Below, in pieces: positions 1-64,000 of a stretch of 64,000 nucleotides of DNA. The translations under genes were made by a program, and so were the position numbers. The stretch spans positions 248,001 through 312,000 of the forward strand of contig NW_026973572.1 of the NCBI RefSeq assembly GCF_963855985.1, in the 5' to 3' direction. The stretch's first letter is position 1, and every line of letters begins with the position of its first letter. The notes beneath the pieces were generated by a model. The model ran no database searches, was not told where the DNA came from, and saw only the letters and a list, made by a program, of their open reading frames with translations. This DNA comes from Ostrinia nubilalis. Lineage: Eukaryota > Arthropoda > Insecta > Lepidoptera > Crambidae.

Positions 1-916
1 AAAGCGTTCACACTCTTGCAGAGACAGAGGTTTGATGACAAGGAGGAAATGCGAAGAGATCAGCAGTTTAGAAAGGAGAAATAACTTATACGAAATGATA
101 AGAAATCAATATGAAATATTGAAATATCTAGAATATGAAATGTCTATAAAATAATAATGTAAAATATTTGAACTATAAAATCCCGCATCTGAAACGAAAA
201 ATACGAGTGTCAGCATCACATGTGGAACGTGGCATTAGGTTATGAAAAAACACCGCAATGGGAAACAAATACTTACGAAGACCGCTCGCTAATTTGAACT
301 TCACTCGCAGTCTTCAGTAACCCAACCCTCGTCCGAATAGCATTTAGAGAATTTCTGAAAGAAACGATCACATGAAACACCACGTACTGGAATACGAAAA
401 ATATCAATCACGAAAAATAAATAAATTCTCCGACGGGAACTTACCTCATGTGTGTTTATTTTTAAAATATATTAAGAAATTATCGTGGATGCATTCTGCA
501 TCACACGATTTGAAACACAGGGGATTACATCCCCGAAAATAATAAAATTGCGGTTGCGCAAGATCGACCAAAATTCCAAAGTGATTTGACAGCTCAACTG
601 ACAGCCGCGAGTCATAGAGATCGCAAGACGTTTCGTTTCGCCGCTTAAAAAAGTAAACACCAATAAAAACCATGATGAAAACAATCTCCAGAACACCGAA
701 AACATTCCATTAAAAAATAGAATAATCAAAATAAAAACATTAGGAAATGTTTCATTAAAATATATTTGAATTGACTGAGCAAAAAGCGCCATCTATTGCA
801 AACCTACTTCAATCAAACTTCTTAATCCGCCAATAGATGTCGCTAGTGGTACCCTAAATCCAAATATCGAGCAAGAAAACCAATTTGTGAAAACCAGCTA
901 AAACCGCAACGTTACA
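1..916 (-). repeat. LTR of family X (partial, cut by window edge)
   Basis: This stretch matches two other segments, 28528-29591 and 40986-42349, in the same orientation. Shared blocks include the start at CACTCTTGCAGAGACAGAGG, a block near 190-240, and the right end ..CAACGTTACA. The paired copies show that this is a long LTR that reads TG..CA with a PBS on the minus strand, so the element would lie on the minus strand. The right end falls directly inside an R1-like LINE gag sequence, so the LTR interrupts that LINE. Whether this is a solo LTR or the end of a full element cannot be seen from the window. No coding sequence is supported here. Confidence 0.8.
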
Positions 917-917
917 A

Positions 918-1574
918 GTGGACCTAGCCGAGTTGGGAATCCCCAACATCAAGGTCACCGACTCGGCGACCGGAGCTCGCCTAATTGAGGTCCCAGGCGC
1001 CGAGTCCAAGGACAAGGCAGACAAGCTGGCCATTCAGCTGAGGGCGGCTCTCGGTGGTGACGTAATCGTCACCAGGCCTGAAAAGCGCGCGGACATGCGC
1101 ATTATCGGCCTGGACGAATCCGTCACCAGTGAGGAGGTTGCCGAAGCGGTGGCCAGTAGGACGGGCTGCTCTCAGGAGGCAATGAGAATGGGGGAGATTC
1201 GGCGCAGCACCCGTGGTGAGGGAACTACCACGATTAGCTGCCCAGTCGTAGCGGCCAAAACCCTGTCGGAGGCCGGTCGCCTTCTTGTGGGCTGGTCCTC
1301 GGCCCGTGTACAGGTCCTGGAGCCTCGCCCGATGCGGTGCTTCAAGTGCATGGGCCTTGGACACACCCGGCAGCTGTGCCCCTCTCCAACGGACCGAAGC
1401 GGCCTATGTTTCCGGTGCGGCAATCCGGGACATAAGGCTGCGGATTGTGACGGTCAGGCGCACTGCGCTGTCTGTGCCGAGGCCGGCTGCGACATCAGCC
1501 ACCACATGGGGGGAAGAAACTGCAAACCCCCCATAAAAGAGGGAAAGCAGTTCCAAGGGTCTCAACCCCCTTGA
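918..1574 (+). pseudogene. R1-like ORF1 (Gag), C-terminal part
   Basis: The reading frame is open from the LTR junction, so its apparent start is only the edge of the insertion; the true N-terminus is lost. About 218 residues remain. They end in a run of three CCHC-type zinc knuckles (CFKCMGLGHTRQLC, CFRCGNPGHKAADC, then a CAVC..H..C knuckle), the typical arrangement in R1/TRAS/SART Gag proteins, which bind the element RNA. A stop precedes the endonuclease frame by about 40 bases, matching the usual ORF1/ORF2 layout. It is non-functional because it lacks its 5' half and promoter. Confidence 0.85.
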
Positions 1575-1616
1575 CAGAGGAGCACCACGAGCGGTGCGAG
1601 GAGGCAGACATGACCG

Positions 1617-3180
1617 ATGAGTAGTCGTCAAATCCGCCTCCTCCAGGGGAACCTCAACCACGCTGCTGGGGCGCAGGATCTTTTTCTACAATCCCTGGCA
1701 GCTTGGAATATTGACGTGGCGGAGCCGTACTGGGTTCCCCTGCAACCGCATTGGGTAGGCGACGCCACAGGGGATGTGGCAATCATATGCCGGACTGGGC
1801 CCGCCACTACTCCTCTCAATCTGAGAGACCGCGGCCCTGGCTTTGTGACGGCCCAATGGGGGAGATACGCGATTGTCGGCGTTTATTTCTCCCCCAACAA
1901 GCCCCTGTCGGCCTTCGAGACCTTTCTCGGCGTCTTGGGTCCCGCGATTCGTCGGCTGGCGCCGCTCCAGGTCATCCTCATGGGCGACCTGAATGCGAAA
2001 TCGCGTATGTGGGGCGGGGACTCTACCGATGTGAGAGGTAGGGCCCTCGAGGACTGGGTGGCCGAACTTGGGCTGTCCGTTCTGAACACCGGGACAGCCC
2101 ATACCTGCGTCAGGGCACAAGGTGGCTCAAGGGTGGATGTGTCTTTTGCCACCCCTGCGGTCGCCCAACGCGTCGTCAACTGGCGGGTAATGGAGGAGGA
2201 GACTCTCTCAGACCATCTCTACATCCGGTTCGAGGTCTCTCCCTCCACCACTCCCCGAGCGTCTCGTCGTACTGGCTACTCGGCCTTTCCTAGGTGGGCC
2301 ACAACCAAGCTGGACAAAGAAAAGGCCGAAGAGGCGGCCATTGTCCAGGCCTGGTGCAGCAAGGGGAGTCCTCATCCCTCCGATGCCGACGCCGGTGCCG
2401 CCTGTCTCCGAGCGGCATTGACTGAGACATGCGATGCGGCAATGCCGAGAGCCCAACGCACTGGCAACAGACGGTAGGTTTACTGGTGGTCCCAGGAAAT
2501 AGCGGACCTCCGGGCCACCAGTAACGCGGCGAGGAGGGCCTATTTGCGCCACCGTCGTCGCGCAGCACGGGACCCGGTGGAAGAGGAGCGCCTGCGCGCG
2601 GCCTACAAGGAGGCCAAGAGGACGCTTCAGGTGGCCATCATGGAGGCTAAGGCGGCAGCCTACAATGAGATGCTGGAGGAGCTCGACGGTGATCCGTGGG
2701 GGCGGCCATATCGCGCAGCGCGGAATAAGCTGCGCGGACAGTCAGCGCCAGTCGCGGAGACCATAGAGCCAGACCTCCTGCAGCGGGTACTGGGGGCACG
2801 AAAGTCCCCTTGTTGGGGAAACAGGGACCCCTGTTTCCCCAACAAGGGGACTTTCGTGCCCCGGCTCCTGCCCGCAGTCGTGAAGCCCAATCACCGGAGC
2901 CCCCGATCCCCCCGGTGTCCATGGTAGAGGTTGGTGTCGCCCTCGACCGACTCCACGGCAGCAGGAAGGCCCCAGGCCCAGATGGGGTCCCAGGGAAGAT
3001 CCTCCGCCTGTTCATGCAGGTGGAAGAAAATGAGGACCGTCTTCGGGAACTCTTTGACCTGGTGTTCAGAACCAGTCAGTTCCCGAAGATCTGGAAGGAT
3101 GGCCGGCTATGCCTGCTGAGAATGGAGGGTCGGCCGCCCGACTCCCCGTCTGCGTACAGGCCCATCGTGCTGCTCGATGT
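1617..3180 (+). pseudogene. R1-like ORF2, endonuclease and start of RT
   Basis: Residues 1-200 form an apurinic-endonuclease-type domain: an N-terminal LLQGNLNHA block, MGDLNAKSRMWGG, and a late SDH motif (LSDHLYIRF). This is the nicking enzyme for target-primed reverse transcription. A TAG at 2475-2477 interrupts the frame, after which homology continues in the same frame. A 34-bp-arm palindrome (2793-2862) then coincides with a frame change, and the following SRKAPGPDGVPGKI and YRPIVLLD motifs belong to the start of the RT domain. The sequence stops at 3180, where LINE A is inserted; it resumes at about 5391. Confidence 0.85.
2793..2862. repeat. Perfect palindrome, 34-bp arms, 2-nt spacer
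   Basis: The arm 2793-2826 is an exact reverse complement of 2829-2862; the spacer is two bases. It lies inside the R1-like ORF2 between the endonuclease and RT domains. The right arm reads in the frame that continues the RT sequence, so the left arm looks like an added inverted copy that shifted the frame. It could form a very stable hairpin. Confidence 0.95.
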
Positions 3181-5386
3181 CAAAGTCAAAGTCAAAGTCA
3201 AAGTCAAAATTTCTTTATTTGTTTAGACTAATAAATAGTTCTTACAAATCGTCATTTTGCTCTTAAGGAGCCTCTACATGTCTCATAATCTTTTTACCCT
3301 ACCAGCGCTTCGAGACCAACATTTGGCAAGTGCTGAGAAGAAGCGCCGCAACAAACTCAGTCACCACTGTCTGCCGGTTAATATGAATAAATAGAAAAAG
3401 CAGTAGTAGGTACATTTGATTCAGGAGCAGTTCACTGAATTTACCACGCATTCTTGTATGATGTATCTTATAAGAATGGGTATACAAAATTGCGTGGCAT
3501 ATTAAACAAGGTAGTAACGTGCTAATATCTAGACTTACAAATTAAGATACTTAAATACTAGGAGAAATGATTCGCATTAATAAATTTGAATAACTTGGAT
3601 TGACCAGTCCCCGAAAGCAGCGCCTGTTCACAGACATGACGAGTGAACCAGCCATCGCTTCACTCGACCATATTAGAGGGAATGTAACGACCCGCCTCAC
3701 TACGCCACCACCCCAGAGACATTTTAGTGAGAATGACAATTCCAAGTTATCTCTTTAAAAAAAAAACTAATAATAATAAGCTAAGTAACAGTCCAGATTG
3801 AGAAGCATGACACTATAACATTAGAGAAAATTAGTTAATACATTACTTTTCATAGCACGAATTTAAATTCTTTTTAGTACGAGCATGAGAGGACCATAAT
3901 CCTACTCCCAGGATGACTTATCATTAAGAAAATCACGAGTTGTATAATAAGCTTTTTTAAGCATGTGATCTTTAACTATACCTTTAAATTTATTATACGG
4001 TAGCTCTTTATATTTATCAGGGACTTTGTTATAAAAATGGATACCTTGTCCCATAAAAGTGGCAAACACTTTATTAAGTCTGAAAGAGGGTATAGCTAAT
4101 TTATTTTTATTTCTAGTGTTTATTTGGTGAATATCACTTTTCTTTTTGAAATCATTAATATTTTGATGAATAAAAAGAATACAGTTCAAGATGTATTGTG
4201 AAGCGGCCGTGAGAATGCCAATTTCTTTAAACAACTCTCTAAGGGACGCCCTTGCTTTCATTTTATATAGGTATCTTATCGCACGTTTTTGCAAAATGAA
4301 TATTGTTTCAAAATCTGCAGCTTTTCCCCATAGCATGATTCCATATGACATTAGGCTATGAAAGTAGCTAAAGTAGACTAAGCGAGCTGTTGAAACATCG
4401 GTTAATGACCGTATCCTTTTTATTGCAAAAGCTGCTGAGCTGAGCCTTCCCGCTAGAGTTTCTATATGGGGGCCCCACTGGAGTTTTGAATCCAGGGTAA
4501 TTCCCAGAAATACAGTCGAGTCTACCATGTCAATTGCATTATTATTAAGTTCTATTTGAGTACTAACTGTTTTTACGTTGGACAAAGAGAATTTTATACA
4601 TTTTGTTTTCTTTGCATTGAGTTGTAAATTATTTGTAGTGAACCAACTTAAAACTCTTGTTAGTGCATTATTTACATCGTCAAAGTTATTTTTACTTCTA
4701 TCAATATTAAAAATCAAAGATGTGTCATCAGCAAATAACACGATTTCGCAAGAGTTTCTAACAAAATATGGTAGATCATTAATGTATATAAGAAACAAGA
4801 ATGGACCCAGAATGGACCCCTGCGGAACTCCCATTTTCACAGGTGACCCAGATGACAAAACACCATTTATGTCAACTTTTTGAACTCTAAAGTTTAAATA
4901 AGATTGCATCAAATTCAAAGCCGAGTCCTTTACCCCATAGTAGTGCAGTTTGCGAATTAGAGTTTGATGTTCTACGCAATCAAAAGCTTTTGAGAGATCA
5001 CAAAAGACCCCTAGTGCATTTTGAGAACTCTCCCAAGCCTCGAAAATATGTTTAAGTAGTGCAACCCCAGCATCGGTGGTGGAACGACCCTTAGTAAAAC
5101 CATATTGTTCACTATGAAAGAGTTTATTTGAGCCAAAGTGAACCATAAGTTGATCCTGTATGATTTTTTCAAAAATCTTGCTCAAAGCGGGCAAGATAGA
5201 AATGGGTCTATAATTGCCAGGGTCGGTTTTGCTACCGGACTTAAATAATGGCATTAGTCTACTGTGTTTCATGAGGTCAGGGAAAATTCCCTTCTCTATG
5301 CAATTGTTAAAAATTATCGCTAACTGTGGGGAAATAATATCAATAATGTGTTTGACTATCTTGACAGAGATACCCCAGATATCAGT
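3181..5386 (-). mobile_element. LINE family A, 5'-truncated copy
   Basis: On the minus strand this is the 3' part of a LINE whose near-full copy lies at about 52790-58015. Its 3' end carries a tail of repeated TTTGAC units (forward 3179-3209), as the other copy has a TTTTGAC-rich tail. The truncation begins within the RT domain at 5386, next to plus-strand R1 sequence. Possible imperfect target duplications are GTGCTGCTCGATG on the left and GTCGTACTAGATG on the right (9 of 13 match). Insertion into the R1 RT domain shows it is younger than the R1 copy. Confidence 0.85.
3902..5386 (-). pseudogene. LINE A reverse transcriptase (truncated)
   Basis: About 495 codons in one open frame encode a non-LTR RT. 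Visible blocks are NYRPISILPALSKIFEKI, an EQYGF/GRST block, FCDLSKAFDCVEH, GVPQGSILGPFLFLIYIND, and the catalytic FADDTS. A thumb and C-terminal region lack an obvious zinc knuckle. The frame runs past 5386 into flanking R1 sequence only by chance. The endonuclease is absent because of 5' truncation. The remaining frame has no stop, so the copy is fairly young. It is closely similar to 55800-57305, where the same frame carries a one-base loss. Confidence 0.9.
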
Positions 5387-5390
5387 CGTA

Positions 5391-6932
5391 GTCGTACTAG
5401 ATGAGGCGGGGAAGGTCCTCGAAAGGATCATCGTTTCCCGCCTCACCAAGCACCTGAATGACGTGGGCCCCAACCTGTCGGAGTGGCAGTTCGGCTTCAG
5501 GGCTGGGCGCTCTACACTTGACGCCTTGTCCGCCCTGAAGTCCAAAACAGAGGAGGCTGTATCCCGCGGCGAAAGGGCACTGGCGGTGTCGCTCGACATC
5601 GCCAACGCCTTCAATAGTCTGCGCTTTGACACGATAGTGTCGGCGCTCCATTATCACGGAGTGCCGGCCTATCTCATCAGGATAGTGGCGGACTACCTGC
5701 GGGACCGACAGGTCAGTCTTGTTGGCGCGGATGGGGAGCTGGTCTAGCAGCGGATTTTCCGCGGGGTCCCCCAGGGGTCGGCCTTAGGGCCGACTCTTTG
5801 GAACATTGGCTACGACAGTGTGTTGCGGTGCAGGCTCCTTAGAGGGACGAGCCTGCTTTGTTACGCCGACGACACACTTGTCGTGGCCACAGGAAGGGCC
5901 CTGCCGGAACTCTGCCTGCGGATAGAGGCGGCCACCGAAATGGTTGTGGCCCGTATCAGGGCGGTGGGCCTGAAAGTGGCCCCCCATAAGACCGAGGCCC
6001 TAATGTTTCACGGGCCTCGGAAGGGACCGCCACCAGGTGCCCACCTCAATATAGAGGGTGTCCGTGTGCGGATAGGGGGCCAGATGAAGTATCTGGGCCT
6101 AGTGTTGGACGGGCGGTGGAACTTCCACGCCCATTTCGAGGGCCTGGCCCCCAAACTTACAGGGGCGGCAGCTGCATTGGGCAGACTGCTGCCTAACACG
6201 CGGGGCCCCAGCGTGAGCTGTCGCAAACTCTACGCTGGGGTTATAAAGAGCATGGCCCTATACGGGGCTCCCATATAGGTGGGTTCTCTCGACAGAGAGA
6301 ACCGTGTCGCTCTGCGGCGCCCGCAGCGCACCATCGCTTTGCGGGCGATAAGAGGGTACCGCACCGTATCACACGGGGAGCGCCCGGCATACGAGGAGGT
6401 GGAGCGCGTCCGCGAGCTTGCCCGAGAGGAGCTTCTGCGGCGCTGGGAGCGGGAATTGGTGGACTGCCGCTATGGCGTGAGAACCATAGAGGCGATCTGC
6501 CCGGTCCTGGACCAGTGGGTGTATCGGAGGCACGGCTTCCTCACCTATCGTCTGGTGCAGGTGCTAACCGGACACGGATGCTTCGGTTGGTACCTGCATC
6601 TGATCGGTAGAGAGCCGAGCCCTGAATGTCACGAGTGCGGCGCTGCGGAAGATACGGCTCAGCACACCCTTGAGGTGTGCCCAGCATGGGTCCAGCAGCG
6701 CCGGGCTCTGACTGCGGTGACTGGTCCGGACCTCGCGCTTCCCAGCGTCGTGGTTGCGATGCTCCTGGGCGAGAGCGCGTGGGACGCCATGGTCTCCTTC
6801 TGCGAAGAGGTGATGCTGCAGAAGGAGACCGCGGAACGGGCTAGGGAAGTAGATCCCGAAGCCCACGCGCTCCGGCGCAGACGGCCGGGGGGAAGAAGGA
6901 GGACATTCGCTCGCCTCCTTCCGCCTCCCTAG
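5391..6932 (+). pseudogene. R1-like ORF2, RT and C-terminal zinc region
   Basis: This continues the R1-like ORF2 after the LINE A insertion: EAGKVLERIIVSRLTKHL, SLDIANAFNSL, then a TAG at 5745-5747 before RGVPQGSALGPTLWN. The catalytic block is LLCYADDTLVVATG. A second TAG lies at 6276-6278. The C-terminal part contains a CHECGAAEDTAQHTLEVC motif (C-x2-C-x7-H-x4-C) typical of R1-clade proteins, and a basic tail (RRRRPGGRRR). Both stops are single transitions from probable Gln or Trp codons. The frame is otherwise preserved, which suggests moderate age. Confidence 0.88.
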
Positions 6933-7235
6933 GTGAGACCAGTGGGTGTTAGGCCGGGGGGCCCATCACCCACATTGCACGGTCCCACCCTGTCTGGGGG
7001 GGTCTGCCAGTGTACCGGCAGACCCCCTCTTTAGCGCGGGAGGCCCGGCAAAGGCTGGGCCATGCGTCGGCACGGCGTGGTCTGAATCTGTAGGACCCCA
7101 CGTCGTGCCAGTAAAACGCAGAGGGTGCACCGCAGGTTTTTAGTGGGTATACTTGTCGGGTGACAGCCGCTATTGCTGCCACCCGACAAGGGAGTCCCAC
7201 ATAACCCGTCGCTTCCCCCGAGCAGGTTAGGTTTT
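6933..7235 (+). other. R1-like 3' UTR and T-rich end
   Basis: A GC-rich non-coding stretch follows the ORF2 stop. It holds an inverted pair around 6990-7030 (GGGGGGTCTGCCAGTGTACC then GGCAGACCCCC) and another pair (CTTGTCGGGTGACAGC and GCTGCCACCCGACAAG, 7151-7191), both able to fold. The motif TTTTTAGTGGGTATAC at 7137-7152 recurs at 63042-63057 in a second R1-like remnant, supporting a shared 3' UTR. A run of T closes it at about 7228-7240. From there to 7411 I see only AT-rich sequence with a short motif shared with 48318-48340. Confidence 0.65.
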
Positions 7236-7716
7236 TTTTTTTTTAGTTTTGTTCTACGTACCTCTGACGTGGTGATCAGAGCCTTTGATATTATTCAATT
7301 TTTTACTATTTATTTTTATAGGAGATTTGTTTAAGGGAAAAGGGGGTAGGAATTTTACTATTTTGTGGCTATCTTAATTATTTTAAACTTTGTGTTTTTG
7401 CAATTTTTCTAAAATCAAATCAAATCAAATTAGTTTATTGCAATTGTAGGTACATATCATACATTGATGGATCTTAAATTTAAACGTAAAATTGTTCAGC
7501 TACAATTTGCCAAGCAGATGGCGTGCAATATACATATAAATGGTTACTTAATACTAATACCTGTTCATTTTATAATTTTACATGCAAACATTTTATGATC
7601 ACATTTGTGGTGTCTTAAATAAAACACTGATATATGTTCACTGTGTAAGCTAGTGCAAGCACTGACGTCCGTCCCGTGTGGCGGCCCGACTACGACTGAC
7701 CCCCCACCGCGCCGTA

Positions 7717-10700
7717 CTAGTCAGTGTTGCCATAGCGCTCACTCTTTATTTGTGTAGTAGTACACCACAACATTCTTAAATTGTCCAGGAGGAATTCGTT
7801 AATGGAGTAGTATGCCTTCTCAACCAGAAAAAGAAATAATGCATTTTTAAAGGAAATTAATTCTTCTTTATTCCTTATGTTGTCCGGTAACTTATTGAAA
7901 ATACGTGGTGCCATGCCCGTGACATTTTTCGTGAACAAAGCAGTCTTATGTGTTTTCGAGCATATTTTGTTTTTATGACGTTTACTATTTAATGTCTCAA
8001 ATAACGATAAGTTCTTTTTAACGAAAAGACAGATTTCCTGTATATAAATACACGGCAGAGTCAGCAGTTTCAATGACCTAAAGTGTGGTAGACAACTATC
8101 GGTTGGTCGCAATTTGCACAGAGCTCGAACACATTTCTTTTGTGCTCTGAAGACTGTTTCTCTATCCGTGGAGTTACCCCAGAAGATGATTCCATAACGG
8201 ATCGTTGATACGACATATGCGTGGTATGCTATTAAAACAGTGGGTTGATTAACGAGTCGGGCAAGTCTATATAAAGCATATGAATATTTGTTTAGCTTTT
8301 TGCACACTGTTTCTGTTTGAAATTTCCATGTCAAATTATTATCCACCCAAAGACCTAGGAACTTTGTTTTGTCGGTTTCTTCTATTTTCGTTTGTTTAAA
8401 TTTAATGTCCAGATTTAGTTTATTTGTGTATTGTTTAAATGTCATGATATGCGTCTTACTTAAATTTATTTTAATATTATTTGAAATAAGCCATTCAATT
8501 ACATTGGAAAGTGTCATATTTATGTCAGATTTGTAGGATTCTAATTTATCTCCAGTAAATAATATTGTACTATCGTCAGCAAATAAGGTCATTGAGTAAT
8601 CTGTAACTTTAGGCATGTCATTAATGTAAATCAAGAAAAGTAATGGTCCAAGGATACTTCCTTGGGGGACTCCATACTTTACCAGTTTTCTTTCAGAACA
8701 AAAACATTTTTCTATTTTTAATTTAGGACAAATTTTAGTAATACTGGTTATTTGGTATCTGTTAGTTAAATAAGACGTCAAAAAATCCAACATATTACCT
8801 CTTATACCATAAAGCTCTAATTTTTTTAGCAGAATGATATGATCCACGTGATCGAAGGCTTTAGTCATGTCCATATATACTGCTGTGACGGGCAATTTCC
8901 TATCCATGCAAGTAAGTACTTGGTTAATCAAGTTGTATATTGCCATATTAATATCTTTGTTTTTCCTGAAACCAAATTGCTCTTTAGCAAATATATCATA
9001 TTGAATAAAGAAGTTGTTTAATCTATTGAAAATTACTTTTTCAATTATTTTAGAGAATATCGGTATTAGGGCTACAGGTCTATAATTATTCATGTCCATT
9101 TTATTGTCTTTTTTAAAGAGAGGCTTAATGACCGATATCTTCAATTCGTTAGGAAAGTATCCATTCTGAATGCATAAATTTATAACGTGACTAAGTACGG
9201 ATGCAATAGCTGGTGCAACGTATTTCACGACTTTGGTAGTAATCCCATCATACCCACAACTATTAGTGTTTTTCAGAGACTTTATAATAACGCCGATGTC
9301 GTATGGGATAGTTGGGACCATAAAGAAGGATCTATTATTTTTGTTGTTGACACAATGTATTATTTTATTACTTGGCTTACATAGAGGAGCAACTTGGTTT
9401 ATGAAATGGTTGTTAAAAGTTTCCGCTACCAATTTTGGGTCGTTGATTACTCGATCATTTTGCTTAATTGAAATACTGATTAGGCTACTGTACTGTTTTT
9501 ATTTTTTAAGTTCACATGTATAAACTCATGCTGTTTGTTTCCTTAATAAAGAAAAATAAAAAATAAAATAAAATACTCTCGGTAGGGAAGCGTCTTTTTT
9601 CTTTGTTTATGATTGTCCACGTTGCTTTTGATTTATTTTTCGCGTTATTTATGTAATAATTGTTTTGTGCCTTTTTTGTTAGTGATATAATTTTCTTAAG
9701 TCTTTTTGAGTATTGTTTAAAATTATTTAAGTTTTCTTTACTGGGATGTAGTCTATAATGCCATAACATATCACGTTTGCGACTACAGACCTTCCGTATG
9801 CCGCTAGATATCCACCTTTGCTTTCTTGTTACTGAGTTTCTAAACTTAACAACCGGAAAACAGAGATCATACAACAGCTTAAAGATATCATAAAATGCCT
9901 TAAAAGCTTCGGGAGCATTAGAAGACTCAAACACGTCACGAAACGATAGACTCCGGAGGTGCTTGTTAAATTTGAGTAAATTTTCTTTACTATAATCTCG
10001 TCTCTCGGTAAACCAATGAGAAATAGAGCATGTTCTCTTAACAGGACACTTAATGACTTGTGCTGTATGATCAGATAGAGCTAATTCTATAACTTCTACT
10101 TTACTGCCTCGAATGTTGTGTGCGATATTATCGATGCAGGTACCACTCACCAGCCGTGTGGGTTGTCGAACGCATAGTTTAAGGTTATAGTTCAACAACA
10201 GACTCTGAAACTGAGTAGAAAATTTTAGGGGCTTCAAAATATCAATATTGAAATCACCGCACAAATTGTTTTTTTGTTTGTATTGTAGCTATATTTAGTT
10301 AAAATTCCCTCTATGGCATTAAAAAATGAAGTCATCGAGTCGATGTTGTTTTTGGGTATTCGGTAGATACATATTATTACAATCTTGTGATCTAGAAGTT
10401 CAATGGCACACCCTTTAATAACATTACTTAAGCTAAACTCTTTGACATCCAGATTACAAAATTTGTGAGTGTTTCTCACCAGAATGCAGGAGCCACCACT
10501 ACGACTATTTCTGCTGAAACTTGCAGCAAGGGTATAATTAGGTATATTAAGAAACTCATAATCATCCTCTTTCATATTTATGTTCTGTTATGCAAACCAC
10601 GTCAATTAACCTTCCTTCCTGGGCCGTATTAGATAGATGTACACTCAATATATCGGACTTATTTAATAGTCCATTAATATTTTGATGCATTACCAAAATA

Positions 10701-10780
10701 TGATTATACACGCAAAAACTGTTACTTGTGTGGTGAATATTCTGAGTCAGATGTGTTGAAATCGGATTTTGGTGATTCAC
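7717..10780 (-). pseudogene. LINE B ORF2: endonuclease and RT
   Basis: The minus-strand frame begins at 10780 with an endonuclease start block (VMHQNINGLLNKSDIL, then CITEH). It shifts frame near 10570 and again near 10260 at a run of A, before MCGDFNIDILKP and LSDHTAQVIKC. After the short insertion at 9490-9573 the RT runs open from about 9432 to 7717. RT motifs are NYRPVALIPIFSKIIEKV, YMDMTKAFDHVDH, GVPQGSILGPLLFLIYIND and LFADDSTILF. Length and order match a CR1-type ORF2. The frame overlaps the end of ORF1, as in related LINEs. Confidence 0.85.
9490..9573 (+). mobile_element. Small poly(A)-tailed insertion in LINE B
   Basis: About 84 bases interrupt the LINE B ORF2 between its endonuclease and RT parts. 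The piece carries AATAAAG followed by an A-rich tail (AAAAATAAAAAATAAAAT) at its right end. TACT stands on both sides (9486-9489 and 9574-9577), which could be a short target duplication. It resembles the 3' end of a LINE- or SINE-mobilised RNA. Its source family is not recognised. Confidence 0.5.
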
Positions 10781-12120
10781 GAAAAAAATCTTCCTCAGCT
10801 TCAGTGGAATTGTTATTTACAGATAAAGTTTTCGCGTGAGAAAGTTGAGCAGGAGTTTCTATGTCAGTTTGCGTGTACTTATCACTGGTTAGTAATGCGT
10901 GTTTTTCGCTCATCATTCGCGATTTGGAAATATAATTCGAGTAATTGATTTTATTAATTATATGTAACATTTCCTTGTGTAATAATCTACTTGCTATTAC
11001 TTTATTTACAAATCTAGGTACTATGTCATTCTGGTGTATTTGGTCAAGTCTTACAAAAGATGCATTTAAACAATTGTCACAGGTAGGTATGCCTCAATAA
11101 GTCATTCAACATTCGAACATTCAAGTATTTATTTTTATAGACTTTACCAACTATAACATTTGTGTGTTTCAATTGATTTAATTTATAGTACAAAATTGAT
11201 TGAAGTTCCAATGGACTTGTGTCATTAGCGCCTCCCAAAATAATCACAAAGTCAGAGTCGTTAAAATCTTTACAGAAGTTTTCACATGAATTCAATATAT
11301 CGCATATCAAAGCATTAGGTTTAATAAAAGACATTACAAGGAAGTTGCTTCCCAAGTAGTTTTGCAGAAGTTTCCTCATGCCGTGTCCAGCCTGATCAGC
11401 AAACAGCATAACGCGGTGTTTAGGTGTAGGTTTCTCAATATTGCTGTTGGGATTTAATTCAGGGGGTTGGGTGTATGCCAGCTGTCGCGCGCTATCTGTA
11501 GTTGAGGTATTTGCGGTCGTTCTGTTACCACAGTCTATTAAGGTGGCCATGTCAACGCTGTTATTATTCATTTTTTGAGTGTCAATTTCTGGAGATTTCG
11601 CCCCCGGCGATGGGTTACTAATACTGGTGTGTGTTAGGTATGTACTTTCAGGATTCACCTTATTTCCATAATTTTCTTTTGACGGACTATAACTAATAGC
11701 ATTTTGAGTTAGTTCTCGTAAAGATGTTCTAGGTAGACTAACTTTCATGGCAGTGTACTGAAAGCGCCGTTTATATTGAGGTGAGTAAAATCTTACTGGT
11801 GTTCGGCTAAGCTGACTAACTGAAGGTATTCCGATGCCTACCGATTTATAACGTTCTATCTTATTTTTGTACTCGGTTAATTGTTTATTTAGAACACCAT
11901 TTTCCAGAATCAAGTTGTCAACCTGGTTATGTGCAATCTGTAGTTTAATCTTCAGTTTATTTATTTTTTCGTCAGCCGTTGTTTCGTTAATTTCGTCCCT
12001 ATACCCAGTCTCAGTTGGTAGACTTTGGTATGACATATCCATCTCCATGTCTAATTCACTATCATTAAAGTTCAAGTTTGTGCCTCGTCTCTGTGTATTT
12101 ATATTTCCGTAGTTGTCCAT
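10722..12120 (-). pseudogene. LINE B ORF1: coiled coil and SGNH-esterase-like
   Basis: The frame starts at 12120 (MDNYGNINTQRRG). Residues about 50-90 form a heptad-rich coiled coil (KINKLKIKLQIAHNQVDNLI). A Ser/Thr/Asn-rich linker follows, then from about residue 235 a domain with HRVMLFADQAGHGMRKLL and VIILGGANDTS. The second block matches the GxND block of SGNH hydrolases, known in ORF1 of CR1-type LINEs. A frameshift near 11085 separates the last part (11085-10722), which ends in an acidic tail (TSDSEYSPHK). No CCHC knuckle is seen. The esterase assignment rests on two short blocks and is an inference. Confidence 0.65.
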
Positions 12121-12189
12121 TTTTTATGAAAATATTGCAAGTCAAGATTCTAATAAATAATATTTGTCAAGAAAAAAATTATGTCGATG

Positions 12190-12253
12190 ATGAGACTCGA
12201 ACCCTGGTTCTGCAGGTTATCCAGTGCGATGTATTTGCCGCTGCGCCAAATGT
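12190..12253 (-). repeat. tRNA-like sequence, probable SINE fragment
   Basis: On the minus strand the segment reads TTGGCGCAGCGGCAAATACA and then, about 45 bases on, GGGTTCGAGTCTCATCATCG. These fit a Pol III A box (TGGCGCAGCGG) and B box (GGTTCGAGTCT) at tRNA spacing. The anticodon arm does not close into a normal 7-base loop, so it is not a functional tRNA. It lies just upstream of the LINE B ORF1 in the same orientation. A tRNA-derived SINE head is the simplest reading. Confidence 0.45.
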
Positions 12254-12999
12254 ACGCTACTTGATGTGACGAAATCAATGATCACTATGAGTCAAGTAAA
12301 AAGCATCGTGATTTTTAGTTTCACAGATTTCCAACAGATGTCAGCACTGTCTCATTTATTTGGCACTCACTATTGACATTAAGAGTCTGAGTCAGTAGAT
12401 GGCGTTTATGCGATAATAGGGCTTATGTTTACCGCAATGAAACCGAGAATCCCACTAGTGGTCACACTTCTTTGAATAAGATCAACCGCCACAATTATAT
12501 TAATTTTGTTAAATGTCTTTATGCCGTAATTTATTAACAGTAGTATAGATTCACTGATTGTTTATTGTTTATAAATTGGTCACAATTAGTCAAACTTCAC
12601 TATTTTCAAGTCATTGGTCTTTTCCACTATCATTTGTTCACATCACTTCTGGATTGTTTTTCTTAGTTTCGCCTACAGGAATCCGGGAGATAACACTTGT
12701 GCACATGATTCGTGGACTACTTTACGTTTTTGTCACAATTTTACTTCACTATGTCGAGTTTTGGTAATATTAAATTAATAAAAATCACGGAGCCGATGTT
12801 TGCATGATGGCAGCGCCATCTAGTCCATGTTCTGTTTATAGTTTTCAATTTTTGTTTTCGGTTTTATCTTATAGTTTTTCTATTTATTATATCTTTTATA
12901 TTTTATTAATTTGGAGATATTCGAAACGATTTTTATTCTTATTTATTATTTCTATTTAAAATATTTACTAATTACTCTGTATAATGTTCTTTCATTTTT
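12254..12999. other. Non-coding AT-rich stretch
   Basis: No coding region or terminal repeat is supported. It contains ATGGCG-type short repeats (AGTAGATGGCGTTT near 12395, GGCAGCGCCATCTAG near 12810) often seen in lepidopteran non-coding repeats. It may include part of the LINE B 5' UTR. Confidence 0.4.
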
Positions 13000-13410
13000 A
13001 TTAATCTATTTATTAAAACTGATTTTAATAACGCTCTTCCCGAGAACATTAGGCAGGCTCCCAGCAAGTTTGTGTTCAAATACTCTGTGCGCAAACATTT
13101 CCTTGAACGTATCTCGTCGTCTTGATCTCTCTTAAACCTTCTCGTTATCCACCGTATATTATGTATATGCATGTATTTATGTAGGTATATATGTATTTTG
13201 TATTAATTTATATTATAATATTTTATGTATTATATTAGATTTTATTTTTTTTGTATTTGTACTATTTTGCACCGCCTACTTAAATTCTCTGTTTTGTTTA
13301 ATTTTCTGGTTAGCTGGAAAAGAATGTCACATGGCATTAAGCTCGCCTGTTGTACCACTGTATTTTTATGTGTGCAATAAAGATTTTAAATAAATAAATA
13401 AAAATAAATA
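13000..13410 (+). mobile_element. LINE 3' end with AAAT-repeat tail
   Basis: A short plus-strand frame at 13034-13129 (ALPENIRQAPSKFVFKY, then a stop) matches the very C-terminus common to several insect LINE RTs. An AT-rich 3' UTR follows. It ends in GCATTAAGCTCGCCTG, GTGCAATAAAGATTTTAAAT and a tail of AAAT units. I recognise this ending as a common lepidopteran LINE 3' end. The copy is strongly 5'-truncated. Its RT core is missing, so the clade is not decided. Confidence 0.65.
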
Positions 13411-13522
13411 ATACTCAATGCTGTGCACAGTTATAATCATTATATCTGGCCAACATTTTTTATTTACTCTTGATTTGATGAGAGCGAATAGCGACTTGCA
13501 AGTTCAACTTGTTTATCACTAT

Positions 13523-13678
13523 TGTGATGTATTCATGCTATAGCTATACCTACGCATCTATATTGTATCGAGTGTCGACGCGCTGCGTTTCTTTTCTAAA
13601 TAAACCAGTCAGTCGCGGACCACCGTGTTATCAATTTGCTCCCGTAGTTAGTACCTATATCGATATTCATACACTATA
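13523..13678 (+). repeat. 5' LTR of mag-like element I
   Basis: It begins TGTGATGTATTCATGC and ends ..CATACACTATA. It is repeated at 46043-46198 with one difference (CGATATTCAT against CGATATACAT). It includes AATAAA (13599-13604 region), a likely polyadenylation signal. Confidence 0.9.
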
Positions 13679-13679
13679 C

Positions 13680-13693
13680 TGGCAACGAGGATC
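13680..13693 (+). promoter_or_regulatory. Primer binding site of mag-like element I
   Basis: TGGCAACGAGGATC follows the LTR by one base. The mag-like element II has the related TGGCGACGAGGATGG at the same place. The shared motif supports a common tRNA primer for the two elements; which tRNA is not determined here. Confidence 0.75.
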
Positions 13694-13696
13694 AAA

Positions 13697-13801
13697 ATGG
13701 CGGACCAAAATTCCAGTGCAATTGGGACCATTAAAGAGTTTAATTTAAATACGGACACGTGGAGTAGTTACATAAAACGTATCAAAGCTTTCTTTACTGT
13801 G
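13697..13801 (+). pseudogene. mag-like element I Gag, N-terminal piece
   Basis: The ATG lies 3 bases after the PBS. Thirty-five codons (MADQNSSAIGTIKEFNLN.., ending in KAFFTV) are present before the BEL/Pao insertion. The last five bases, CTGTG, are the target duplication. The frame continues at 27903. The N-terminal WSSY/IKAFF pattern resembles the mag-type Gag start, which in such elements leads into the capsid domain. Confidence 0.85.
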
Positions 13802-14044
13802 TGTACGGGTTACCGCACATATGTTAATGTCAACGACATACCTAATCTAGGTCACTTAGAAATAGCAATTATGCACACTTTTATACGTCACGTACGTTCG
13901 TACTTCTGCTATTCTATCATTTTATAAATAATTGTGTTATGTGAAATAAATCAGTGTTATTACGACTATCATTGGGTTTGGTTTCGTACACTAACTATCC
14001 CATACAAATCGTCGGCACTCATCCTGTAACTGTAAGACGCTACA
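13802..14044 (+). repeat. 5' LTR of the BEL/Pao element
   Basis: It starts TGTACGGGTTACCGCAC and ends ..AGACGCTACA, the TG..CA form. The same 243 bases recur at 27655-27897 with no difference that I could see. An AATAAA is present near 13945. Confidence 0.93.
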
Positions 14045-14439
14045 GTTTCTTTGGTCCTTCGAGAAACAACTCAACAACGTGATCCTCATCTCTCGTCGAC
14101 GCTCGGGGATGCTGTGATCTACATCATCAAACAACTATTGAGGTTCCATCGACGCTTGGGACTTCTATCCTTACAACAGTGGCCCTACGCTAAAGGTACT
14201 TTGTGTTTTTTGTGGATTTTTTACGACTGCGAATCGGTTGACTGGCCTCCGGGAAGAGGGAATCCCCGGTTTAATTGAGAAGGCGCATAAGGTCGTACTT
14301 AGTTCACTAGGACATAAGGTATCCCGGACCACTGCATCAAACTTTCACGTCGACTTGCGAGAAAGTATCATCAATCAAACAAACCAGTGTGTGAAAAACC
14401 TTCATCTTCGGAAGTGTCACCACATGATCAACCACAAAC
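14045..14439 (+). other. BEL/Pao leader with primer binding site
   Basis: TTTGGTCCTTCGAG lies at 14049-14062, close to the LTR. A TGGTCC-type sequence is a common BEL/Pao primer binding site. About 395 untranslated bases follow before the polyprotein ATG. Short open frames occur here but none looks real. Confidence 0.6.
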
Positions 14440-17400
14440 ATGGAGAGTCTACTTCAGCGCCAACACGACATTGTTGAAGCGATCAAGAAGGTAGAACGCA
14501 ACTTTAACAAGGATTCCGCTATCAGGAAGACTCGTAAGTACTTGGATGAACGACTCGATACCCTTGACAAGCTATGGGCCGAGTTTCAAGGCAATGACCA
14601 CAAGTTATCGAGTTATGAAAACGATAAGGATCCTTACTTCGTGGAAGATCAATACCGACAAGCAAGAACATACTTCGATTCTGTGCGTAACAAGATATCG
14701 TCGTTTCCTCCTGCAAGTGAAACCGCTGCATCAATTTCTCCTGCAGCGCTGCCTAAGTTCGTGCAACCTGAAACGGTTACATTGCCGACACCACCTAAGC
14801 TACAGCCAAGACTCACGATGCCGTCTACGTCGACAGCGCTGACGACATCTTCAGATCAGGGTCAGGCCGCCGAACTTCTATCTCTACAACAAACGAACTT
14901 CAGAGCTTTTCACCGACAAGTAAGAAGCCTGCGAATTGACGACATACGTGACAAATGGGAATTGGAAGACGAGTTACGCAACATTCAAACACGTTGGAGT
15001 GCAATCGACGCTTTGCACCTTCAAATCGACAACATTCTACAAGGTTCAAATACACAGTACGACGACGAGTTTTATGCCTACGAAGAATCATACAAAGGCA
15101 TTAAAAAGGCTCTGAACCTAAAACTTGCATCAACTGTGCATCTTCAACAGTCGACACCACAAATCGACATACCAACCTTTACGGGCAAATATACCCAATG
15201 GCCTACATTCTACGACATGTACGTGGAAAGTATTCATAACAACAACCTCCTTACCAACACGCAAAAGATGCAACATTTGAAAGGTAAACTGCGTGGAGAT
15301 GCTGAGCGACTAATTCAACATCTACACATCTCAGCTGATAACTATGAGACGGCATGGGAACTGTTAACTCACAGATACAACAACCCTCAACTGTTGTTCA
15401 CAAAACAGATTGAAATCTTCATCAATCAACCCGCCGCTCACAAACAGTCGGCATTTGAGATCAGACGTCTGTATGACACATCCATGGAATGCATTCATGC
15501 CATACAGAACCTAGGTATCGACACAAGTACCTGGGACCCGCTACTTGTTCATCTAATTGCAAAGAAGTTGGACACTGAGACATACAGTGATTACAAGGAG
15601 GCACGCAAATCGCCACGTGACTTACCATCACTCTCTGAACTTATGAATTTCCTAGAAAGCAAGTTCAACGCGCTTGAGCCAATAAGCACGACTGAGAGAC
15701 AAACATCATCATCTAACAAGAATTATCAGCAAAAGATGATAACAAACAAGAAATTTCATAAACCTCAATCTCAAAATGGTGGCGGTCATCACTATAAGAA
15801 ATTTGAAAACAGAGAATTTCAAGCTATTGCGACATGTTCGACAAACTGTCCTATATGCAACAACAACCACTACCTATACAGATGCAGCAAGTTCATGAAA
15901 TTGTCGCCTGACGAGAGGTTATTAACCGTCCTTAAACTCGAATTTTGTCAGAACTGTCTATACGCACACGAAGACAGCCAATGCACGTCACCAAAAAGAT
16001 GCAAAGTTTGTAAAAAACCTCACAATACTGCATTACATGAAGCATACGCGAACGTGAACCTTGCGCAACAGTCATCGAACAGGCCGGCCGAGTCAACTAG
16101 GTCATCGCCCGTGCCTACAACTCCAATTACGAACAAACTTCAAATTTCAACACATCAAGATAATAAACAACATATTGTCAATCACGTAGCAACGGATGAT
16201 GAAGAGATTCTACTCACGACGATATCAATCAAGGTCAAAACTGCTGATGGTACATACGTCACCCTGAGAGCTCTCTTGGATCAAGGCTCTCAGATATCAC
16301 TCATTTCCGAAAACGCTGCTCAGATGCTGGGCTTGCCTCGACAACGGTATCACGCATCGGTATCTGGCATCGGGAATGGATCTAAACAAGGCAAGGGAGT
16401 CGTCACACTCACCTGCCAATCAATATATGAAGACTATGAGCTTACGACACAAGCATTAGTCATTAAGCATGTCATCAACAATCTGCCCAACGTGTCCTTC
16501 AATAAACAGTCATGGCCTCATCTACAACATATACAATTGGCTGATCCGGAGTACAACATCTCCAGACCAATTGACCTCCTTCTGGACGCAAGTGTATACT
16601 CTGACATCATTATGAGCGGTCTAATCAAGGGCTCATCACCTATCGCTCAACAAACCAGGATGGGCTGGATACTCTCTGGCAACGTCAAAACATTTAATTG
16701 TCACGTTGTAGTGAACAATTTGTCAGATATATCCCAATATTGGGAGCTGGAAGGAATTAGTGACCCAGTTACTGAATTGACACAACAAGAGCAATACTGT
16801 GAGCAAGTCTATAAGTCTACAACAAGACGCTTAAGCACAGGAAGATATGAAGTTGCGATTCCCATGAAGCCTGGATTCGAACAAGATCTAGGTCAATCCA
16901 AAAGTAAGGCGATCGCTCAGTTTCACAACATGGAGGGCAAGATGTCAAGAAACAAGGAATTCTGCGAAAGTTACAAACAATTTTTGAGAGAGTATGGACA
17001 ACAAGGTCACATGTCTCTAGTTACAAAACACAATGAAAAACCATCGTGCTATCTCCCTCATCACGGTGTGTTGAAAACTGATTCGACTACAACTAAGCTT
17101 CGAACCGTCTTCAATGCATCCTCGAAAACATCAACCGGGCGCAGTCTCAACGATTTAATGGAGCGCGGTCCTAATCTACAAAAGGATCTACAGCATCTCA
17201 TCTTGGTATGGCGTCAACACAAATACGTTATAACCGCTGATATCGAGAAGATGTTCCGCCAAATAAATATTCGTGAACCCGATCAACATTTACAACGCAT
17301 TATATGGAGGAGCACACCGCTGGAACCACTAAAGGAGTATCAGCTTACAACTGTTACCTACGGGACAAAGGCAGCTCCTTACCTGGCAATGCGCACTCTA

Positions 17401-18885
17401 AAACAGCTGGCCTTGGACGACGCGCATAAGTTCCCCTTGGCTGCTGCTGCACTGATGTCGTCATTCTACATGGATGACCTACTTGAAGGCTGCGACGAAA
17501 TATCTCAAGCTAAACAACTGCAACAAGAGATTATCGACATACTCAAGGGAGCTGGAATGAATATTCGCAAGTGGTCCAGTAATACTCACGAACTCATTGA
17601 AGATTTGGCAGCAGAACAACTAGATGCGCCACTCGACTTCAAGAGCTCTGAGAACAGAAAAACCTTGGGCCTACGTTGGAACCCTACTTCGGACACCTTC
17701 TCATTCAAAAACATATTTCAACAAGAAACAAGTGACAACACAATAACAAAGAGACAGTTGTTATCAGAGATCTCTAAGATCTTCGACCCGTTGGGATGGC
17801 TATCTCCATTAACGATACGTGCAAAGCTTTTATTTCAACGTACATGGTCTGAAGAATCAATAGAGTGGGATCAATGTCTACCTGAAGACATTAACAACAA
17901 ATGGACACAACTGAAAAGTGAACTTCAACACATTGAAGATTTCAAAATCCCTAGATACCTAGGAGATAAAAACAAATATTCAGTACATGGCTTCTGCGAC
18001 GCGTCAGAAAAAGCATACGCCTGCGCAGTATACGTCACTACTACAAATTCTAAGGGCGAAGTCACATCGACGCTTGTGACTGCAAAGACAAAATTGGCAC
18101 CTTTGAAAAATAAGTTATCTCTGCCTAAACTGGAACTTTGCGGCGCGCTCTTACTATCACAGCTCATAAAGAAGGTAGTTGAAACATTACCACAGCAAGC
18201 TATAATACACGCATGGACCGATTCCATGGTGGTACTTGGTTGGCTCCATGGAGACATCAATAGATGGAAATTGTTCGTTGCCAACAGAGTTCGAACAATA
18301 CTTACCGTCATCCCATCATCAGCTTGGCATCACGTCCGATCTGAAGATAATGCAGCAGATTGCGCTACAAGAGGACTGACATCGCTACAATTGTCAGAAC
18401 AAACCTTGTGGTGGCAGGGCCCCCATTGGTTGGTTACATTTGATCCGAACAGTATCAAAGATAACACATACCAACCACCTGCGTTAGAAACCAAGAAATC
18501 GAATGTGAACGTGGCCTTAACTTATAAAAACGATTTAGTTGTACAATTATTACATGAGTGCAGCTCGACACTACGCATGGCAACAACAATCGGCTGGCTA
18601 TCACGTTTCACACAGTGGTTGCGCAATAAACAAATACCACGACAAAGTTACCTATGCACGACGGAAATGCAATGCGCCCTCAATTTGATTATAAAGACTG
18701 TTCAATCTATGGAATTTGAAGACGAGATTGAACAACTTCAGAATCAGAATAAAGTCAAGAGTTGCAGTAAATTAGCGAGCCTCAACCCTTACATCGACCC
18801 CCATGATGGATTGCTTCGAGTAGGCGGGAGATTAAACAACTCGTCACTTAGTCAATCATCAAAGCATCCGATAATATTGTCAAGT
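14440..18885 (+). CDS. BEL/Pao polyprotein, Gag to RNase H (first part)
   Basis: The ATG at 14440 opens 1482 codons up to the nested insertion; the residues after 18885 come from the inserted LTR. Residues 1-240 are a coiled-coil-rich Gag start. A DUF1759-type Pao Gag block (FTGKYTQWPTFYDMYV) begins near 245. Two Cys/His knuckle clusters lie near 470 and 505-535. The protease motif is LLDQGSQISLIS near 610, a DQG variant typical of Pao. The RT catalytic block is FYMDDLLEG near 1010 and the connection IFDPLGWLSPL near 1115. RNase H starts at HGFCDASEKAYA near 1184. No internal stop is seen. The product would form the particle and copy the RNA. Confidence 0.93.
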
Positions 18886-19802
18886 TGTGACGCGCCCCAG
18901 GACGCATCGACAGCCCTAGCACCGAGCGCGGAGATTTTGACAACCCTACGGCTGCGCGGCCGCACGCCGCACGGACCGAGTTAATATAAGAGACGGCGGC
19001 GACCGCGGGCGCCTAGCATTCGCTCGGGAGCCATTGTAACAGCCAGACGTTCGCGCGCGCGTCTATCATTCCCTCGGCTGCATTGCAAAGAGTCCCTAGC
19101 GAATAGCTATCCACATTGTTCCTTACTAACCCTAACTGTTCGACTTTGGCTTGATCCGATACCTCGTCATTAATCCGCGGCTTGCCATAAAGCGTCGTGT
19201 CGAGACGTTCTATCGTTGATAGCCAACCGGTTCTCGTCCTTACCGAGTAGTGCATGAGATACTCATCCCGAACCTGCGGTAGCAATCCTGCTGCCACCCT
19301 TCCTGAACTTCACACCCCCTCGCCCCGTAGGTCCAACGCCTTTCCCCAGTGGTCGCGCTCACTATTGAGGCTTCGGTCTCTGGCTCGAGCTAATCGGACC
19401 ACATCCTACCCCCCTAGTTATAAGTATCCAGACTAACACTCGATAAACCTCGCACAGGGCGCCGCCCCTCTCGCGGATACGAAAGTTAGCTAACGGGACG
19501 CGAACCGGGCGCGTCGTTATTCCTCTTGTTGTAATTAGTAAATTGTGATATAAATTGTAAAGTACTTGTAAACTTGCTCATTATTAAATGATAGCGATTT
19601 AGAGTCAGTGAAACTAGAATAAGTGAACTATTGTGGAACCTAGATTATAAAGTGCCATTGTGTTATTGATTGTGCGTTTCCTTGGTCAAATATCCCTGTA
19701 GGCATCCCGGATAGGTACACATCCCTCATCGCAGAAGGCGAACTGGGACTTAGTACTAAACAGCGGGGTGTCAGACTGAGCTAGCTAAGACGCCCCGTTG
19801 CA
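18886..19802 (+). repeat. 5' LTR of the RT-less element
   Basis: It begins TGTGACGCGCCCCAGGACGC and ends ..GCCCCGTTGCA. It is 917 bp, GC-rich in its first half, and matches 23542-24458 with no difference seen by eye. TTAATATAAGAGACGG near 18981 looks like a TATA-type promoter. The small open frames within it occur identically in both LTRs and are not considered genes. Confidence 0.95.
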
Positions 19803-19803
19803 A

Positions 19804-19814
19804 TGGCGCCCAAC
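19804..19814 (+). promoter_or_regulatory. Primer binding site, tRNA-Lys type
   Basis: TGGCGCCCAAC lies one base after the LTR. It is complementary to the known 3' end of insect tRNA-Lys (..GTTGGGCGCCA). The match is 11 bases, shorter than the 18-base match of family X. Confidence 0.8.
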
Positions 19815-19909
19815 TAAATAACCCACGGAACCTACAGGGATCACCAGATCGCTAGAGAAGCGAAAGACCACAAGGAAAGCAAAACTTCGCACCAAATTGA
19901 TAATCACAC

Positions 19910-22069
19910 ATGTCAGAACCGACATCTTGGATATACAAACTGAAGAAGACAGAACTTGAGAACGAGTGCAAAAGAAGAAACATAAAAACGGAAAACAGAA
20001 CCGTACAAGAACTGAGACAGAACCTCACAGAAGTACTCAGAACCAGAAAACAATCCGAAACAGAAGCAAAGCAGTCCCGTCAACCAGTCCAGTCCGCCAG
20101 TAAATCCTCCGAAGAACAGTCTAACAGTGAGTCAGAAACCGATTTTGAAGACACAGAGATGCACCAAGAACCAAACATGTCGTACACCATGGATCAGACC
20201 GAAAACATAACATCCAGATGGAACCTAAGCTTCGATACATACAACGACCCGGTGGAGTTCCTAGAGCAACTGGACGAACTCATGTCATCGGGCGAGGTCA
20301 AGCCAGATAAAGTGCTCAAAGTGCTCCCCAGATTCCTGAAAGGAAAGGCCGTACTGTGGTATAGAAATAATAAAAACTCGTTCACTACATGGAACGAATT
20401 CATAGAACTCTTCAAATTGACATTTGTGAGCTGTGACAGTGACCTGTTAGCTAAAATAGTGAATTATAGGCAACATCACCGCCAAAAATTCACAGACTAC
20501 CTCATTGAAATACAAACACTCATGCGCAGATACGCAAAAATTTCAAAAGAGGAAGAAATAAATAGAATCTACGAAAACATGAACGCAAAATACAAGTTTT
20601 ATATCAAGAAATCAGAAGCAGACTCGTTAAGCAAATTGATACAACTGGCAAACGACTACGAGAACGTCACAGCAGAACGTCAAACTAGCTTCACAGAAAG
20701 AAAACCACGAAATGATCACCACGAAACAAGCACAAGTCAAGGACACAAGGAGACGGCTTCATACATACACAATTACAACACAAATACTTGCTGCTGGAGC
20801 TGTGGAAAACAAGGACACTCGATGAAAGATTGCAGAAGTAAGAAAATACTATTTTGTAACGGTTGTGGCAAGATCGGCAAAATGAGTAAACAGTGTTGTA
20901 AGAAAACAAGTGAGTACACACAGTCCATGACAATAAACACAAGTCCGCAACTTAAAGATAACCGTCCCTTCGTAGATGTATCGATACTAGGCGAAAAATA
21001 TCAAGCACTCGTAGACACCGGCGCCACAAGATCATACATCAACGACCAAGTGTACAAGAAATTCGTGAAAAGAAACTTGAAACCGAAAACAGTAAGCATA
21101 ACAGCTAGCATGACAGATGGGCACACAACTCGAATTAAAGAAGCACTAGACTTGGAAATAAATATAAAAGGAAAAACAATTAACCACCAAGTGTTATATC
21201 ATCCACAAATCACGAGTATACTGATCGGCATGGACGTATTAAATAGAATAGGAGCCAAAATAGAATGGCCCAAAGATAGTAACAAGCAAGGGGAACAAGT
21301 GGGAACAACGTCAAGAAAAAGTACAGAAGCCAACATCGTACCTACGTACGAAATGGCCGAAACACCGACAAGTATGAAAAAACACAAGATCAAACTCGCA
21401 CACGAAAAATCAATCAAGAAAAAAGACGATGCACGGAACCCTAAAAGTCAAGAAGTAATAAATAAACACGTAACACGCTTAAAACAAGAAACAAAAGAAG
21501 ACTGGATCCAAAAGAAAATTCAAGAAATACAAAAAACCGGAAACAAGGACTATAAAATGTCAAACAGCAAATTATACAGGAAAATAATAAATCACGCATA
21601 CGGCCCAAGAACAGAAACATCATCAGACTGGAAATTATGCATAAACAACAATGAAAAAAACCAGATCCTGAAAGAAAACCACAATACACCTACCGCAGGC
21701 CATCTAGGAACAGCAAAAACACTGAACAAAATATCACAGAGATATTATTGGCCCGGTATGTACAGAGATGTGTCAACGTACGTCAAGAACTGCATAACCT
21801 GCCAAGTTAACAACGCACGCAAACCCTGGAGCGCAGTGTCTACAGACCCGAGTAGACCACTAGCTAGATCACCAAACCGGTCCACAGACTGGACCGAAAT
21901 CCTCGAGGTCGACACCGTCGACCACCCACAAGACCTGGACTGGCGCGAGTCCGGCCCTGGAGAGGAGCCGACCCGAGCCGAGGACCAGACCAGGAGGCGG
22001 CCGGGGAAAAAGAAGAGGCGCGGCCAAATCCAGAACCAGCTAAACAAGGCCAGTAACATTTACTCGTAG
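19910..22069 (+). CDS. Gag-protease-integrase-zinc fusion protein (719 aa)
   Basis: The ATG at 19910 follows about 100 bases of leader. Residues 1-45 look like a small SAP-like helical motif (WIYKLKKTELENECKRR). A Ty3-type capsid region spans about 100-250 (DPVEFLEQL, FLKGKAVLWYR). A CCHC knuckle (CWSCGKQGHSMKDC) lies near 294; a second knuckle near 317 has Lys where His is expected (CNGCGKIGKMSKQC). The protease motif is ALVDTGATRSYI near 365. A Lys-rich linker follows. It then joins directly to an integrase HHCC domain (HNTPTAGHLG.. YYWPGMYRDV.. CITCQ, about 589-630). A basic tail (RRRPGKKKRRGQ) ends it. RT, RNase H and the DDE core are absent, yet the frame is open, so the deletion was frame-preserving. 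Confidence 0.93.
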   Translation: MSEPTSWIYKLKKTELENECKRRNIKTENRTVQELRQNLTEVLRTRKQSETEAKQSRQPVQSASKSSEEQSNSESETDFEDTEMHQEPNMSYTMDQTENITSRWNLSFDTYNDPVEFLEQLDELMSSGEVKPDKVLKVLPRFLKGKAVLWYRNNKNSFTTWNEFIELFKLTFVSCDSDLLAKIVNYRQHHRQKFTDYLIEIQTLMRRYAKISKEEEINRIYENMNAKYKFYIKKSEADSLSKLIQLANDYENVTAERQTSFTERKPRNDHHETSTSQGHKETASYIHNYNTNTCCWSCGKQGHSMKDCRSKKILFCNGCGKIGKMSKQCCKKTSEYTQSMTINTSPQLKDNRPFVDVSILGEKYQALVDTGATRSYINDQVYKKFVKRNLKPKTVSITASMTDGHTTRIKEALDLEINIKGKTINHQVLYHPQITSILIGMDVLNRIGAKIEWPKDSNKQGEQVGTTSRKSTEANIVPTYEMAETPTSMKKHKIKLAHEKSIKKKDDARNPKSQEVINKHVTRLKQETKEDWIQKKIQEIQKTGNKDYKMSNSKLYRKIINHAYGPRTETSSDWKLCINNNEKNQILKENHNTPTAGHLGTAKTLNKISQRYYWPGMYRDVSTYVKNCITCQVNNARKPWSAVSTDPSRPLARSPNRSTDWTEILEVDTVDHPQDLDWRESGPGEEPTRAEDQTRRRPGKKKRRGQIQNQLNKASNIYS

Positions 22070-23530
22070 CTTAACTTTATACCTAAGTTAGGTTTCTAAT
22101 AGATAGATTCTATACAAAACACATAGTAATTGTCTAGTCAGTTCTCGTTAAAGTAAATTCATCAATATTAAAAACAAGTCAATAATGTAAAAGTATTAAT
22201 TAACATTACAAAGCAACCCTGTATAACCTAGATCATTCAGTTCTTGAATTTAATCTCGTTAAATACCACATAATAACCTATAAGTATTAATTATCATTAG
22301 AAAGTAACCCTGTATAATTTAAATCGTTCAATTGTTCTATTTAATCTCGTTAAATAACTATTGACGCAAATCGCATTGTTATTTACTCGTAACTCGCAAC
22401 CTAAACTCACATAAATAACAAACCGGTTTGTTACGCGTCAATAGTACTACCAGTATCTCGATAACTTTTAAATAGTAAACAAACATTCTAAGAACGATTC
22501 ACCGAGCGAGCTCATTTGCATATTATCAGTGAGACGCATTTTTTCTATTCGCCACGGCCGGCACTCGCTCGCTAGATGATTCATAACTAGATTTTACCTG
22601 CCTAATGTTTGCGCGCCGCGCCAAGCTGCATTCCATTTACATTAGGAAATATTGTTTATTGTAACCAAAACTTAACCCCTTAACTGCCATTGTCTTGTAT
22701 AACTTTTAATAATTATTATAGAAATTATTAACATTAATCAGATACCTATTCTGAGCATACTAATTTAAATAATTTAAACTAGAAATAATAATAACAAGCA
22801 CCATGCATACTATTATTGTATCAAAGAAATATTTCAAGTAATATTTTAATACTCGTAACACAGAATAATATAATTGAATACTGGTAATAACAAAGTAAAC
22901 AACAGACTCGTTTAATTAGTTCATTGGTTAATTGTAAACAAAAGGTCAAAGGTATCTTAATAACATTGTTTCAAAACTAAGTTAACTAAAATTAGCGTTT
23001 AATTAGTTCATTGCAAACAAAAAAAAAATTACAGGTACCTTAATAACATTGTTTCAAAACTAAGTTAACTAAAATTAGCGTTTAATTAGTTCATTGTAAG
23101 CAAAATAAAATTAAAGGTATCTTAATAACATTGTTTCAAAACTAAGTTAGCTAAAATTAGAGTTTAATTAGTTCATTGTAAGCAAAATAAAATTAAAGGT
23201 ATCTTAATAACATTGTTTCAAAACTAAGTTAGCTAAAATTAGAGTTTAATTAGTTCATTGTAAGCAAAAAAAATTAAGGGTATCTTATTAACATTGTTTC
23301 AAGACCAAGTTAGCTAATATAAGTAAAAAATTAATGTCCCGTCATGTTTTAAATAAGGAGTTATTATTGGGCTAACGATTAATTACAAGTTCAGTCATGT
23401 TTTATATTTTAATTTTTACTCGTTATGAAGCTACCCAAGAATAACTTATTATTAACATGAATAATTTTAGTTGTTCTTGAAAAACCTTTATGTACCAGAC
23501 TTGTGATTTTTCCAGGTAAAAATCTCCAAA
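22070..23530 (+). other. Repeat-rich non-coding 3' region of the RT-less element
   Basis: This is AT-rich and non-coding. It carries two copies, 91 bases apart, of an about 75-base unit (from 22191 and 22282; shared ends AAGTATTAAT and TTTAATCTCGTTAAATA). It also carries the 82-bp array listed separately. A GC-rich block with GAGCGAGCTC lies near 22500-22620. It replaces the missing pol region in position and may serve packaging or transcription, which I cannot test. Confidence 0.75.
22909..23321 (+). repeat. Tandem array, five units of about 82 bp
   Basis: Units start at 22909, 22996, 23079, 23161 and 23243, each beginning (C/A)GTTTAATTAGTTCATTG and containing AACATTGTTTCAA. The third and fourth are nearly identical; the first and last are more diverged. 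This is the usual pattern of a growing array. It lies just upstream of the purine tract. Confidence 0.93.
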
Positions 23531-23541
23531 ACAAGGGAGGA
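23531..23541 (+). promoter_or_regulatory. Polypurine tract of the RT-less element
   Basis: ACAAGGGAGGA abuts the 3' LTR start TGTGACG. Its position and composition are those needed for plus-strand DNA priming, so this cis element is kept although the RT gene is lost. Confidence 0.85.
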
Positions 23542-24458
23542 TGTGACGCGCCCCAGGACGCATCGACAGCCCTAGCACCGAGCGCGGAGATTTTGACAAC
23601 CCTACGGCTGCGCGGCCGCACGCCGCACGGACCGAGTTAATATAAGAGACGGCGGCGACCGCGGGCGCCTAGCATTCGCTCGGGAGCCATTGTAACAGCC
23701 AGACGTTCGCGCGCGCGTCTATCATTCCCTCGGCTGCATTGCAAAGAGTCCCTAGCGAATAGCTATCCACATTGTTCCTTACTAACCCTAACTGTTCGAC
23801 TTTGGCTTGATCCGATACCTCGTCATTAATCCGCGGCTTGCCATAAAGCGTCGTGTCGAGACGTTCTATCGTTGATAGCCAACCGGTTCTCGTCCTTACC
23901 GAGTAGTGCATGAGATACTCATCCCGAACCTGCGGTAGCAATCCTGCTGCCACCCTTCCTGAACTTCACACCCCCTCGCCCCGTAGGTCCAACGCCTTTC
24001 CCCAGTGGTCGCGCTCACTATTGAGGCTTCGGTCTCTGGCTCGAGCTAATCGGACCACATCCTACCCCCCTAGTTATAAGTATCCAGACTAACACTCGAT
24101 AAACCTCGCACAGGGCGCCGCCCCTCTCGCGGATACGAAAGTTAGCTAACGGGACGCGAACCGGGCGCGTCGTTATTCCTCTTGTTGTAATTAGTAAATT
24201 GTGATATAAATTGTAAAGTACTTGTAAACTTGCTCATTATTAAATGATAGCGATTTAGAGTCAGTGAAACTAGAATAAGTGAACTATTGTGGAACCTAGA
24301 TTATAAAGTGCCATTGTGTTATTGATTGTGCGTTTCCTTGGTCAAATATCCCTGTAGGCATCCCGGATAGGTACACATCCCTCATCGCAGAAGGCGAACT
24401 GGGACTTAGTACTAAACAGCGGGGTGTCAGACTGAGCTAGCTAAGACGCCCCGTTGCA
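23542..24458 (+). repeat. 3' LTR of the RT-less element
   Basis: Same length (917 bp) as 18886-19802 and identical as far as I compared. It is followed by AAGT, the 4-bp target duplication, and then by the continuation of the BEL/Pao polyprotein in frame. Confidence 0.95.
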
Positions 24459-27400
24459 AAGTCACAGCAAATTTACCGAGCTTATTATACAACAGGCTCA
24501 CACTGTCACGCTACACGGCGGACCAAGCTTAACACTATCTTACATACGAGACAAATATTGGATACTTAGTGGGCTTCGGACTGTAAAGAGAGAGCTACGC
24601 AAATGTGTTAAATGTCGGCGATTCAAGGAAGAGAAAAAGACGCAGATGATGGCGGACCTACCACAGCCACGTGTCACACCCTCGCGCCCTTTCACACATA
24701 CTGGAGTTGACTTCACCGGTCACTTTGACATCAGAGCCAACAAGGGGCGTGGTGTGCGAACACATAAAGGATACGTGGCGGTCTTCGTCTGCTTAGCAAC
24801 AAAGGCCGTTCATTTGGAATTGGTGTCTGATCTTTCCACACCTGGGTTTCTGGCTGCATTTCGACGTTTTTGCGCTAGAAGATCAGTACCTAAACACATG
24901 TACAGTGATCAAGGAAGAAACTTTATTGGAGCGAATAAAGTATTGAAAAAGGAATACAAGGAGATACTGCAAACAATCGACATACAACTACTAAACAAGG
25001 CTACTGATTACGAAATTCAGTGGCACTTCAACGCGCCAGCTTATCCCTCAGCTGGTGGCCTTTGGGAGGCCGCTGTTAAAAGTTTGAAACACCATCTACG
25101 ACGAGTGATGGGAGAACAAAGGCTCACATACGAGGAGTTCATCACACTTCTTCATCAGATTGAGGCCTGTCTCAACTCGCGGCCCCTACTGGCTGTGAGT
25201 GAGAGCCAACACGATGAGTATCTTTCACCGGGACACTTCCTAGTTGGTGGACCGCTAATAACACGTCCACAAACGGATCCCGAACAAGTGAACTTGACCA
25301 CAAGATGGCAGATGGTCCAGGCAATGAATAAACAATTCTGGAAGAAATGGTCATCTGATTACCTACAACAACTTCAAGTTCGTTCTAAGTGGAGAACACC
25401 CTCAAAAAACATTGAAGTGGATGAAATCGTTCTAATCAAGGACGAAAACCTGCCTCCTGGCAAGTGGGCAATGGGCAGAGTAATCGAGGTACATCCGGGC
25501 AAGGACGGATACGTCCGTGTGGTATCCGTAAAAACTAAAAATGGGATTATGAAGAGACCTATTTTAAAATTAACAACCTTACCCGTGAAAGATGAATGTA
25601 CACAAAAACCAACAAATGACGCTCAAACACCGACATGTGATGACGTCACAACCGCCGACGCGCACTCAAACCAACGACAAAGGCGTGCGACGAGAAAACC
25701 TACAGCTTCATTTATTGCGATGGCGATGATGCTGTTCATGTCCTTCTTCATACCTGCACAGTGCTCATACAACATATCAACATTTGACGACCACCAAAAT
25801 ATTTATTTCGATAAGATGTATGAGATGAATCTTATTCGAGATGAATGGAAGTTAATCGTGTACTATAACATGAGTACCTACTGGTCAGCATTACATCACG
25901 TGGAGAGTTACGTCAATCACTTAGAAGAGTACCTACACACTGCCATGCTGCCAACTCAATACAAAAGCATCATATATCAATTAGAACACGAGTTAACGGA
26001 AATCGAACACTATAACCGCATACTCAAGGGTCAAGCTAACAGAAGACAAAAAAGAGGCTTGGTTGACGGTATAGGCTATATAGCTAACTCCTTATTTGGA
26101 GTACTGGATGAGCGCTTTGCGCAACAATATGAAAAAGACATAGAAAAAATCTCGCAAAACGAAAAGCACTTACAACTATTACTGAAAAATCAGACAAGTG
26201 TCATCGAATCCCAATACAATATTCTGCAGAGAAACGAAGCCATCATGAACAAGCAGTTTAGAATGGTACAGAAATACCTACAGAATGTAACGATGATAAC
26301 AAATCGATGGCAAGCAGAAACTAACAACGAGCTACATGTCTTATCATCTTCTATGTCAGCGATGATCATCATGAATAATCTTCGGAAAATGCAAGAGAAT
26401 GTGATAAATACTGTCACTGACCTCGCACAAGGTCATATGGACGCACATTTACTGCCACCGGAACAATTAGAAGAACAACTGAATATTATCTACAGCCACA
26501 TACCTAACGATCTGACTTTACCTGCCAACAAACATGACTTTAAGGAGATTTACAAGCTAATGAAAATTAGTGGTGATATGGGCTCTTCGTACTTGATAAT
26601 CGAAGTCAAGATACCTCTGGTAAACAAGGAAGGCTTTGAGCTGGACAAAGTAATAAGTCTTCCTCAGCACTCCTATATTGTAGAATTTCAAACACCATAC
26701 ATCGCATTCAATCTGCAAAGAGATCTACTTCTCACTCTAACAGAAACAGATGTTCAAAGCTGTATCCACGCACAGACAAACAAATTACTGTGCTCTATAG
26801 ATAAGCCAATATATGAATTAAAAATAACTCAGTCGATTTGTAACTTGAGTATTCATAACAAAACACTCTGCACTGCAAAGGAGGCGCCGTGTCACGAGCG
26901 ATGGATCAAGTTACATAGCGATAACAGGTGGCTATACTCATGTTGTGGGAAATGCTCGGTACGCATATTTTGCACCGACAGTGGAATGACAATGAAGTCA
27001 CTAACCGGGAACGGCCTTCTAGAAATCGGTCAAGGTTGTACCGTAGAAACTGACACATTCTCCATACTTGGACACAACAACTACTTGAGCCACGTTCAAG
27101 TCCAGAGGGACCTACCACTATTGTCAGAAACTTCGATCCTGAATTCCATATTGAATTCTTCAGGCATCGAGTTTACACCTGATTATCATGATGACGAGTG
27201 GCGTAGTATGGAGACTCAAATCCGAACCCTCAAAGAACAGGAGAATGCGCCACTCAGCATACACGACGTGCATCAGTACTCAGTTCTTTATACGATACTG
27301 GGCCTCATTATTGTCGCGGGGTGCATCTTCATGGTCATGCGATGGCGAAGAATCAAGGGAGCCCTCAACAAGGAGACTTCGAGCACTCAAGCGAATTCAA

Positions 27401-27507
27401 TTCCGATGACAGCAGTCGCCAGCGTCGATCAGGCAGCGGCCACACCACCGAGGACCCGACCACGATCTGTGCGACTGGACATCCCTTCTATTAACGTAGT
27501 TCAGTGA
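24459..27507 (+). CDS. BEL/Pao polyprotein, integrase and envelope-like (second part)
   Basis: The frame resumes directly after the target duplication in the same phase as 14440-18885. The integrase HHCC region (HTVTLHGG, later CVKCRRFK) comes first. The DDE core follows: Asp in HTGVDFTGHF, Asp in YSDQGRNFIGA, Glu in GGLWEAAVKSL. After about residue 400 a hydrophobic stretch (IAMAMMLFMSFFIPAQC) looks like an internal signal or membrane segment. A basic cleavage site RRQKRG (26041-26058) precedes a Gly/hydrophobic block with SLFGVLDE, as in baculovirus F and errantivirus envelope proteins. A Cys-rich region and a C-terminal membrane helix (VLYTILGLIIVAGCIFMVM) follow. No separate start codon or splice signal for the envelope part is obvious. 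Confidence 0.9.
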
Positions 27508-27654
27508 TGAAATATTTAAGTTATTCAAACTTGTTATTTGTATTTGAAATTGTTTACATTTTTATTGTTAGTTATCATTATTGAACTCTTAATTTGTTAC
27601 TTTATTTTACATTTATATAATATTTGACTTTGTCCTTCTTTTAGAGTGGCAGGA

Positions 27655-27897
27655 TGTACGGGTTACCGCACATATGTTAATGTCAACGACATACCTAATC
27701 TAGGTCACTTAGAAATAGCAATTATGCACACTTTTATACGTCACGTACGTTCGTACTTCTGCTATTCTATCATTTTATAAATAATTGTGTTATGTGAAAT
27801 AAATCAGTGTTATTACGACTATCATTGGGTTTGGTTTCGTACACTAACTATCCCATACAAATCGTCGGCACTCATCCTGTAACTGTAAGACGCTACA
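27655..27897 (+). repeat. 3' LTR of the BEL/Pao element
   Basis: Same 243 bases as 13802-14044. AGAGTGGCAGGA (27643-27654) stands before it as the polypurine tract. CTGTG follows as the target duplication. Confidence 0.93.
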
Positions 27898-28527
27898 CTG
27901 TGAACAATATAAAAGTGAACGTGCAAACCTCATATCTAATCACGTTGGTGGGAAATGAAACATACGACCTCATGACGGTTTTGTGTAGCCCTGATGAGCC
28001 GGAGAATAAAACTTTCGACGAATTAGTGGATATCGTAGAAAGACACATTAACCCTAAAGCGAGTGATATGGCGGAACGCATGAAATTACGCGCGTGTCTG
28101 CAAAATCAAAGTGAAACAGTGAACGAATATTTATTGCGTTTAAAAAAACTGGCGATGACGTGCAAATTCAAAGGTCAAGAGTCATTGGAGGAAAATCTTA
28201 GAGACCAATTCACCTATGGTTTATGGAACGAAAAATATAGACAAAGATTACTGACGGAAAGGGAGCTCAGTTTTACAAGAGCTGTGACCTTAGCTACGTC
28301 ATTAGAAGCGGCTGAACTCGAAGCGAAACTCGGTGGTGGCAAGAACCAGGCCGGCGAAACTAGCAACGGCGCCGGCGTGTACGCGGTGCGGTCCGGCGGC
28401 GGCGGCGGCGGCGCCGGAGCGGCGCGAGGGGCGCGAGCGAGTGCTGGGCGCGGCAGCGGAGCCAGCTCGCAGCGCAGCACCCAGGCGGGCGGAGACCGGT
28501 GTTATCGGTGCGGATCGCGGCAGCATT
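27898..28527 (+). pseudogene. mag-like element I Gag, middle piece
   Basis: The frame continues in phase with the 35 codons at 13697-13801. It shows a mag-type capsid region (YDLMTVLCSPDEPENKTF, MKLRACLQNQSETVNEYLLR, LRDQFTYGLW). A Gly/Ala/Arg-rich, very GC-rich linker (about 28370-28500) leads to the first zinc knuckle CYRCGSRQH. It is cut there by family X at 28527. The frame resumes at 42354 within the same knuckle. The GC-rich linker contrasts with the AT-rich capsid part. Confidence 0.9.
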
Positions 28528-29591
28528 TGCAAGAAAGGATTTTTTCCTGGCGGCTTGGTGACTGGAATTGAACCGCCACCGGTGCAGACGAAGAAGATGG
28601 TGAATTGTCTGCACGTGAAAAAGAGGTTGTCCGGCTTGCAGAAATTTATAAAAGTTACCGTTCCTTGTATGAGATTAAAAAAATGTAAATAAAACAGCTC
28701 CCTCTCAATTGACACAATTTATTTTTATCTCGTATGCTCGTATATAGTTAACAATTACGATATTATAATAACTACTGTAATAGTGCCAATCTCAAGGGAT
28801 TCAGGGTCGTTAGTTAGGTTCGGTTTGGTGAATATTATTGCCACTACAAATTTCTTAAAACTCAGCCTAAATATTAAGACTCTACTAGTTAAGATAACTG
28901 CGCGATGTCAGGTCGGAAAGACTCCTACTTGAAGGATGGAAAAGTGGGTACCTTGGAAGCCATGCGGTTATAAGCCGTTACCCTGAACGTTCCTCTCTTC
29001 TTCCGGGGTCCAACGGGTCTCGCACACTTTTAGGCTCCAAGCAGCGTCCTCCACGGCCTCAAGCGCGCAGTGCCAGATGAAGCTCTTGCATCTCTTCGAC
29101 AGGTAAGCGTTCAAACTCTTGCAGAGACAGAGGTTTGATGACAAGGAGGAAATGCGAAGAGATCAGCAGTTTAGAAAGGAGAAATATTTCATACGAAATG
29201 AAGAGAAATTAAAATATATGAAATATCATCAAAATATTATGTTTAAATTATAAAATGTAAAATATGAAATCCCGCATCTGAAACGAAAAATACGAGTGTC
29301 AGCATCACATGTGGAACGTGGCATTAGGTTATGAAAAAACCCGCAATGGGAAACAAATAATACTTACGAAGAACTGCTCGCTAATTTGAAATTCACTCGC
29401 AGTCTTCAGCAACCCACCCTCATCCGAACAGGATTTAGGGAATTTCTGAAAGAAACGATCACATGAAATACCACGTACTGGAATACGAAAAATATCAATC
29501 ACGAAAAATAAATAAATTCTCCGACGGGAACTTACCTCATGTGTGAATATTTTTAAATTATATTAATAAATTATCGTGGATGCATTCTGCA
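28528..29591 (-). repeat. Family X 3' LTR, truncated
   Basis: This matches 40986 to about 41941. It is joined at 29591 (..GCATTCTGCAT) directly to RNase H coding sequence, so about 400 bases of the LTR start (in element sense) are lost. It keeps two blocks, near 29280-29375 and 29445-29535, that are deleted in the 5' LTR copy. Confidence 0.85.
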
Positions 29592-30133
29592 TGACCCGTA
29601 ATAACCTTAAATGGTCTGGTGCCTAGGTACGGTTCAAATTTCTCTACCGCAAAAACTACCGCTAGTGCTTCCCTTTCGGTTGCACTGTAGTTACGTTCAT
29701 TCTTATTAAGTGATCTACTAATATATGCAATAGGATGGTCATTCCCGTCTACTGTCTGGGTTAGCATACCACCTATGCCGTAACTTGACGCATCGCAATG
29801 AACAGAAAAAGGCTTCTCAAAATCTGGGCATGCTAAAACTGGCGCAGAGACCAAACAATTTTTTAAAGACTCAAAAGCCTCTTGTGCAGCTGGGTTCCAC
29901 AAAAATTTAGTCTTAGTACTGGTGAGGGCATTCAAAGGCGCAGCAATGGATGCAAAATTACGGATGAACCGACGGTACCAAGAACAAGTGCCTATAAACA
30001 TTTTAACCTCTTTCGAAGTTTTTGGTACCGGGAAATCAAGAATTGCACGCACTTTGTCTGGGTCTGTCCTCAAACCATACTCATCAACGATGTACCCTAA
30101 ATATTTCGCACCCTTCCTGGAATAAGTACGCAA
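29592..30133 (-). pseudogene. Ty3-type RT thumb and RNase H fragment of family X
   Basis: About 180 codons are open on the minus strand. The order is KYLGYIVDEYGLRTDPDKV, a connection block (FIGTCSWYRRFIRNFASI), then RNase H with SVHCDASSYGIGGML and a later ERNYSATEREALAVVFAVEK. It ends at FKVITGH, where normally a DH motif would continue, because of the deletion junction with the LTR. The palm with the catalytic DD is absent. It resembles 17.6/gypsy-type elements more than mag, which fits a separate family from elements I and II. Confidence 0.85.
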
Positions 30134-30667
30134 GTGAAAAATGCCAACTTTTCAGGAGCGTAAAAAAAACTGTCTTAAAAATGTATTACCATTATTAAAA
30201 ATATGTGTTATACATCAAACGATAGCTAAAAATGTCTGTGAGGGGCCTATGTATTTATATTTAAAATACACTTAATAGGTTTTGAGAAAAACTTAAAAAA
30301 GAGCGTTGCGTACTTATTCCGCGAAACAAATTTTAACACTTGTTGTTGTAATTATGAATATTGCATTGTTGACATGTTAAGGAATACTTGCTGTTTGGTA
30401 TTATTGCTGATAACTATTTATTGGCGTTCAGATTTAGTCGTGCATTCAACGTGTAAGTGTGGTTTACGTAGTTTTTCCTCGAACTATTCGTAATTAAATA
30501 CATTCATAAAAAGGATAACGTACTTACCTTGTGAAATATTACATTACTTATGGTAGTATTTAAAATTATAGCTTTATTCAAAATAAAAATGTTACAATAT
30601 TTTAGCGTAACAATATTATAAGTTTCGGAAATTGCATTTTTAGGGAGAGACGAGCTATCAAAAGGAC

Positions 30668-30788
30668 TAATGCCAGTTTTCACCATCAATCCCTAATTTG
30701 TAAGTGACCCCTATGGTAATACATAACAGGAATTTTGTTTTTATAGGGGTCACTTAAAAATTTGGGATTAATGGTGAAAACGGGCATA
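30668..30788. repeat. Small foldback (MITE-like) element
   Basis: The two halves are inverted copies of about 45 bases with several mismatches. Left: TGCCAGTTTTCACCATCAAT and AAGTGACCCCTAT. Right, reversed: TGCCCGTTTTCACCATTAAT and AAGTGACCCCTAT. Only about 30 bases separate the arms. No coding capacity. Confidence 0.8.
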
Positions 30789-31039
30789 AAACTCATATTT
30801 CTCATTTATTTTTGCAAGTAGGCTTTTATAAAGCACTCTGATAGTTTTACACTCCCCAGTATAACCCTACCACTGCTTCAGGACATTTTTTTTTTACAGT
30901 AGCGGTAGATAGATTTATGTTGTAAAATTACCATTTAAAAGAGAAAATCCACAATCACCATTTGCAGACACCAAACCGAGGAATGAACTGCCGTTTGCAG
31001 TATTTGCGGACCAATGCGATCTATAATCTTTCAAGATGA

Positions 31040-31165
31040 GACTCTAATACCTTAAAGACAATCAACGCACCTGTAACTCACCGAGGAGCGGGTGTCTATG
31101 GGCGGCGGGTAATCACTTACCATTAGGTGATTCGTCTGCTCGTTTGCTTCCTTTCCCTTAAAAAA
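31040..31165 (+). repeat. Lepidopteran LINE/SINE 3' tail
   Basis: GGTGTCTATGGGCGGCGGGT, then CACTTACCATTAGGTGATTC, GTCTGCTCGTTTGCTTCC and an A-rich end. I recognise this ending from many lepidopteran genomic repeats. It is a short 5'-truncated fragment with no coding part. Confidence 0.55.
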
Positions 31166-32089
31166 ACCCAAAAATATAACCACACAGAGGTCCGTTCAGT
31201 TAGAAAGAAAGTTGCAGAAATCACCAGACCTAAAAAGGATAACGAACACACAGATTTTTTTTTTACAAAACAACGTACCTACCTGAAAAAGAAAAAGAAA
31301 CAAGAATGACAGTATACTTACCTCATCATGCGGTCGTCTGGAATAATACGGAGACAACTCGCGCACGATTGTATTTGATGCTTCGTGTTAAGGTTCGATT
31401 TATATTTCACTGAATAACGAACTGCTTGTGAACCCACAAGCAGTTCTCAGCTGCAAGAAGACCCGAGAAATATTATAATGAGATGAAACGTGTTTGCTTC
31501 ATAGATGACATTATGAAAATGATCTTCAGATTTATGTGACAAAAACTGATTCGGATTACCAGTGCATTATTTGGAGACCGAAATACCGAAGAGTGCCGAT
31601 TTCTATAAAATTATAAAACAATATTTTTATATCAAAGACCTTTTATCAGGAGTGGATTGGTCAATTGAAGCTATAATGCTTTAATTTAATGAGAACTTAC
31701 AGAGCAGATAATAATACATCTGATATGTCCATCCACCAGGTTACACTTCAATACTATAATGCGAACAGGTCACTGCCTGCTGCTCTCTCCTGAACACTAT
31801 AATCCAGACCTTATAGGCACTTACAGATAGATATCTACCATCTTATACTGCATCTCACTTAACATCAATTGCGGTCAAATACCTTTTGCTATCTAGTTCT
31901 GCGTTGAGTTTATGAAGTCAACAATAGAAGACAACAAAAGATCAGCTAGTGCTAAAGTAGTTTCATGAACCTTGATGGAATAGTCCATGCATTGGGTATT
32001 GAATGGAATTTGAGGACAGATTTAAATACAATGTGAATATACCACAAATTGCAAAACCAATCATGAAACGTAACATTTTATCTGATACA

Positions 32090-32335
32090 TCTGATCAAAC
32101 TTTTTGATCCCCTTGGCTGGAGCTTAGCTCCAAGTACAGTCATGGCTAAGATTCTAATGGAAATAGAATAGAAAGTATTTATTTGTTTCAAAACAAAAAC
32201 TTTGGCTGATAAACAAATTATAAGGATAGAAAGATAAGTAACTCATTAGAAAAAGATTGGATTAAGATACGGCAGGATTTGATTCATATTGACAAAATAC
32301 AGATATAGATCGGTATGGATAGAGAGAAAAAAAAC
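32090..32335 (+). pseudogene. Old BEL/Pao pol remnant (RT connection)
   Basis: FDPLGWSLAPSTVMAKI is readable at 32103-32155, matching the IFDPLGWLSPLTIRAK block of the intact BEL/Pao copy. A weak WIKIRQDL..I continuation lies near 32270. Frameshifts and stops surround it. It shares strand and order with the remnant at 39000-39450; about 6.7 kb of later insertions separate them. Confidence 0.7.
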
Positions 32336-32337
32336 GT

Positions 32338-32422
32338 CAGCATCATCATTTCAGCTACAGGACGTCCACTGCTGAGCATAGGCCTCCCCCAATGACTTCC
32401 ACATCGCACGGTTGGAAGCACA
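32338..32422 (-). repeat. RTE-like LINE 3' end fragment
   Basis: CAGGACGTCCACTGCTGAGC and ATAGGCCTCCCCCAATGACT are the reverse of the familiar lepidopteran RTE 3' end, next to a CATCAT run. It ends at the mariner insertion. The family assignment is from memory. Confidence 0.55.
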
Positions 32423-32424
32423 TA

Positions 32425-33306
32425 CGAGGGCCGGCTGATAATTCCGCGGCCTAAGGTACTTAATGAAATAAAATAAATGGTTTCTATTTTTTATTTTGTA
32501 ATATAATCTCCCTCAAAAGAAATACATTTTCTTAAATCTCGCATACAATGCCTTTTACCCACCCAAAAAATTTTTTTTCAAAATGACGACCAACCGCAGC
32601 TTTAATTTCGTTGTCATCTGCATATCTCCGGCCCCGTAAGTCCTTTTTCAAATCGAAAAACAGAAAAATATCGCTAGGTAATAGGTCTTGGCTATATGGT
32701 GGGTGGCCAATCTCTGAGAACCCGGTGTCTTTCAGGGCTTGGCCTCGCAACTCGTGCGGCGTGAACGGGCGCGTTGTCTTGCCGAAAGATCAATCCGCGT
32801 GTCAGTTTCCCACGTCATTTCTGTACAATAGCCTCGCGAAAATAAAGAAATATTCTTCAGCTATCTGCCACGATTTAATTCTTTGGTCAGCCGGAACGAT
32901 TTTTTCGACTTTTGAACGTTTCCTTCACTCAGTATCGTGACAGGGCGGGGGTCGTTTTCACAGGTCTCTCGTCCGTGTTGAAATAGTCGGGCCCATTTTT
33001 TAACCATGGTATATGAAGGTCCAGAATCCTGAAGAACCAATGACATCTCTTCAAAAATGTCTTTCGGTCTATTTTCCTTCTTTACGAGGAATTATGTCCG
33101 CGGCGCGCGGTGTCGAAATTCCGCAAATCTCCAGATTTGGCGGACATGGTGATGTCATTTGTTCGATAGAAATTGAACTATCAGTGCAAACTTAATTAGT
33201 GATTGCTTTTTATAATACTACTGAGTGTCGCAACTAGTGACATGAGTAACATGCTAATTACTCATCGCTAAGTACCTTAGGCCGCGGAATTATCAGCCGC
33301 CCCTCG
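32425..33306 (-). mobile_element. Dead mariner element (882 bp)
   Basis: Inverted termini of about 38 bp (left CGAGGGCCGGCTGATAATTC, right end the complement with one change) are flanked by TA on both sides (32423-32424, 33307-33308). TA duplication is the mark of Tc1/mariner. The length is short for a 1.3 kb mariner, so part of the transposase has been lost. Confidence 0.9.
32532..33046 (-). pseudogene. mariner transposase remnants
   Basis: Two separate minus-strand pieces are visible. One at 33046-32861 carries the end of the DNA-binding part (MVKKWARLFQHGRET, then DPRPVT). One at 32750-32532 carries the third catalytic Asp block, HPPYSQDLLPSDIFLF. The first two catalytic Asp residues are not found, and stops and frame changes lie between the pieces. 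It cannot encode an active enzyme. Confidence 0.85.
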
Positions 33307-33308
33307 TA

Positions 33309-33445
33309 GTACGCAGAACTGACGGCCGATGGGCCAGCAAGGTTATGGAGCGGAGGCCACGTACCGTAAAACGCAGCGTTGGGACATCCACCGACAAGGA
33401 GGTCCGACGACCTGATAAAGGTAGCTGGAAGGCCAAATGCAGGCC
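33309..33445 (+). repeat. RTE-like LINE fragment, opposite orientation
   Basis: GCGGAGGCCACGTACCGTAA, CGCAGCGTTGGGACATCCAC and CGACGACCTGATAAAGGTAG resemble the last coding and 3' part of lepidopteran RTE LINEs, here on the plus strand. The fragment at 32338-32422 is on the minus strand, so the two flanks of the mariner are not one simple copy. Confidence 0.5.
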
Positions 33446-33451
33446 GAGTAA

Positions 33452-33537
33452 AAATACAAAGACCCAATTAGATTTGTAATCTATGACAGAACGCTGTTGT
33501 ACTCTATAACTCACTTGATAATGCTACGGATATAACA
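33452..33537 (-). repeat. mag-like element II 3' LTR, 86 bp left
   Basis: It matches 37869-37954 exactly from CAAAGACCCAATTAG to ..GGATATAACA. Sequence further left does not match the rest of the 227-bp LTR. Confidence 0.85.
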
Positions 33538-33550
33538 GTCTTCCCCCAAC
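33538..33550 (-). promoter_or_regulatory. Polypurine tract of mag-like element II
   Basis: On the minus strand GTTGGGGGAAGAC lies directly before the LTR start TGTTATATCC. This is the expected place and composition for plus-strand priming. Confidence 0.8.
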
Positions 33551-33664
33551 AACATTTATTTCTGTTACAAAAATGCTAAGCTTTTATTTCAAGAACTAAT
33601 AACTGTATCTAATCTAATATTATGCATTAAATAACAAAACTTAGTATAGTACTTTCTTACTCTA

Positions 33665-36600
33665 TTATAGGTTTAATTTAACAACTTTTCTTTTTATTCT
33701 AGTACTTCTTCGTAAAGGGACCGCTTCACTCTCTGTGTTATTTCTACCCTCATCATTAAGTAACGGTATCTGAGATTCATCTCTTCCTCCCAGAACAGAA
33801 GGTTGAGCAATACAATTATCACTGTGATCATCGCTAGTATTATCAAAATTTTGATTGTTTGCTTCAACATTAGCAGAATTATTATTAGTACTCTCAACTT
33901 TATCATTGGTTGCTTCAACCCTCTCTTCTGAGTTACAATCGGTTGGCTTATATATAAAACTACTGCTAGGGCAACTATCATTAGAAATATAGTCATAGTC
34001 ATTTATTGGTCTAAATTGCTGTTTTGGTATCTGACTGCCGACTCCCCTTATCTGATTTATGTGTCTACGCCATCTCTCCCCAGAATCTAGTTCAACTGTA
34101 TAGTGTAATGAGCCTAATTTATTCAAAATAGTACCAAATTTCCATTTTTCCCGATCACTGTAATTTCTAGCTATAACTCGGTCCCCTACCTGTAATTTTC
34201 TTAACACATTGTGATTATTTTGTCCATTATTGACGTTTGGTTTGGGTAACAATAGTGACAACCGTGACCGGACTTTGTAGGAAAAAAGTAAATCAGCTGG
34301 AGATTTTTTTGTAGTAGTATGAGGGGTAATTCTGTACTGATGTAAAAAATGATTTAGTTTTTCGTGAATATTATTGTTGTTAGCTTTTAACGATCTTAAC
34401 TTGTTTTTTAATATTTGAACATGTCGCTCTGCTTGCCCGTTTGTGGCTGGGTTATAAGGGGCCGATCTCTTATGAAATATTCCTCGCTGTTTTAAAAACG
34501 CAGCAAATTTTGGGTTTACGAATTGAGTTCCATTATCACTAACTAGAACTTTAGGATAACCAAATCTAGAAAATATTTCATCTAAAGTTTTTATCGTGCT
34601 ATCTGTATCAATTTTGTTAATTATGTAAATTTCTGGCCATTTCGAATAAGCATCAATTAATAAAAGGAAATATTTACCTAAAAATTTACCTGCAAAGTCA
34701 ATATGAACTCGCTCAAATGGTTCTGAGGGATATTCCCAGTGGTGTTTCTCTACTTGTTTTGGGTTATTTTTTTGTTTGCAACAAGCTATACAGTTGTCTA
34801 CCATTAATTTAATATCATTATCTATCTCTGGCCACCAGCAAAAACTTCGAGCGAGGAGTATCATTTTGTTAATACCGAAATGGCCACTGTGTAAATCATG
34901 TAAAACTCTCTTCCTTAAATTCACCGGTATTACTACTCTTTGGCCCCTCATAATACATCCGCTTTGAACAGAAAATTCACTTTGGTCAATGTTAAATCTG
35001 TCTTTAGGAGATAGTTTTTTACCTAATAATAAATTTTCCAATAGTATTTTTAATTGCACATCATTACAAGTTTCAGCAGCTAATTCTTGTACTGTTATTG
35101 GTAGGGTTGTGATCTGATTTATTTCAATAATATCAGATTCTTCACATAAGTTTGTTTCTTTCATTTGAATTGGTAAACGTGACAACCCATCAGCATTACT
35201 ATTTTCTTTAGAAGATTTATATTTTATCTCATAGTTAAAAGTTTGTAAAAATATGGCATAATGTTGCATTCGAGTAGCCGACATGTGTGGTAATGGTTTG
35301 TTTGGAGCAAAAATTTGAACTAATGGCTTATTGTCTGACAGCAAAGTGAATTTTCTGCCATATAAATATTGAAAAAATTTCTTGACTCCAAATATTATAG
35401 CATATGCTTCCTTATCAATTTGAGACCATTTTCTTTGTGTTTTACTTAATGTTTGTGATGCCATTTGTATTGGTCTTTCAGTGCCATCTGGCATGACATG
35501 TGATATAACTGCACCTACTCCTATTGGCGAAGCATCAGTTGCCAAAATAATTGGTAATTTTGTAGAATAGTGTACAAGAAAAGTGTCAGATTGCATTTCC
35601 TTTTTTATTTTTTTAAAAGCTATGTCACAGTCAATCGTCCACTCCCATTTTGTTTCAAGTCTGAGTAGTTTATGTAGCGATTCAAGTGTTGTGGCTAGGT
35701 TCCCTAAAAATCGCCCATAATAATTTACTAACCCTAAAAACGATTTTAGTTCTGTAATGTTTTTGGGTGGTGGGGCTTTTTGTATCGCATCTATCTTAGA
35801 GGGTAACTTATGTATCCCTAGTTTACTTATTTTGTAACCGCAATATTCTATTTCTTTTTGTAAAAAGCTTGATTTAGTTAAATTAATCTTTAATCCATAT
35901 TCTGCAAGTCTAGAAAACACTAATTCTAATCTCTCTAAATGAACTTTGTCATTTTCCGCAGTAATTTGAATGTCATCGATGAATACAGCTATCCCTGGTA
36001 TACCTTTTAATATATTTTCTATTTTCCTTTGCCATTTTGCAGGTGCACAGTTTAAACCATACATTAAGCGTGTACATTTATAAAGTCCTTTATGTGTGTT
36101 AAGAGTGAGATATTTTTGATCCTGTTCCCGGACTTTCCATTGTAGGTACGCACATTTTAAGTCAATTTTGGAGAATTTTTCCCCACCAGCAAGTCCCGAA
36201 AACAATTCCTCTGTAGTAGGCAGAGGGTGTTCATCAACTATTATTTGAGAATTTAAACTGACCTTAAAATCACCACAAATGCGAACCTCGCCATTTGGTT
36301 TTGGTACTGCAACAATAGGTATGGCAAACTCACTATAATCAACCTTTAATAAAATACCTTGTCTTTCTAATCTATCTAGCTCTCTCCCTACTTTGTCTCG
36401 CAAGGCAAAAGGTACAGGCCTTGCTCTAAAAAATGTTGGCTTTGCTCCTTCTTTTAATTGAATTGACACAGGTTCTCCTTTTATTTCACCTAAACAAGAG
36501 TCATCAAATAATATGCTATATTTCTTTAATAAGCTGCCTAGTGCATGGTTGTTAGAGTCATTACTAAAATTTACTGAGTTTACCTTTAAGATATCAGTTA

Positions 36601-37714
36601 TTCTACCTTGGAAAAAATGACGTAGCCACTGACGACCAAACAAAGGGGTGTTGTTGTCCACATCAGATACCACGAACAGCTTCAGGTTTCTCTGCTTTTC
36701 ATTTTGTATCTCCACCTCTACGGTAGCAACTCCTACAACATGTAATAAATTATTAGAATAAGAACGCAACCTTATTTTTGTTTTTTCCAATTTAAGAAAA
36801 GGGAATTTTCTAAGAAACTCATTGTGTTCTATAATTGATACTGCAGCTCCACTGTCTAATTCCATATTAGTAGGTATTCCATTTATTTTTGTTTTAATAA
36901 TGATTTTGTCAGAATCCACTTTATTAATACACTGTACCTGGTATTCTTCTTGTTCTTCTACTGCATTGCACTCTTTTGTCTCTCTTCTCAGTTTTAAACA
37001 CGATCTCTTCAAATGTCCTTTCTTCTTGCAATAACTGCATTCCGCATCTAAATGTCGGCATTTATTTGCAAAGTGTGGACCTCCACACCGATAGCAGACT
37101 AATGACTTACTTGTAGTAATCCTTGTGACTTTGTTTATTGTGTTAGAGTTTTCCGAGATTTTACGTGTTTCAGCCCCCACTGCAATTTGAAGTGCTGTCT
37201 CAAGGGTTAATTCCTTCACTTCAAGCAATTTTCCCTGCACACGTTTGTCTGCAATTCCGCAGGTAAACTGATTTCGCAATGCTGTTGTGAGGAATGGTCC
37301 GAATCCACATGTGGCCGCCATCTTACGTAAAGCTGCCAGGTATTCACGAGCCGATTCGCCTTCCTGTTGCTGTCTGTGGTGGAATGTATAATATTCTGCA
37401 ATTTCCAGGGGTTGAGGGTCAAAGTGATCTAGCAGTATCTTCTTAAGATTACTATACGTTTGTGTCCTTGGCTCCGCCGGCGACAACAAGTCGCACAACG
37501 TGTCATGTACCTCAGTACCAATATAGTGCAGAAAATAGGCCACTTTGATGTCTTCATCCTGAATTCCAAATATTGTATATGCTCCCTCTAACCTGTCCAA
37601 CCACCTGCTGAATCTGGTTTGTTTCCCTTCATAAAATTCTATGAAATTAGGTGGTACGTGCGGACGATCTTGTGGGTTAACTTTTTGGTTACCTTTTGAT
37701 TTACTTTCTGCCAT
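33665..37714 (-). CDS. mag-like Gag-Pol polyprotein (1349 aa)
   Basis: The ATG at 37714 overlaps the PBS. Gag capsid spans about residues 20-190 (FIEFYEGKQTRFSRWLDRL, FHHRQQQEGESAREY). Zinc knuckles CYRCGGPHFANKC and CSYCKKKGHLKRSC lie near 205-235. The protease is ELDSGAAVSIIE near 285. RT has the catalytic block AVFIDDIQIT near 578, FIDD instead of the common YVDD/YLDD. RNase H has LATDASPIGVGAVI near 725. Integrase has HDLHSGHFGINKM and CIACCKQ, then HIDFAGKF (Asp near 1004), VSDNGTQF (near 1060) and NGQAERHVQ (Glu near 1094). The C-terminus is basic (RRSTRIKRKVVK). Gag and Pol share one frame, as in mag. It looks fully coding. Confidence 0.95.
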   Translation of the reverse strand: MAESKSKGNQKVNPQDRPHVPPNFIEFYEGKQTRFSRWLDRLEGAYTIFGIQDEDIKVAYFLHYIGTEVHDTLCDLLSPAEPRTQTYSNLKKILLDHFDPQPLEIAEYYTFHHRQQQEGESAREYLAALRKMAATCGFGPFLTTALRNQFTCGIADKRVQGKLLEVKELTLETALQIAVGAETRKISENSNTINKVTRITTSKSLVCYRCGGPHFANKCRHLDAECSYCKKKGHLKRSCLKLRRETKECNAVEEQEEYQVQCINKVDSDKIIIKTKINGIPTNMELDSGAAVSIIEHNEFLRKFPFLKLEKTKIRLRSYSNNLLHVVGVATVEVEIQNEKQRNLKLFVVSDVDNNTPLFGRQWLRHFFQGRITDILKVNSVNFSNDSNNHALGSLLKKYSILFDDSCLGEIKGEPVSIQLKEGAKPTFFRARPVPFALRDKVGRELDRLERQGILLKVDYSEFAIPIVAVPKPNGEVRICGDFKVSLNSQIIVDEHPLPTTEELFSGLAGGEKFSKIDLKCAYLQWKVREQDQKYLTLNTHKGLYKCTRLMYGLNCAPAKWQRKIENILKGIPGIAVFIDDIQITAENDKVHLERLELVFSRLAEYGLKINLTKSSFLQKEIEYCGYKISKLGIHKLPSKIDAIQKAPPPKNITELKSFLGLVNYYGRFLGNLATTLESLHKLLRLETKWEWTIDCDIAFKKIKKEMQSDTFLVHYSTKLPIILATDASPIGVGAVISHVMPDGTERPIQMASQTLSKTQRKWSQIDKEAYAIIFGVKKFFQYLYGRKFTLLSDNKPLVQIFAPNKPLPHMSATRMQHYAIFLQTFNYEIKYKSSKENSNADGLSRLPIQMKETNLCEESDIIEINQITTLPITVQELAAETCNDVQLKILLENLLLGKKLSPKDRFNIDQSEFSVQSGCIMRGQRVVIPVNLRKRVLHDLHSGHFGINKMILLARSFCWWPEIDNDIKLMVDNCIACCKQKNNPKQVEKHHWEYPSEPFERVHIDFAGKFLGKYFLLLIDAYSKWPEIYIINKIDTDSTIKTLDEIFSRFGYPKVLVSDNGTQFVNPKFAAFLKQRGIFHKRSAPYNPATNGQAERHVQILKNKLRSLKANNNNIHEKLNHFLHQYRITPHTTTKKSPADLLFSYKVRSRLSLLLPKPNVNNGQNNHNVLRKLQVGDRVIARNYSDREKWKFGTILNKLGSLHYTVELDSGERWRRHINQIRGVGSQIPKQQFRPINDYDYISNDSCPSSSFIYKPTDCNSEERVEATNDKVESTNNNSANVEANNQNFDNTSDDHSDNCIAQPSVLGGRDESQIPLLNDEGRNNTESEAVPLRRSTRIKRKVVKLNL

Positions 37715-37725
37715 CCTCGTCGCCA
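37711..37725 (-). promoter_or_regulatory. Primer binding site of mag-like element II
   Basis: TGGCGACGAGGATGG on the minus strand, two bases after the LTR end ..GATAACA. It overlaps the gag ATG and is close to the site in element I. Confidence 0.75.
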
Positions 37726-37727
37726 GT

Positions 37728-37954
37728 TGTTATCATTGGCAGAAAATAAAAGACTGTGTTGATGAACAGAGGTTTCCTGTATTTCCAATAATTAAAGTAC
37801 TTAGTTGAAAATTCACACATCGTACATAGCAGTGAAAGCAATGAGCATAGCAATGGCCGGTCCTGTCATAGACCAAAGACCCAATTAGATTTGTAATCTA
37901 TGACAGAACGCTGTTGTACTCTATAACTCACTTGATAATGCTACGGATATAACA
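37728..37954 (-). repeat. mag-like element II 5' LTR
   Basis: In element sense it begins TGTTATATCCGTAGC and ends ..CAATGATAACA, 227 bp. ATAAAA-type signals lie near its end in element sense (forward 37743-37750). Confidence 0.8.
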
Positions 37955-38025
37955 AATTATAATAAATTTAGCGATGCCTCTGTGAGTGCATTATACTGCA
38001 GCCGTTCACATAAGATCAACTAGAT

Positions 38026-38853
38026 CAAGGCTGCTCAACTCCAGGCCTGCGGGCCACAGTGTGGCCCCCAAAAGAATTTTAAGTGACCCGCGCATGTACA
38101 GTTTGAAAAAAAAAACCGCACCAAATAAAAAATCCCGCCGAGCACAGTACAAACTTTAAGATCTCTCTGAAGTTAGCTGTCAAAAATGTAGGTGGCCCGT
38201 CTGTTGACGATGGCCACCAGAAGTAGGTACTTAAGCTATAACTTCGTATTTTGTGTACCTGAAAATTACAAACTAATCTACTTATTATTATTAACCTACT
38301 AAACTTACCGAAGTCTTGTGACTTACCTTGCATTTTGTTTACATTGCCTGGGATCTATTAACTAAATATATGTATCAAATGTTTCACTTATGAGTATATT
38401 TACATCGTAATAATAATATGTAATCTGTTAATTGACCAGTATGTTGAACTTACACTGTGTGTATGTGTTTTTGGAGTTTAAATTAAATAACAAGTAAGCG
38501 AATCTGGGTGCGCGCGTAGGTAATATTATTATCGCGCGCCTAGAACATTCCGAGCTAGCCGTTAGCAATGCGGCCCGCTGATTGGCCGGAGGCCTCTCGC
38601 CTTTTATGGTCAGAAGCTTCTAGCGGCTCACCGCGCCGCACACGCGGCCGAGAGCCGCCAGTCGTCGTCGAACTCTCACCCTCTGCGAACGTACTAGTGC
38701 GCACACCCGGACGCGCCTTCATTTTCAACGTACCTACCTGGACTTTCATTTCATCTATCACCTACGTTCACCCATCGACCTACATCGCCTACACCGTCGT
38801 TAACGACTGAATCCACCGTTTGGCCCGACTCTTCAAAAGGTTGAGCAGCCTTG
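38026..38853. mobile_element. Non-autonomous hAT element (828 bp)
   Basis: The termini are inverted: CAAGGCTGCTCAACT on the left and its complement on the right. AACTAGAT is duplicated exactly on both sides (38018-38025 and 38854-38861). An 8-bp duplication with this terminus type is characteristic of hAT transposons. There is no transposase. The right half (38480-38815) is GC-rich with an 80-codon open frame starting at 38568, which I do not consider a gene but which is worth a check. Confidence 0.92.
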
Positions 38854-38999
38854 AACTAGATGAAGGGTTTGAAACGAAATAAATTGCTAAAAAACTCAAG
38901 TGCTCTCTAAAACCTGTTTTTACTACGTCTTGAGCTATGTGGTGCTTTGAGTAAACTGGATGAAGCAAATGAGAACGAATAATGTGAAGAATACCGACC

Positions 39000-39445
39000 T
39001 CACAGATGTTCGCACACTATGAACAGATTTTTATATTGTGATCGCCTAGCTGTCTGGAGAGACGAATAGGTGGAAATCTATTGTTGCAAACCGCATCGTG
39101 GAGATTGTCGAAAACGTTTATATTAATACTGACATCATGTTAATTCACAAGAAAGCTGACTCAGCTCCACATTTTGGATTATTAAGGCGAAACCATTGGC
39201 GAGAAAATAAGTACACAGATATTTCAATTGTGCTAAATTGAATGCTACTGCTAAAGTAAGTAATGGGAGATTTACCCGAACAGCAAGTTACTCAATATCT
39301 AGACAATTCATGAACAAGAGAGACGATTTTGATGTCCAAGGGAACAAAACTATAGAAGCCTATAATATAATGATATTTATTGTCTGCATGACTACAAAAG
39401 TTACCCACATTGAACTCGTTGGTGACATCACTTCCGAATCCTATA
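39000..39445 (+). pseudogene. Old BEL/Pao pol remnant (RNase H to integrase)
   Basis: From 39050 the sequence reads LSGETNRWKSIVANRIVEIV, matching WLHGDINRWKLFVANRVRTI of the intact BEL/Pao copy, and goes on to KKADSAPHFG. Near 39360-39430 an integrase block reads IFIVCMTTKVTHIELVGDI, matching VFVCLATKAVHLELVSDL. Many residues are changed and stretches are missing. It continues the remnant at 32090, so one old copy was split by RTE-like, mariner, mag-like II and hAT insertions. Confidence 0.8.
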
Positions 39446-39620
39446 AGGTTCACACTCGATCAGCCGGCGTGCAGCGATGGCGATCGATGCATTTAAGTCT
39501 GGTCGCCATCGCTGCACGCCGGCTGATCGCGTGTGATCGCGTTGGTTTGTCCGAACCCTAATCGCCATCACTGCACGCCGGCTGATCGCGTGTGATTGCG
39601 TTGGTTTGGCTGAACCTTTA
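39446..39620. repeat. Small element with perfect inverted arms and direct repeat
   Basis: The arms 39457-39483 and 39503-39529 are 27 bp perfect inverted repeats. A further direct copy of the right arm and its neighbour lies at 39562-39616 (CTGCACGCCGGCTGATCGCG with two changes). TAAGGTTCA at the left edge and TGAACCTTTA at the right edge may be termini. No coding capacity. Class unknown. Confidence 0.75.
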
Positions 39621-40966
39621 AAGAAAGAAAGAACAATTTTTATTTGGTCCTAAACTTATAGATGCTTTTATACGCTTTGTTGAAGAGTAACCGGACCTGT
39701 GAAGCAACCAAGATAGTAACTTTGTCTGAGCCAGGAGTCTCATAAGGCCTGGAAAAAAAATGCAATTTACTGGACAAATAGGGTCAACACTAGGATATAG
39801 AAGGCACTTAATGGCACTACATTCCAGTGGCAAGTCCAATCTGTAGAGGTCTGCGGAAAGCTGGCGTCCGGTCGATCAAGTACCACCTGAAAAGAATACT
39901 GACTGCTCATCGTACATACGAAAAGATGACAACAGTTTTGTATCAGGTTTTTGCATTTTTAAACGTCTGACCAATATGTCCTTTTGATGACAATATTCCT
40001 TAAAATACATACAAACTTGTGTCATTTTATAATTAGGGACGCACCGATTGTTGCTTACTGCTTTGAAAGACGTAAAGATACATACCTTGTCACGCTGGCA
40101 ATATACGCAGAAGCTGATAAATGAGCTCATGCGGCTCTGGAAAGATGAATATTTATCACGATTACTACGATAACGATTCACTGAAGAGAGAGACAGAATT
40201 TAAAATGGATCTTGTACTCATAAAGACCGATCATTTTACTACGTTTTACCACCATCATTGGTACGAAATTTGATAAACACACAGGATCAGGAGTATTTAG
40301 TGCAAAAAGTAGTGGTTCGGATACTTAAATAACTGAAACTAAGTTAATTTGTGCTTTGTTAATGACTAAATTACATCTAAATAAATGTATCAATATCGGT
40401 ATAAAACACAATATCGCCAAAAGTTTCGTAAAATAATTAGGCAACTAGACTTGCAGAAAGATAATCTACGTAGAAAATAACGTATCAATTGTTATATATT
40501 ATTATTCGAATAAAAGTTTCGTGGAAGGATTAGGCATCTAGACTTGCACCACGATACCCACCAAATAATATCCTAAAATAAGTATGCAACAACAGATACG
40601 CGAAAATATTTTTTAAAGTCTTCGTGGAAGATGTAAGTACGTAAATATTGATATGTTATTGTTCATACGGAACTTTAATTAAACAATTAAGTGCAAATGT
40701 ATTTACCTACTTCGTTTTTGTTATGGAAATTTAGATGTTTTAATGTTGCAATATTTTACATATTTGTACATAATTTCTTCATTTTTAAGAGAAAAATTAT
40801 GAAAAAAATTGACAATATGTATTACCTCCTTCTTGATTTTTTAGTGCAATAAAAAAAATATCGCACAAGTGGACTTGCATACTTGTTCCAGGGGGGGTGC
40901 GATTTCAGCGACTGTCTAAAAAATTTACTTTTTTCGAAGTTTATCGTCAAATTTACTCTTTTCAAC
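39621..40966. other. Unclassified AT-rich stretch
   Basis: A possible minus-strand LINE 3' end with TTTC tail lies at 39606-39850 (AACAATTTTTATTTGGTCCT). Apart from that I see no gene, terminal repeat or clear homology. It may be the eroded leader and gag of family X. Confidence 0.4.
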
Positions 40967-40984
40967 GCCCCACGTTGGGCGCCA
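40967..40984 (-). promoter_or_regulatory. Family X primer binding site, tRNA-Lys
   Basis: The forward strand reads GCCCCACGTTGGGCGCCA, equal to the last 18 bases of insect tRNA-Lys with CCA as I know it. On the minus strand this is an 18-base PBS one base after the LTR end ..CTTGCA. It fixes the element strand. Confidence 0.9.
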
Positions 40985-40985
40985 C

Positions 40986-42349
40986 TGCAAGAAAGGATTT
41001 TTTCCTGGCGGCTTGGTGACTGGAATTGAACCGCCACCGGTGCAGACTGAGAAGATGGTGAATTGTCTGCACGTGAAAAAGAGGTTGTCCGGCTTGCAGA
41101 AATTTATAAGAGTTACCGTTCCTTGTATGAAATTAAAAAAATGTAAATAAAACAGCTCCCTCTCAATTGACACAATTTATTTTCAACCGACTTCAAAAAA
41201 GGAGGAGGTTCTCAATTCGACCCGTATGTTTTTTTTTTTTTTTTTTTTTATCTCGTATGCTCGTATATAGTTAACAATTACGATATTATAATAACTACTG
41301 TAATAGTGCCAATCTCAAGGGATTCAGGGTCGTTAATTAGGTTCGGTTTGGTGAATATTATTGCCACTACAAATTTCTTAAAACTCAGCCTAAATATTAA
41401 AAGACTCTAATAGTTAAGATAACTGCACGATGTCAGGTCGGAAAGACTCCTACTTGAAGGATGAAAAAGTGGGTACCTTGGAAGCCATGCGGTTATAAGC
41501 CGTTACCCTGAACGTTCCTCTCTTCTTCCGGGGTCCAACGGGTCTCGCACACTTTTAGGCTCCAAGCAGCGTCCTCCACGGCCTCAAGCGCGCAGTGCCA
41601 GATGAAGCTCTTGCATCTCTTCGACAGGTAAGCGTTCAAACTCTTGCAGAGACAGAGGTTTGATGACAAGGAGGAGATGCGAAGAGATCAGCAGTTTAGA
41701 AAGGACAAATATTTCATACGAAATGAAGAGAAATTAAAATATATGAAATATCATCAAAATATTATGTTTAAATTATAAAATCAATGTAAAATGTGAAATC
41801 CCGCATGAAAAACTGCTCGCTAATTTGAAATTCACTCGCAGTCTTCAGCAACCCACCCTCATCCGAACAGGATTTAGGGAATTTCTCATGTGTGAATATT
41901 TTTAAATTATATTAATAAATTATCGTGGATGCATTCTGCATCACACGATTTGAAACATAAGGAATATACATTCCCGAAAATAATCAAATTGCGGTTGCGC
42001 ACGATCGACAAATTCCTAAGTGATTTTTCAGCTCCACTGACAGCCGCTAGTCATAGACAACGCGATCCGTTTCGTTTCGCCGCTTGAAAAAGTAAATACT
42101 GTACTAATAAAACCATGATGAAAACAATTTCCAGAACACTGAAAATATTCTATTTGAAAAATAGAATAATCAATATAAAAACACTGGGAAATGTTTCATC
42201 AAAATATATTTCAATTAACTGAGCAAAAAGCGCCATCTATTGCAAATTAGTTCTGAATCACGCCAATAGATGTCGCTAGTGGTATCCAAAATCAGAATAT
42301 CGAGAAAGAAAATCAATTTGTGAAAAACAGCCAAAACTGCAACGCTACA
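40986..42349 (-). repeat. Family X 5' LTR
   Basis: 1364 bp, forward ends TGCAAGAAAGG.. and ..AACGCTACA. Compared with 28528-29591 and 1-916 it has lost two blocks (near 41806 and 41886) and gained a 65-base insertion (41184-41248). Part of it carries CGCCATCTATTGCAA and CCAATAGATGTCGCTAG as found in copy 1. Confidence 0.88.
41184..41248 (+). repeat. Short LINE tail inserted in the family X LTR
   Basis: CAACCGACTTCAAAAAAGGA, then TCTCAATTCGACCCGTATG and a long T run, are absent from the other LTR copies. I recognise this as a widespread lepidopteran repeat tail. It dates after the LTR pair formed. Confidence 0.7.
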
Positions 42350-42353
42350 CATT

Positions 42354-45300
42354 TGGCGGATAAGTGCGGTTTCAAAAGTGCAATGTGTTACAAGTGTGAT
42401 AAAATAGGTCATATAAGTCACATGTGCCGTAATAAAAAAAGCCAAAGAGTGTTTCAAGTGGCAAATAGTGATTCGGAGGGGGATGGCGAATCTCCTACGC
42501 TTTATAGATTAAGTGATGGACAGGAATCAGATAGCCCTTGGTATTGTAAGTTGAATGTAGAAGGTGTTATGTTGAACATGCAAATCGACAGCGGTTCCTC
42601 GGTAAGCGCTATTTCAAAAGATACTTATAATAGATTATTTAAAGGCAGACCATTGATCGAATCCAACAAAGTGTTGACTGTATACAGTGGCGAAAAAATT
42701 AAACCACTAGGCATAATGCCAGTCAACGTCATTAATAGTGACCAATCTTTTACTTCGAAATTATATGTTTTAGATAATGGTAATTGTCCACCCATTATCG
42801 GTAGAAAATGGATGCGACACTTAAAAATTTCACTGCCCATGATAGCACAAGTGTCATGTAATGATAATGAGAGCGTAATCAATGAAATAGTACGTAAATA
42901 CAGTAATGTGTTCACCCCGGGAATGGGAACATTCAACCGCGGCACCATTAGCTTGCAAGTGTGCGCGGGCGCGCGGCCCGTGTGGCGCCGGGCGCGCGTC
43001 GTGCCGCACGCGCTGCGGCCCGCGGTGGACGCCGAGCTGGCGCGCCTGGAGGCCGAGGGCGTCATCAGCCCCGTCGAGGACGTGGGCGGTTGGGGTACAC
43101 CTATTGTACCCGTTAGGAAACAGAACGGCACTATTAGAATTTGTGGAGATTTTAAAGTAACCGTTAATCCAGTTCTGTCCGATGACAAATATCCACTTCC
43201 TCGGATTGAGGATTTGTTTTCCTCTTTGAGGGGAGGTAAGACGTTTAGTAAAATTGACCTGAAAAGTGCATACCAGCAACTTTTATTGGATGATGAGTCA
43301 AAAAAATTATGCACCATCGTGACACATAAGGGGAATTTTGTTTATAATAGATTACCGTTCGGAATTAAAACGGCCGCAAATAAATTCCAAAGAGTAATGG
43401 ATTCTTTGTTTAAATTGAACCATGTAGCAGTTTTCGTGGACGACCTAATTGTAACTGGTGAAACTAGGGATTTACACATAAAAAATTTAGAAACAGTATT
43501 CAAAATTTTGAACGACACGGGTCTAAAAATAAGTAAAGAAAAATGTTGTTTTTTTCAAAAGAGAGTTTCTTATTTGGGGCATGTTATCGATTCAGAAGGT
43601 TTGCACACAGAAACAAAAAAATTGATGCCGTTCTTGCTGCGGAGCGACCTCAAGACGTCAGCGAGCTCAGAGCTTTTCTAGGTCTCATCAACTATTATTC
43701 AAAATTCGTAAGAAATTTCAGCACTGTGGTCGCACCCTTATACTCCTTATTAAAAAAACATAAAACATGGGAGTGGTCCACCGAATGTGAAATGGCTTTT
43801 GTCAAAATCAAGGAGCTCTTGAAGAACTCCGAGATCTTAATGCATTTTGACCCCGACCTCCCGTTGGTGTTGTCGTGCGACGCGTCGCTGCGCGGCGTGG
43901 GCGCGTGGCTGGGCCACGAGCTGCCCGACGGCCGCGTGCGCGCCGTGGCCCACGCCAGCCGCACGCTGTCTTCGGCAGAACAGAACTATAGTCAAATATG
44001 TAGGGAAGGTTTGGCAATCATTTTTGGAGTGCAACGATTTCACGAATATGTGTATGGTAGGCATTTTATTCTTGTTAGCGATTGCAAACCTTTGTGTTCA
44101 ATTTTCGGACCCAAAACTAGTATTCCTTTAATGGTGGCTGGCAGGTTGCAACGATGGTCAATAATTTTGAGCGAATATGATTACACTATTAAATGTATCA
44201 AATCAAAAGATAATCGTTTAGCAGACTGTTTATCACGAGCGGGCAAAATTACTGTCGATAAGGGAATAGAAAATATTAAGGGTAGCATCGGGGACGATTT
44301 AGAGGGTACCATGAACATAAACTTCATTAATTTGTCTAAACCTATTGATTTTAAAGAAATTGCGAATCATACAAAGAAAGATACAATTTTAAACAAGATT
44401 TATGGTTATGTTTTGCACGGGTGGCCAACGGTTTCAAATATACCTACCGAATGCAGGGATTTTTTCAATAGAAAAAACTTTATTACATCCGAACACGGTT
44501 GTTTATTATTCGGTTACCGCGTGATCATACCTAAAAGCTTGCAAATTTCATTGTTAAATGAATTGCACAGCAGCCATTTAGGCATTGTGAAAATGAAATC
44601 TTTAGCGCGCACATACGTTTACTGGCCCAACATTGATAAAGATATCGAACATATGTGCGCAGCATGCGAGGTGTGTGCAAAAGAGAGAGATAATCCAGTC
44701 AAAAGTACATTAATGCCATGGTCGTGGCCCAATGAGCCATGGTATAGATTGCATTTGGACCATTTGGGCCCATTTATGAATTGTCAATACTTGATAGTTA
44801 TAGATTCACATTCCAAATGGATCGAGGTTTGTAAGGTCAACTCCACTAACACAGACACTACAATAAAACATTTAAGAGATATATTTGCTCGTTTCGGATT
44901 ACCGCATGAAATTGTCACAGATAATGGGTCAGCTTTTACTAGTGAAAAGTTTAAATCTTTTATTAGCAAAAATGGTATCAGCCACATATTGACCTCACCC
45001 AGGCATCCGCGAAGCAATGGTGCCGCAGAGAATGCTGTAGGATTGTTAAAAAATGCTTTAAAAAAGCCTTACGTGAAGGAATCGCCGTTGACATTGCTCT
45101 GAGTAGATTTTTGTTAAATTACCGCAATTCGATTCATAGCACAACTCAAAAATCGCCAAGTGAATTGTTATTGGGACGTAGGTTAAGATGTTGTTTAGAT
45201 TTGCTGAAGCCATGTACTAAAAACATTGTTATCAATAATCAATCTAATCAAATTAATTCTTTTAAAGGAAAGTTAAGGGATATGTCAATCGGGGACGTAA

Positions 45301-45726
45301 TCATGTTTAAAAAATGGTTTAGAAATAAGGAAATTTGGGAAAAGGGCACAATCGTAAATAAAATAAAATGTTATGTATGAAATCAGCTGTAATAATGAGA
45401 CTTACAGACGACACATTGACCAAATATTTAAAATGCCAAAAATCAATCTAGATAATCACAGCCCTATTTTTGATGAAGGCTATCCAAATGTTAATAATGA
45501 GCTTAGTACTACACGTAAAAGTCGAACACCACTGTCATCACCCACTGGGAAGCCTACATCACCACACTCGCCGCCCTATGAGGAGGCTGAGAACGACATG
45601 AATTCGACTCAGGGGTCACCGCCCTCTAGCCCGTCTAACTTAATAAATAATGATCGAAATTGCGAGTATGATAACGTAAACACCCGTCGGGGAAATAGGA
45701 TCAATGTGTCATACGAGTTAGAGTAA
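42354..45726 (+). pseudogene. mag-like element I Gag-Pol, C-terminal piece
   Basis: The frame resumes in the middle of the first zinc knuckle, exactly after the CATT duplication. A second knuckle CYKCDKIGHISHMC follows. Protease: QIDSGSSVSAIS (about 42584). RT: FSKIDLKSAYQQL, YNRLPFGIKTA, catalytic VFVDDLIVTG (43430-43460). A one-base change in an A run near 43612 shifts the frame into RNase H (VLSCDASLRGVGAWLG) and integrase (LHSSHLGIVKM, then CAACEVC; HLDHLGPF; VTDNGSAF; NGAAENAVGLLK). Further frame changes lie near 45072 (A run) and 45374. Two sharply bounded GC-rich islands lie at about 42955-43090 and 43850-43975. The end is Ser/Pro-rich. Confidence 0.92.
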
Positions 45727-46029
45727 TAAGTTTATATAAGTTTATCAGCATAAAATATTTGCTTATTAGATATTGTAGTTAGTTTTTAAGTTTATTGCAT
45801 GTTACCTAGGACTTGCTGATTGAAGTTTAAAATATGTTTATTTTGTATTTACTGCGTTATGTTGCACATACTAGATAACTTTAAGTGTGTAATTATTTAT
45901 ATACTTAAGCATTGGTATCAATGTCATGTTTATAATTAGGAACTCAATATATCTATACTTTAAAATAAGTCTTGCTGCACTATCTGTACTTCATTTACTT
46001 ATAAATACATTAAATATGTTCACCTTTAC

Positions 46030-46042
46030 GGAGGGGGAATGA
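46030..46042 (+). promoter_or_regulatory. Polypurine tract of mag-like element I
   Basis: GGAGGGGGAATGA directly precedes the 3' LTR start TGTGATG, as expected for plus-strand priming. Confidence 0.85.
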
Positions 46043-46198
46043 TGTGATGTATTCATGCTATAGCTATACCTACGCATCTATATTGTATCGAGTGTCGACG
46101 CGCTGCGTTTCTTTTCTAAATAAACCAGTCAGTCGCGGACCACCGTGTTATCAATTTGCTCCCGTAGTTAGTACCTATATCGATATACATACACTATA
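46043..46198 (+). repeat. 3' LTR of mag-like element I
   Basis: 156 bp, one visible difference from 13523-13678. It is followed by ACTAT, the probable 5-bp target duplication. Confidence 0.9.
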
Positions 46199-46203
46199 AC
46201 TAT

Positions 46204-46726
46204 TCACTCTCCTCTATCTTGAGGTTCCTATTAATTGCAGAGTGCATCCCAAAACGGATGAGAGCTTCCTGTTTTTTCTGCATGCTTGTAATTTTCCTAG
46301 AGAACTCGACATTTGTTTTATTAATGTGTGTTTCTTTTGTTTCAGGTATCCAGACAACGACGGACCAACAGACGCCGCGCCAACGGACATCCCGCTCCCG
46401 ACGAAGAGACTTGTTTTTAGTTTCGCCTGTTTTCCCGACCACCACGGCAATGTTGGTTGTTCACATTTGAGGGTAAGTAATATTTTTATTACATTGATTT
46501 TTGGCAATACTGATCTCTTTTTCTCATGAAACCGAGGTCGGTTTGCAGAGCCGCTGTGATAGGTACAATTTAGGGGTTTCCACACTTTACAGTCTTTCGC
46601 CGAGAACGGAACACCAAATGAGAACACCAGTCCACCGATCACGCCGCATGTCCGGTTTCCCACGTTATTCGGTTGCATGCCGAGTTCTTTTGGAGTTCCA
46701 ATGGTTTACTTGCTTGGGACAACTTC
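46204..46726. other. Flank of the nest, possible exon-like segment
   Basis: A 3' splice-like site (TTCTTTTGTTTCAG) ends at 46345 and a 5' splice-like site (GAG then GGTAAGTAAT) lies at about 46468-46480. The roughly 123 bases between are open in two plus-strand frames. A 154-codon minus-strand frame (46678-46214) also exists. I recognise neither protein. This could be a piece of host gene or of another repeat; support is weak. Confidence 0.25.
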
Positions 46727-48320
46727 AGCAATAGGCAACGGATGATCTTGCCAATGTGTCCCATCGTCGACGCACCGGGCACAACGGACTAAAGGCATTG
46801 TGATCGTGCTTTTCATACTTGGCTGAGCTGCAGTTCTTACAGGTGGCACTGACTCCAGCAAGCCAATCCGCACACTCAGTCCGAAGGTGTGGTCCTCCAC
46901 AGTGGCTGCACAGGTCGACGGTCTCAGTGCAGAAGCGTTTCCCATGGCCGTAGCCAAGGCACCTCGTGCACTGGACCAGCGGGGACTAATCTTCAACCCT
47001 GACCTGCTGCAAGTCCACGTGCAGGGAACCACCCTCGATGGCCCTCCGCCAGATGGCGGGTGAGGTAGAGATGACAACGTGGTTAGTGTGCGGATTCCGT
47101 GCGCGCTTCTTAAACTTGATCTGCAGGCGGTCATCCCCTTCGCCGAGGTCGCGAAACAACTCCTTGTTCTGGCTCCTGATTGCCTTAAGGATGTCCCCGT
47201 CGCTATTAAGCAGCAGGACATCCCTCAGGATCAGGAGCGGATCTTTGTTCTTCACCTCCTCGACGACGAGCCGATCCCCCGCATTTTCAAGCCTCGCCTT
47301 AACCTTCGCCCTTTCCTCCTTAGAACTGCAGCTCATTATGATTTTACCATCTTTTGCCTTTCTTACTTTTTGCACCTTAATCCAGCCCTCCTTCGCGTTT
47401 ACCGCCTCCCTCACTCTACTCAGCACAGTGTCCGCGGTGTCCTGATTGTCCTCCGAGGACACTATGACTGAGTGCAGGGCGGTCTTTACCGGCGACATCC
47501 TATCCGAGTGTGGCGGCGGCATGGTCGCCGCCACACTCGCATAGGTGACCGTCGTGTCCAGTTTGATGGTCTGTTTATCAATTTCGTTTCGAATATCGTC
47601 CAACTTTTTATTGTTTTCTACCAAAAGTCTGTTATTTTCTTCTATTTTCGCCATCATCCTGTCACTTTCTATCCTATCACACGTCAAACTCATCCTTTCA
47701 GTCTCCTCTTTCCCCTTCTCACAGGCTCCATCCTTCTTCCCTTCCTTTCTATCCATCTCCGAGTCCTTAATGAGATGATACATCCTGTCAAGACACCGTG
47801 TGACCTCTACCTTGATCTCCGTTCGGAGATTGCGAGCTTCACCTAGGTTTGTCTTGCTTGCCTTTAACCAAAACGGCCCTCGCTTCGGCCACTCTGTCGC
47901 GGCTGGTGGTCTGCCTTGATGACAGAGTGGGGCTGTCCGCAGGCGACTTCATGGCGGTCAAATTTTTCGATTTGTATGCGTCGGATCGCAACAAATGAGG
48001 TGTCCACGGATAGGGCTCGTCGAGACGGACAAAATAAGACGGTCAACGCCTGGGGTCGCCCTGAAAAATTTGGAAAAAGACGTCCAAAAACCGTTTCAGA
48101 AAACCTAAAATCCGCCAAAAAAGCAAGTTCTAGTAAATAAATAAATAAAATATTGTAAGTCAATATTAAAAATTTGAAAAGTCGAAAATTTCCACGAAAA
48201 TCGATTTTTCGCTTGTCTAACGTCACGAGTGTGTTTACTAAAAATATTACGCACAATTTGATGTATAACACGTGGGGGTGCGTTTAAATTTTGAAGAAAA
48301 TTTGAGTTGGGTTAGTTTTG
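46727..48320 (-). pseudogene. R1-like LINE, 5' UTR and ORF1 (Gag)
   Basis: The minus-strand frame from 47783 starts MYHLIKDSEMDRK. It has a coiled coil (KIEENNRLLVENNKKLDDI), an AVNAKEGWIKVQKVRKAKDG block and a following RNA-binding-like region. Upstream, VAEARAVLVK at about 47905-47870 continues the Gag N-terminus across a frameshift. A TAG at 46986-46988 interrupts, then zinc knuckles follow in the same frame (CTRCLGYGHGKRFC, CSHCGGPHLRTEC, CKNC..H). This fits TRAS/SART/R1 Gag. No ORF2 follows; sequence after 46726 is unrelated. The 5' UTR is taken to reach about 48320. Confidence 0.82.
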
Positions 48321-48402
48321 ACGTGGTAATCAGAGCCTTTTTCATGACGTTTTTTAATTTTGTTCAGATTAATTTAGAAGATAGAGAAGTTTAGATGAGT
48401 GT

Positions 48403-48461
48403 ATAGAAATTAAAAGAAATAGTAAACTTCATGAAAGTTTACTATTTCTTTTAATTTCTAT
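48403..48461. repeat. Perfect hairpin, 27-bp arms, 5-nt loop
   Basis: 48403-48429 is the exact reverse complement of 48435-48461; the loop is CATGA. It is AT-rich, ending in AGTAAACTT before the loop. It is not part of any element recognised here. Confidence 0.95.
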
Positions 48462-49734
48462 AATTTTAATACTATTATTCCAATTTTATGTATTACTGTT
48501 TTACTTGTTTTTGACTATCGATGCCTCCTAAGTAAACTATCGTATGTCTTAAAACCAAACTTTACAGTAGAGCCATTTAAAGATATTTATGTGTGCAGTT
48601 TTCCCATCTTTTGAGCTAGGGATACGATTTTTTCAAAACATATAGTCGATTTAAGGTGTATTCTCGTACAATAACATTTATTTGTAAATATATTGTAGTT
48701 TTGGAGATATTGTTGTTACGGTGTTTTACGGCGGATAAAATTAGTCATAGAAATCGTAACATAACTATACAATTATTTACTTTGTCTAGCTGTAGGTAAA
48801 ATATATAGTAAGAGCCACATACTCCATTGTACGGGAACATAATCATTATTTTATACTGTCGAAGGTATGTTACATATTTATTAATTTTTCATTGTAAATT
48901 CATGCTAAAACTAAATTATTCAATTAGGTACTCATCTATTTTGGACAAAAGGATTCACAAAATCAATTTGAACACAATGAAAGTCTTGAAATGAAACCTC
49001 TGTTTTAAATACCATATTTATTAATTTGTACCAAAGAATCACGTTATTATAACAGTCTTTCTTTTTCATGAAAATATAATTAAAATAATTACAAATAATT
49101 AAATCAAAAGTAATTAACTGACGAGATCAAATAATTTTTTTTTTGTTTTCTAATAAACATTGATTATTTTTGAAACAGCAATTACGATTAAATTAAAAAG
49201 TTTTATTTATAAAGGTGATAAAAGGAATATTTATTTTCTTTGTTAACCTTAAAATAAGCAAAATCTATTCTTTATTGATAAAATCAATTAACAAAGTTAC
49301 ATCGTTATTGTTCTTACTTTAAAAAAATAGTATTTAATCTTATTAGAGCCTCTAATATTATTCAAAAATTACACATAAGGAATTTATATAATAGGTAACA
49401 TGAATAATAATTAATGATAATTCAGTAAATTGTGTTTTTTTTTTCTGAAATCAATTAAGTTTAGGTAAGTTATGAGTTATTTTTTTCTACTGGACTTTTA
49501 AAGATATTTATTTTATTTAGTTACATTAAAATACTTGGTAAGCCTTTGTACTAGTGGTGTCATTCCAGCGGTGCATCACCAATTCTATCACAATCTTCTT
49601 GTAGATTCTTTTAATCATAATGCTGAGAGTGATTCAGATTTACTTTTTTTAGTTATAAAGCTTTTTACCTATTATTGATTACTTATAAAAATACATAAAA
49701 ATGTCACTAATTAAAGAAATTTAGTTTGTTATAT
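48462..49734. other. AT-rich stretch without recognised genes
   Basis: No coding region is supported. It contains one arm (48516-48536) of a long-range inverted repeat whose partner is at 60880-60900. The rest is low-complexity AT-rich sequence. Confidence 0.5.
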
Positions 49735-49897
49735 AATTATAGCCTATAGATATGTTATGTTATTCTGGGTTATAAACAAAAATACTGTAAAGTTTCATCA
49801 AAATCTGTTCGGTAGTTTTTGCGCGAAAGAGTAACAAATTTCCAGACATCCTGATATCCAGAATCCTAACTTTCGCATTTATAATATTAGTAGGATC
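49735..49897 (+). repeat. Lepidopteran repeat tail (TTTCGCATTTATAATATTAGT type)
   Basis: AAAGTTTCATCAAAATCTGT, AGTTTTTGCGCGAAAGAGTA and CGCATTTATAATATTAGTAG form an ending I recognise from many lepidopteran genomes. It is a truncated non-coding copy. Confidence 0.6.
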
Positions 49898-50035
49898 GAA
49901 GTACCTTCATCACTAAGTAAATCACTGGAGATCAAATTAGAAAATGCTTGGATTTCTATTAAATCAGCTCCTTCAGGCAATGGCGAATTTGAAACTTTTT
50001 TTTTTGCGCTGGCATCCCTAGCTGTCAGACGCGTA

Positions 50036-51067
50036 GGGTAAGGTTGCCACTATTGGACCACTTAACTTTGAAATGACATAACAGCGGAATTGTGATAGAT
50101 AGGAGCAACATGATTTAACATTTTAATAAGCCTTATATATAAGAACTTGCATGTGTCATTTGTGATTTTTAGCATTAACCATAAACAGAGAAAGTAGAAA
50201 AAAACTGTTTTGCCATGGTTGCTTTCTTTGGACCACTGTTTCTTTAATTGGACCAGTGAGTTGCTATCATTGGACTTAGGAAATTTTGTGCAGTGGTCCA
50301 TTCAACGGTACCATGAGAATTCAAACAAATAAAAGACAATAATCAATTTTATTATTCTACAATTAGTCAACGCTTTATAAAATAAAATGGCACAGTCTCA
50401 TTAATCAGTCTCCGATTTGGAATGTTTATAATGTTGCACCTTTTGCTCTTAAATTTTTGTCGTCCAGCCTTCTTTTTAGCGTCGCTTTTGGTACACCATA
50501 TATCCTACTTGCCTCATTCAGTCCAACTTCTTGTTTACTTAAAGCTTGTAGTGCCAATGTCAAGCTTTCTTCGTTCCACGCATAGTATTCCCCTCGTTTT
50601 GCCATGCTAAAATAAAAATAAAACCATTTAAATTTCTATTTTAAAAGTTGCTATGATTGGACCGGTCCAATTAAAGAGAAACTTACTGGTCCATTGATGG
50701 CAATTCATAGCACAAAGACAAAAATGTTAATACATAAAAATCTGTGAAATATTGCAAAAAACAGTTTACAAATCTACTTGAACAACTAAATAAGGCGTGC
50801 GATTCACAATAAATAACATTAAAAACATTTAATAAACTGTACTTACCTGGTAAACTGTGTCACGAGAAAATTACATCGGGAGCGCGCGAAACACTGCAGC
50901 TAACGTCCTTCCCCAATGGAGCTCACGGCGACACTGGTGGGAGCGGGGGTTGGTACTAGCTCAAATAGCTAACGTTTCGTGCAAACGGTTGATTTTTAAA
51001 GTACTTAGGTTCCGAGAAATCAGAGCGGTCCAAAGAAAGAGCCGGTCCATTGATCGCAACCTTACCC
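50036..51067. mobile_element. pogo-like DNA element, mostly decayed (1032 bp)
   Basis: The termini are imperfect inverted repeats: left GGGTAAGGTTGCCACTATTG, right reversed GGGTAAGGTTGCGATCAATG. Both sides carry TA (50034-50035, 51068-51069). The motif GTTGC(C/T)A..ATTGGACC recurs inside at about 50263 and 50648, and reversed at about 50690 and 51045, as expected of transposase-binding sites. A minus-strand HTH frame lies at 50426-50605. No DDE catalytic region is seen. Confidence 0.85.
50426..50605 (-). CDS. psq-type helix-turn-helix peptide (59 aa) in pogo-like element
   Basis: The ATG at 50605 opens 59 codons to a TAA. The sequence starts MAKRGEYYAWNEESLTLALQ and contains LNEASRIYGVPKATLKRRL. 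This matches the psq-type HTH at the N-terminus of pogo/Tigger transposases and CENP-B-related proteins, where it binds DNA. Both helices and the turn (YGVPKATL) are preserved. The CENP-B-type second HTH and the DDE domain are missing. The frame could be a first exon or what is left after deletion. Alone it could still bind DNA; that is inference. Confidence 0.75.
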   Translation of the reverse strand: MAKRGEYYAWNEESLTLALQALSKQEVGLNEASRIYGVPKATLKRRLDDKNLRAKGATL

Positions 51068-51562
51068 TAATTTTAACGGGGTCAAATTTTTAATGTTAAT
51101 TTACTATAATTTCGTGTAATATTGTGATAAAATTTACTGAAATCAATTGTTTATCGTATAAATAATGTATACGAGTGTTATCCGACGAAAATATTTAATA
51201 TTTAAGACAAAAAAGTGAAGACAAAATTTCGTCAGCTGTCAACGAAAAATCTTCATAAATTTAAATTTACGGAACAAATTAACAGGGGAGTATTGTTTTT
51301 ATTCATTAATTAACTAACATCTATAGGTAAATTACATGTATTTTGCATTATACACTAAAAATAAAACATTACAATTCCCAACGTTGAGGTTATGTTTTCA
51401 TGTAAATATTCATATTTTGCCTTTTAATTACTCAGTTTTAAACTTTAATCTGTAAAATAACACAATTCGTGTAAAATATATTTTATTTTAGTGGATATAA
51501 GTAGAAGAGTTATTTAACCTTGACAAAAAATCCTACCCACACAATTTAGCTTAACTTTATAA

Positions 51563-52650
51563 GGGTCATTCCACAAAAATATGTCAACTCTTAGTCCGCG
51601 CCACATTTCACATGAAATATTTGTTAATATTTTATTCCAAAATTGTTAAATAACAGCTCGCAATGTGCTTTATTCATCACCCATTTATATTTTTTGAAAC
51701 TGATTTTAAAACATCTTAAATTCCTTTTGAATGACCCAAAACGTCATTCCCTAGGCATGTCCGTACTCCAAAAGTTTGTGTTTTGGGACCCACATTTATA
51801 AAAACATCAACTTTATCCTTTGTTTTAATTAACGAATAATCTATTTAAATGTATATTACACCAAATTCTATTAATATTTTGCGGTTTCAATAAACAATAA
51901 TTTGATTTTCTTTAGTTGAAAAAGAGTCTACAGCTTTTAGCGTCATTCCCTCGCCACGGACTGATTTTATAATTTTGCGCTTTAATATGTATTTAGAGTG
52001 AATGACATTTAGTTGAGTTTAAAGTACGATACGAAGTTATCCTCAGACCATACTGGCTTTGCGGTAGCCGTTTTTTGAATTAGTGCAAACGTGCCAGTTG
52101 TTGCGGAAAAATGTGTTATCCAGTTCCTTCGTCAGTCCCTAGTTGAGTAGCTTTATTGATTACAATAAGAAATTGTACATAATTTAATTAGTATTTACGT
52201 GTGGTTTTTTGGCTATTTTCGGCACATCGTATTAAGCATCTTATAATATAAAGTTAATCTGCATTTGTGTTAAGTTTTACTCCAAATCGTCAGTCCCTAG
52301 AGCGTCAGGCCCTAGCTTTAAACGGCACTTGGGACTAAATTACTAGTTAGGGAATGATGTTTTTTATATAGTGATAATAACAAAACAACTACATTATGTA
52401 TATTAACTTATCTATAAATGTTAAGGTTATAAGTTTTATACTTTATTAGAAGTCATATAGGAGTAATGTAGTATGAAAAAATTGAAAATTATAATTTCTC
52501 CTAAAATAAAGCATAAAGTGACTGGCCCTTTTAGACATAAAATAATTAATTAATAAACTATAATTTACACTAATAAAGTATTCAAAAGCATCTTAAAAAA
52601 GTTACGGACAAAATGACGTCGAAAATATACAGATTTTTATGGAATGACCC
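51563..52650. mobile_element. Unclassified DNA element with ATAA duplication (1088 bp)
   Basis: The ends are inverted: left GGGTCATTCCACAAAAATAT, right reversed GGGTCATTCCATAAAAATCT. ATAA stands on both sides (51559-51562 and 52651-52654), a 4-bp duplication. The motif (G)TCA(T/G)TCCCTA recurs at least four times inside (about 51746, 51950, 52131, 52289) and once reversed (near 52350). No transposase is seen. A Sola-like class would fit a 4-bp duplication, but this is a guess. Confidence 0.75.
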
Positions 52651-52855
52651 ATAAATTGGTTATTTTCTGTAATAAGACTTTTAAATGATAATAAGATAGT
52701 ATTCAAATACAGATCCCTAATAGTCTATCACCTACTGTTATTGCTAAGATCACTAAAACCCTTTTTTTTGTATTTTTTTTTCTCGGTTCTTCGATCGGGA
52801 TCGCTACACAAAATCCTATTTCCATTGGTAAACTTCACTGCAACAAGCTTCAAGG

Positions 52856-54442
52856 ATGTTAACCCGTAAGGCCACCATGAAGGATATGGAAGTTAAGTTG
52901 AGGCAGGCTCTCCTGGACCTCAAAGCTTCACGAGAGGTCAGCGACCAGCTTCTCCGGGAACGTGAAGACAGTGAACAGGAGATTCAAAAAGTTGTAAACA
53001 GGAACTCACAACTGAAGAATGAGCTTGCCGAGCTTCATGGCAAATATCTGGACCTCGCGGAACAATGTTTAAAATTGCAACAAACGGTGAATTCCTTCAG
53101 TGAATGCAACAACACTCATGAGCAGGCTTTGGATCGCATCCATGACCTCGAAAAGAGCCTATGTGAGTCACATAAAACCATAAAATCTATGGAGGAAGAA
53201 AAACAGGCTCAAGAATTCAACTCAACCGTTAGCCTGTATAATGAATTGATGAACAATGATCATGAATCGAAGAATCCAACTATACCCATAATAGACTTGA
53301 CCTGTGATGTGTCCTGTTCCGGTCCAGCAGTAAAATATCAATTTAATAGTAATAATAAACTTAAAAAATATATTAAAATCAAGAAATTTATCAAAAAATG
53401 CAAAAAATTAATTAAATTTCAACGTAGTTTACCTAAACAGTCAATTCTAATGAAAGAAAAAAATCTTTTAAAAGAAAAGCTTAAATCATACAACTTAAAA
53501 ATAGAACAAAACAAAAAGTTGTACGATGATAATACTTTAATCTTACATGAGAAAATAGATGACTTGGAACTTTATCTTAAACAGTTCAAATCTCGATATG
53601 AAATTGCACAGAAACAAATCAATGAACATGTACTGGCCACTTCCAAACTTGTTGACCTATGCAATTACAACACTTAGCGTTTTGAGTCCTTATCAAAAAA
53701 ACAGTCTTGTAACTGTATTAATGGCCTTCAGCCCACTATAATACCAAAGTCTATTCAAACTGAGCCGGCGCAGGACATTGAATCCCAAACTAATGAAACT
53801 GCCTTGTTTAAAAAAATTAGTGATACCGGTAATGGAGGCAAAACCTTTATTTATTCTGATCAGCTTGGTCAGGGGTTAGGTTCTATGCTCAGGGAGCACT
53901 TGAATACACAGGTCTTGAATTATTGCTATCCAGGCAGGTTTCTGACAGAGATAATTCACGAAATTGGTAAAAACCAAGAATTAGATGAGAACTCCAATGT
54001 AATTATAATGTATGGTAATAGTTACTCTGTAGATAAAAAGAGTATAATTCAAAATATTGACCAACTATTAAATTTGCAAAATAGGTTAAAATTTAAGATA
54101 ATTTTGTGTACTTTACCCTATGTAAATTCAGGGTATAATCTAAATAAGATAAACAAGAACATATTTGATTTAAATATACTTATGTATCACTTGACTTATC
54201 GTCATAGCGACGCACTTTTACTTTTTGACGTAAATAAATTTATTTCTAGCTTTAAGTTGACTGTAGATACAATGTATCTCTCTACAAAATTTAAGAATAA
54301 ATTAGCCTCATTGTTTGCATACAATATTAAATGTAATTATACTCATAAAACTGATCATAGTCAGGGTACTAATAATTTGATATCTCAGTATGTAAATAGT
54401 AACAATATTATGACTGTACCTACTACTAGTTGTTTAAACTGA
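52856..54442 (+). pseudogene. LINE A ORF1: coiled coil and SGNH-like domain, one internal TAG
   Basis: The ATG-region frame at 52856 runs 273 codons, stops at TAG (53675-53677) and continues open in the same frame to 54442. Residues about 5-120 form a long coiled coil (LRQALLDLKASREVSDQLL.., ENDLAELHGK-type heptads). A basic coiled segment (KKYIKIKKFIKKCKKLIKF) follows. After the stop a domain starts with TFIYSDQLGQGLGSML and has VIIMYGNSYSVDK, parallel to the esterase-like blocks in LINE B ORF1. No CCHC knuckle is seen. The stop is probably a mutation, but readthrough cannot be excluded. Confidence 0.75.
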
Positions 54443-57305
54443 GGCACTCGACAAAGGCCAAGCCCGGAACATTCAAGATTGTTCATCAAAATATTCAAGG
54501 CTTGGCCAGCAAAGTCTTAGAAATAGAGCTATTCTTAAAAAGTTTTGATATTAATGTAATGTGTATTACCGAACACTGGCTAAAGAAATATGAAAGCTCT
54601 TTTCATATAGATAATTATCAGCTAAGTAGCGCGTTTTTCAGGAAGTCTGCCATTCACGGAGGCTCCTTAATATTTGTGAATAATAATATTAAATATAAAG
54701 AACGCAAAGATGTAGTAGGGCTATCAGTTGAGCGTGTTGTCGAAATTTCATGTGTCGAGCTTGAGAGTTACATCATTGTATGTGTGTATAGACCCCCTTC
54801 TGGGGACTTTGGTATTTTTGAAGCGGCTATTGAGGATGCTCTTAATAAAACTTGTAACAGCAACAAAAAGGTCTTAGTTTGTGGAGATTTTAACGTCAAT
54901 TTACTAGATAGCTCATCATCATATTCTGTAAGACTACTTTCCCTTTTTCAGTCATTTAACTTGTTTAGTCAATTTAAGGAACCAACTAGAATTACGGAAA
55001 CCACAGCTACTTGTCTAGATAATATTTTCTCTAGCTGTGTCCCTGACAATAAAGCTGTCATACACAATCTTACGTCAGATCACTGTGGTATTAAAGTAGA
55101 ATTTATTTGTAATAATTTGAATAATAAAAGTAAAAAAAATGCCGTATGTAGACCTGTAACCATTAGTCGTCTAGAACGTTTTAAAAATAATCTTGAAAAT
55201 AAATTGCATTTAGTCCCGTATGTGCAGGGAGACCCAGATGCTCTTTACAATAACCTTTTCGAATGTATTAAAACCGAACATGACAAAGTTTTTACGGTAA
55301 AGCCATTAAAACCAAATACCAAATCAAAGTTTAGTGACTGGGCTACCAAGGGAATATACAAAAGTCGAAATACGTTATATGAACTTTATGGCATGAAAAA
55401 GTATAATAATAGTATATCTTTTCTTGAGCATGTAAAAAAGTATTCAAAAATTTTTAAGAAAGTTTGCTTCATGGCTAAGTCTTTTTATATTCGGGACAAG
55501 ATAGGGAACGCCAGTAATAAAATAAAAGAAACTTGGAATGTTATCAACCGAGAGACTGGTAAACTAAAACCAAAAGATAATGACTTTTCTCTCAAAGTTC
55601 ACGATAATTTGATTTCTGCAGATAAAGATGTAGCGGAAGCTTTTGACAATTTTTTTGGTAATATAGCTTCAGCAACAACTGCCAACTTAAAGTCATCTCC
55701 CTCCGAGGCCGAAGAAATATTGAAAACCCACGTGACACCCTGTGACTCGCACTTCTCTTTTAAACATATTACTCCATTAGATATCACTAAAACTTTTAAT
55801 CTTTTAAACGTAAAGAGTACAACTGATATCTGGGGCATCTCTGTCAAGATAGTCAAACACATTATTGATATAATTTCCCCACAGTTAGCGATAATATTCA
55901 ATAATTGCATAGAGAAGGGAATCTTCCCCGACCTCATGAAACATAGTAGACTAATGCCATTATTTAAGTCTGGTAGCAAAACCGACCCTGGCAATTATAG
56001 ACCCATTTCTATCTTGCCCGCTCTGAGCAAGATTTTTGAAAAAATCATACAGGAGCAACTTATGATTCACTTTGGCTCTAATAAACTATTTCATAGTGAG
56101 CAATATGGTTTCACCAAGGGTCGTTCCACCACCGATGCTGGGGTTGCACTACTTAAACATATCTTCGAGGCTTGGGAGAATTCTCAAAATGCACTAGGGT
56201 CTTCTGTGATCTCTCAAAAGCTTTTGACTGCGTAGAACATCAAACGCTAATTCGCAAACTGCACTATTATGGGGTAAAGGACTCGGCTTTGGATTTAATA
56301 CAATCCTATTTAAACTTTAGAGTTCAAAAAGTTGACATAAATGGTGTTTTGTCTTCTGGGTCACCTGTGAAAATGGGAGTTCCGCAGGGGTCCATTCTGG
56401 GTCCATTCTTGTTTCTTATATACATTAATGATCTACCATATTTTGTTAAGGACTCTTGCGAAATCGTGTTATTTGCTGATGACACGTCTTTGATTTTTAA
56501 TATCGACAGAAGTAAAAATAACTTTGACGATGTAAATAATGCACTAACAAGAGTTTTAAGTTGGTTCACTACAAATAATTTACAACTCAATGCAAAGAAA
56601 ACAAAATGTATAAAATTCTCTTTGCCTAACGTAAAAACAGTTAGTACTCAAATAGAACTTAATAATAATGCAATCGATCTGGTAGACTCTACTGTATTTC
56701 TGGGAATTACCCTGGATTCAAAACTCCAGTGGGGCCCCCATATAGAAACTCTGGCGGGAAAGCTCAGCTCAGCGGCTTTTGCAATAAAAAGGATACGGTC
56801 ATTAACCGATGTTTCAACAGCTCGCTTAGTCTACTTTAGCTACTTTCATAGCCTAATGTCATATGGAATCATGCTATGGGGCAAAGCTGCAGATTTTGAA
56901 ACAATATTTATTTTGCAAAAACGTGCGATAAGATACTTGTATAAAATGAAAGCAAGAGCATCCCTTAGAGAATTGTTTAAAGAAATTGGCATTCTCACGG
57001 CCGCTTCACAATACATCTTAAACTGTATTCTATTTATTCAAAAAAATATTACTGAATTCAAAAAGAAAAGTGATATTCACCAAATTAACACTAGAAATAA
57101 AAATAAATTGGCTATACCCGCTTTTAGACTTAATAAAGTGTTTGCCTCTTTTATGGGACAAGGTATCCATTTTTATAACAAAGTCCCTGATAAATATAAA
57201 GAGCTACCGTATAATAAATTTAAAGATATAGTTAAAGATCACATGCTTGAAAAAGCCTATTATACAACTCGAGATTTTCTTAATGATAAGTCATCCTGGG
57301 AGTAG
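54430..57305 (+). pseudogene. LINE A ORF2: endonuclease and RT, one frameshift
   Basis: The frame overlaps the ORF1 end by 13 bases. The endonuclease shows VHQNIQGLASK, CITEHWLKKYE, VCGDFNVNLLD and SDHCGIKVEF. The RT begins near 55850 (NYRPISILPALSKIFEKI). The frame breaks at 56197-56199, where this copy has GGG and the truncated copy has GGGG. It continues in the next frame from about 56200 with FCDLSKAFDCVEH, GVPQGSILGPFLFL and LFADDTSLIF. It ends without a visible zinc knuckle (FLNDKSSWE). Apart from the single base loss the coding sequence is intact. Confidence 0.88.
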
Positions 57306-58015
57306 GATTATGGTCCTCTCATGCTCGCACTAAAAATAATTAAAATGAAAAGTAATGTATAAACTCATAATAATTTCTCAAATGTTATAGTGTCATGCTT
57401 CTCAATCTGGACTGTTACTTAGCTTTATTATTAGTTTTTTTATTTTAAAGAGATAACTTGGAATTGTCATTCTCACTAAATTGTCTCTGGGGTAGTGGCG
57501 TAGTGAGGCGGGTCGTTACATTCCCTCTAATATGGTCGAGTGAAGCGATGGCTGGTTCACTCGTCATGTCTGTGAACAGGCGCTGCTTTCGGGGACTGGT
57601 CAATCCAAGTTATTCAAATTTATGTATGCGAGTCATTTCTACTAGTATCTTAATATGTAAGTCTAGATATTAGCACGTCACTACCTTGTTTAATATACCA
57701 CGCAATCTTGTATACCCATTCTTATAAGATACACCATACAAGAATGCATGGTAAATTCAGTGAACTGCTCCTGAATCGAATGTACCTACTACTACTATTT
57801 CTATTTATTTATATTAACCGGCAGACAGTGGTGACTGAGTTTGTTGCGGCGCTTCTTCTCAGCACTTGCCAAATGTTGGTCTCGAAGCGCTGGTAGGGTA
57901 AAAAGATTATGAGACATGTAGAGGCTCCTTAAGAGCAAAATGACGATTTGTAAGAACTATTTATTAGTCCAAACAAATAAAGAAATTTTGACTTTTGACT
58001 TTTTTTGACTTTTGA

Positions 58016-61000
58016 AAATATTAAAAAAACACAAACATAAAATATAATTTAACTTCACAACGAAGACGAAAAAATCGTAATTAAACGTTACAATAGGAAT
58101 AAATACTCAATTTACTAACGTAAAAAATATTAAATTGCACATGCAATATCAAACGTACGAAAACAAACCACGTTAATAATCGTATGTATTACATACGATA
58201 AAAAATAAATTTAATTGACAACGTTTATCATGGTATGTAAAACATACGATACTTTGTTAGCTTAAAAAAGGAACGTAAAGAATCGTATGTGTTAATTACT
58301 ATAGTTTTGAATAGCTAGTAACAAAATATAAGGCAATTTTCAACACCAAAAGGAAAACTGTAATTACTACTTACCTAATAGTATGCGCTCGCTAGCGGTG
58401 AACCAAACCGCTTCTCCCCTGTAGACGATCGCACAGGACATTACGATAGTATACGTTGCGAGCGTGGATTACATACGATTGAATACGTGTGAAAAATCTT
58501 TTATTTTAAATCCGTACCGCGCGGGAATAACTTGACATGTCATTTTTGCGAACTTTTCAGGGGAGCGATTTTAAAGTTTAGAGTTCCCTGGTAAATCGGA
58601 ATTAATGATAATTGATATTTTTATGATTGAAATAAGCTAATTTGATGCATATCTTTCGATTGGCGTAAGAATTTGATTAAATTATCTTCTTAATCTATTA
58701 AAAAAAAGACTTGTCAAGTTGTGTACCGACGACTTGTCAAGTTATTCACCAAAGAAAAACAAATATTTAAGGTGTAAAAATTGGATTTAAGTTATTTATT
58801 TTGAATGAAGTTTAAGTAAAAAAAAACAAAACATAAAAATAGAACATATTTTTATCACTTTTGCAATGAAATAGTACCAAATTTATTAGAAAAATCAAAT
58901 ATAATCGCAGATTATTATCGCTTTTGATCAGGTAATTGTATGTTTACTTAAAATTTTAAAAAAGACAAATAAAAGAACAAAAGCCATGCTTCATAACAAG
59001 CACAATTAATTTTAATTATTTTAAACTTACCATTAAGCTTAAAATAATTAAAATTAGCTGGATACATTTTTGCGTAAGGTCGACACGCCCTTACGCGTCC
59101 ACCGTCCAGTTCACGTCCAAATGACGGATCACTCTAGAACGAAAGCTATTGCTATGATTCCCTGAATGTATGACACGTAAACCCACATTAAAAAAATCTT
59201 ATAGCATGCTACCGTTTTTGCCAAAAATAAATCCCACATGAGCAGGTGCGCGTTTCAAGGTAAGTTTTTAATATATTTACGTCTAGTTTGGGATTTACCG
59301 CAGTCTTTAAGCCTTAACCATGAACCATACAATACGGATAATGATATCGGTGATTGTACTTTATTAAATGACACTTAAAATAAGGTGGATGCGAATTTAC
59401 TACAATGCAATTTCCACTTTGCGTCAGAAGTGATCGCAGTCTGGTCTAACTGGGTCTAAGATATTAAAATATACAAAACAATGCATGTTTTATATCATGT
59501 AAAACGTTATTTACATGAAGTATCGAACACAAAGATTTTTTTCAGTACTTAAGCCTTTTCCTGGACGCTAATACACGCTCTTAATGTAGCTTACCCTTGT
59601 AATAGCCAATTTGCGTCCACATTATCACGACTTTTTTCTAAATACAGACGTTGTAAATAATATTAAAAAGCAAACTGTGCCTAGAGAGGATACCATATTG
59701 CAAATTGAGCCATACTATTGAAATTTCAAAAAATGAAATAAGCTAAAATATATGTCTGTTTATAATTATTAAGTGTGATACCTAAATATTTTGAATACCA
59801 ATTAGTAAGATTTTATTTATGTTTTTTTATTTCCATGCTGTTATTAATTATTAGTGATTTTGAATGCATTTTTTCTATATTTTATTAATATTACAAAGAT
59901 AATATTAAAACTTCTAATGGTTTAGAGCAAGTTTAATACTATACTTATAAAGACTAATTTAAGGGAGCATAATGACAACAATTTTTCGTTCAACATGATT
60001 ACGAAAAATTTTATATTATTTTTATTCCTCAAATCTACCAATTCACTAAATGGACGAGATCTGGCGTATCGACCCTACTTACTTTTACCTCATCATTATT
60101 CATAAAAAATGTCATTGAAGTCAAATAGACTATAAAAATAAAATTATCCGGAACTTAAAATTGACCTAAAAGTTTATTATTAGATTTTTACTTAAATTCT
60201 GTTGTCAAACGAAATATTAGTCTGTTATGAAAAAACATTAGTAGATAGTACCTACCTATTGACTAAACTTATCCTTCTTCTTTCAACTTGCTATTTAAAC
60301 GTTAATTTAGTTTTAAACTATTGAAAATAGTAATAAAAGTAATAATTAACGCTTAAATATATTAAAAAAATATTGACTGCGTGCATAACATAACAAGACA
60401 ACTGCACATATCATGGATGTGTTTAGTACTCAGAGGGGATCATAACTTGATAACTGTTTTTGTCAAATTAAAAACGAAAATCCATAAATGTATAAGTCGA
60501 GATATTAATAAATACATGTTCTGACATACATTGATAAATCGAAATATAAATGTTTGTAAGAATAATATTAATTGGATATATCGTTATGTCAAATATTTAT
60601 TGCCTAAATTAGAGATATTTACTTATGAACAAGAGCTGTATTTCAAGTATTTTTGGGTATTTCGAGTTGAGTTTTTTATACCAGTAGGGTATAAGCAGTA
60701 TAAGGTAGAGGAAGCGCTTAAGCTAATAAAAAAAAAAAAAGTGCAGGTCGAGATGTCAAGTTATTCCCGCGCGGTACGGAAATGATATTGAAATTTGTGT
60801 TCGCGGGTTCGATAATACGTATTTTAGTAATTATAAAATGCTAATAAAATCAAAATTGATATTTTGTGGCTTACGATTATTTACTTAGGAGGCATCGATA
60901 TTTTGTTTATTTATTATTAATCTATTTTTATTTTCAGATTTCGATCGCGAATGGAGTTTACTAGAATGTTGCCAAATGTGTATTACTATTTTTGTACAAA

Positions 61001-61192
61001 TTTTTCTACGTTATACTTGACATGGTTATATTCATTATACCCAGTAAGTATTATTTTATTACTATGAATTTTGAATACCGAAATAGATGCTACAAAACAC
61101 ATCTGATAGAACGCATGGGAGCGTTTAGCGACATCGCATTCATCAGCCATATTCTTCCTCGTTTGATACAGAAGCCGTGTCATCATGCCAAG
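58016..61192. other. AT-rich stretch with inverted repeats, no recognised genes
   Basis: Perfect 28-bp inverted arms lie at 58511-58538 and 60753-60780. Related CTTGTCAAGTT motifs recur at 58711 and 58732. The motif ATCGTATG or its complement recurs near 58180-58290. An 18-bp-arm hairpin lies at 59007-59056. An 84-codon plus-strand frame (60531-60785) has no recognised domain. It may be a large non-autonomous DNA element. Confidence 0.5.
58511..60780. repeat. Perfect 28-bp inverted repeat pair, 2.2 kb apart
   Basis: The left arm begins TCCGTACCGCGCGGGAATAA and runs to 58538. The right arm (60753-60780) is its exact complement. Similarity ends abruptly outside. GC-rich arms in AT-rich DNA make chance very unlikely. 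Confidence 0.9.
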
Positions 61193-61554
61193 ATATCGAC
61201 GGTCCCTACGTATAAAAACGTATCTGAAAACGGCCAATTTTACAGGAGAGCGGTTTGAAGGTTTAAACATGTGTAGCTCGCGTTCTATTTATCATACATT
61301 GATGAAATTTGGTATAATAGTTTTATATGAGGTATGTTTTATAAAACATGAAGAATTATCAAAAAATAATCACAATAAGTGTATTATTTGTCATTTACTC
61401 ACTTATACAACGGAAAGTTTCTAATTACAAATGACGTAAGTGGTACTTACTGACTTTTACGTGGGAGTAATATGTTTGTTTAAATTATTAACTGCCACAT
61501 AAGTAATTGTACACGGGAACAAAGTTCAGCTACTACTGACCGTTACTCTCACTC

Positions 61555-63080
61555 TAGGCCCATAGTCCTGCTTGACGAGGCATAACAGCGTCCCGTCTCG
61601 TTTTCCAGATAGTTGCATATTAGAGGCACTTCAATACCTTAAGATTCTTCCTTATGTAAGGCGTCTTTTGACTAAAGAATACCTGTAGAACCGGTAAATT
61701 TTCTTTGTCAATAGTACCGACCAGGTTTGACAGCATGGCATCGAGTCCGAAGATCCACATGGCTCTTTTTTGAGTTCGATCTTGTGGAACATTTAATACG
61801 ACTGGGTACTAAATGGAACCCTTTTCAAGGGCATAGATATTTCAAGGTATCATCTGTCATGCAGATAGTTTCATCATTACAAGAATATTCTCATAAATAA
61901 ATAAATAACTTTCACAGCGAGGCGGCTTGCCTGGGCGCCACAGACGGCATTATGGTCGCCCTAGGCCAGGGACCACATATATTTAAAGGCATCCCTGACA
62001 CCTTCACCTGCCGCCCACACCACTGTCAAAACTAAGGCCCAGATTAAATATCTAAGAGTGATCCTGTTAATCACCAGTGACGCCAAGTAGTGAGCGCAAA
62101 TACGGTGACCTTAACTGTATATAACCAGTGGCAGCTCGCACTTTTTCCAATCCGTCGCCGTGCGAATGGAAGGCAGCTTGCTTTTTGGTGGCTGCTTCCC
62201 TAATTTGGAGGTTCGAAAACTCTATGTTGGAAGGTTATGGAGAAAGGCCGGGAGCTCTGTACTGGCACCCTCAAAAGCAAGATTCTGTCCCATCTAAGGC
62301 ATCACCCTCATAGGGAAGGGTAACGCTGCCCATCTTCTAAGACCTTAACAGGCCCAGAAAGTGTACAGGGCTACATCGTCGGCTTTAACGCAGCGTGAAG
62401 AACGAGGTGAAAGCTCCGCCATAGGAGGACAGAGAGGGCGTTTGACATGAGACTCGCTAGACTGTGCTGTAGTCTAATAGTTGTTAAACCACCTCGCCGT
62501 GGGCCGTGGCTAAGTTGGGTCGCCGAACATTATTCGCACTCGTGCTGAAGTTTAAGGTTGCTCTAGTGATCGTACCATGACTGGGCACGGATCCTTCGAG
62601 CCCTACCTGTATTGCGGTGGCTAGGAGCATACGACACACCATATTCTTGCGGGATAGCATAGTCAAAGCTATGGGGACGATAACAAAAGTTGGATGGTAA
62701 TGAATCACCTCTATCTGAGAAGACAAGGTGCCGCAAGAAGCTGCGGCACGATAGCGCGACTACGAACCAAGTTCGGGTGCATTTGAATTCGCTCCAGGGA
62801 AGGTGACATTATGACTGCCACCTATCTTCCTTCCTCGATAATGACCAGCGTAACGGGGGCGTGAGGCCGCACGGGAGGCATTGCCTAGATAAGCCACCAC
62901 CACCGTCTGCTGACGGTGAGTGTGTGTACGGGAAAGCTGTGTACTTCCAGTTGCTCTCGTCCCAACTGTCGCCGTGTAGGTAGGAGATCTTTGTCCGGAA
63001 TCTCAAAGCTAGCACTTATAGCGAGTGACGGGGCACCAGGGTATTTTTAGTGGGTATACCTCATCCTTCTAACGGGTATA
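61555..63080 (+). pseudogene. R1-like LINE remnant (RT to 3' UTR)
   Basis: CCCATAGTCCTGCTTGACGA at 61559 translates to the PIVLLDEA block seen in the R1-like copy at 3160-5410. Near 62043 a weak IKYLRVIL block parallels MKYLGLVLD. The region is GC-rich like R1 coding DNA but full of stops and shifts. TTTTTAGTGGGTATAC at 63042-63057 equals the 3' UTR motif at 7137. The copy is 5'-truncated and old. Confidence 0.65.
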
Positions 63081-63390
63081 TTATGTTTGCAATATCATGA
63101 AAGCATTATCATGTAATAGTAGATTCTAAATGCAGTTAATTTAAACTTTTGTTTGTAAGTGTTACCTGCTTATCTTTATTTCTGAATGCCTTAATAATAA
63201 TATGCTTAATAAATAAATAAAATAAATTTTACGATTTTTTACTTGTATCTTGTATTATAAAGTAGCATAGGAGAAGAACTTGGTTGCGTTGAGTCTAATA
63301 AATGACCCAAGATACTTCGTCGTGTTGTATATCATATTTTATATTGTTTTGTCTTCACTTTTATGTCCACCAGATGTTGCTAAAATACAA

Positions 63391-63590
63391 TTTCTCAGCG
63401 TAAAACACCGTTACTGGCACTAACTTATAGACATAAAACAAACTTTTCCAAAGTAAAACATTTATAGTGGCAGTTACGGCTAGAAGATACTTGAATTTTC
63501 CGACGTAAAAATAAGTAAGTGCCACCTAATTATAATAGTAACTTTAATTTTCCCTAGTAAAACAACGCAACTACCTTATGCCTACAGTTA
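63391..63590 (+). repeat. Degenerate 52-bp tandem array, about four units
   Basis: GTAAAA occurs at 63400, 63453, 63505 and 63557, spaced 53, 52 and 52 bases. Around it the units read TTTCTCAGCGTAAAACACC, TTTTCCAAAGTAAAACATT, TTTTCCGACGTAAAAATAAG and TTTTCCCTAGTAAAACAACG. A related CCAACGTAAAA lies at 63749. Other positions are diverged. From 63600 to the end I see nothing else except the right arm at 63953. Confidence 0.75.
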
Positions 63591-64000
63591 ACTGATTAAT
63601 TTGCCGTTGGTATAATGTTGAGTGAAATAAATTAAGTCAGAAACCATAATAATGCATATTTCCTTCATAAATTACGTATCAATTTACTCGATCTGCGCGA
63701 ATGAAAGTGGCAGTTGCGGGGCTGGGCGCGCGGAGTAAGGCGTGCGGTCCAACGTAAAATTTCTTAACTCCCACTAATGCAATTTTACTGCGGAAATCGT
63801 TCTAATTTTGTAGTTGCGGGATTTGTTTTTTGACGTTTTAAGGTTCAATTTGAATAAAAACTGTATGTTTTTTTAACTGAGCCGAAACTGTTGGGTGCTC
63901 TGAAGGTTTTGCAAACAAAAACGGCAAATCACGGAACTGGTAGATACTGAATTATACGTAGGGACCGTCGATATGTGAGAGCGAATGCCAGATAGCAGGA

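Follow-up and report, generated by a model that had tools for sequence, protein, structure and literature searches.

Structure of the element

The window analysed here is a stretch of 64,000 nucleotides from Ostrinia nubilalis, to which all positions refer. It contains an LTR retrotransposon on the plus strand. The 5′ LTR (917 bp, TGTGACGC...CCGTTGCA; 18886..19802) and the 3′ LTR (23542..24458) have TG...CA ends and are identical at 917/917 bases. They are flanked by the two copies of an AAGT target-site duplication (TSD), at 18882..18885 and 24459..24462. A primer-binding-site (PBS)-like sequence, TGGCGCCCAAC (19804..19814), starts one base past the 5′ LTR and is one we take to be tRNA-Lys-like. 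The polypurine tract (PPT), AACAAGGGAGGA (23530..23541), directly abuts the 3′ LTR. These hallmarks of an LTR retrotransposon, together with an open frame of 719 codons, had all been listed in an earlier, sequence-only reading of the locus and are confirmed. Between the frame and the PPT lies a non-coding, AT-rich stretch (22070..23529; G+C 27.5% over 22070-23541) that includes an 81-83 bp unit repeated in tandem (22937..23354). The element is itself an insertion in a BEL/Pao element, which has its own identical LTRs of 243 bp.

The single frame (19910..22069) encodes Gag, a protease, an integrase N-terminal zinc domain and a basic tail. Pfam matches within it are Retrotrans_gag (residues 140-224), RVP (350-451) and Integrase_H2C2 (579-637). 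At E values up to 1, the Pfam search of the frame listed neither an RT nor an RNase H family, and the sole entry for an integrase core was rve_3, located in Gag with a sub-cut-off E of 0.14. This confirms the earlier description of a frame devoid of RT, RNase H and DDE core; relics of RT and of the DDE core are left.

An N-terminal helical segment and Gag occupy residues 1-262 (19910..20695). They are followed by two cysteine-rich knuckles (residues 295-329; 20792..20896), with seven checked C/H positions that do not vary among 18/18 copies from the genome. The aspartic protease (residues 350-451; 20957..21262) has a DTG at 369-371, again invariant in 18/18. The sequence-only reading had the frame pass straight from protease to HHCC domain, with a junction near codons 560-590, and was mistaken on both points. 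In between lie ~36 residues left over from the RT N-terminus (residues 492-527; 21383..21490), and this relic meets the integrase N-terminal linker (residues 528-577; 21491..21640) at the actual junction, 527/528. The HHCC domain (residues 578-638; 21641..21823) matches a Ty3 chain at E 1e-7 and, less strongly, PFV integrase at E 1.3e-4, and its ligands H591, H598, C628 and C631 are invariant in 18/18 copies. The HHCC domain is followed by a remnant of the opening DDE-core residues (approximately residues 639-658, roughly 20 residues; 21824..21883), and then by the C-terminal tail (residues 659-719; 21884..22066). The tail matches the final part of a small open frame that lies beyond pol in the RT-bearing candidate helper described below; the protein match is weak (E 8e-4, 39% of 44) and the DNA alignment agrees with it. 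In a weak structure model (pLDDT 66, pTM 0.27) the HHCC part is predicted to be folded, at 79-86 over most of 571-630 with one block at 66, and the tail is not.

Copies in the genome

A protein search of the genome gave 2174 candidates; all 62 scored matches span residues 1-705, and 55 of them are without a stop. A 452-bp probe spanning the junction gave 129 candidates, of which the 40 scored were all full length at 96-100% identity. Copies with the same junction, which the sequence-only reading had proposed to look for, are therefore plentiful, and the numbers are lower bounds. Sixteen of sixteen full-length copies have their own 4-bp TSD, and their LTR pairs show no mismatch in seven and one mismatch in nine; because copies were chosen by similarity to the window, both their intactness and their youth are biased upward. 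Other LTR matches across the genome are 97-99% identical to the window LTR. The RT-less family is young, high-copy and recently mobile. One copy of 8.7 kb (L010) was considered as an RT-bearing version and rejected, as its ~3.1 kb of extra DNA has no ORF over 102 aa.

Selection on the frame

Values of dN/dS (omega) were obtained among 21 copies, in which pairs of copies are not independent and the intervals are wide for short segments. Omega is 0.11 in Gag (residues 100-262), 0.35 in residues 1-99, 0.30 in the protease (residues 345-460), 0.36 in the integrase linker (pN 0.034), 0.25 in the HHCC domain and 0.91 in the tail (residues 639-719). The omega of the HHCC domain was as high as that of the tail in 0.2% of codon bootstraps. 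Purifying selection acts on Gag, protease and HHCC and does not extend into the tail, in agreement with the sequence-only reading, which had suspected selection. Constraint at the RNA level was considered for the HHCC domain and rejected, since its pS is not lowered; at 0.082 it is close to that of the whole frame (0.097), and the constraint is therefore on the protein. The RT relic has an omega of 2.1 (0.75-9.8) with very few synonymous changes (pS 0.018), and an omega of 0.15 against the helper at a saturated dS of 2.3. It is a poor neutral control, and its pN of 0.037 hardly exceeds that of the constrained linker.

The RT-bearing candidate partner

Elements with a single Gag-Pol frame of 1357-1360 codons are present at four places in the same genome, with a stop in one of the four. 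A probe from the RT region of this candidate helper found seven copies at 99-100% and two short matches at 83% (9/9 candidates scored). The helper frame aligns in one frame with P0010, over Gag and then over 703-1580, spanning RT to integrase; with the domain order known for P0010 from an alignment of its own, the helper pol has the Ty3/gypsy (Metaviridae) order of protease-RT-RNase H-integrase. Among 29 scored RT matches, 25 fall in a 41% family (22 with a 1072-codon frame) and four in a 47% family. The latter was taken as the partner because it matched in LTR, PBS and Gag.

Comparison with the window element rests on one helper copy, read in pieces, whose TSD is AATT. Its LTR is 89.6% identical overall to the window LTR, and the last 60/60 and first 56/60 bases are the same. 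The PBS core is common to both (11/11 bases), as is the PPT stretch (30/30 bases before the 3′ LTR). A helper with matching ends and a full pol, as the sequence-only reading had envisaged, is thus present in the same genome. Identical residues number 146/161 in Gag (91%), 60/87 in the protease part, 35/48 in the linker and 42/54 in the HHCC domain, and across these four parts dS is 0.39-0.77 with an omega of 0.12-0.35. At the 5′ end of the frame dS to the helper is 0.10, whereas the protease and integrase pieces have values of 0.54-0.77. So deep a split at such omega values argues that the frame has been open over a long time.

Related RT-less lineages

RT-less Gag-protease frames with integrase pieces are also found in Plutella xylostella (P0002-P0004), in Phthorimaea operculella (P0005) and in the proteins P0006 and P0133. 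As in the window, RT and the DDE core are gone; the annotated Plutella and Phthorimaea frames are known from protein only and may be spliced gene models. The HHCC domain is intact in P0002, has lost ligands in P0003, P0004 and P0133, and is absent from P0005 and P0006, which shows that it is not generally required. The helical YWPG part is kept in P0003, P0004 and P0133, the full ligand set is not.

A single ancient RT loss common to the window, Plutella and Phthorimaea was considered, since the deletions overlap and since, before the helper was included, five RT-less lineages (window, P0002, P0003/4, P0005 and P0006) stood apart from the rest in the Gag tree (UFBoot 99). It was rejected once the helper was added, as window and helper then pair in Gag (100), PR (94) and IN-N (97). 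The junctions of the Plutella, Phthorimaea, P0006 and P0133 frames differ from that of the window, and the trees of the pieces indicate that these frames do not descend from the loss seen in the window. The same trees point to at least two independent RT losses among the relatives, and to three if the frames annotated in Plutella and Phthorimaea are genuine.

Comparison with known systems

TR-GAG elements are plant non-autonomous LTR elements with Gag as the only coding domain. The moth element resembles them in being non-autonomous with a Gag ORF kept, but differs by its protease and integrase zinc domain, both present and constrained. Barley BARE2, named as a precedent in the sequence-only reading, is the wrong one: it is reported to have a disrupted GAG beside otherwise intact genes, and is presumed to use the protein of a partner (PMC9744471). 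This is the opposite of the defect in the moth, where Gag is intact and constrained.

Two other systems are better precedents than BARE2. Wheat RLG_Sabrina_SA is described as a gypsy family of high copy number, termed semi-autonomous, in which the GAG-Pro ORF is intact and RT and INT are lacking, and whose partners were inferred from a common PBS and LTR termini (PMC9744471). The moth family has the same features: an intact Gag and protease frame without RT or active integrase, multiple copies, and a partner in the same genome with common PBS and LTR termini. The wheat family differs in belonging to a plant, in that the available text mentions no integrase domain for it, and in reportedly sharing hardly any other sequence with its proposed partner (PMC9744471), whereas the moth partner has an LTR ~90% identical and Gag and pol remnants in common. 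In mouse IAP 1-delta-1, an internal deletion creates a gag-pol fusion ORF; proteins are needed in trans, and the fusion is reported to act in cis (PMC6466679). The moth element likewise has one open fusion frame created by an internal deletion, and its dN/dS among copies agrees with a fusion protein that aids its own RNA in cis. The retrovirus-like mouse element loses part of gag and pol (PMC6466679), whereas in the moth element Gag and protease stay whole and the loss covers RT, RNase H and DDE core. A further insect repeat, CM-gag of Culex pipiens, has by the title of its paper, as cited in PMC3286476, only a gag gene, unlike the moth element. Among the matches listed in searches of the literature, no title or abstract opening names an insect Gag-protease-HHCC element.

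Proposed mechanism and alternatives

The element is very probably a semi-autonomous, helper-dependent LTR retrotransposon of Ty3/gypsy type, which depends in trans on the RT, RNase H and active integrase of an autonomous partner that is rare. Its own Gag and protease would form the particle and mature it, and the partner in the same genome would supply the enzymes for mobilisation. With PBS, PPT and LTR termini the same or nearly the same, those enzymes could carry the RT-less RNA through priming, copying and integration. The protein would act mainly on its own RNA, and this presumed cis preference would explain why the frame stays under selection. The retained integrase module (linker and HHCC), catalytically empty, would be used at the protein level.

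The rival in which the ORF is a passenger has the helper provide everything including Gag, so that only LTRs, PBS, PPT and a packaging signal are needed and the frame is open through youth. The helper does encode its own Gag and all 16 dated copies are very young, but the domain-dependent dN/dS within the same copies (from Gag through HHCC to the tail) and the deep split from the helper, with its long-open frame, make this improbable. Still less credible is interference, with the RT-less Gag-protease as a defective particle protein mainly suppressing its helper. Truncated Gags that restrict relatives are known in Ty1 p22 and Fv1, and RT-less copies outnumber RT-bearing ones (129 junction-probe candidates against seven RT-probe copies). 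Against it, the protease is intact and constrained, and the element's own spread is recent and repeated, which marks a mobile family and no single-locus factor. A one-off internal deletion in a single element, which the sequence-only reading had tied to a sole copy or diverged LTRs, has practically no chance of being right; it is refuted by dozens of same-junction copies, with an own TSD in each of the 16 compared, and by the identical LTRs.

For the HHCC module within the helper-dependent element, the likeliest role is that of a docking handle, capturing the integrase-bearing Pol of the partner into RT-less Gag particles; by our own estimate this falls just short of an even chance. A less probable alternative is that the module is kept to bind cDNA or the ends of the LTRs, to activate the protease or to promote dimerisation. 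In solved intasomes such N-terminal domains touch DNA and neighbouring subunits, and the matches to Ty3 and PFV integrase and the invariant ligands favour it. Zinc-dependent DNA binding sits less well with P0003, P0004 and P0133, in which a YWPG part without full ligands better fits a protein contact or plain decay.

A joint reading is more speculative still, and we hold it doubtful as a whole. RT-less, DDE-less Gag-protease elements keeping part of the integrase N-terminus would have arisen repeatedly (at least twice, probably three or more times) in one insect gypsy group. The dead zinc module of the moth would be a selected adapter that loads the Pol of a rare partner into the particles of an abundant one, and the two would form a single retroelement of two components that divide the labour. 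Its RT-less half would be old, in line with the dS contrast along the frame, and kept compatible by exchange of ends with the helper through template switching.

Significance

One frame holds its own control here, with a constrained zinc domain next to an unconstrained tail. The same genome yields a likely partner, and RT was lost independently in at least one related lineage. Three questions become directly testable: why Gag and protease persist in non-autonomous LTR elements, whether the proteins of these elements act in cis, and what role an integrase N-terminal domain has without its catalytic core.

Architecture and surroundings

The LTR element described in the sequence-only reading occupies 18886-24458 (+) and is flanked by the AAGT duplication noted there. 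Its two 917-bp LTRs are identical at 917/917 positions; the PBS, TGGCGCCCAAC, lies one base 3' of the 5' LTR, and the purine tract (PPT), AACAAGGGAGGA, precedes the 3' LTR. The sole long coding-strand frame outside the LTRs, 19910-22069 (+), is indeed a Gag-protease-integrase zinc frame, with two cysteine-rich knuckles, an aspartic protease (DTG at residues 369-371) and an integrase H2C2 (HHCC) domain. The frame is followed by ~1.46 kb of non-coding, AT-rich sequence containing repeats of 81-83 bp. The best protein match is P0001 of Ostrinia furnacalis (90% identity over 72% of the frame), which points to an Ostrinia moth as the probable host.

The element is inserted within a BEL/Pao element whose own 243-bp LTRs are identical. 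This host element (13802-27897) has a Pao peptidase, an RT and, in the frame that follows the integrase, a Baculovirus-F-like envelope domain; flanking bases suggest a CTGTG duplication, and the insertion point adjoins the integrase zinc-domain match. The window is dense in retroelements. Translations of 33665-37714 (-) and 42320-45102 (+) read as two more pol regions, RT-/integrase-like. Two LINE-like reverse-transcriptase regions, 3902-5632 (-) and 54430-57305 (+), were picked by eye from the ORF list and, again by eye, appear to be close kin.

A replicating family

Searching the 495-Mb assembly (52 contigs) with the LTR gave 404 candidates; the best 40 were scored and 40/40 matched. In these, the other copies' LTRs show 97-99% identity to that of the window, so several sub-lineages have moved recently. 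Twenty loci were fetched. LTR dating used the window copy and 15 loci (L009-L023) for which the scored matches included both LTRs in the same orientation; L024-L028, where an LTR was truncated by the fetch, solitary, incomplete or rearranged, were excluded. A one-off deletion, the alternative weighed in the sequence-only reading, is not what was found: 16/16 copies have their own 4-bp duplication, and their LTR pairs differ by 0 (7 copies) or 1 mismatch (9 copies). The same internal junction is present elsewhere, as a junction probe matching the helper RT probe in length gave 129 candidates, which are not confirmed copies, and 40/40 of the best scored were full length at 96-100%.

The ORF (704-721 aa) is open in 18/18 copies, namely the window, L009-L024 and L026, a count made without L025, L027 and L028. 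From 2174 candidates in a protein search, the best 62 were scored; residues 1-705 were covered in 62/62, with no stop in 55 and one in 7, five of these in one tandem array on contig C38. As the scored sets are best matches, they overstate how intact and how young the copies are, and the counts are lower bounds.

The array (L039-L042, C38:10500-50499), on the same contig as the window (C38:248001-312000), holds five RT-less ORFs with one TAA each, and LTR-like segments ~90-96% identical to the window's LTR, split by extra DNA. Copy L010 is 8669 bp long; its 3' non-coding part carries extra DNA that resembles nested insertions, and no RT frame was seen in it. The RT-less copies L024 and L026 have a different tail after KKRRG, hence the C-terminus varies between sub-lineages.

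The probable helper and the origin of the frame

A helper with matching LTRs and a full pol was found in the same genome. Searching with the autonomous relative P0010 gave 3766 candidates; among the best 29 scored, four places carry a single frame of 1357-1360 codons with Gag and RT-to-integrase, uninterrupted in three and with one stop in the other. The pol is 47% identical to P0010. The RT region occurs at 7 places at 99-100%, with two short 83% matches (9/9 candidates scored).

Helper features were read in pieces (L043-L046) from one copy, which has an AATT duplication and LTRs of 887 and 900 bp separated by 3 mismatches and 2 gap runs. Its LTR and that of the window share 89.6% identity overall, and the last 60/60 and first 56/60 bases agree. 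The PPT agrees at 30/30 bases; the PBS has one difference in 30 bases, outside the 11-base core, a variant common to the RT-less copies L020 and L023. A small open frame (L045, C31:8431103-8431670; 189 codons stop to stop) overlaps the pol end in another frame and is very basic at its end. Judged by sequence, the tail of the RT-less protein evidently derives from the end of this small frame.

Two large stretches of the helper are missing from the window's element, one of ~1.2 kb that separates the RT N-terminus from the integrase linker and one of ~1.1 kb lying between the first DDE-core residues and the end of the small frame; there are smaller gaps as well. ACTGGA stands on both helper sides of the second join, as would be expected for template switching. 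Window-helper dS rises along the frame, from 0.10 (residues 1-99) through 0.39 (Gag), 0.65 (protease part) and 0.54 (linker) to 0.77 (HHCC), with omega of 0.24, 0.12, 0.27, 0.35 and 0.16, respectively. The RT relic (18/36 residues identical, dS 2.3, omega 0.15) is short and saturated and carries no weight. Divergence that is deep in the core and shallow at the ends suggests an old RT-less lineage that may have exchanged its ends with the helper.

Selection on the frame

Omega was calculated with our own script by the Nei-Gojobori method, pooling pairs among 21 copies, with 95% codon bootstrap intervals. The whole frame gave 0.31 (0.26-0.39). Over the Gag-protease part, where a dN/dS comparison had been proposed, values were 0.35 (0.14-0.84) for residues 1-99, 0.11 (0.07-0.17) for Gag 100-262, 0.15 (0.03-0.56) for the knuckles and 0.30 (0.18-0.54) for the protease. 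Downstream, they were 0.44 (0.23-0.99) for linker 461-491, 2.1 (0.75-9.8) for RT relic 492-527, 0.36 (0.17-0.80) for the integrase linker, 0.25 (0.12-0.51) for the HHCC and 0.91 (0.61-1.39) for tail 639-719. The tail is a sound neutral control (pN 0.071, pS 0.078). The RT relic is unsound as one, since its pS is just 0.018 and its pN of 0.037 hardly exceeds the integrase linker's 0.034.

In 0.2% of bootstraps the HHCC omega was as high as the tail's; an earlier 18-copy run with slightly different borders gave 0.24 for the HHCC and 0.95 for the tail. In 18/18 copies there is no variation at the DTG, the four ligands of the HHCC or seven positions in the knuckles. The HHCC pS (0.082) is close to the whole frame's (0.097), and the constraint is therefore on protein, not RNA. 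At the frame start pS is low (0.057), perhaps owing to a signal in the RNA or to a recent exchange.

Independent losses of RT

RT, RNase H and the DDE core are likewise missing from the matches P0002-P0004 (Plutella), P0005 (Phthorimaea), P0006 and P0133, whose junctions differ from the window's. Piece trees place the window with the Ostrinia helper (support Gag 100, PR 94, IN-N 97) and P0133 with P0010 and P0129 (Gag 100, IN-N 99), so the Ostrinia and P0133 losses are independent. P0133 had no qualifying PR match. A third independent loss is probable in the Plutella-Phthorimaea group, whose members are annotated gene models known from protein alone. No close RT-bearing lepidopteran relative appeared among the protein matches listed (best 120 of 155 in one search), where search length and word limits could hide one; the sole named lepidopteran RT-bearing match in one protein search was P0141 of Loxostege, which is distant (E 6e-9).

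Proposed mechanism and known systems

Most likely, the element's own Gag-protease would form and mature particles favouring its own RNA, and the helper's RT and integrase would work from the element's PBS, PPT and LTR ends, which match those of the helper. Selection constrains the HHCC module at the protein level. As its role we tentatively prefer, at somewhat under even chances, a dock for the helper's Pol, which carries the integrase; DNA-end binding or aid to protease activation are the rival roles. The ligands are lost in P0003, P0004 and P0133 and the whole domain in P0005 and P0006, which argues against zinc binding as a general requirement.

Among published systems, the nearest architecture is RLG_Sabrina_SA of wheat (PMC9744471) and the nearest logic IAP 1-delta-1 (PMC6466679); in barley gag-bearing non-autonomous families, the PBS region is the part best conserved with their partners (PMC5738225), and CM-gag is a gag-only insect repeat (cited in PMC3286476). 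This kind of element is therefore already known. What is new against these systems is that the integrase zinc domain is kept under selection, that a helper matches the element, and that losses recurred within one insect group.
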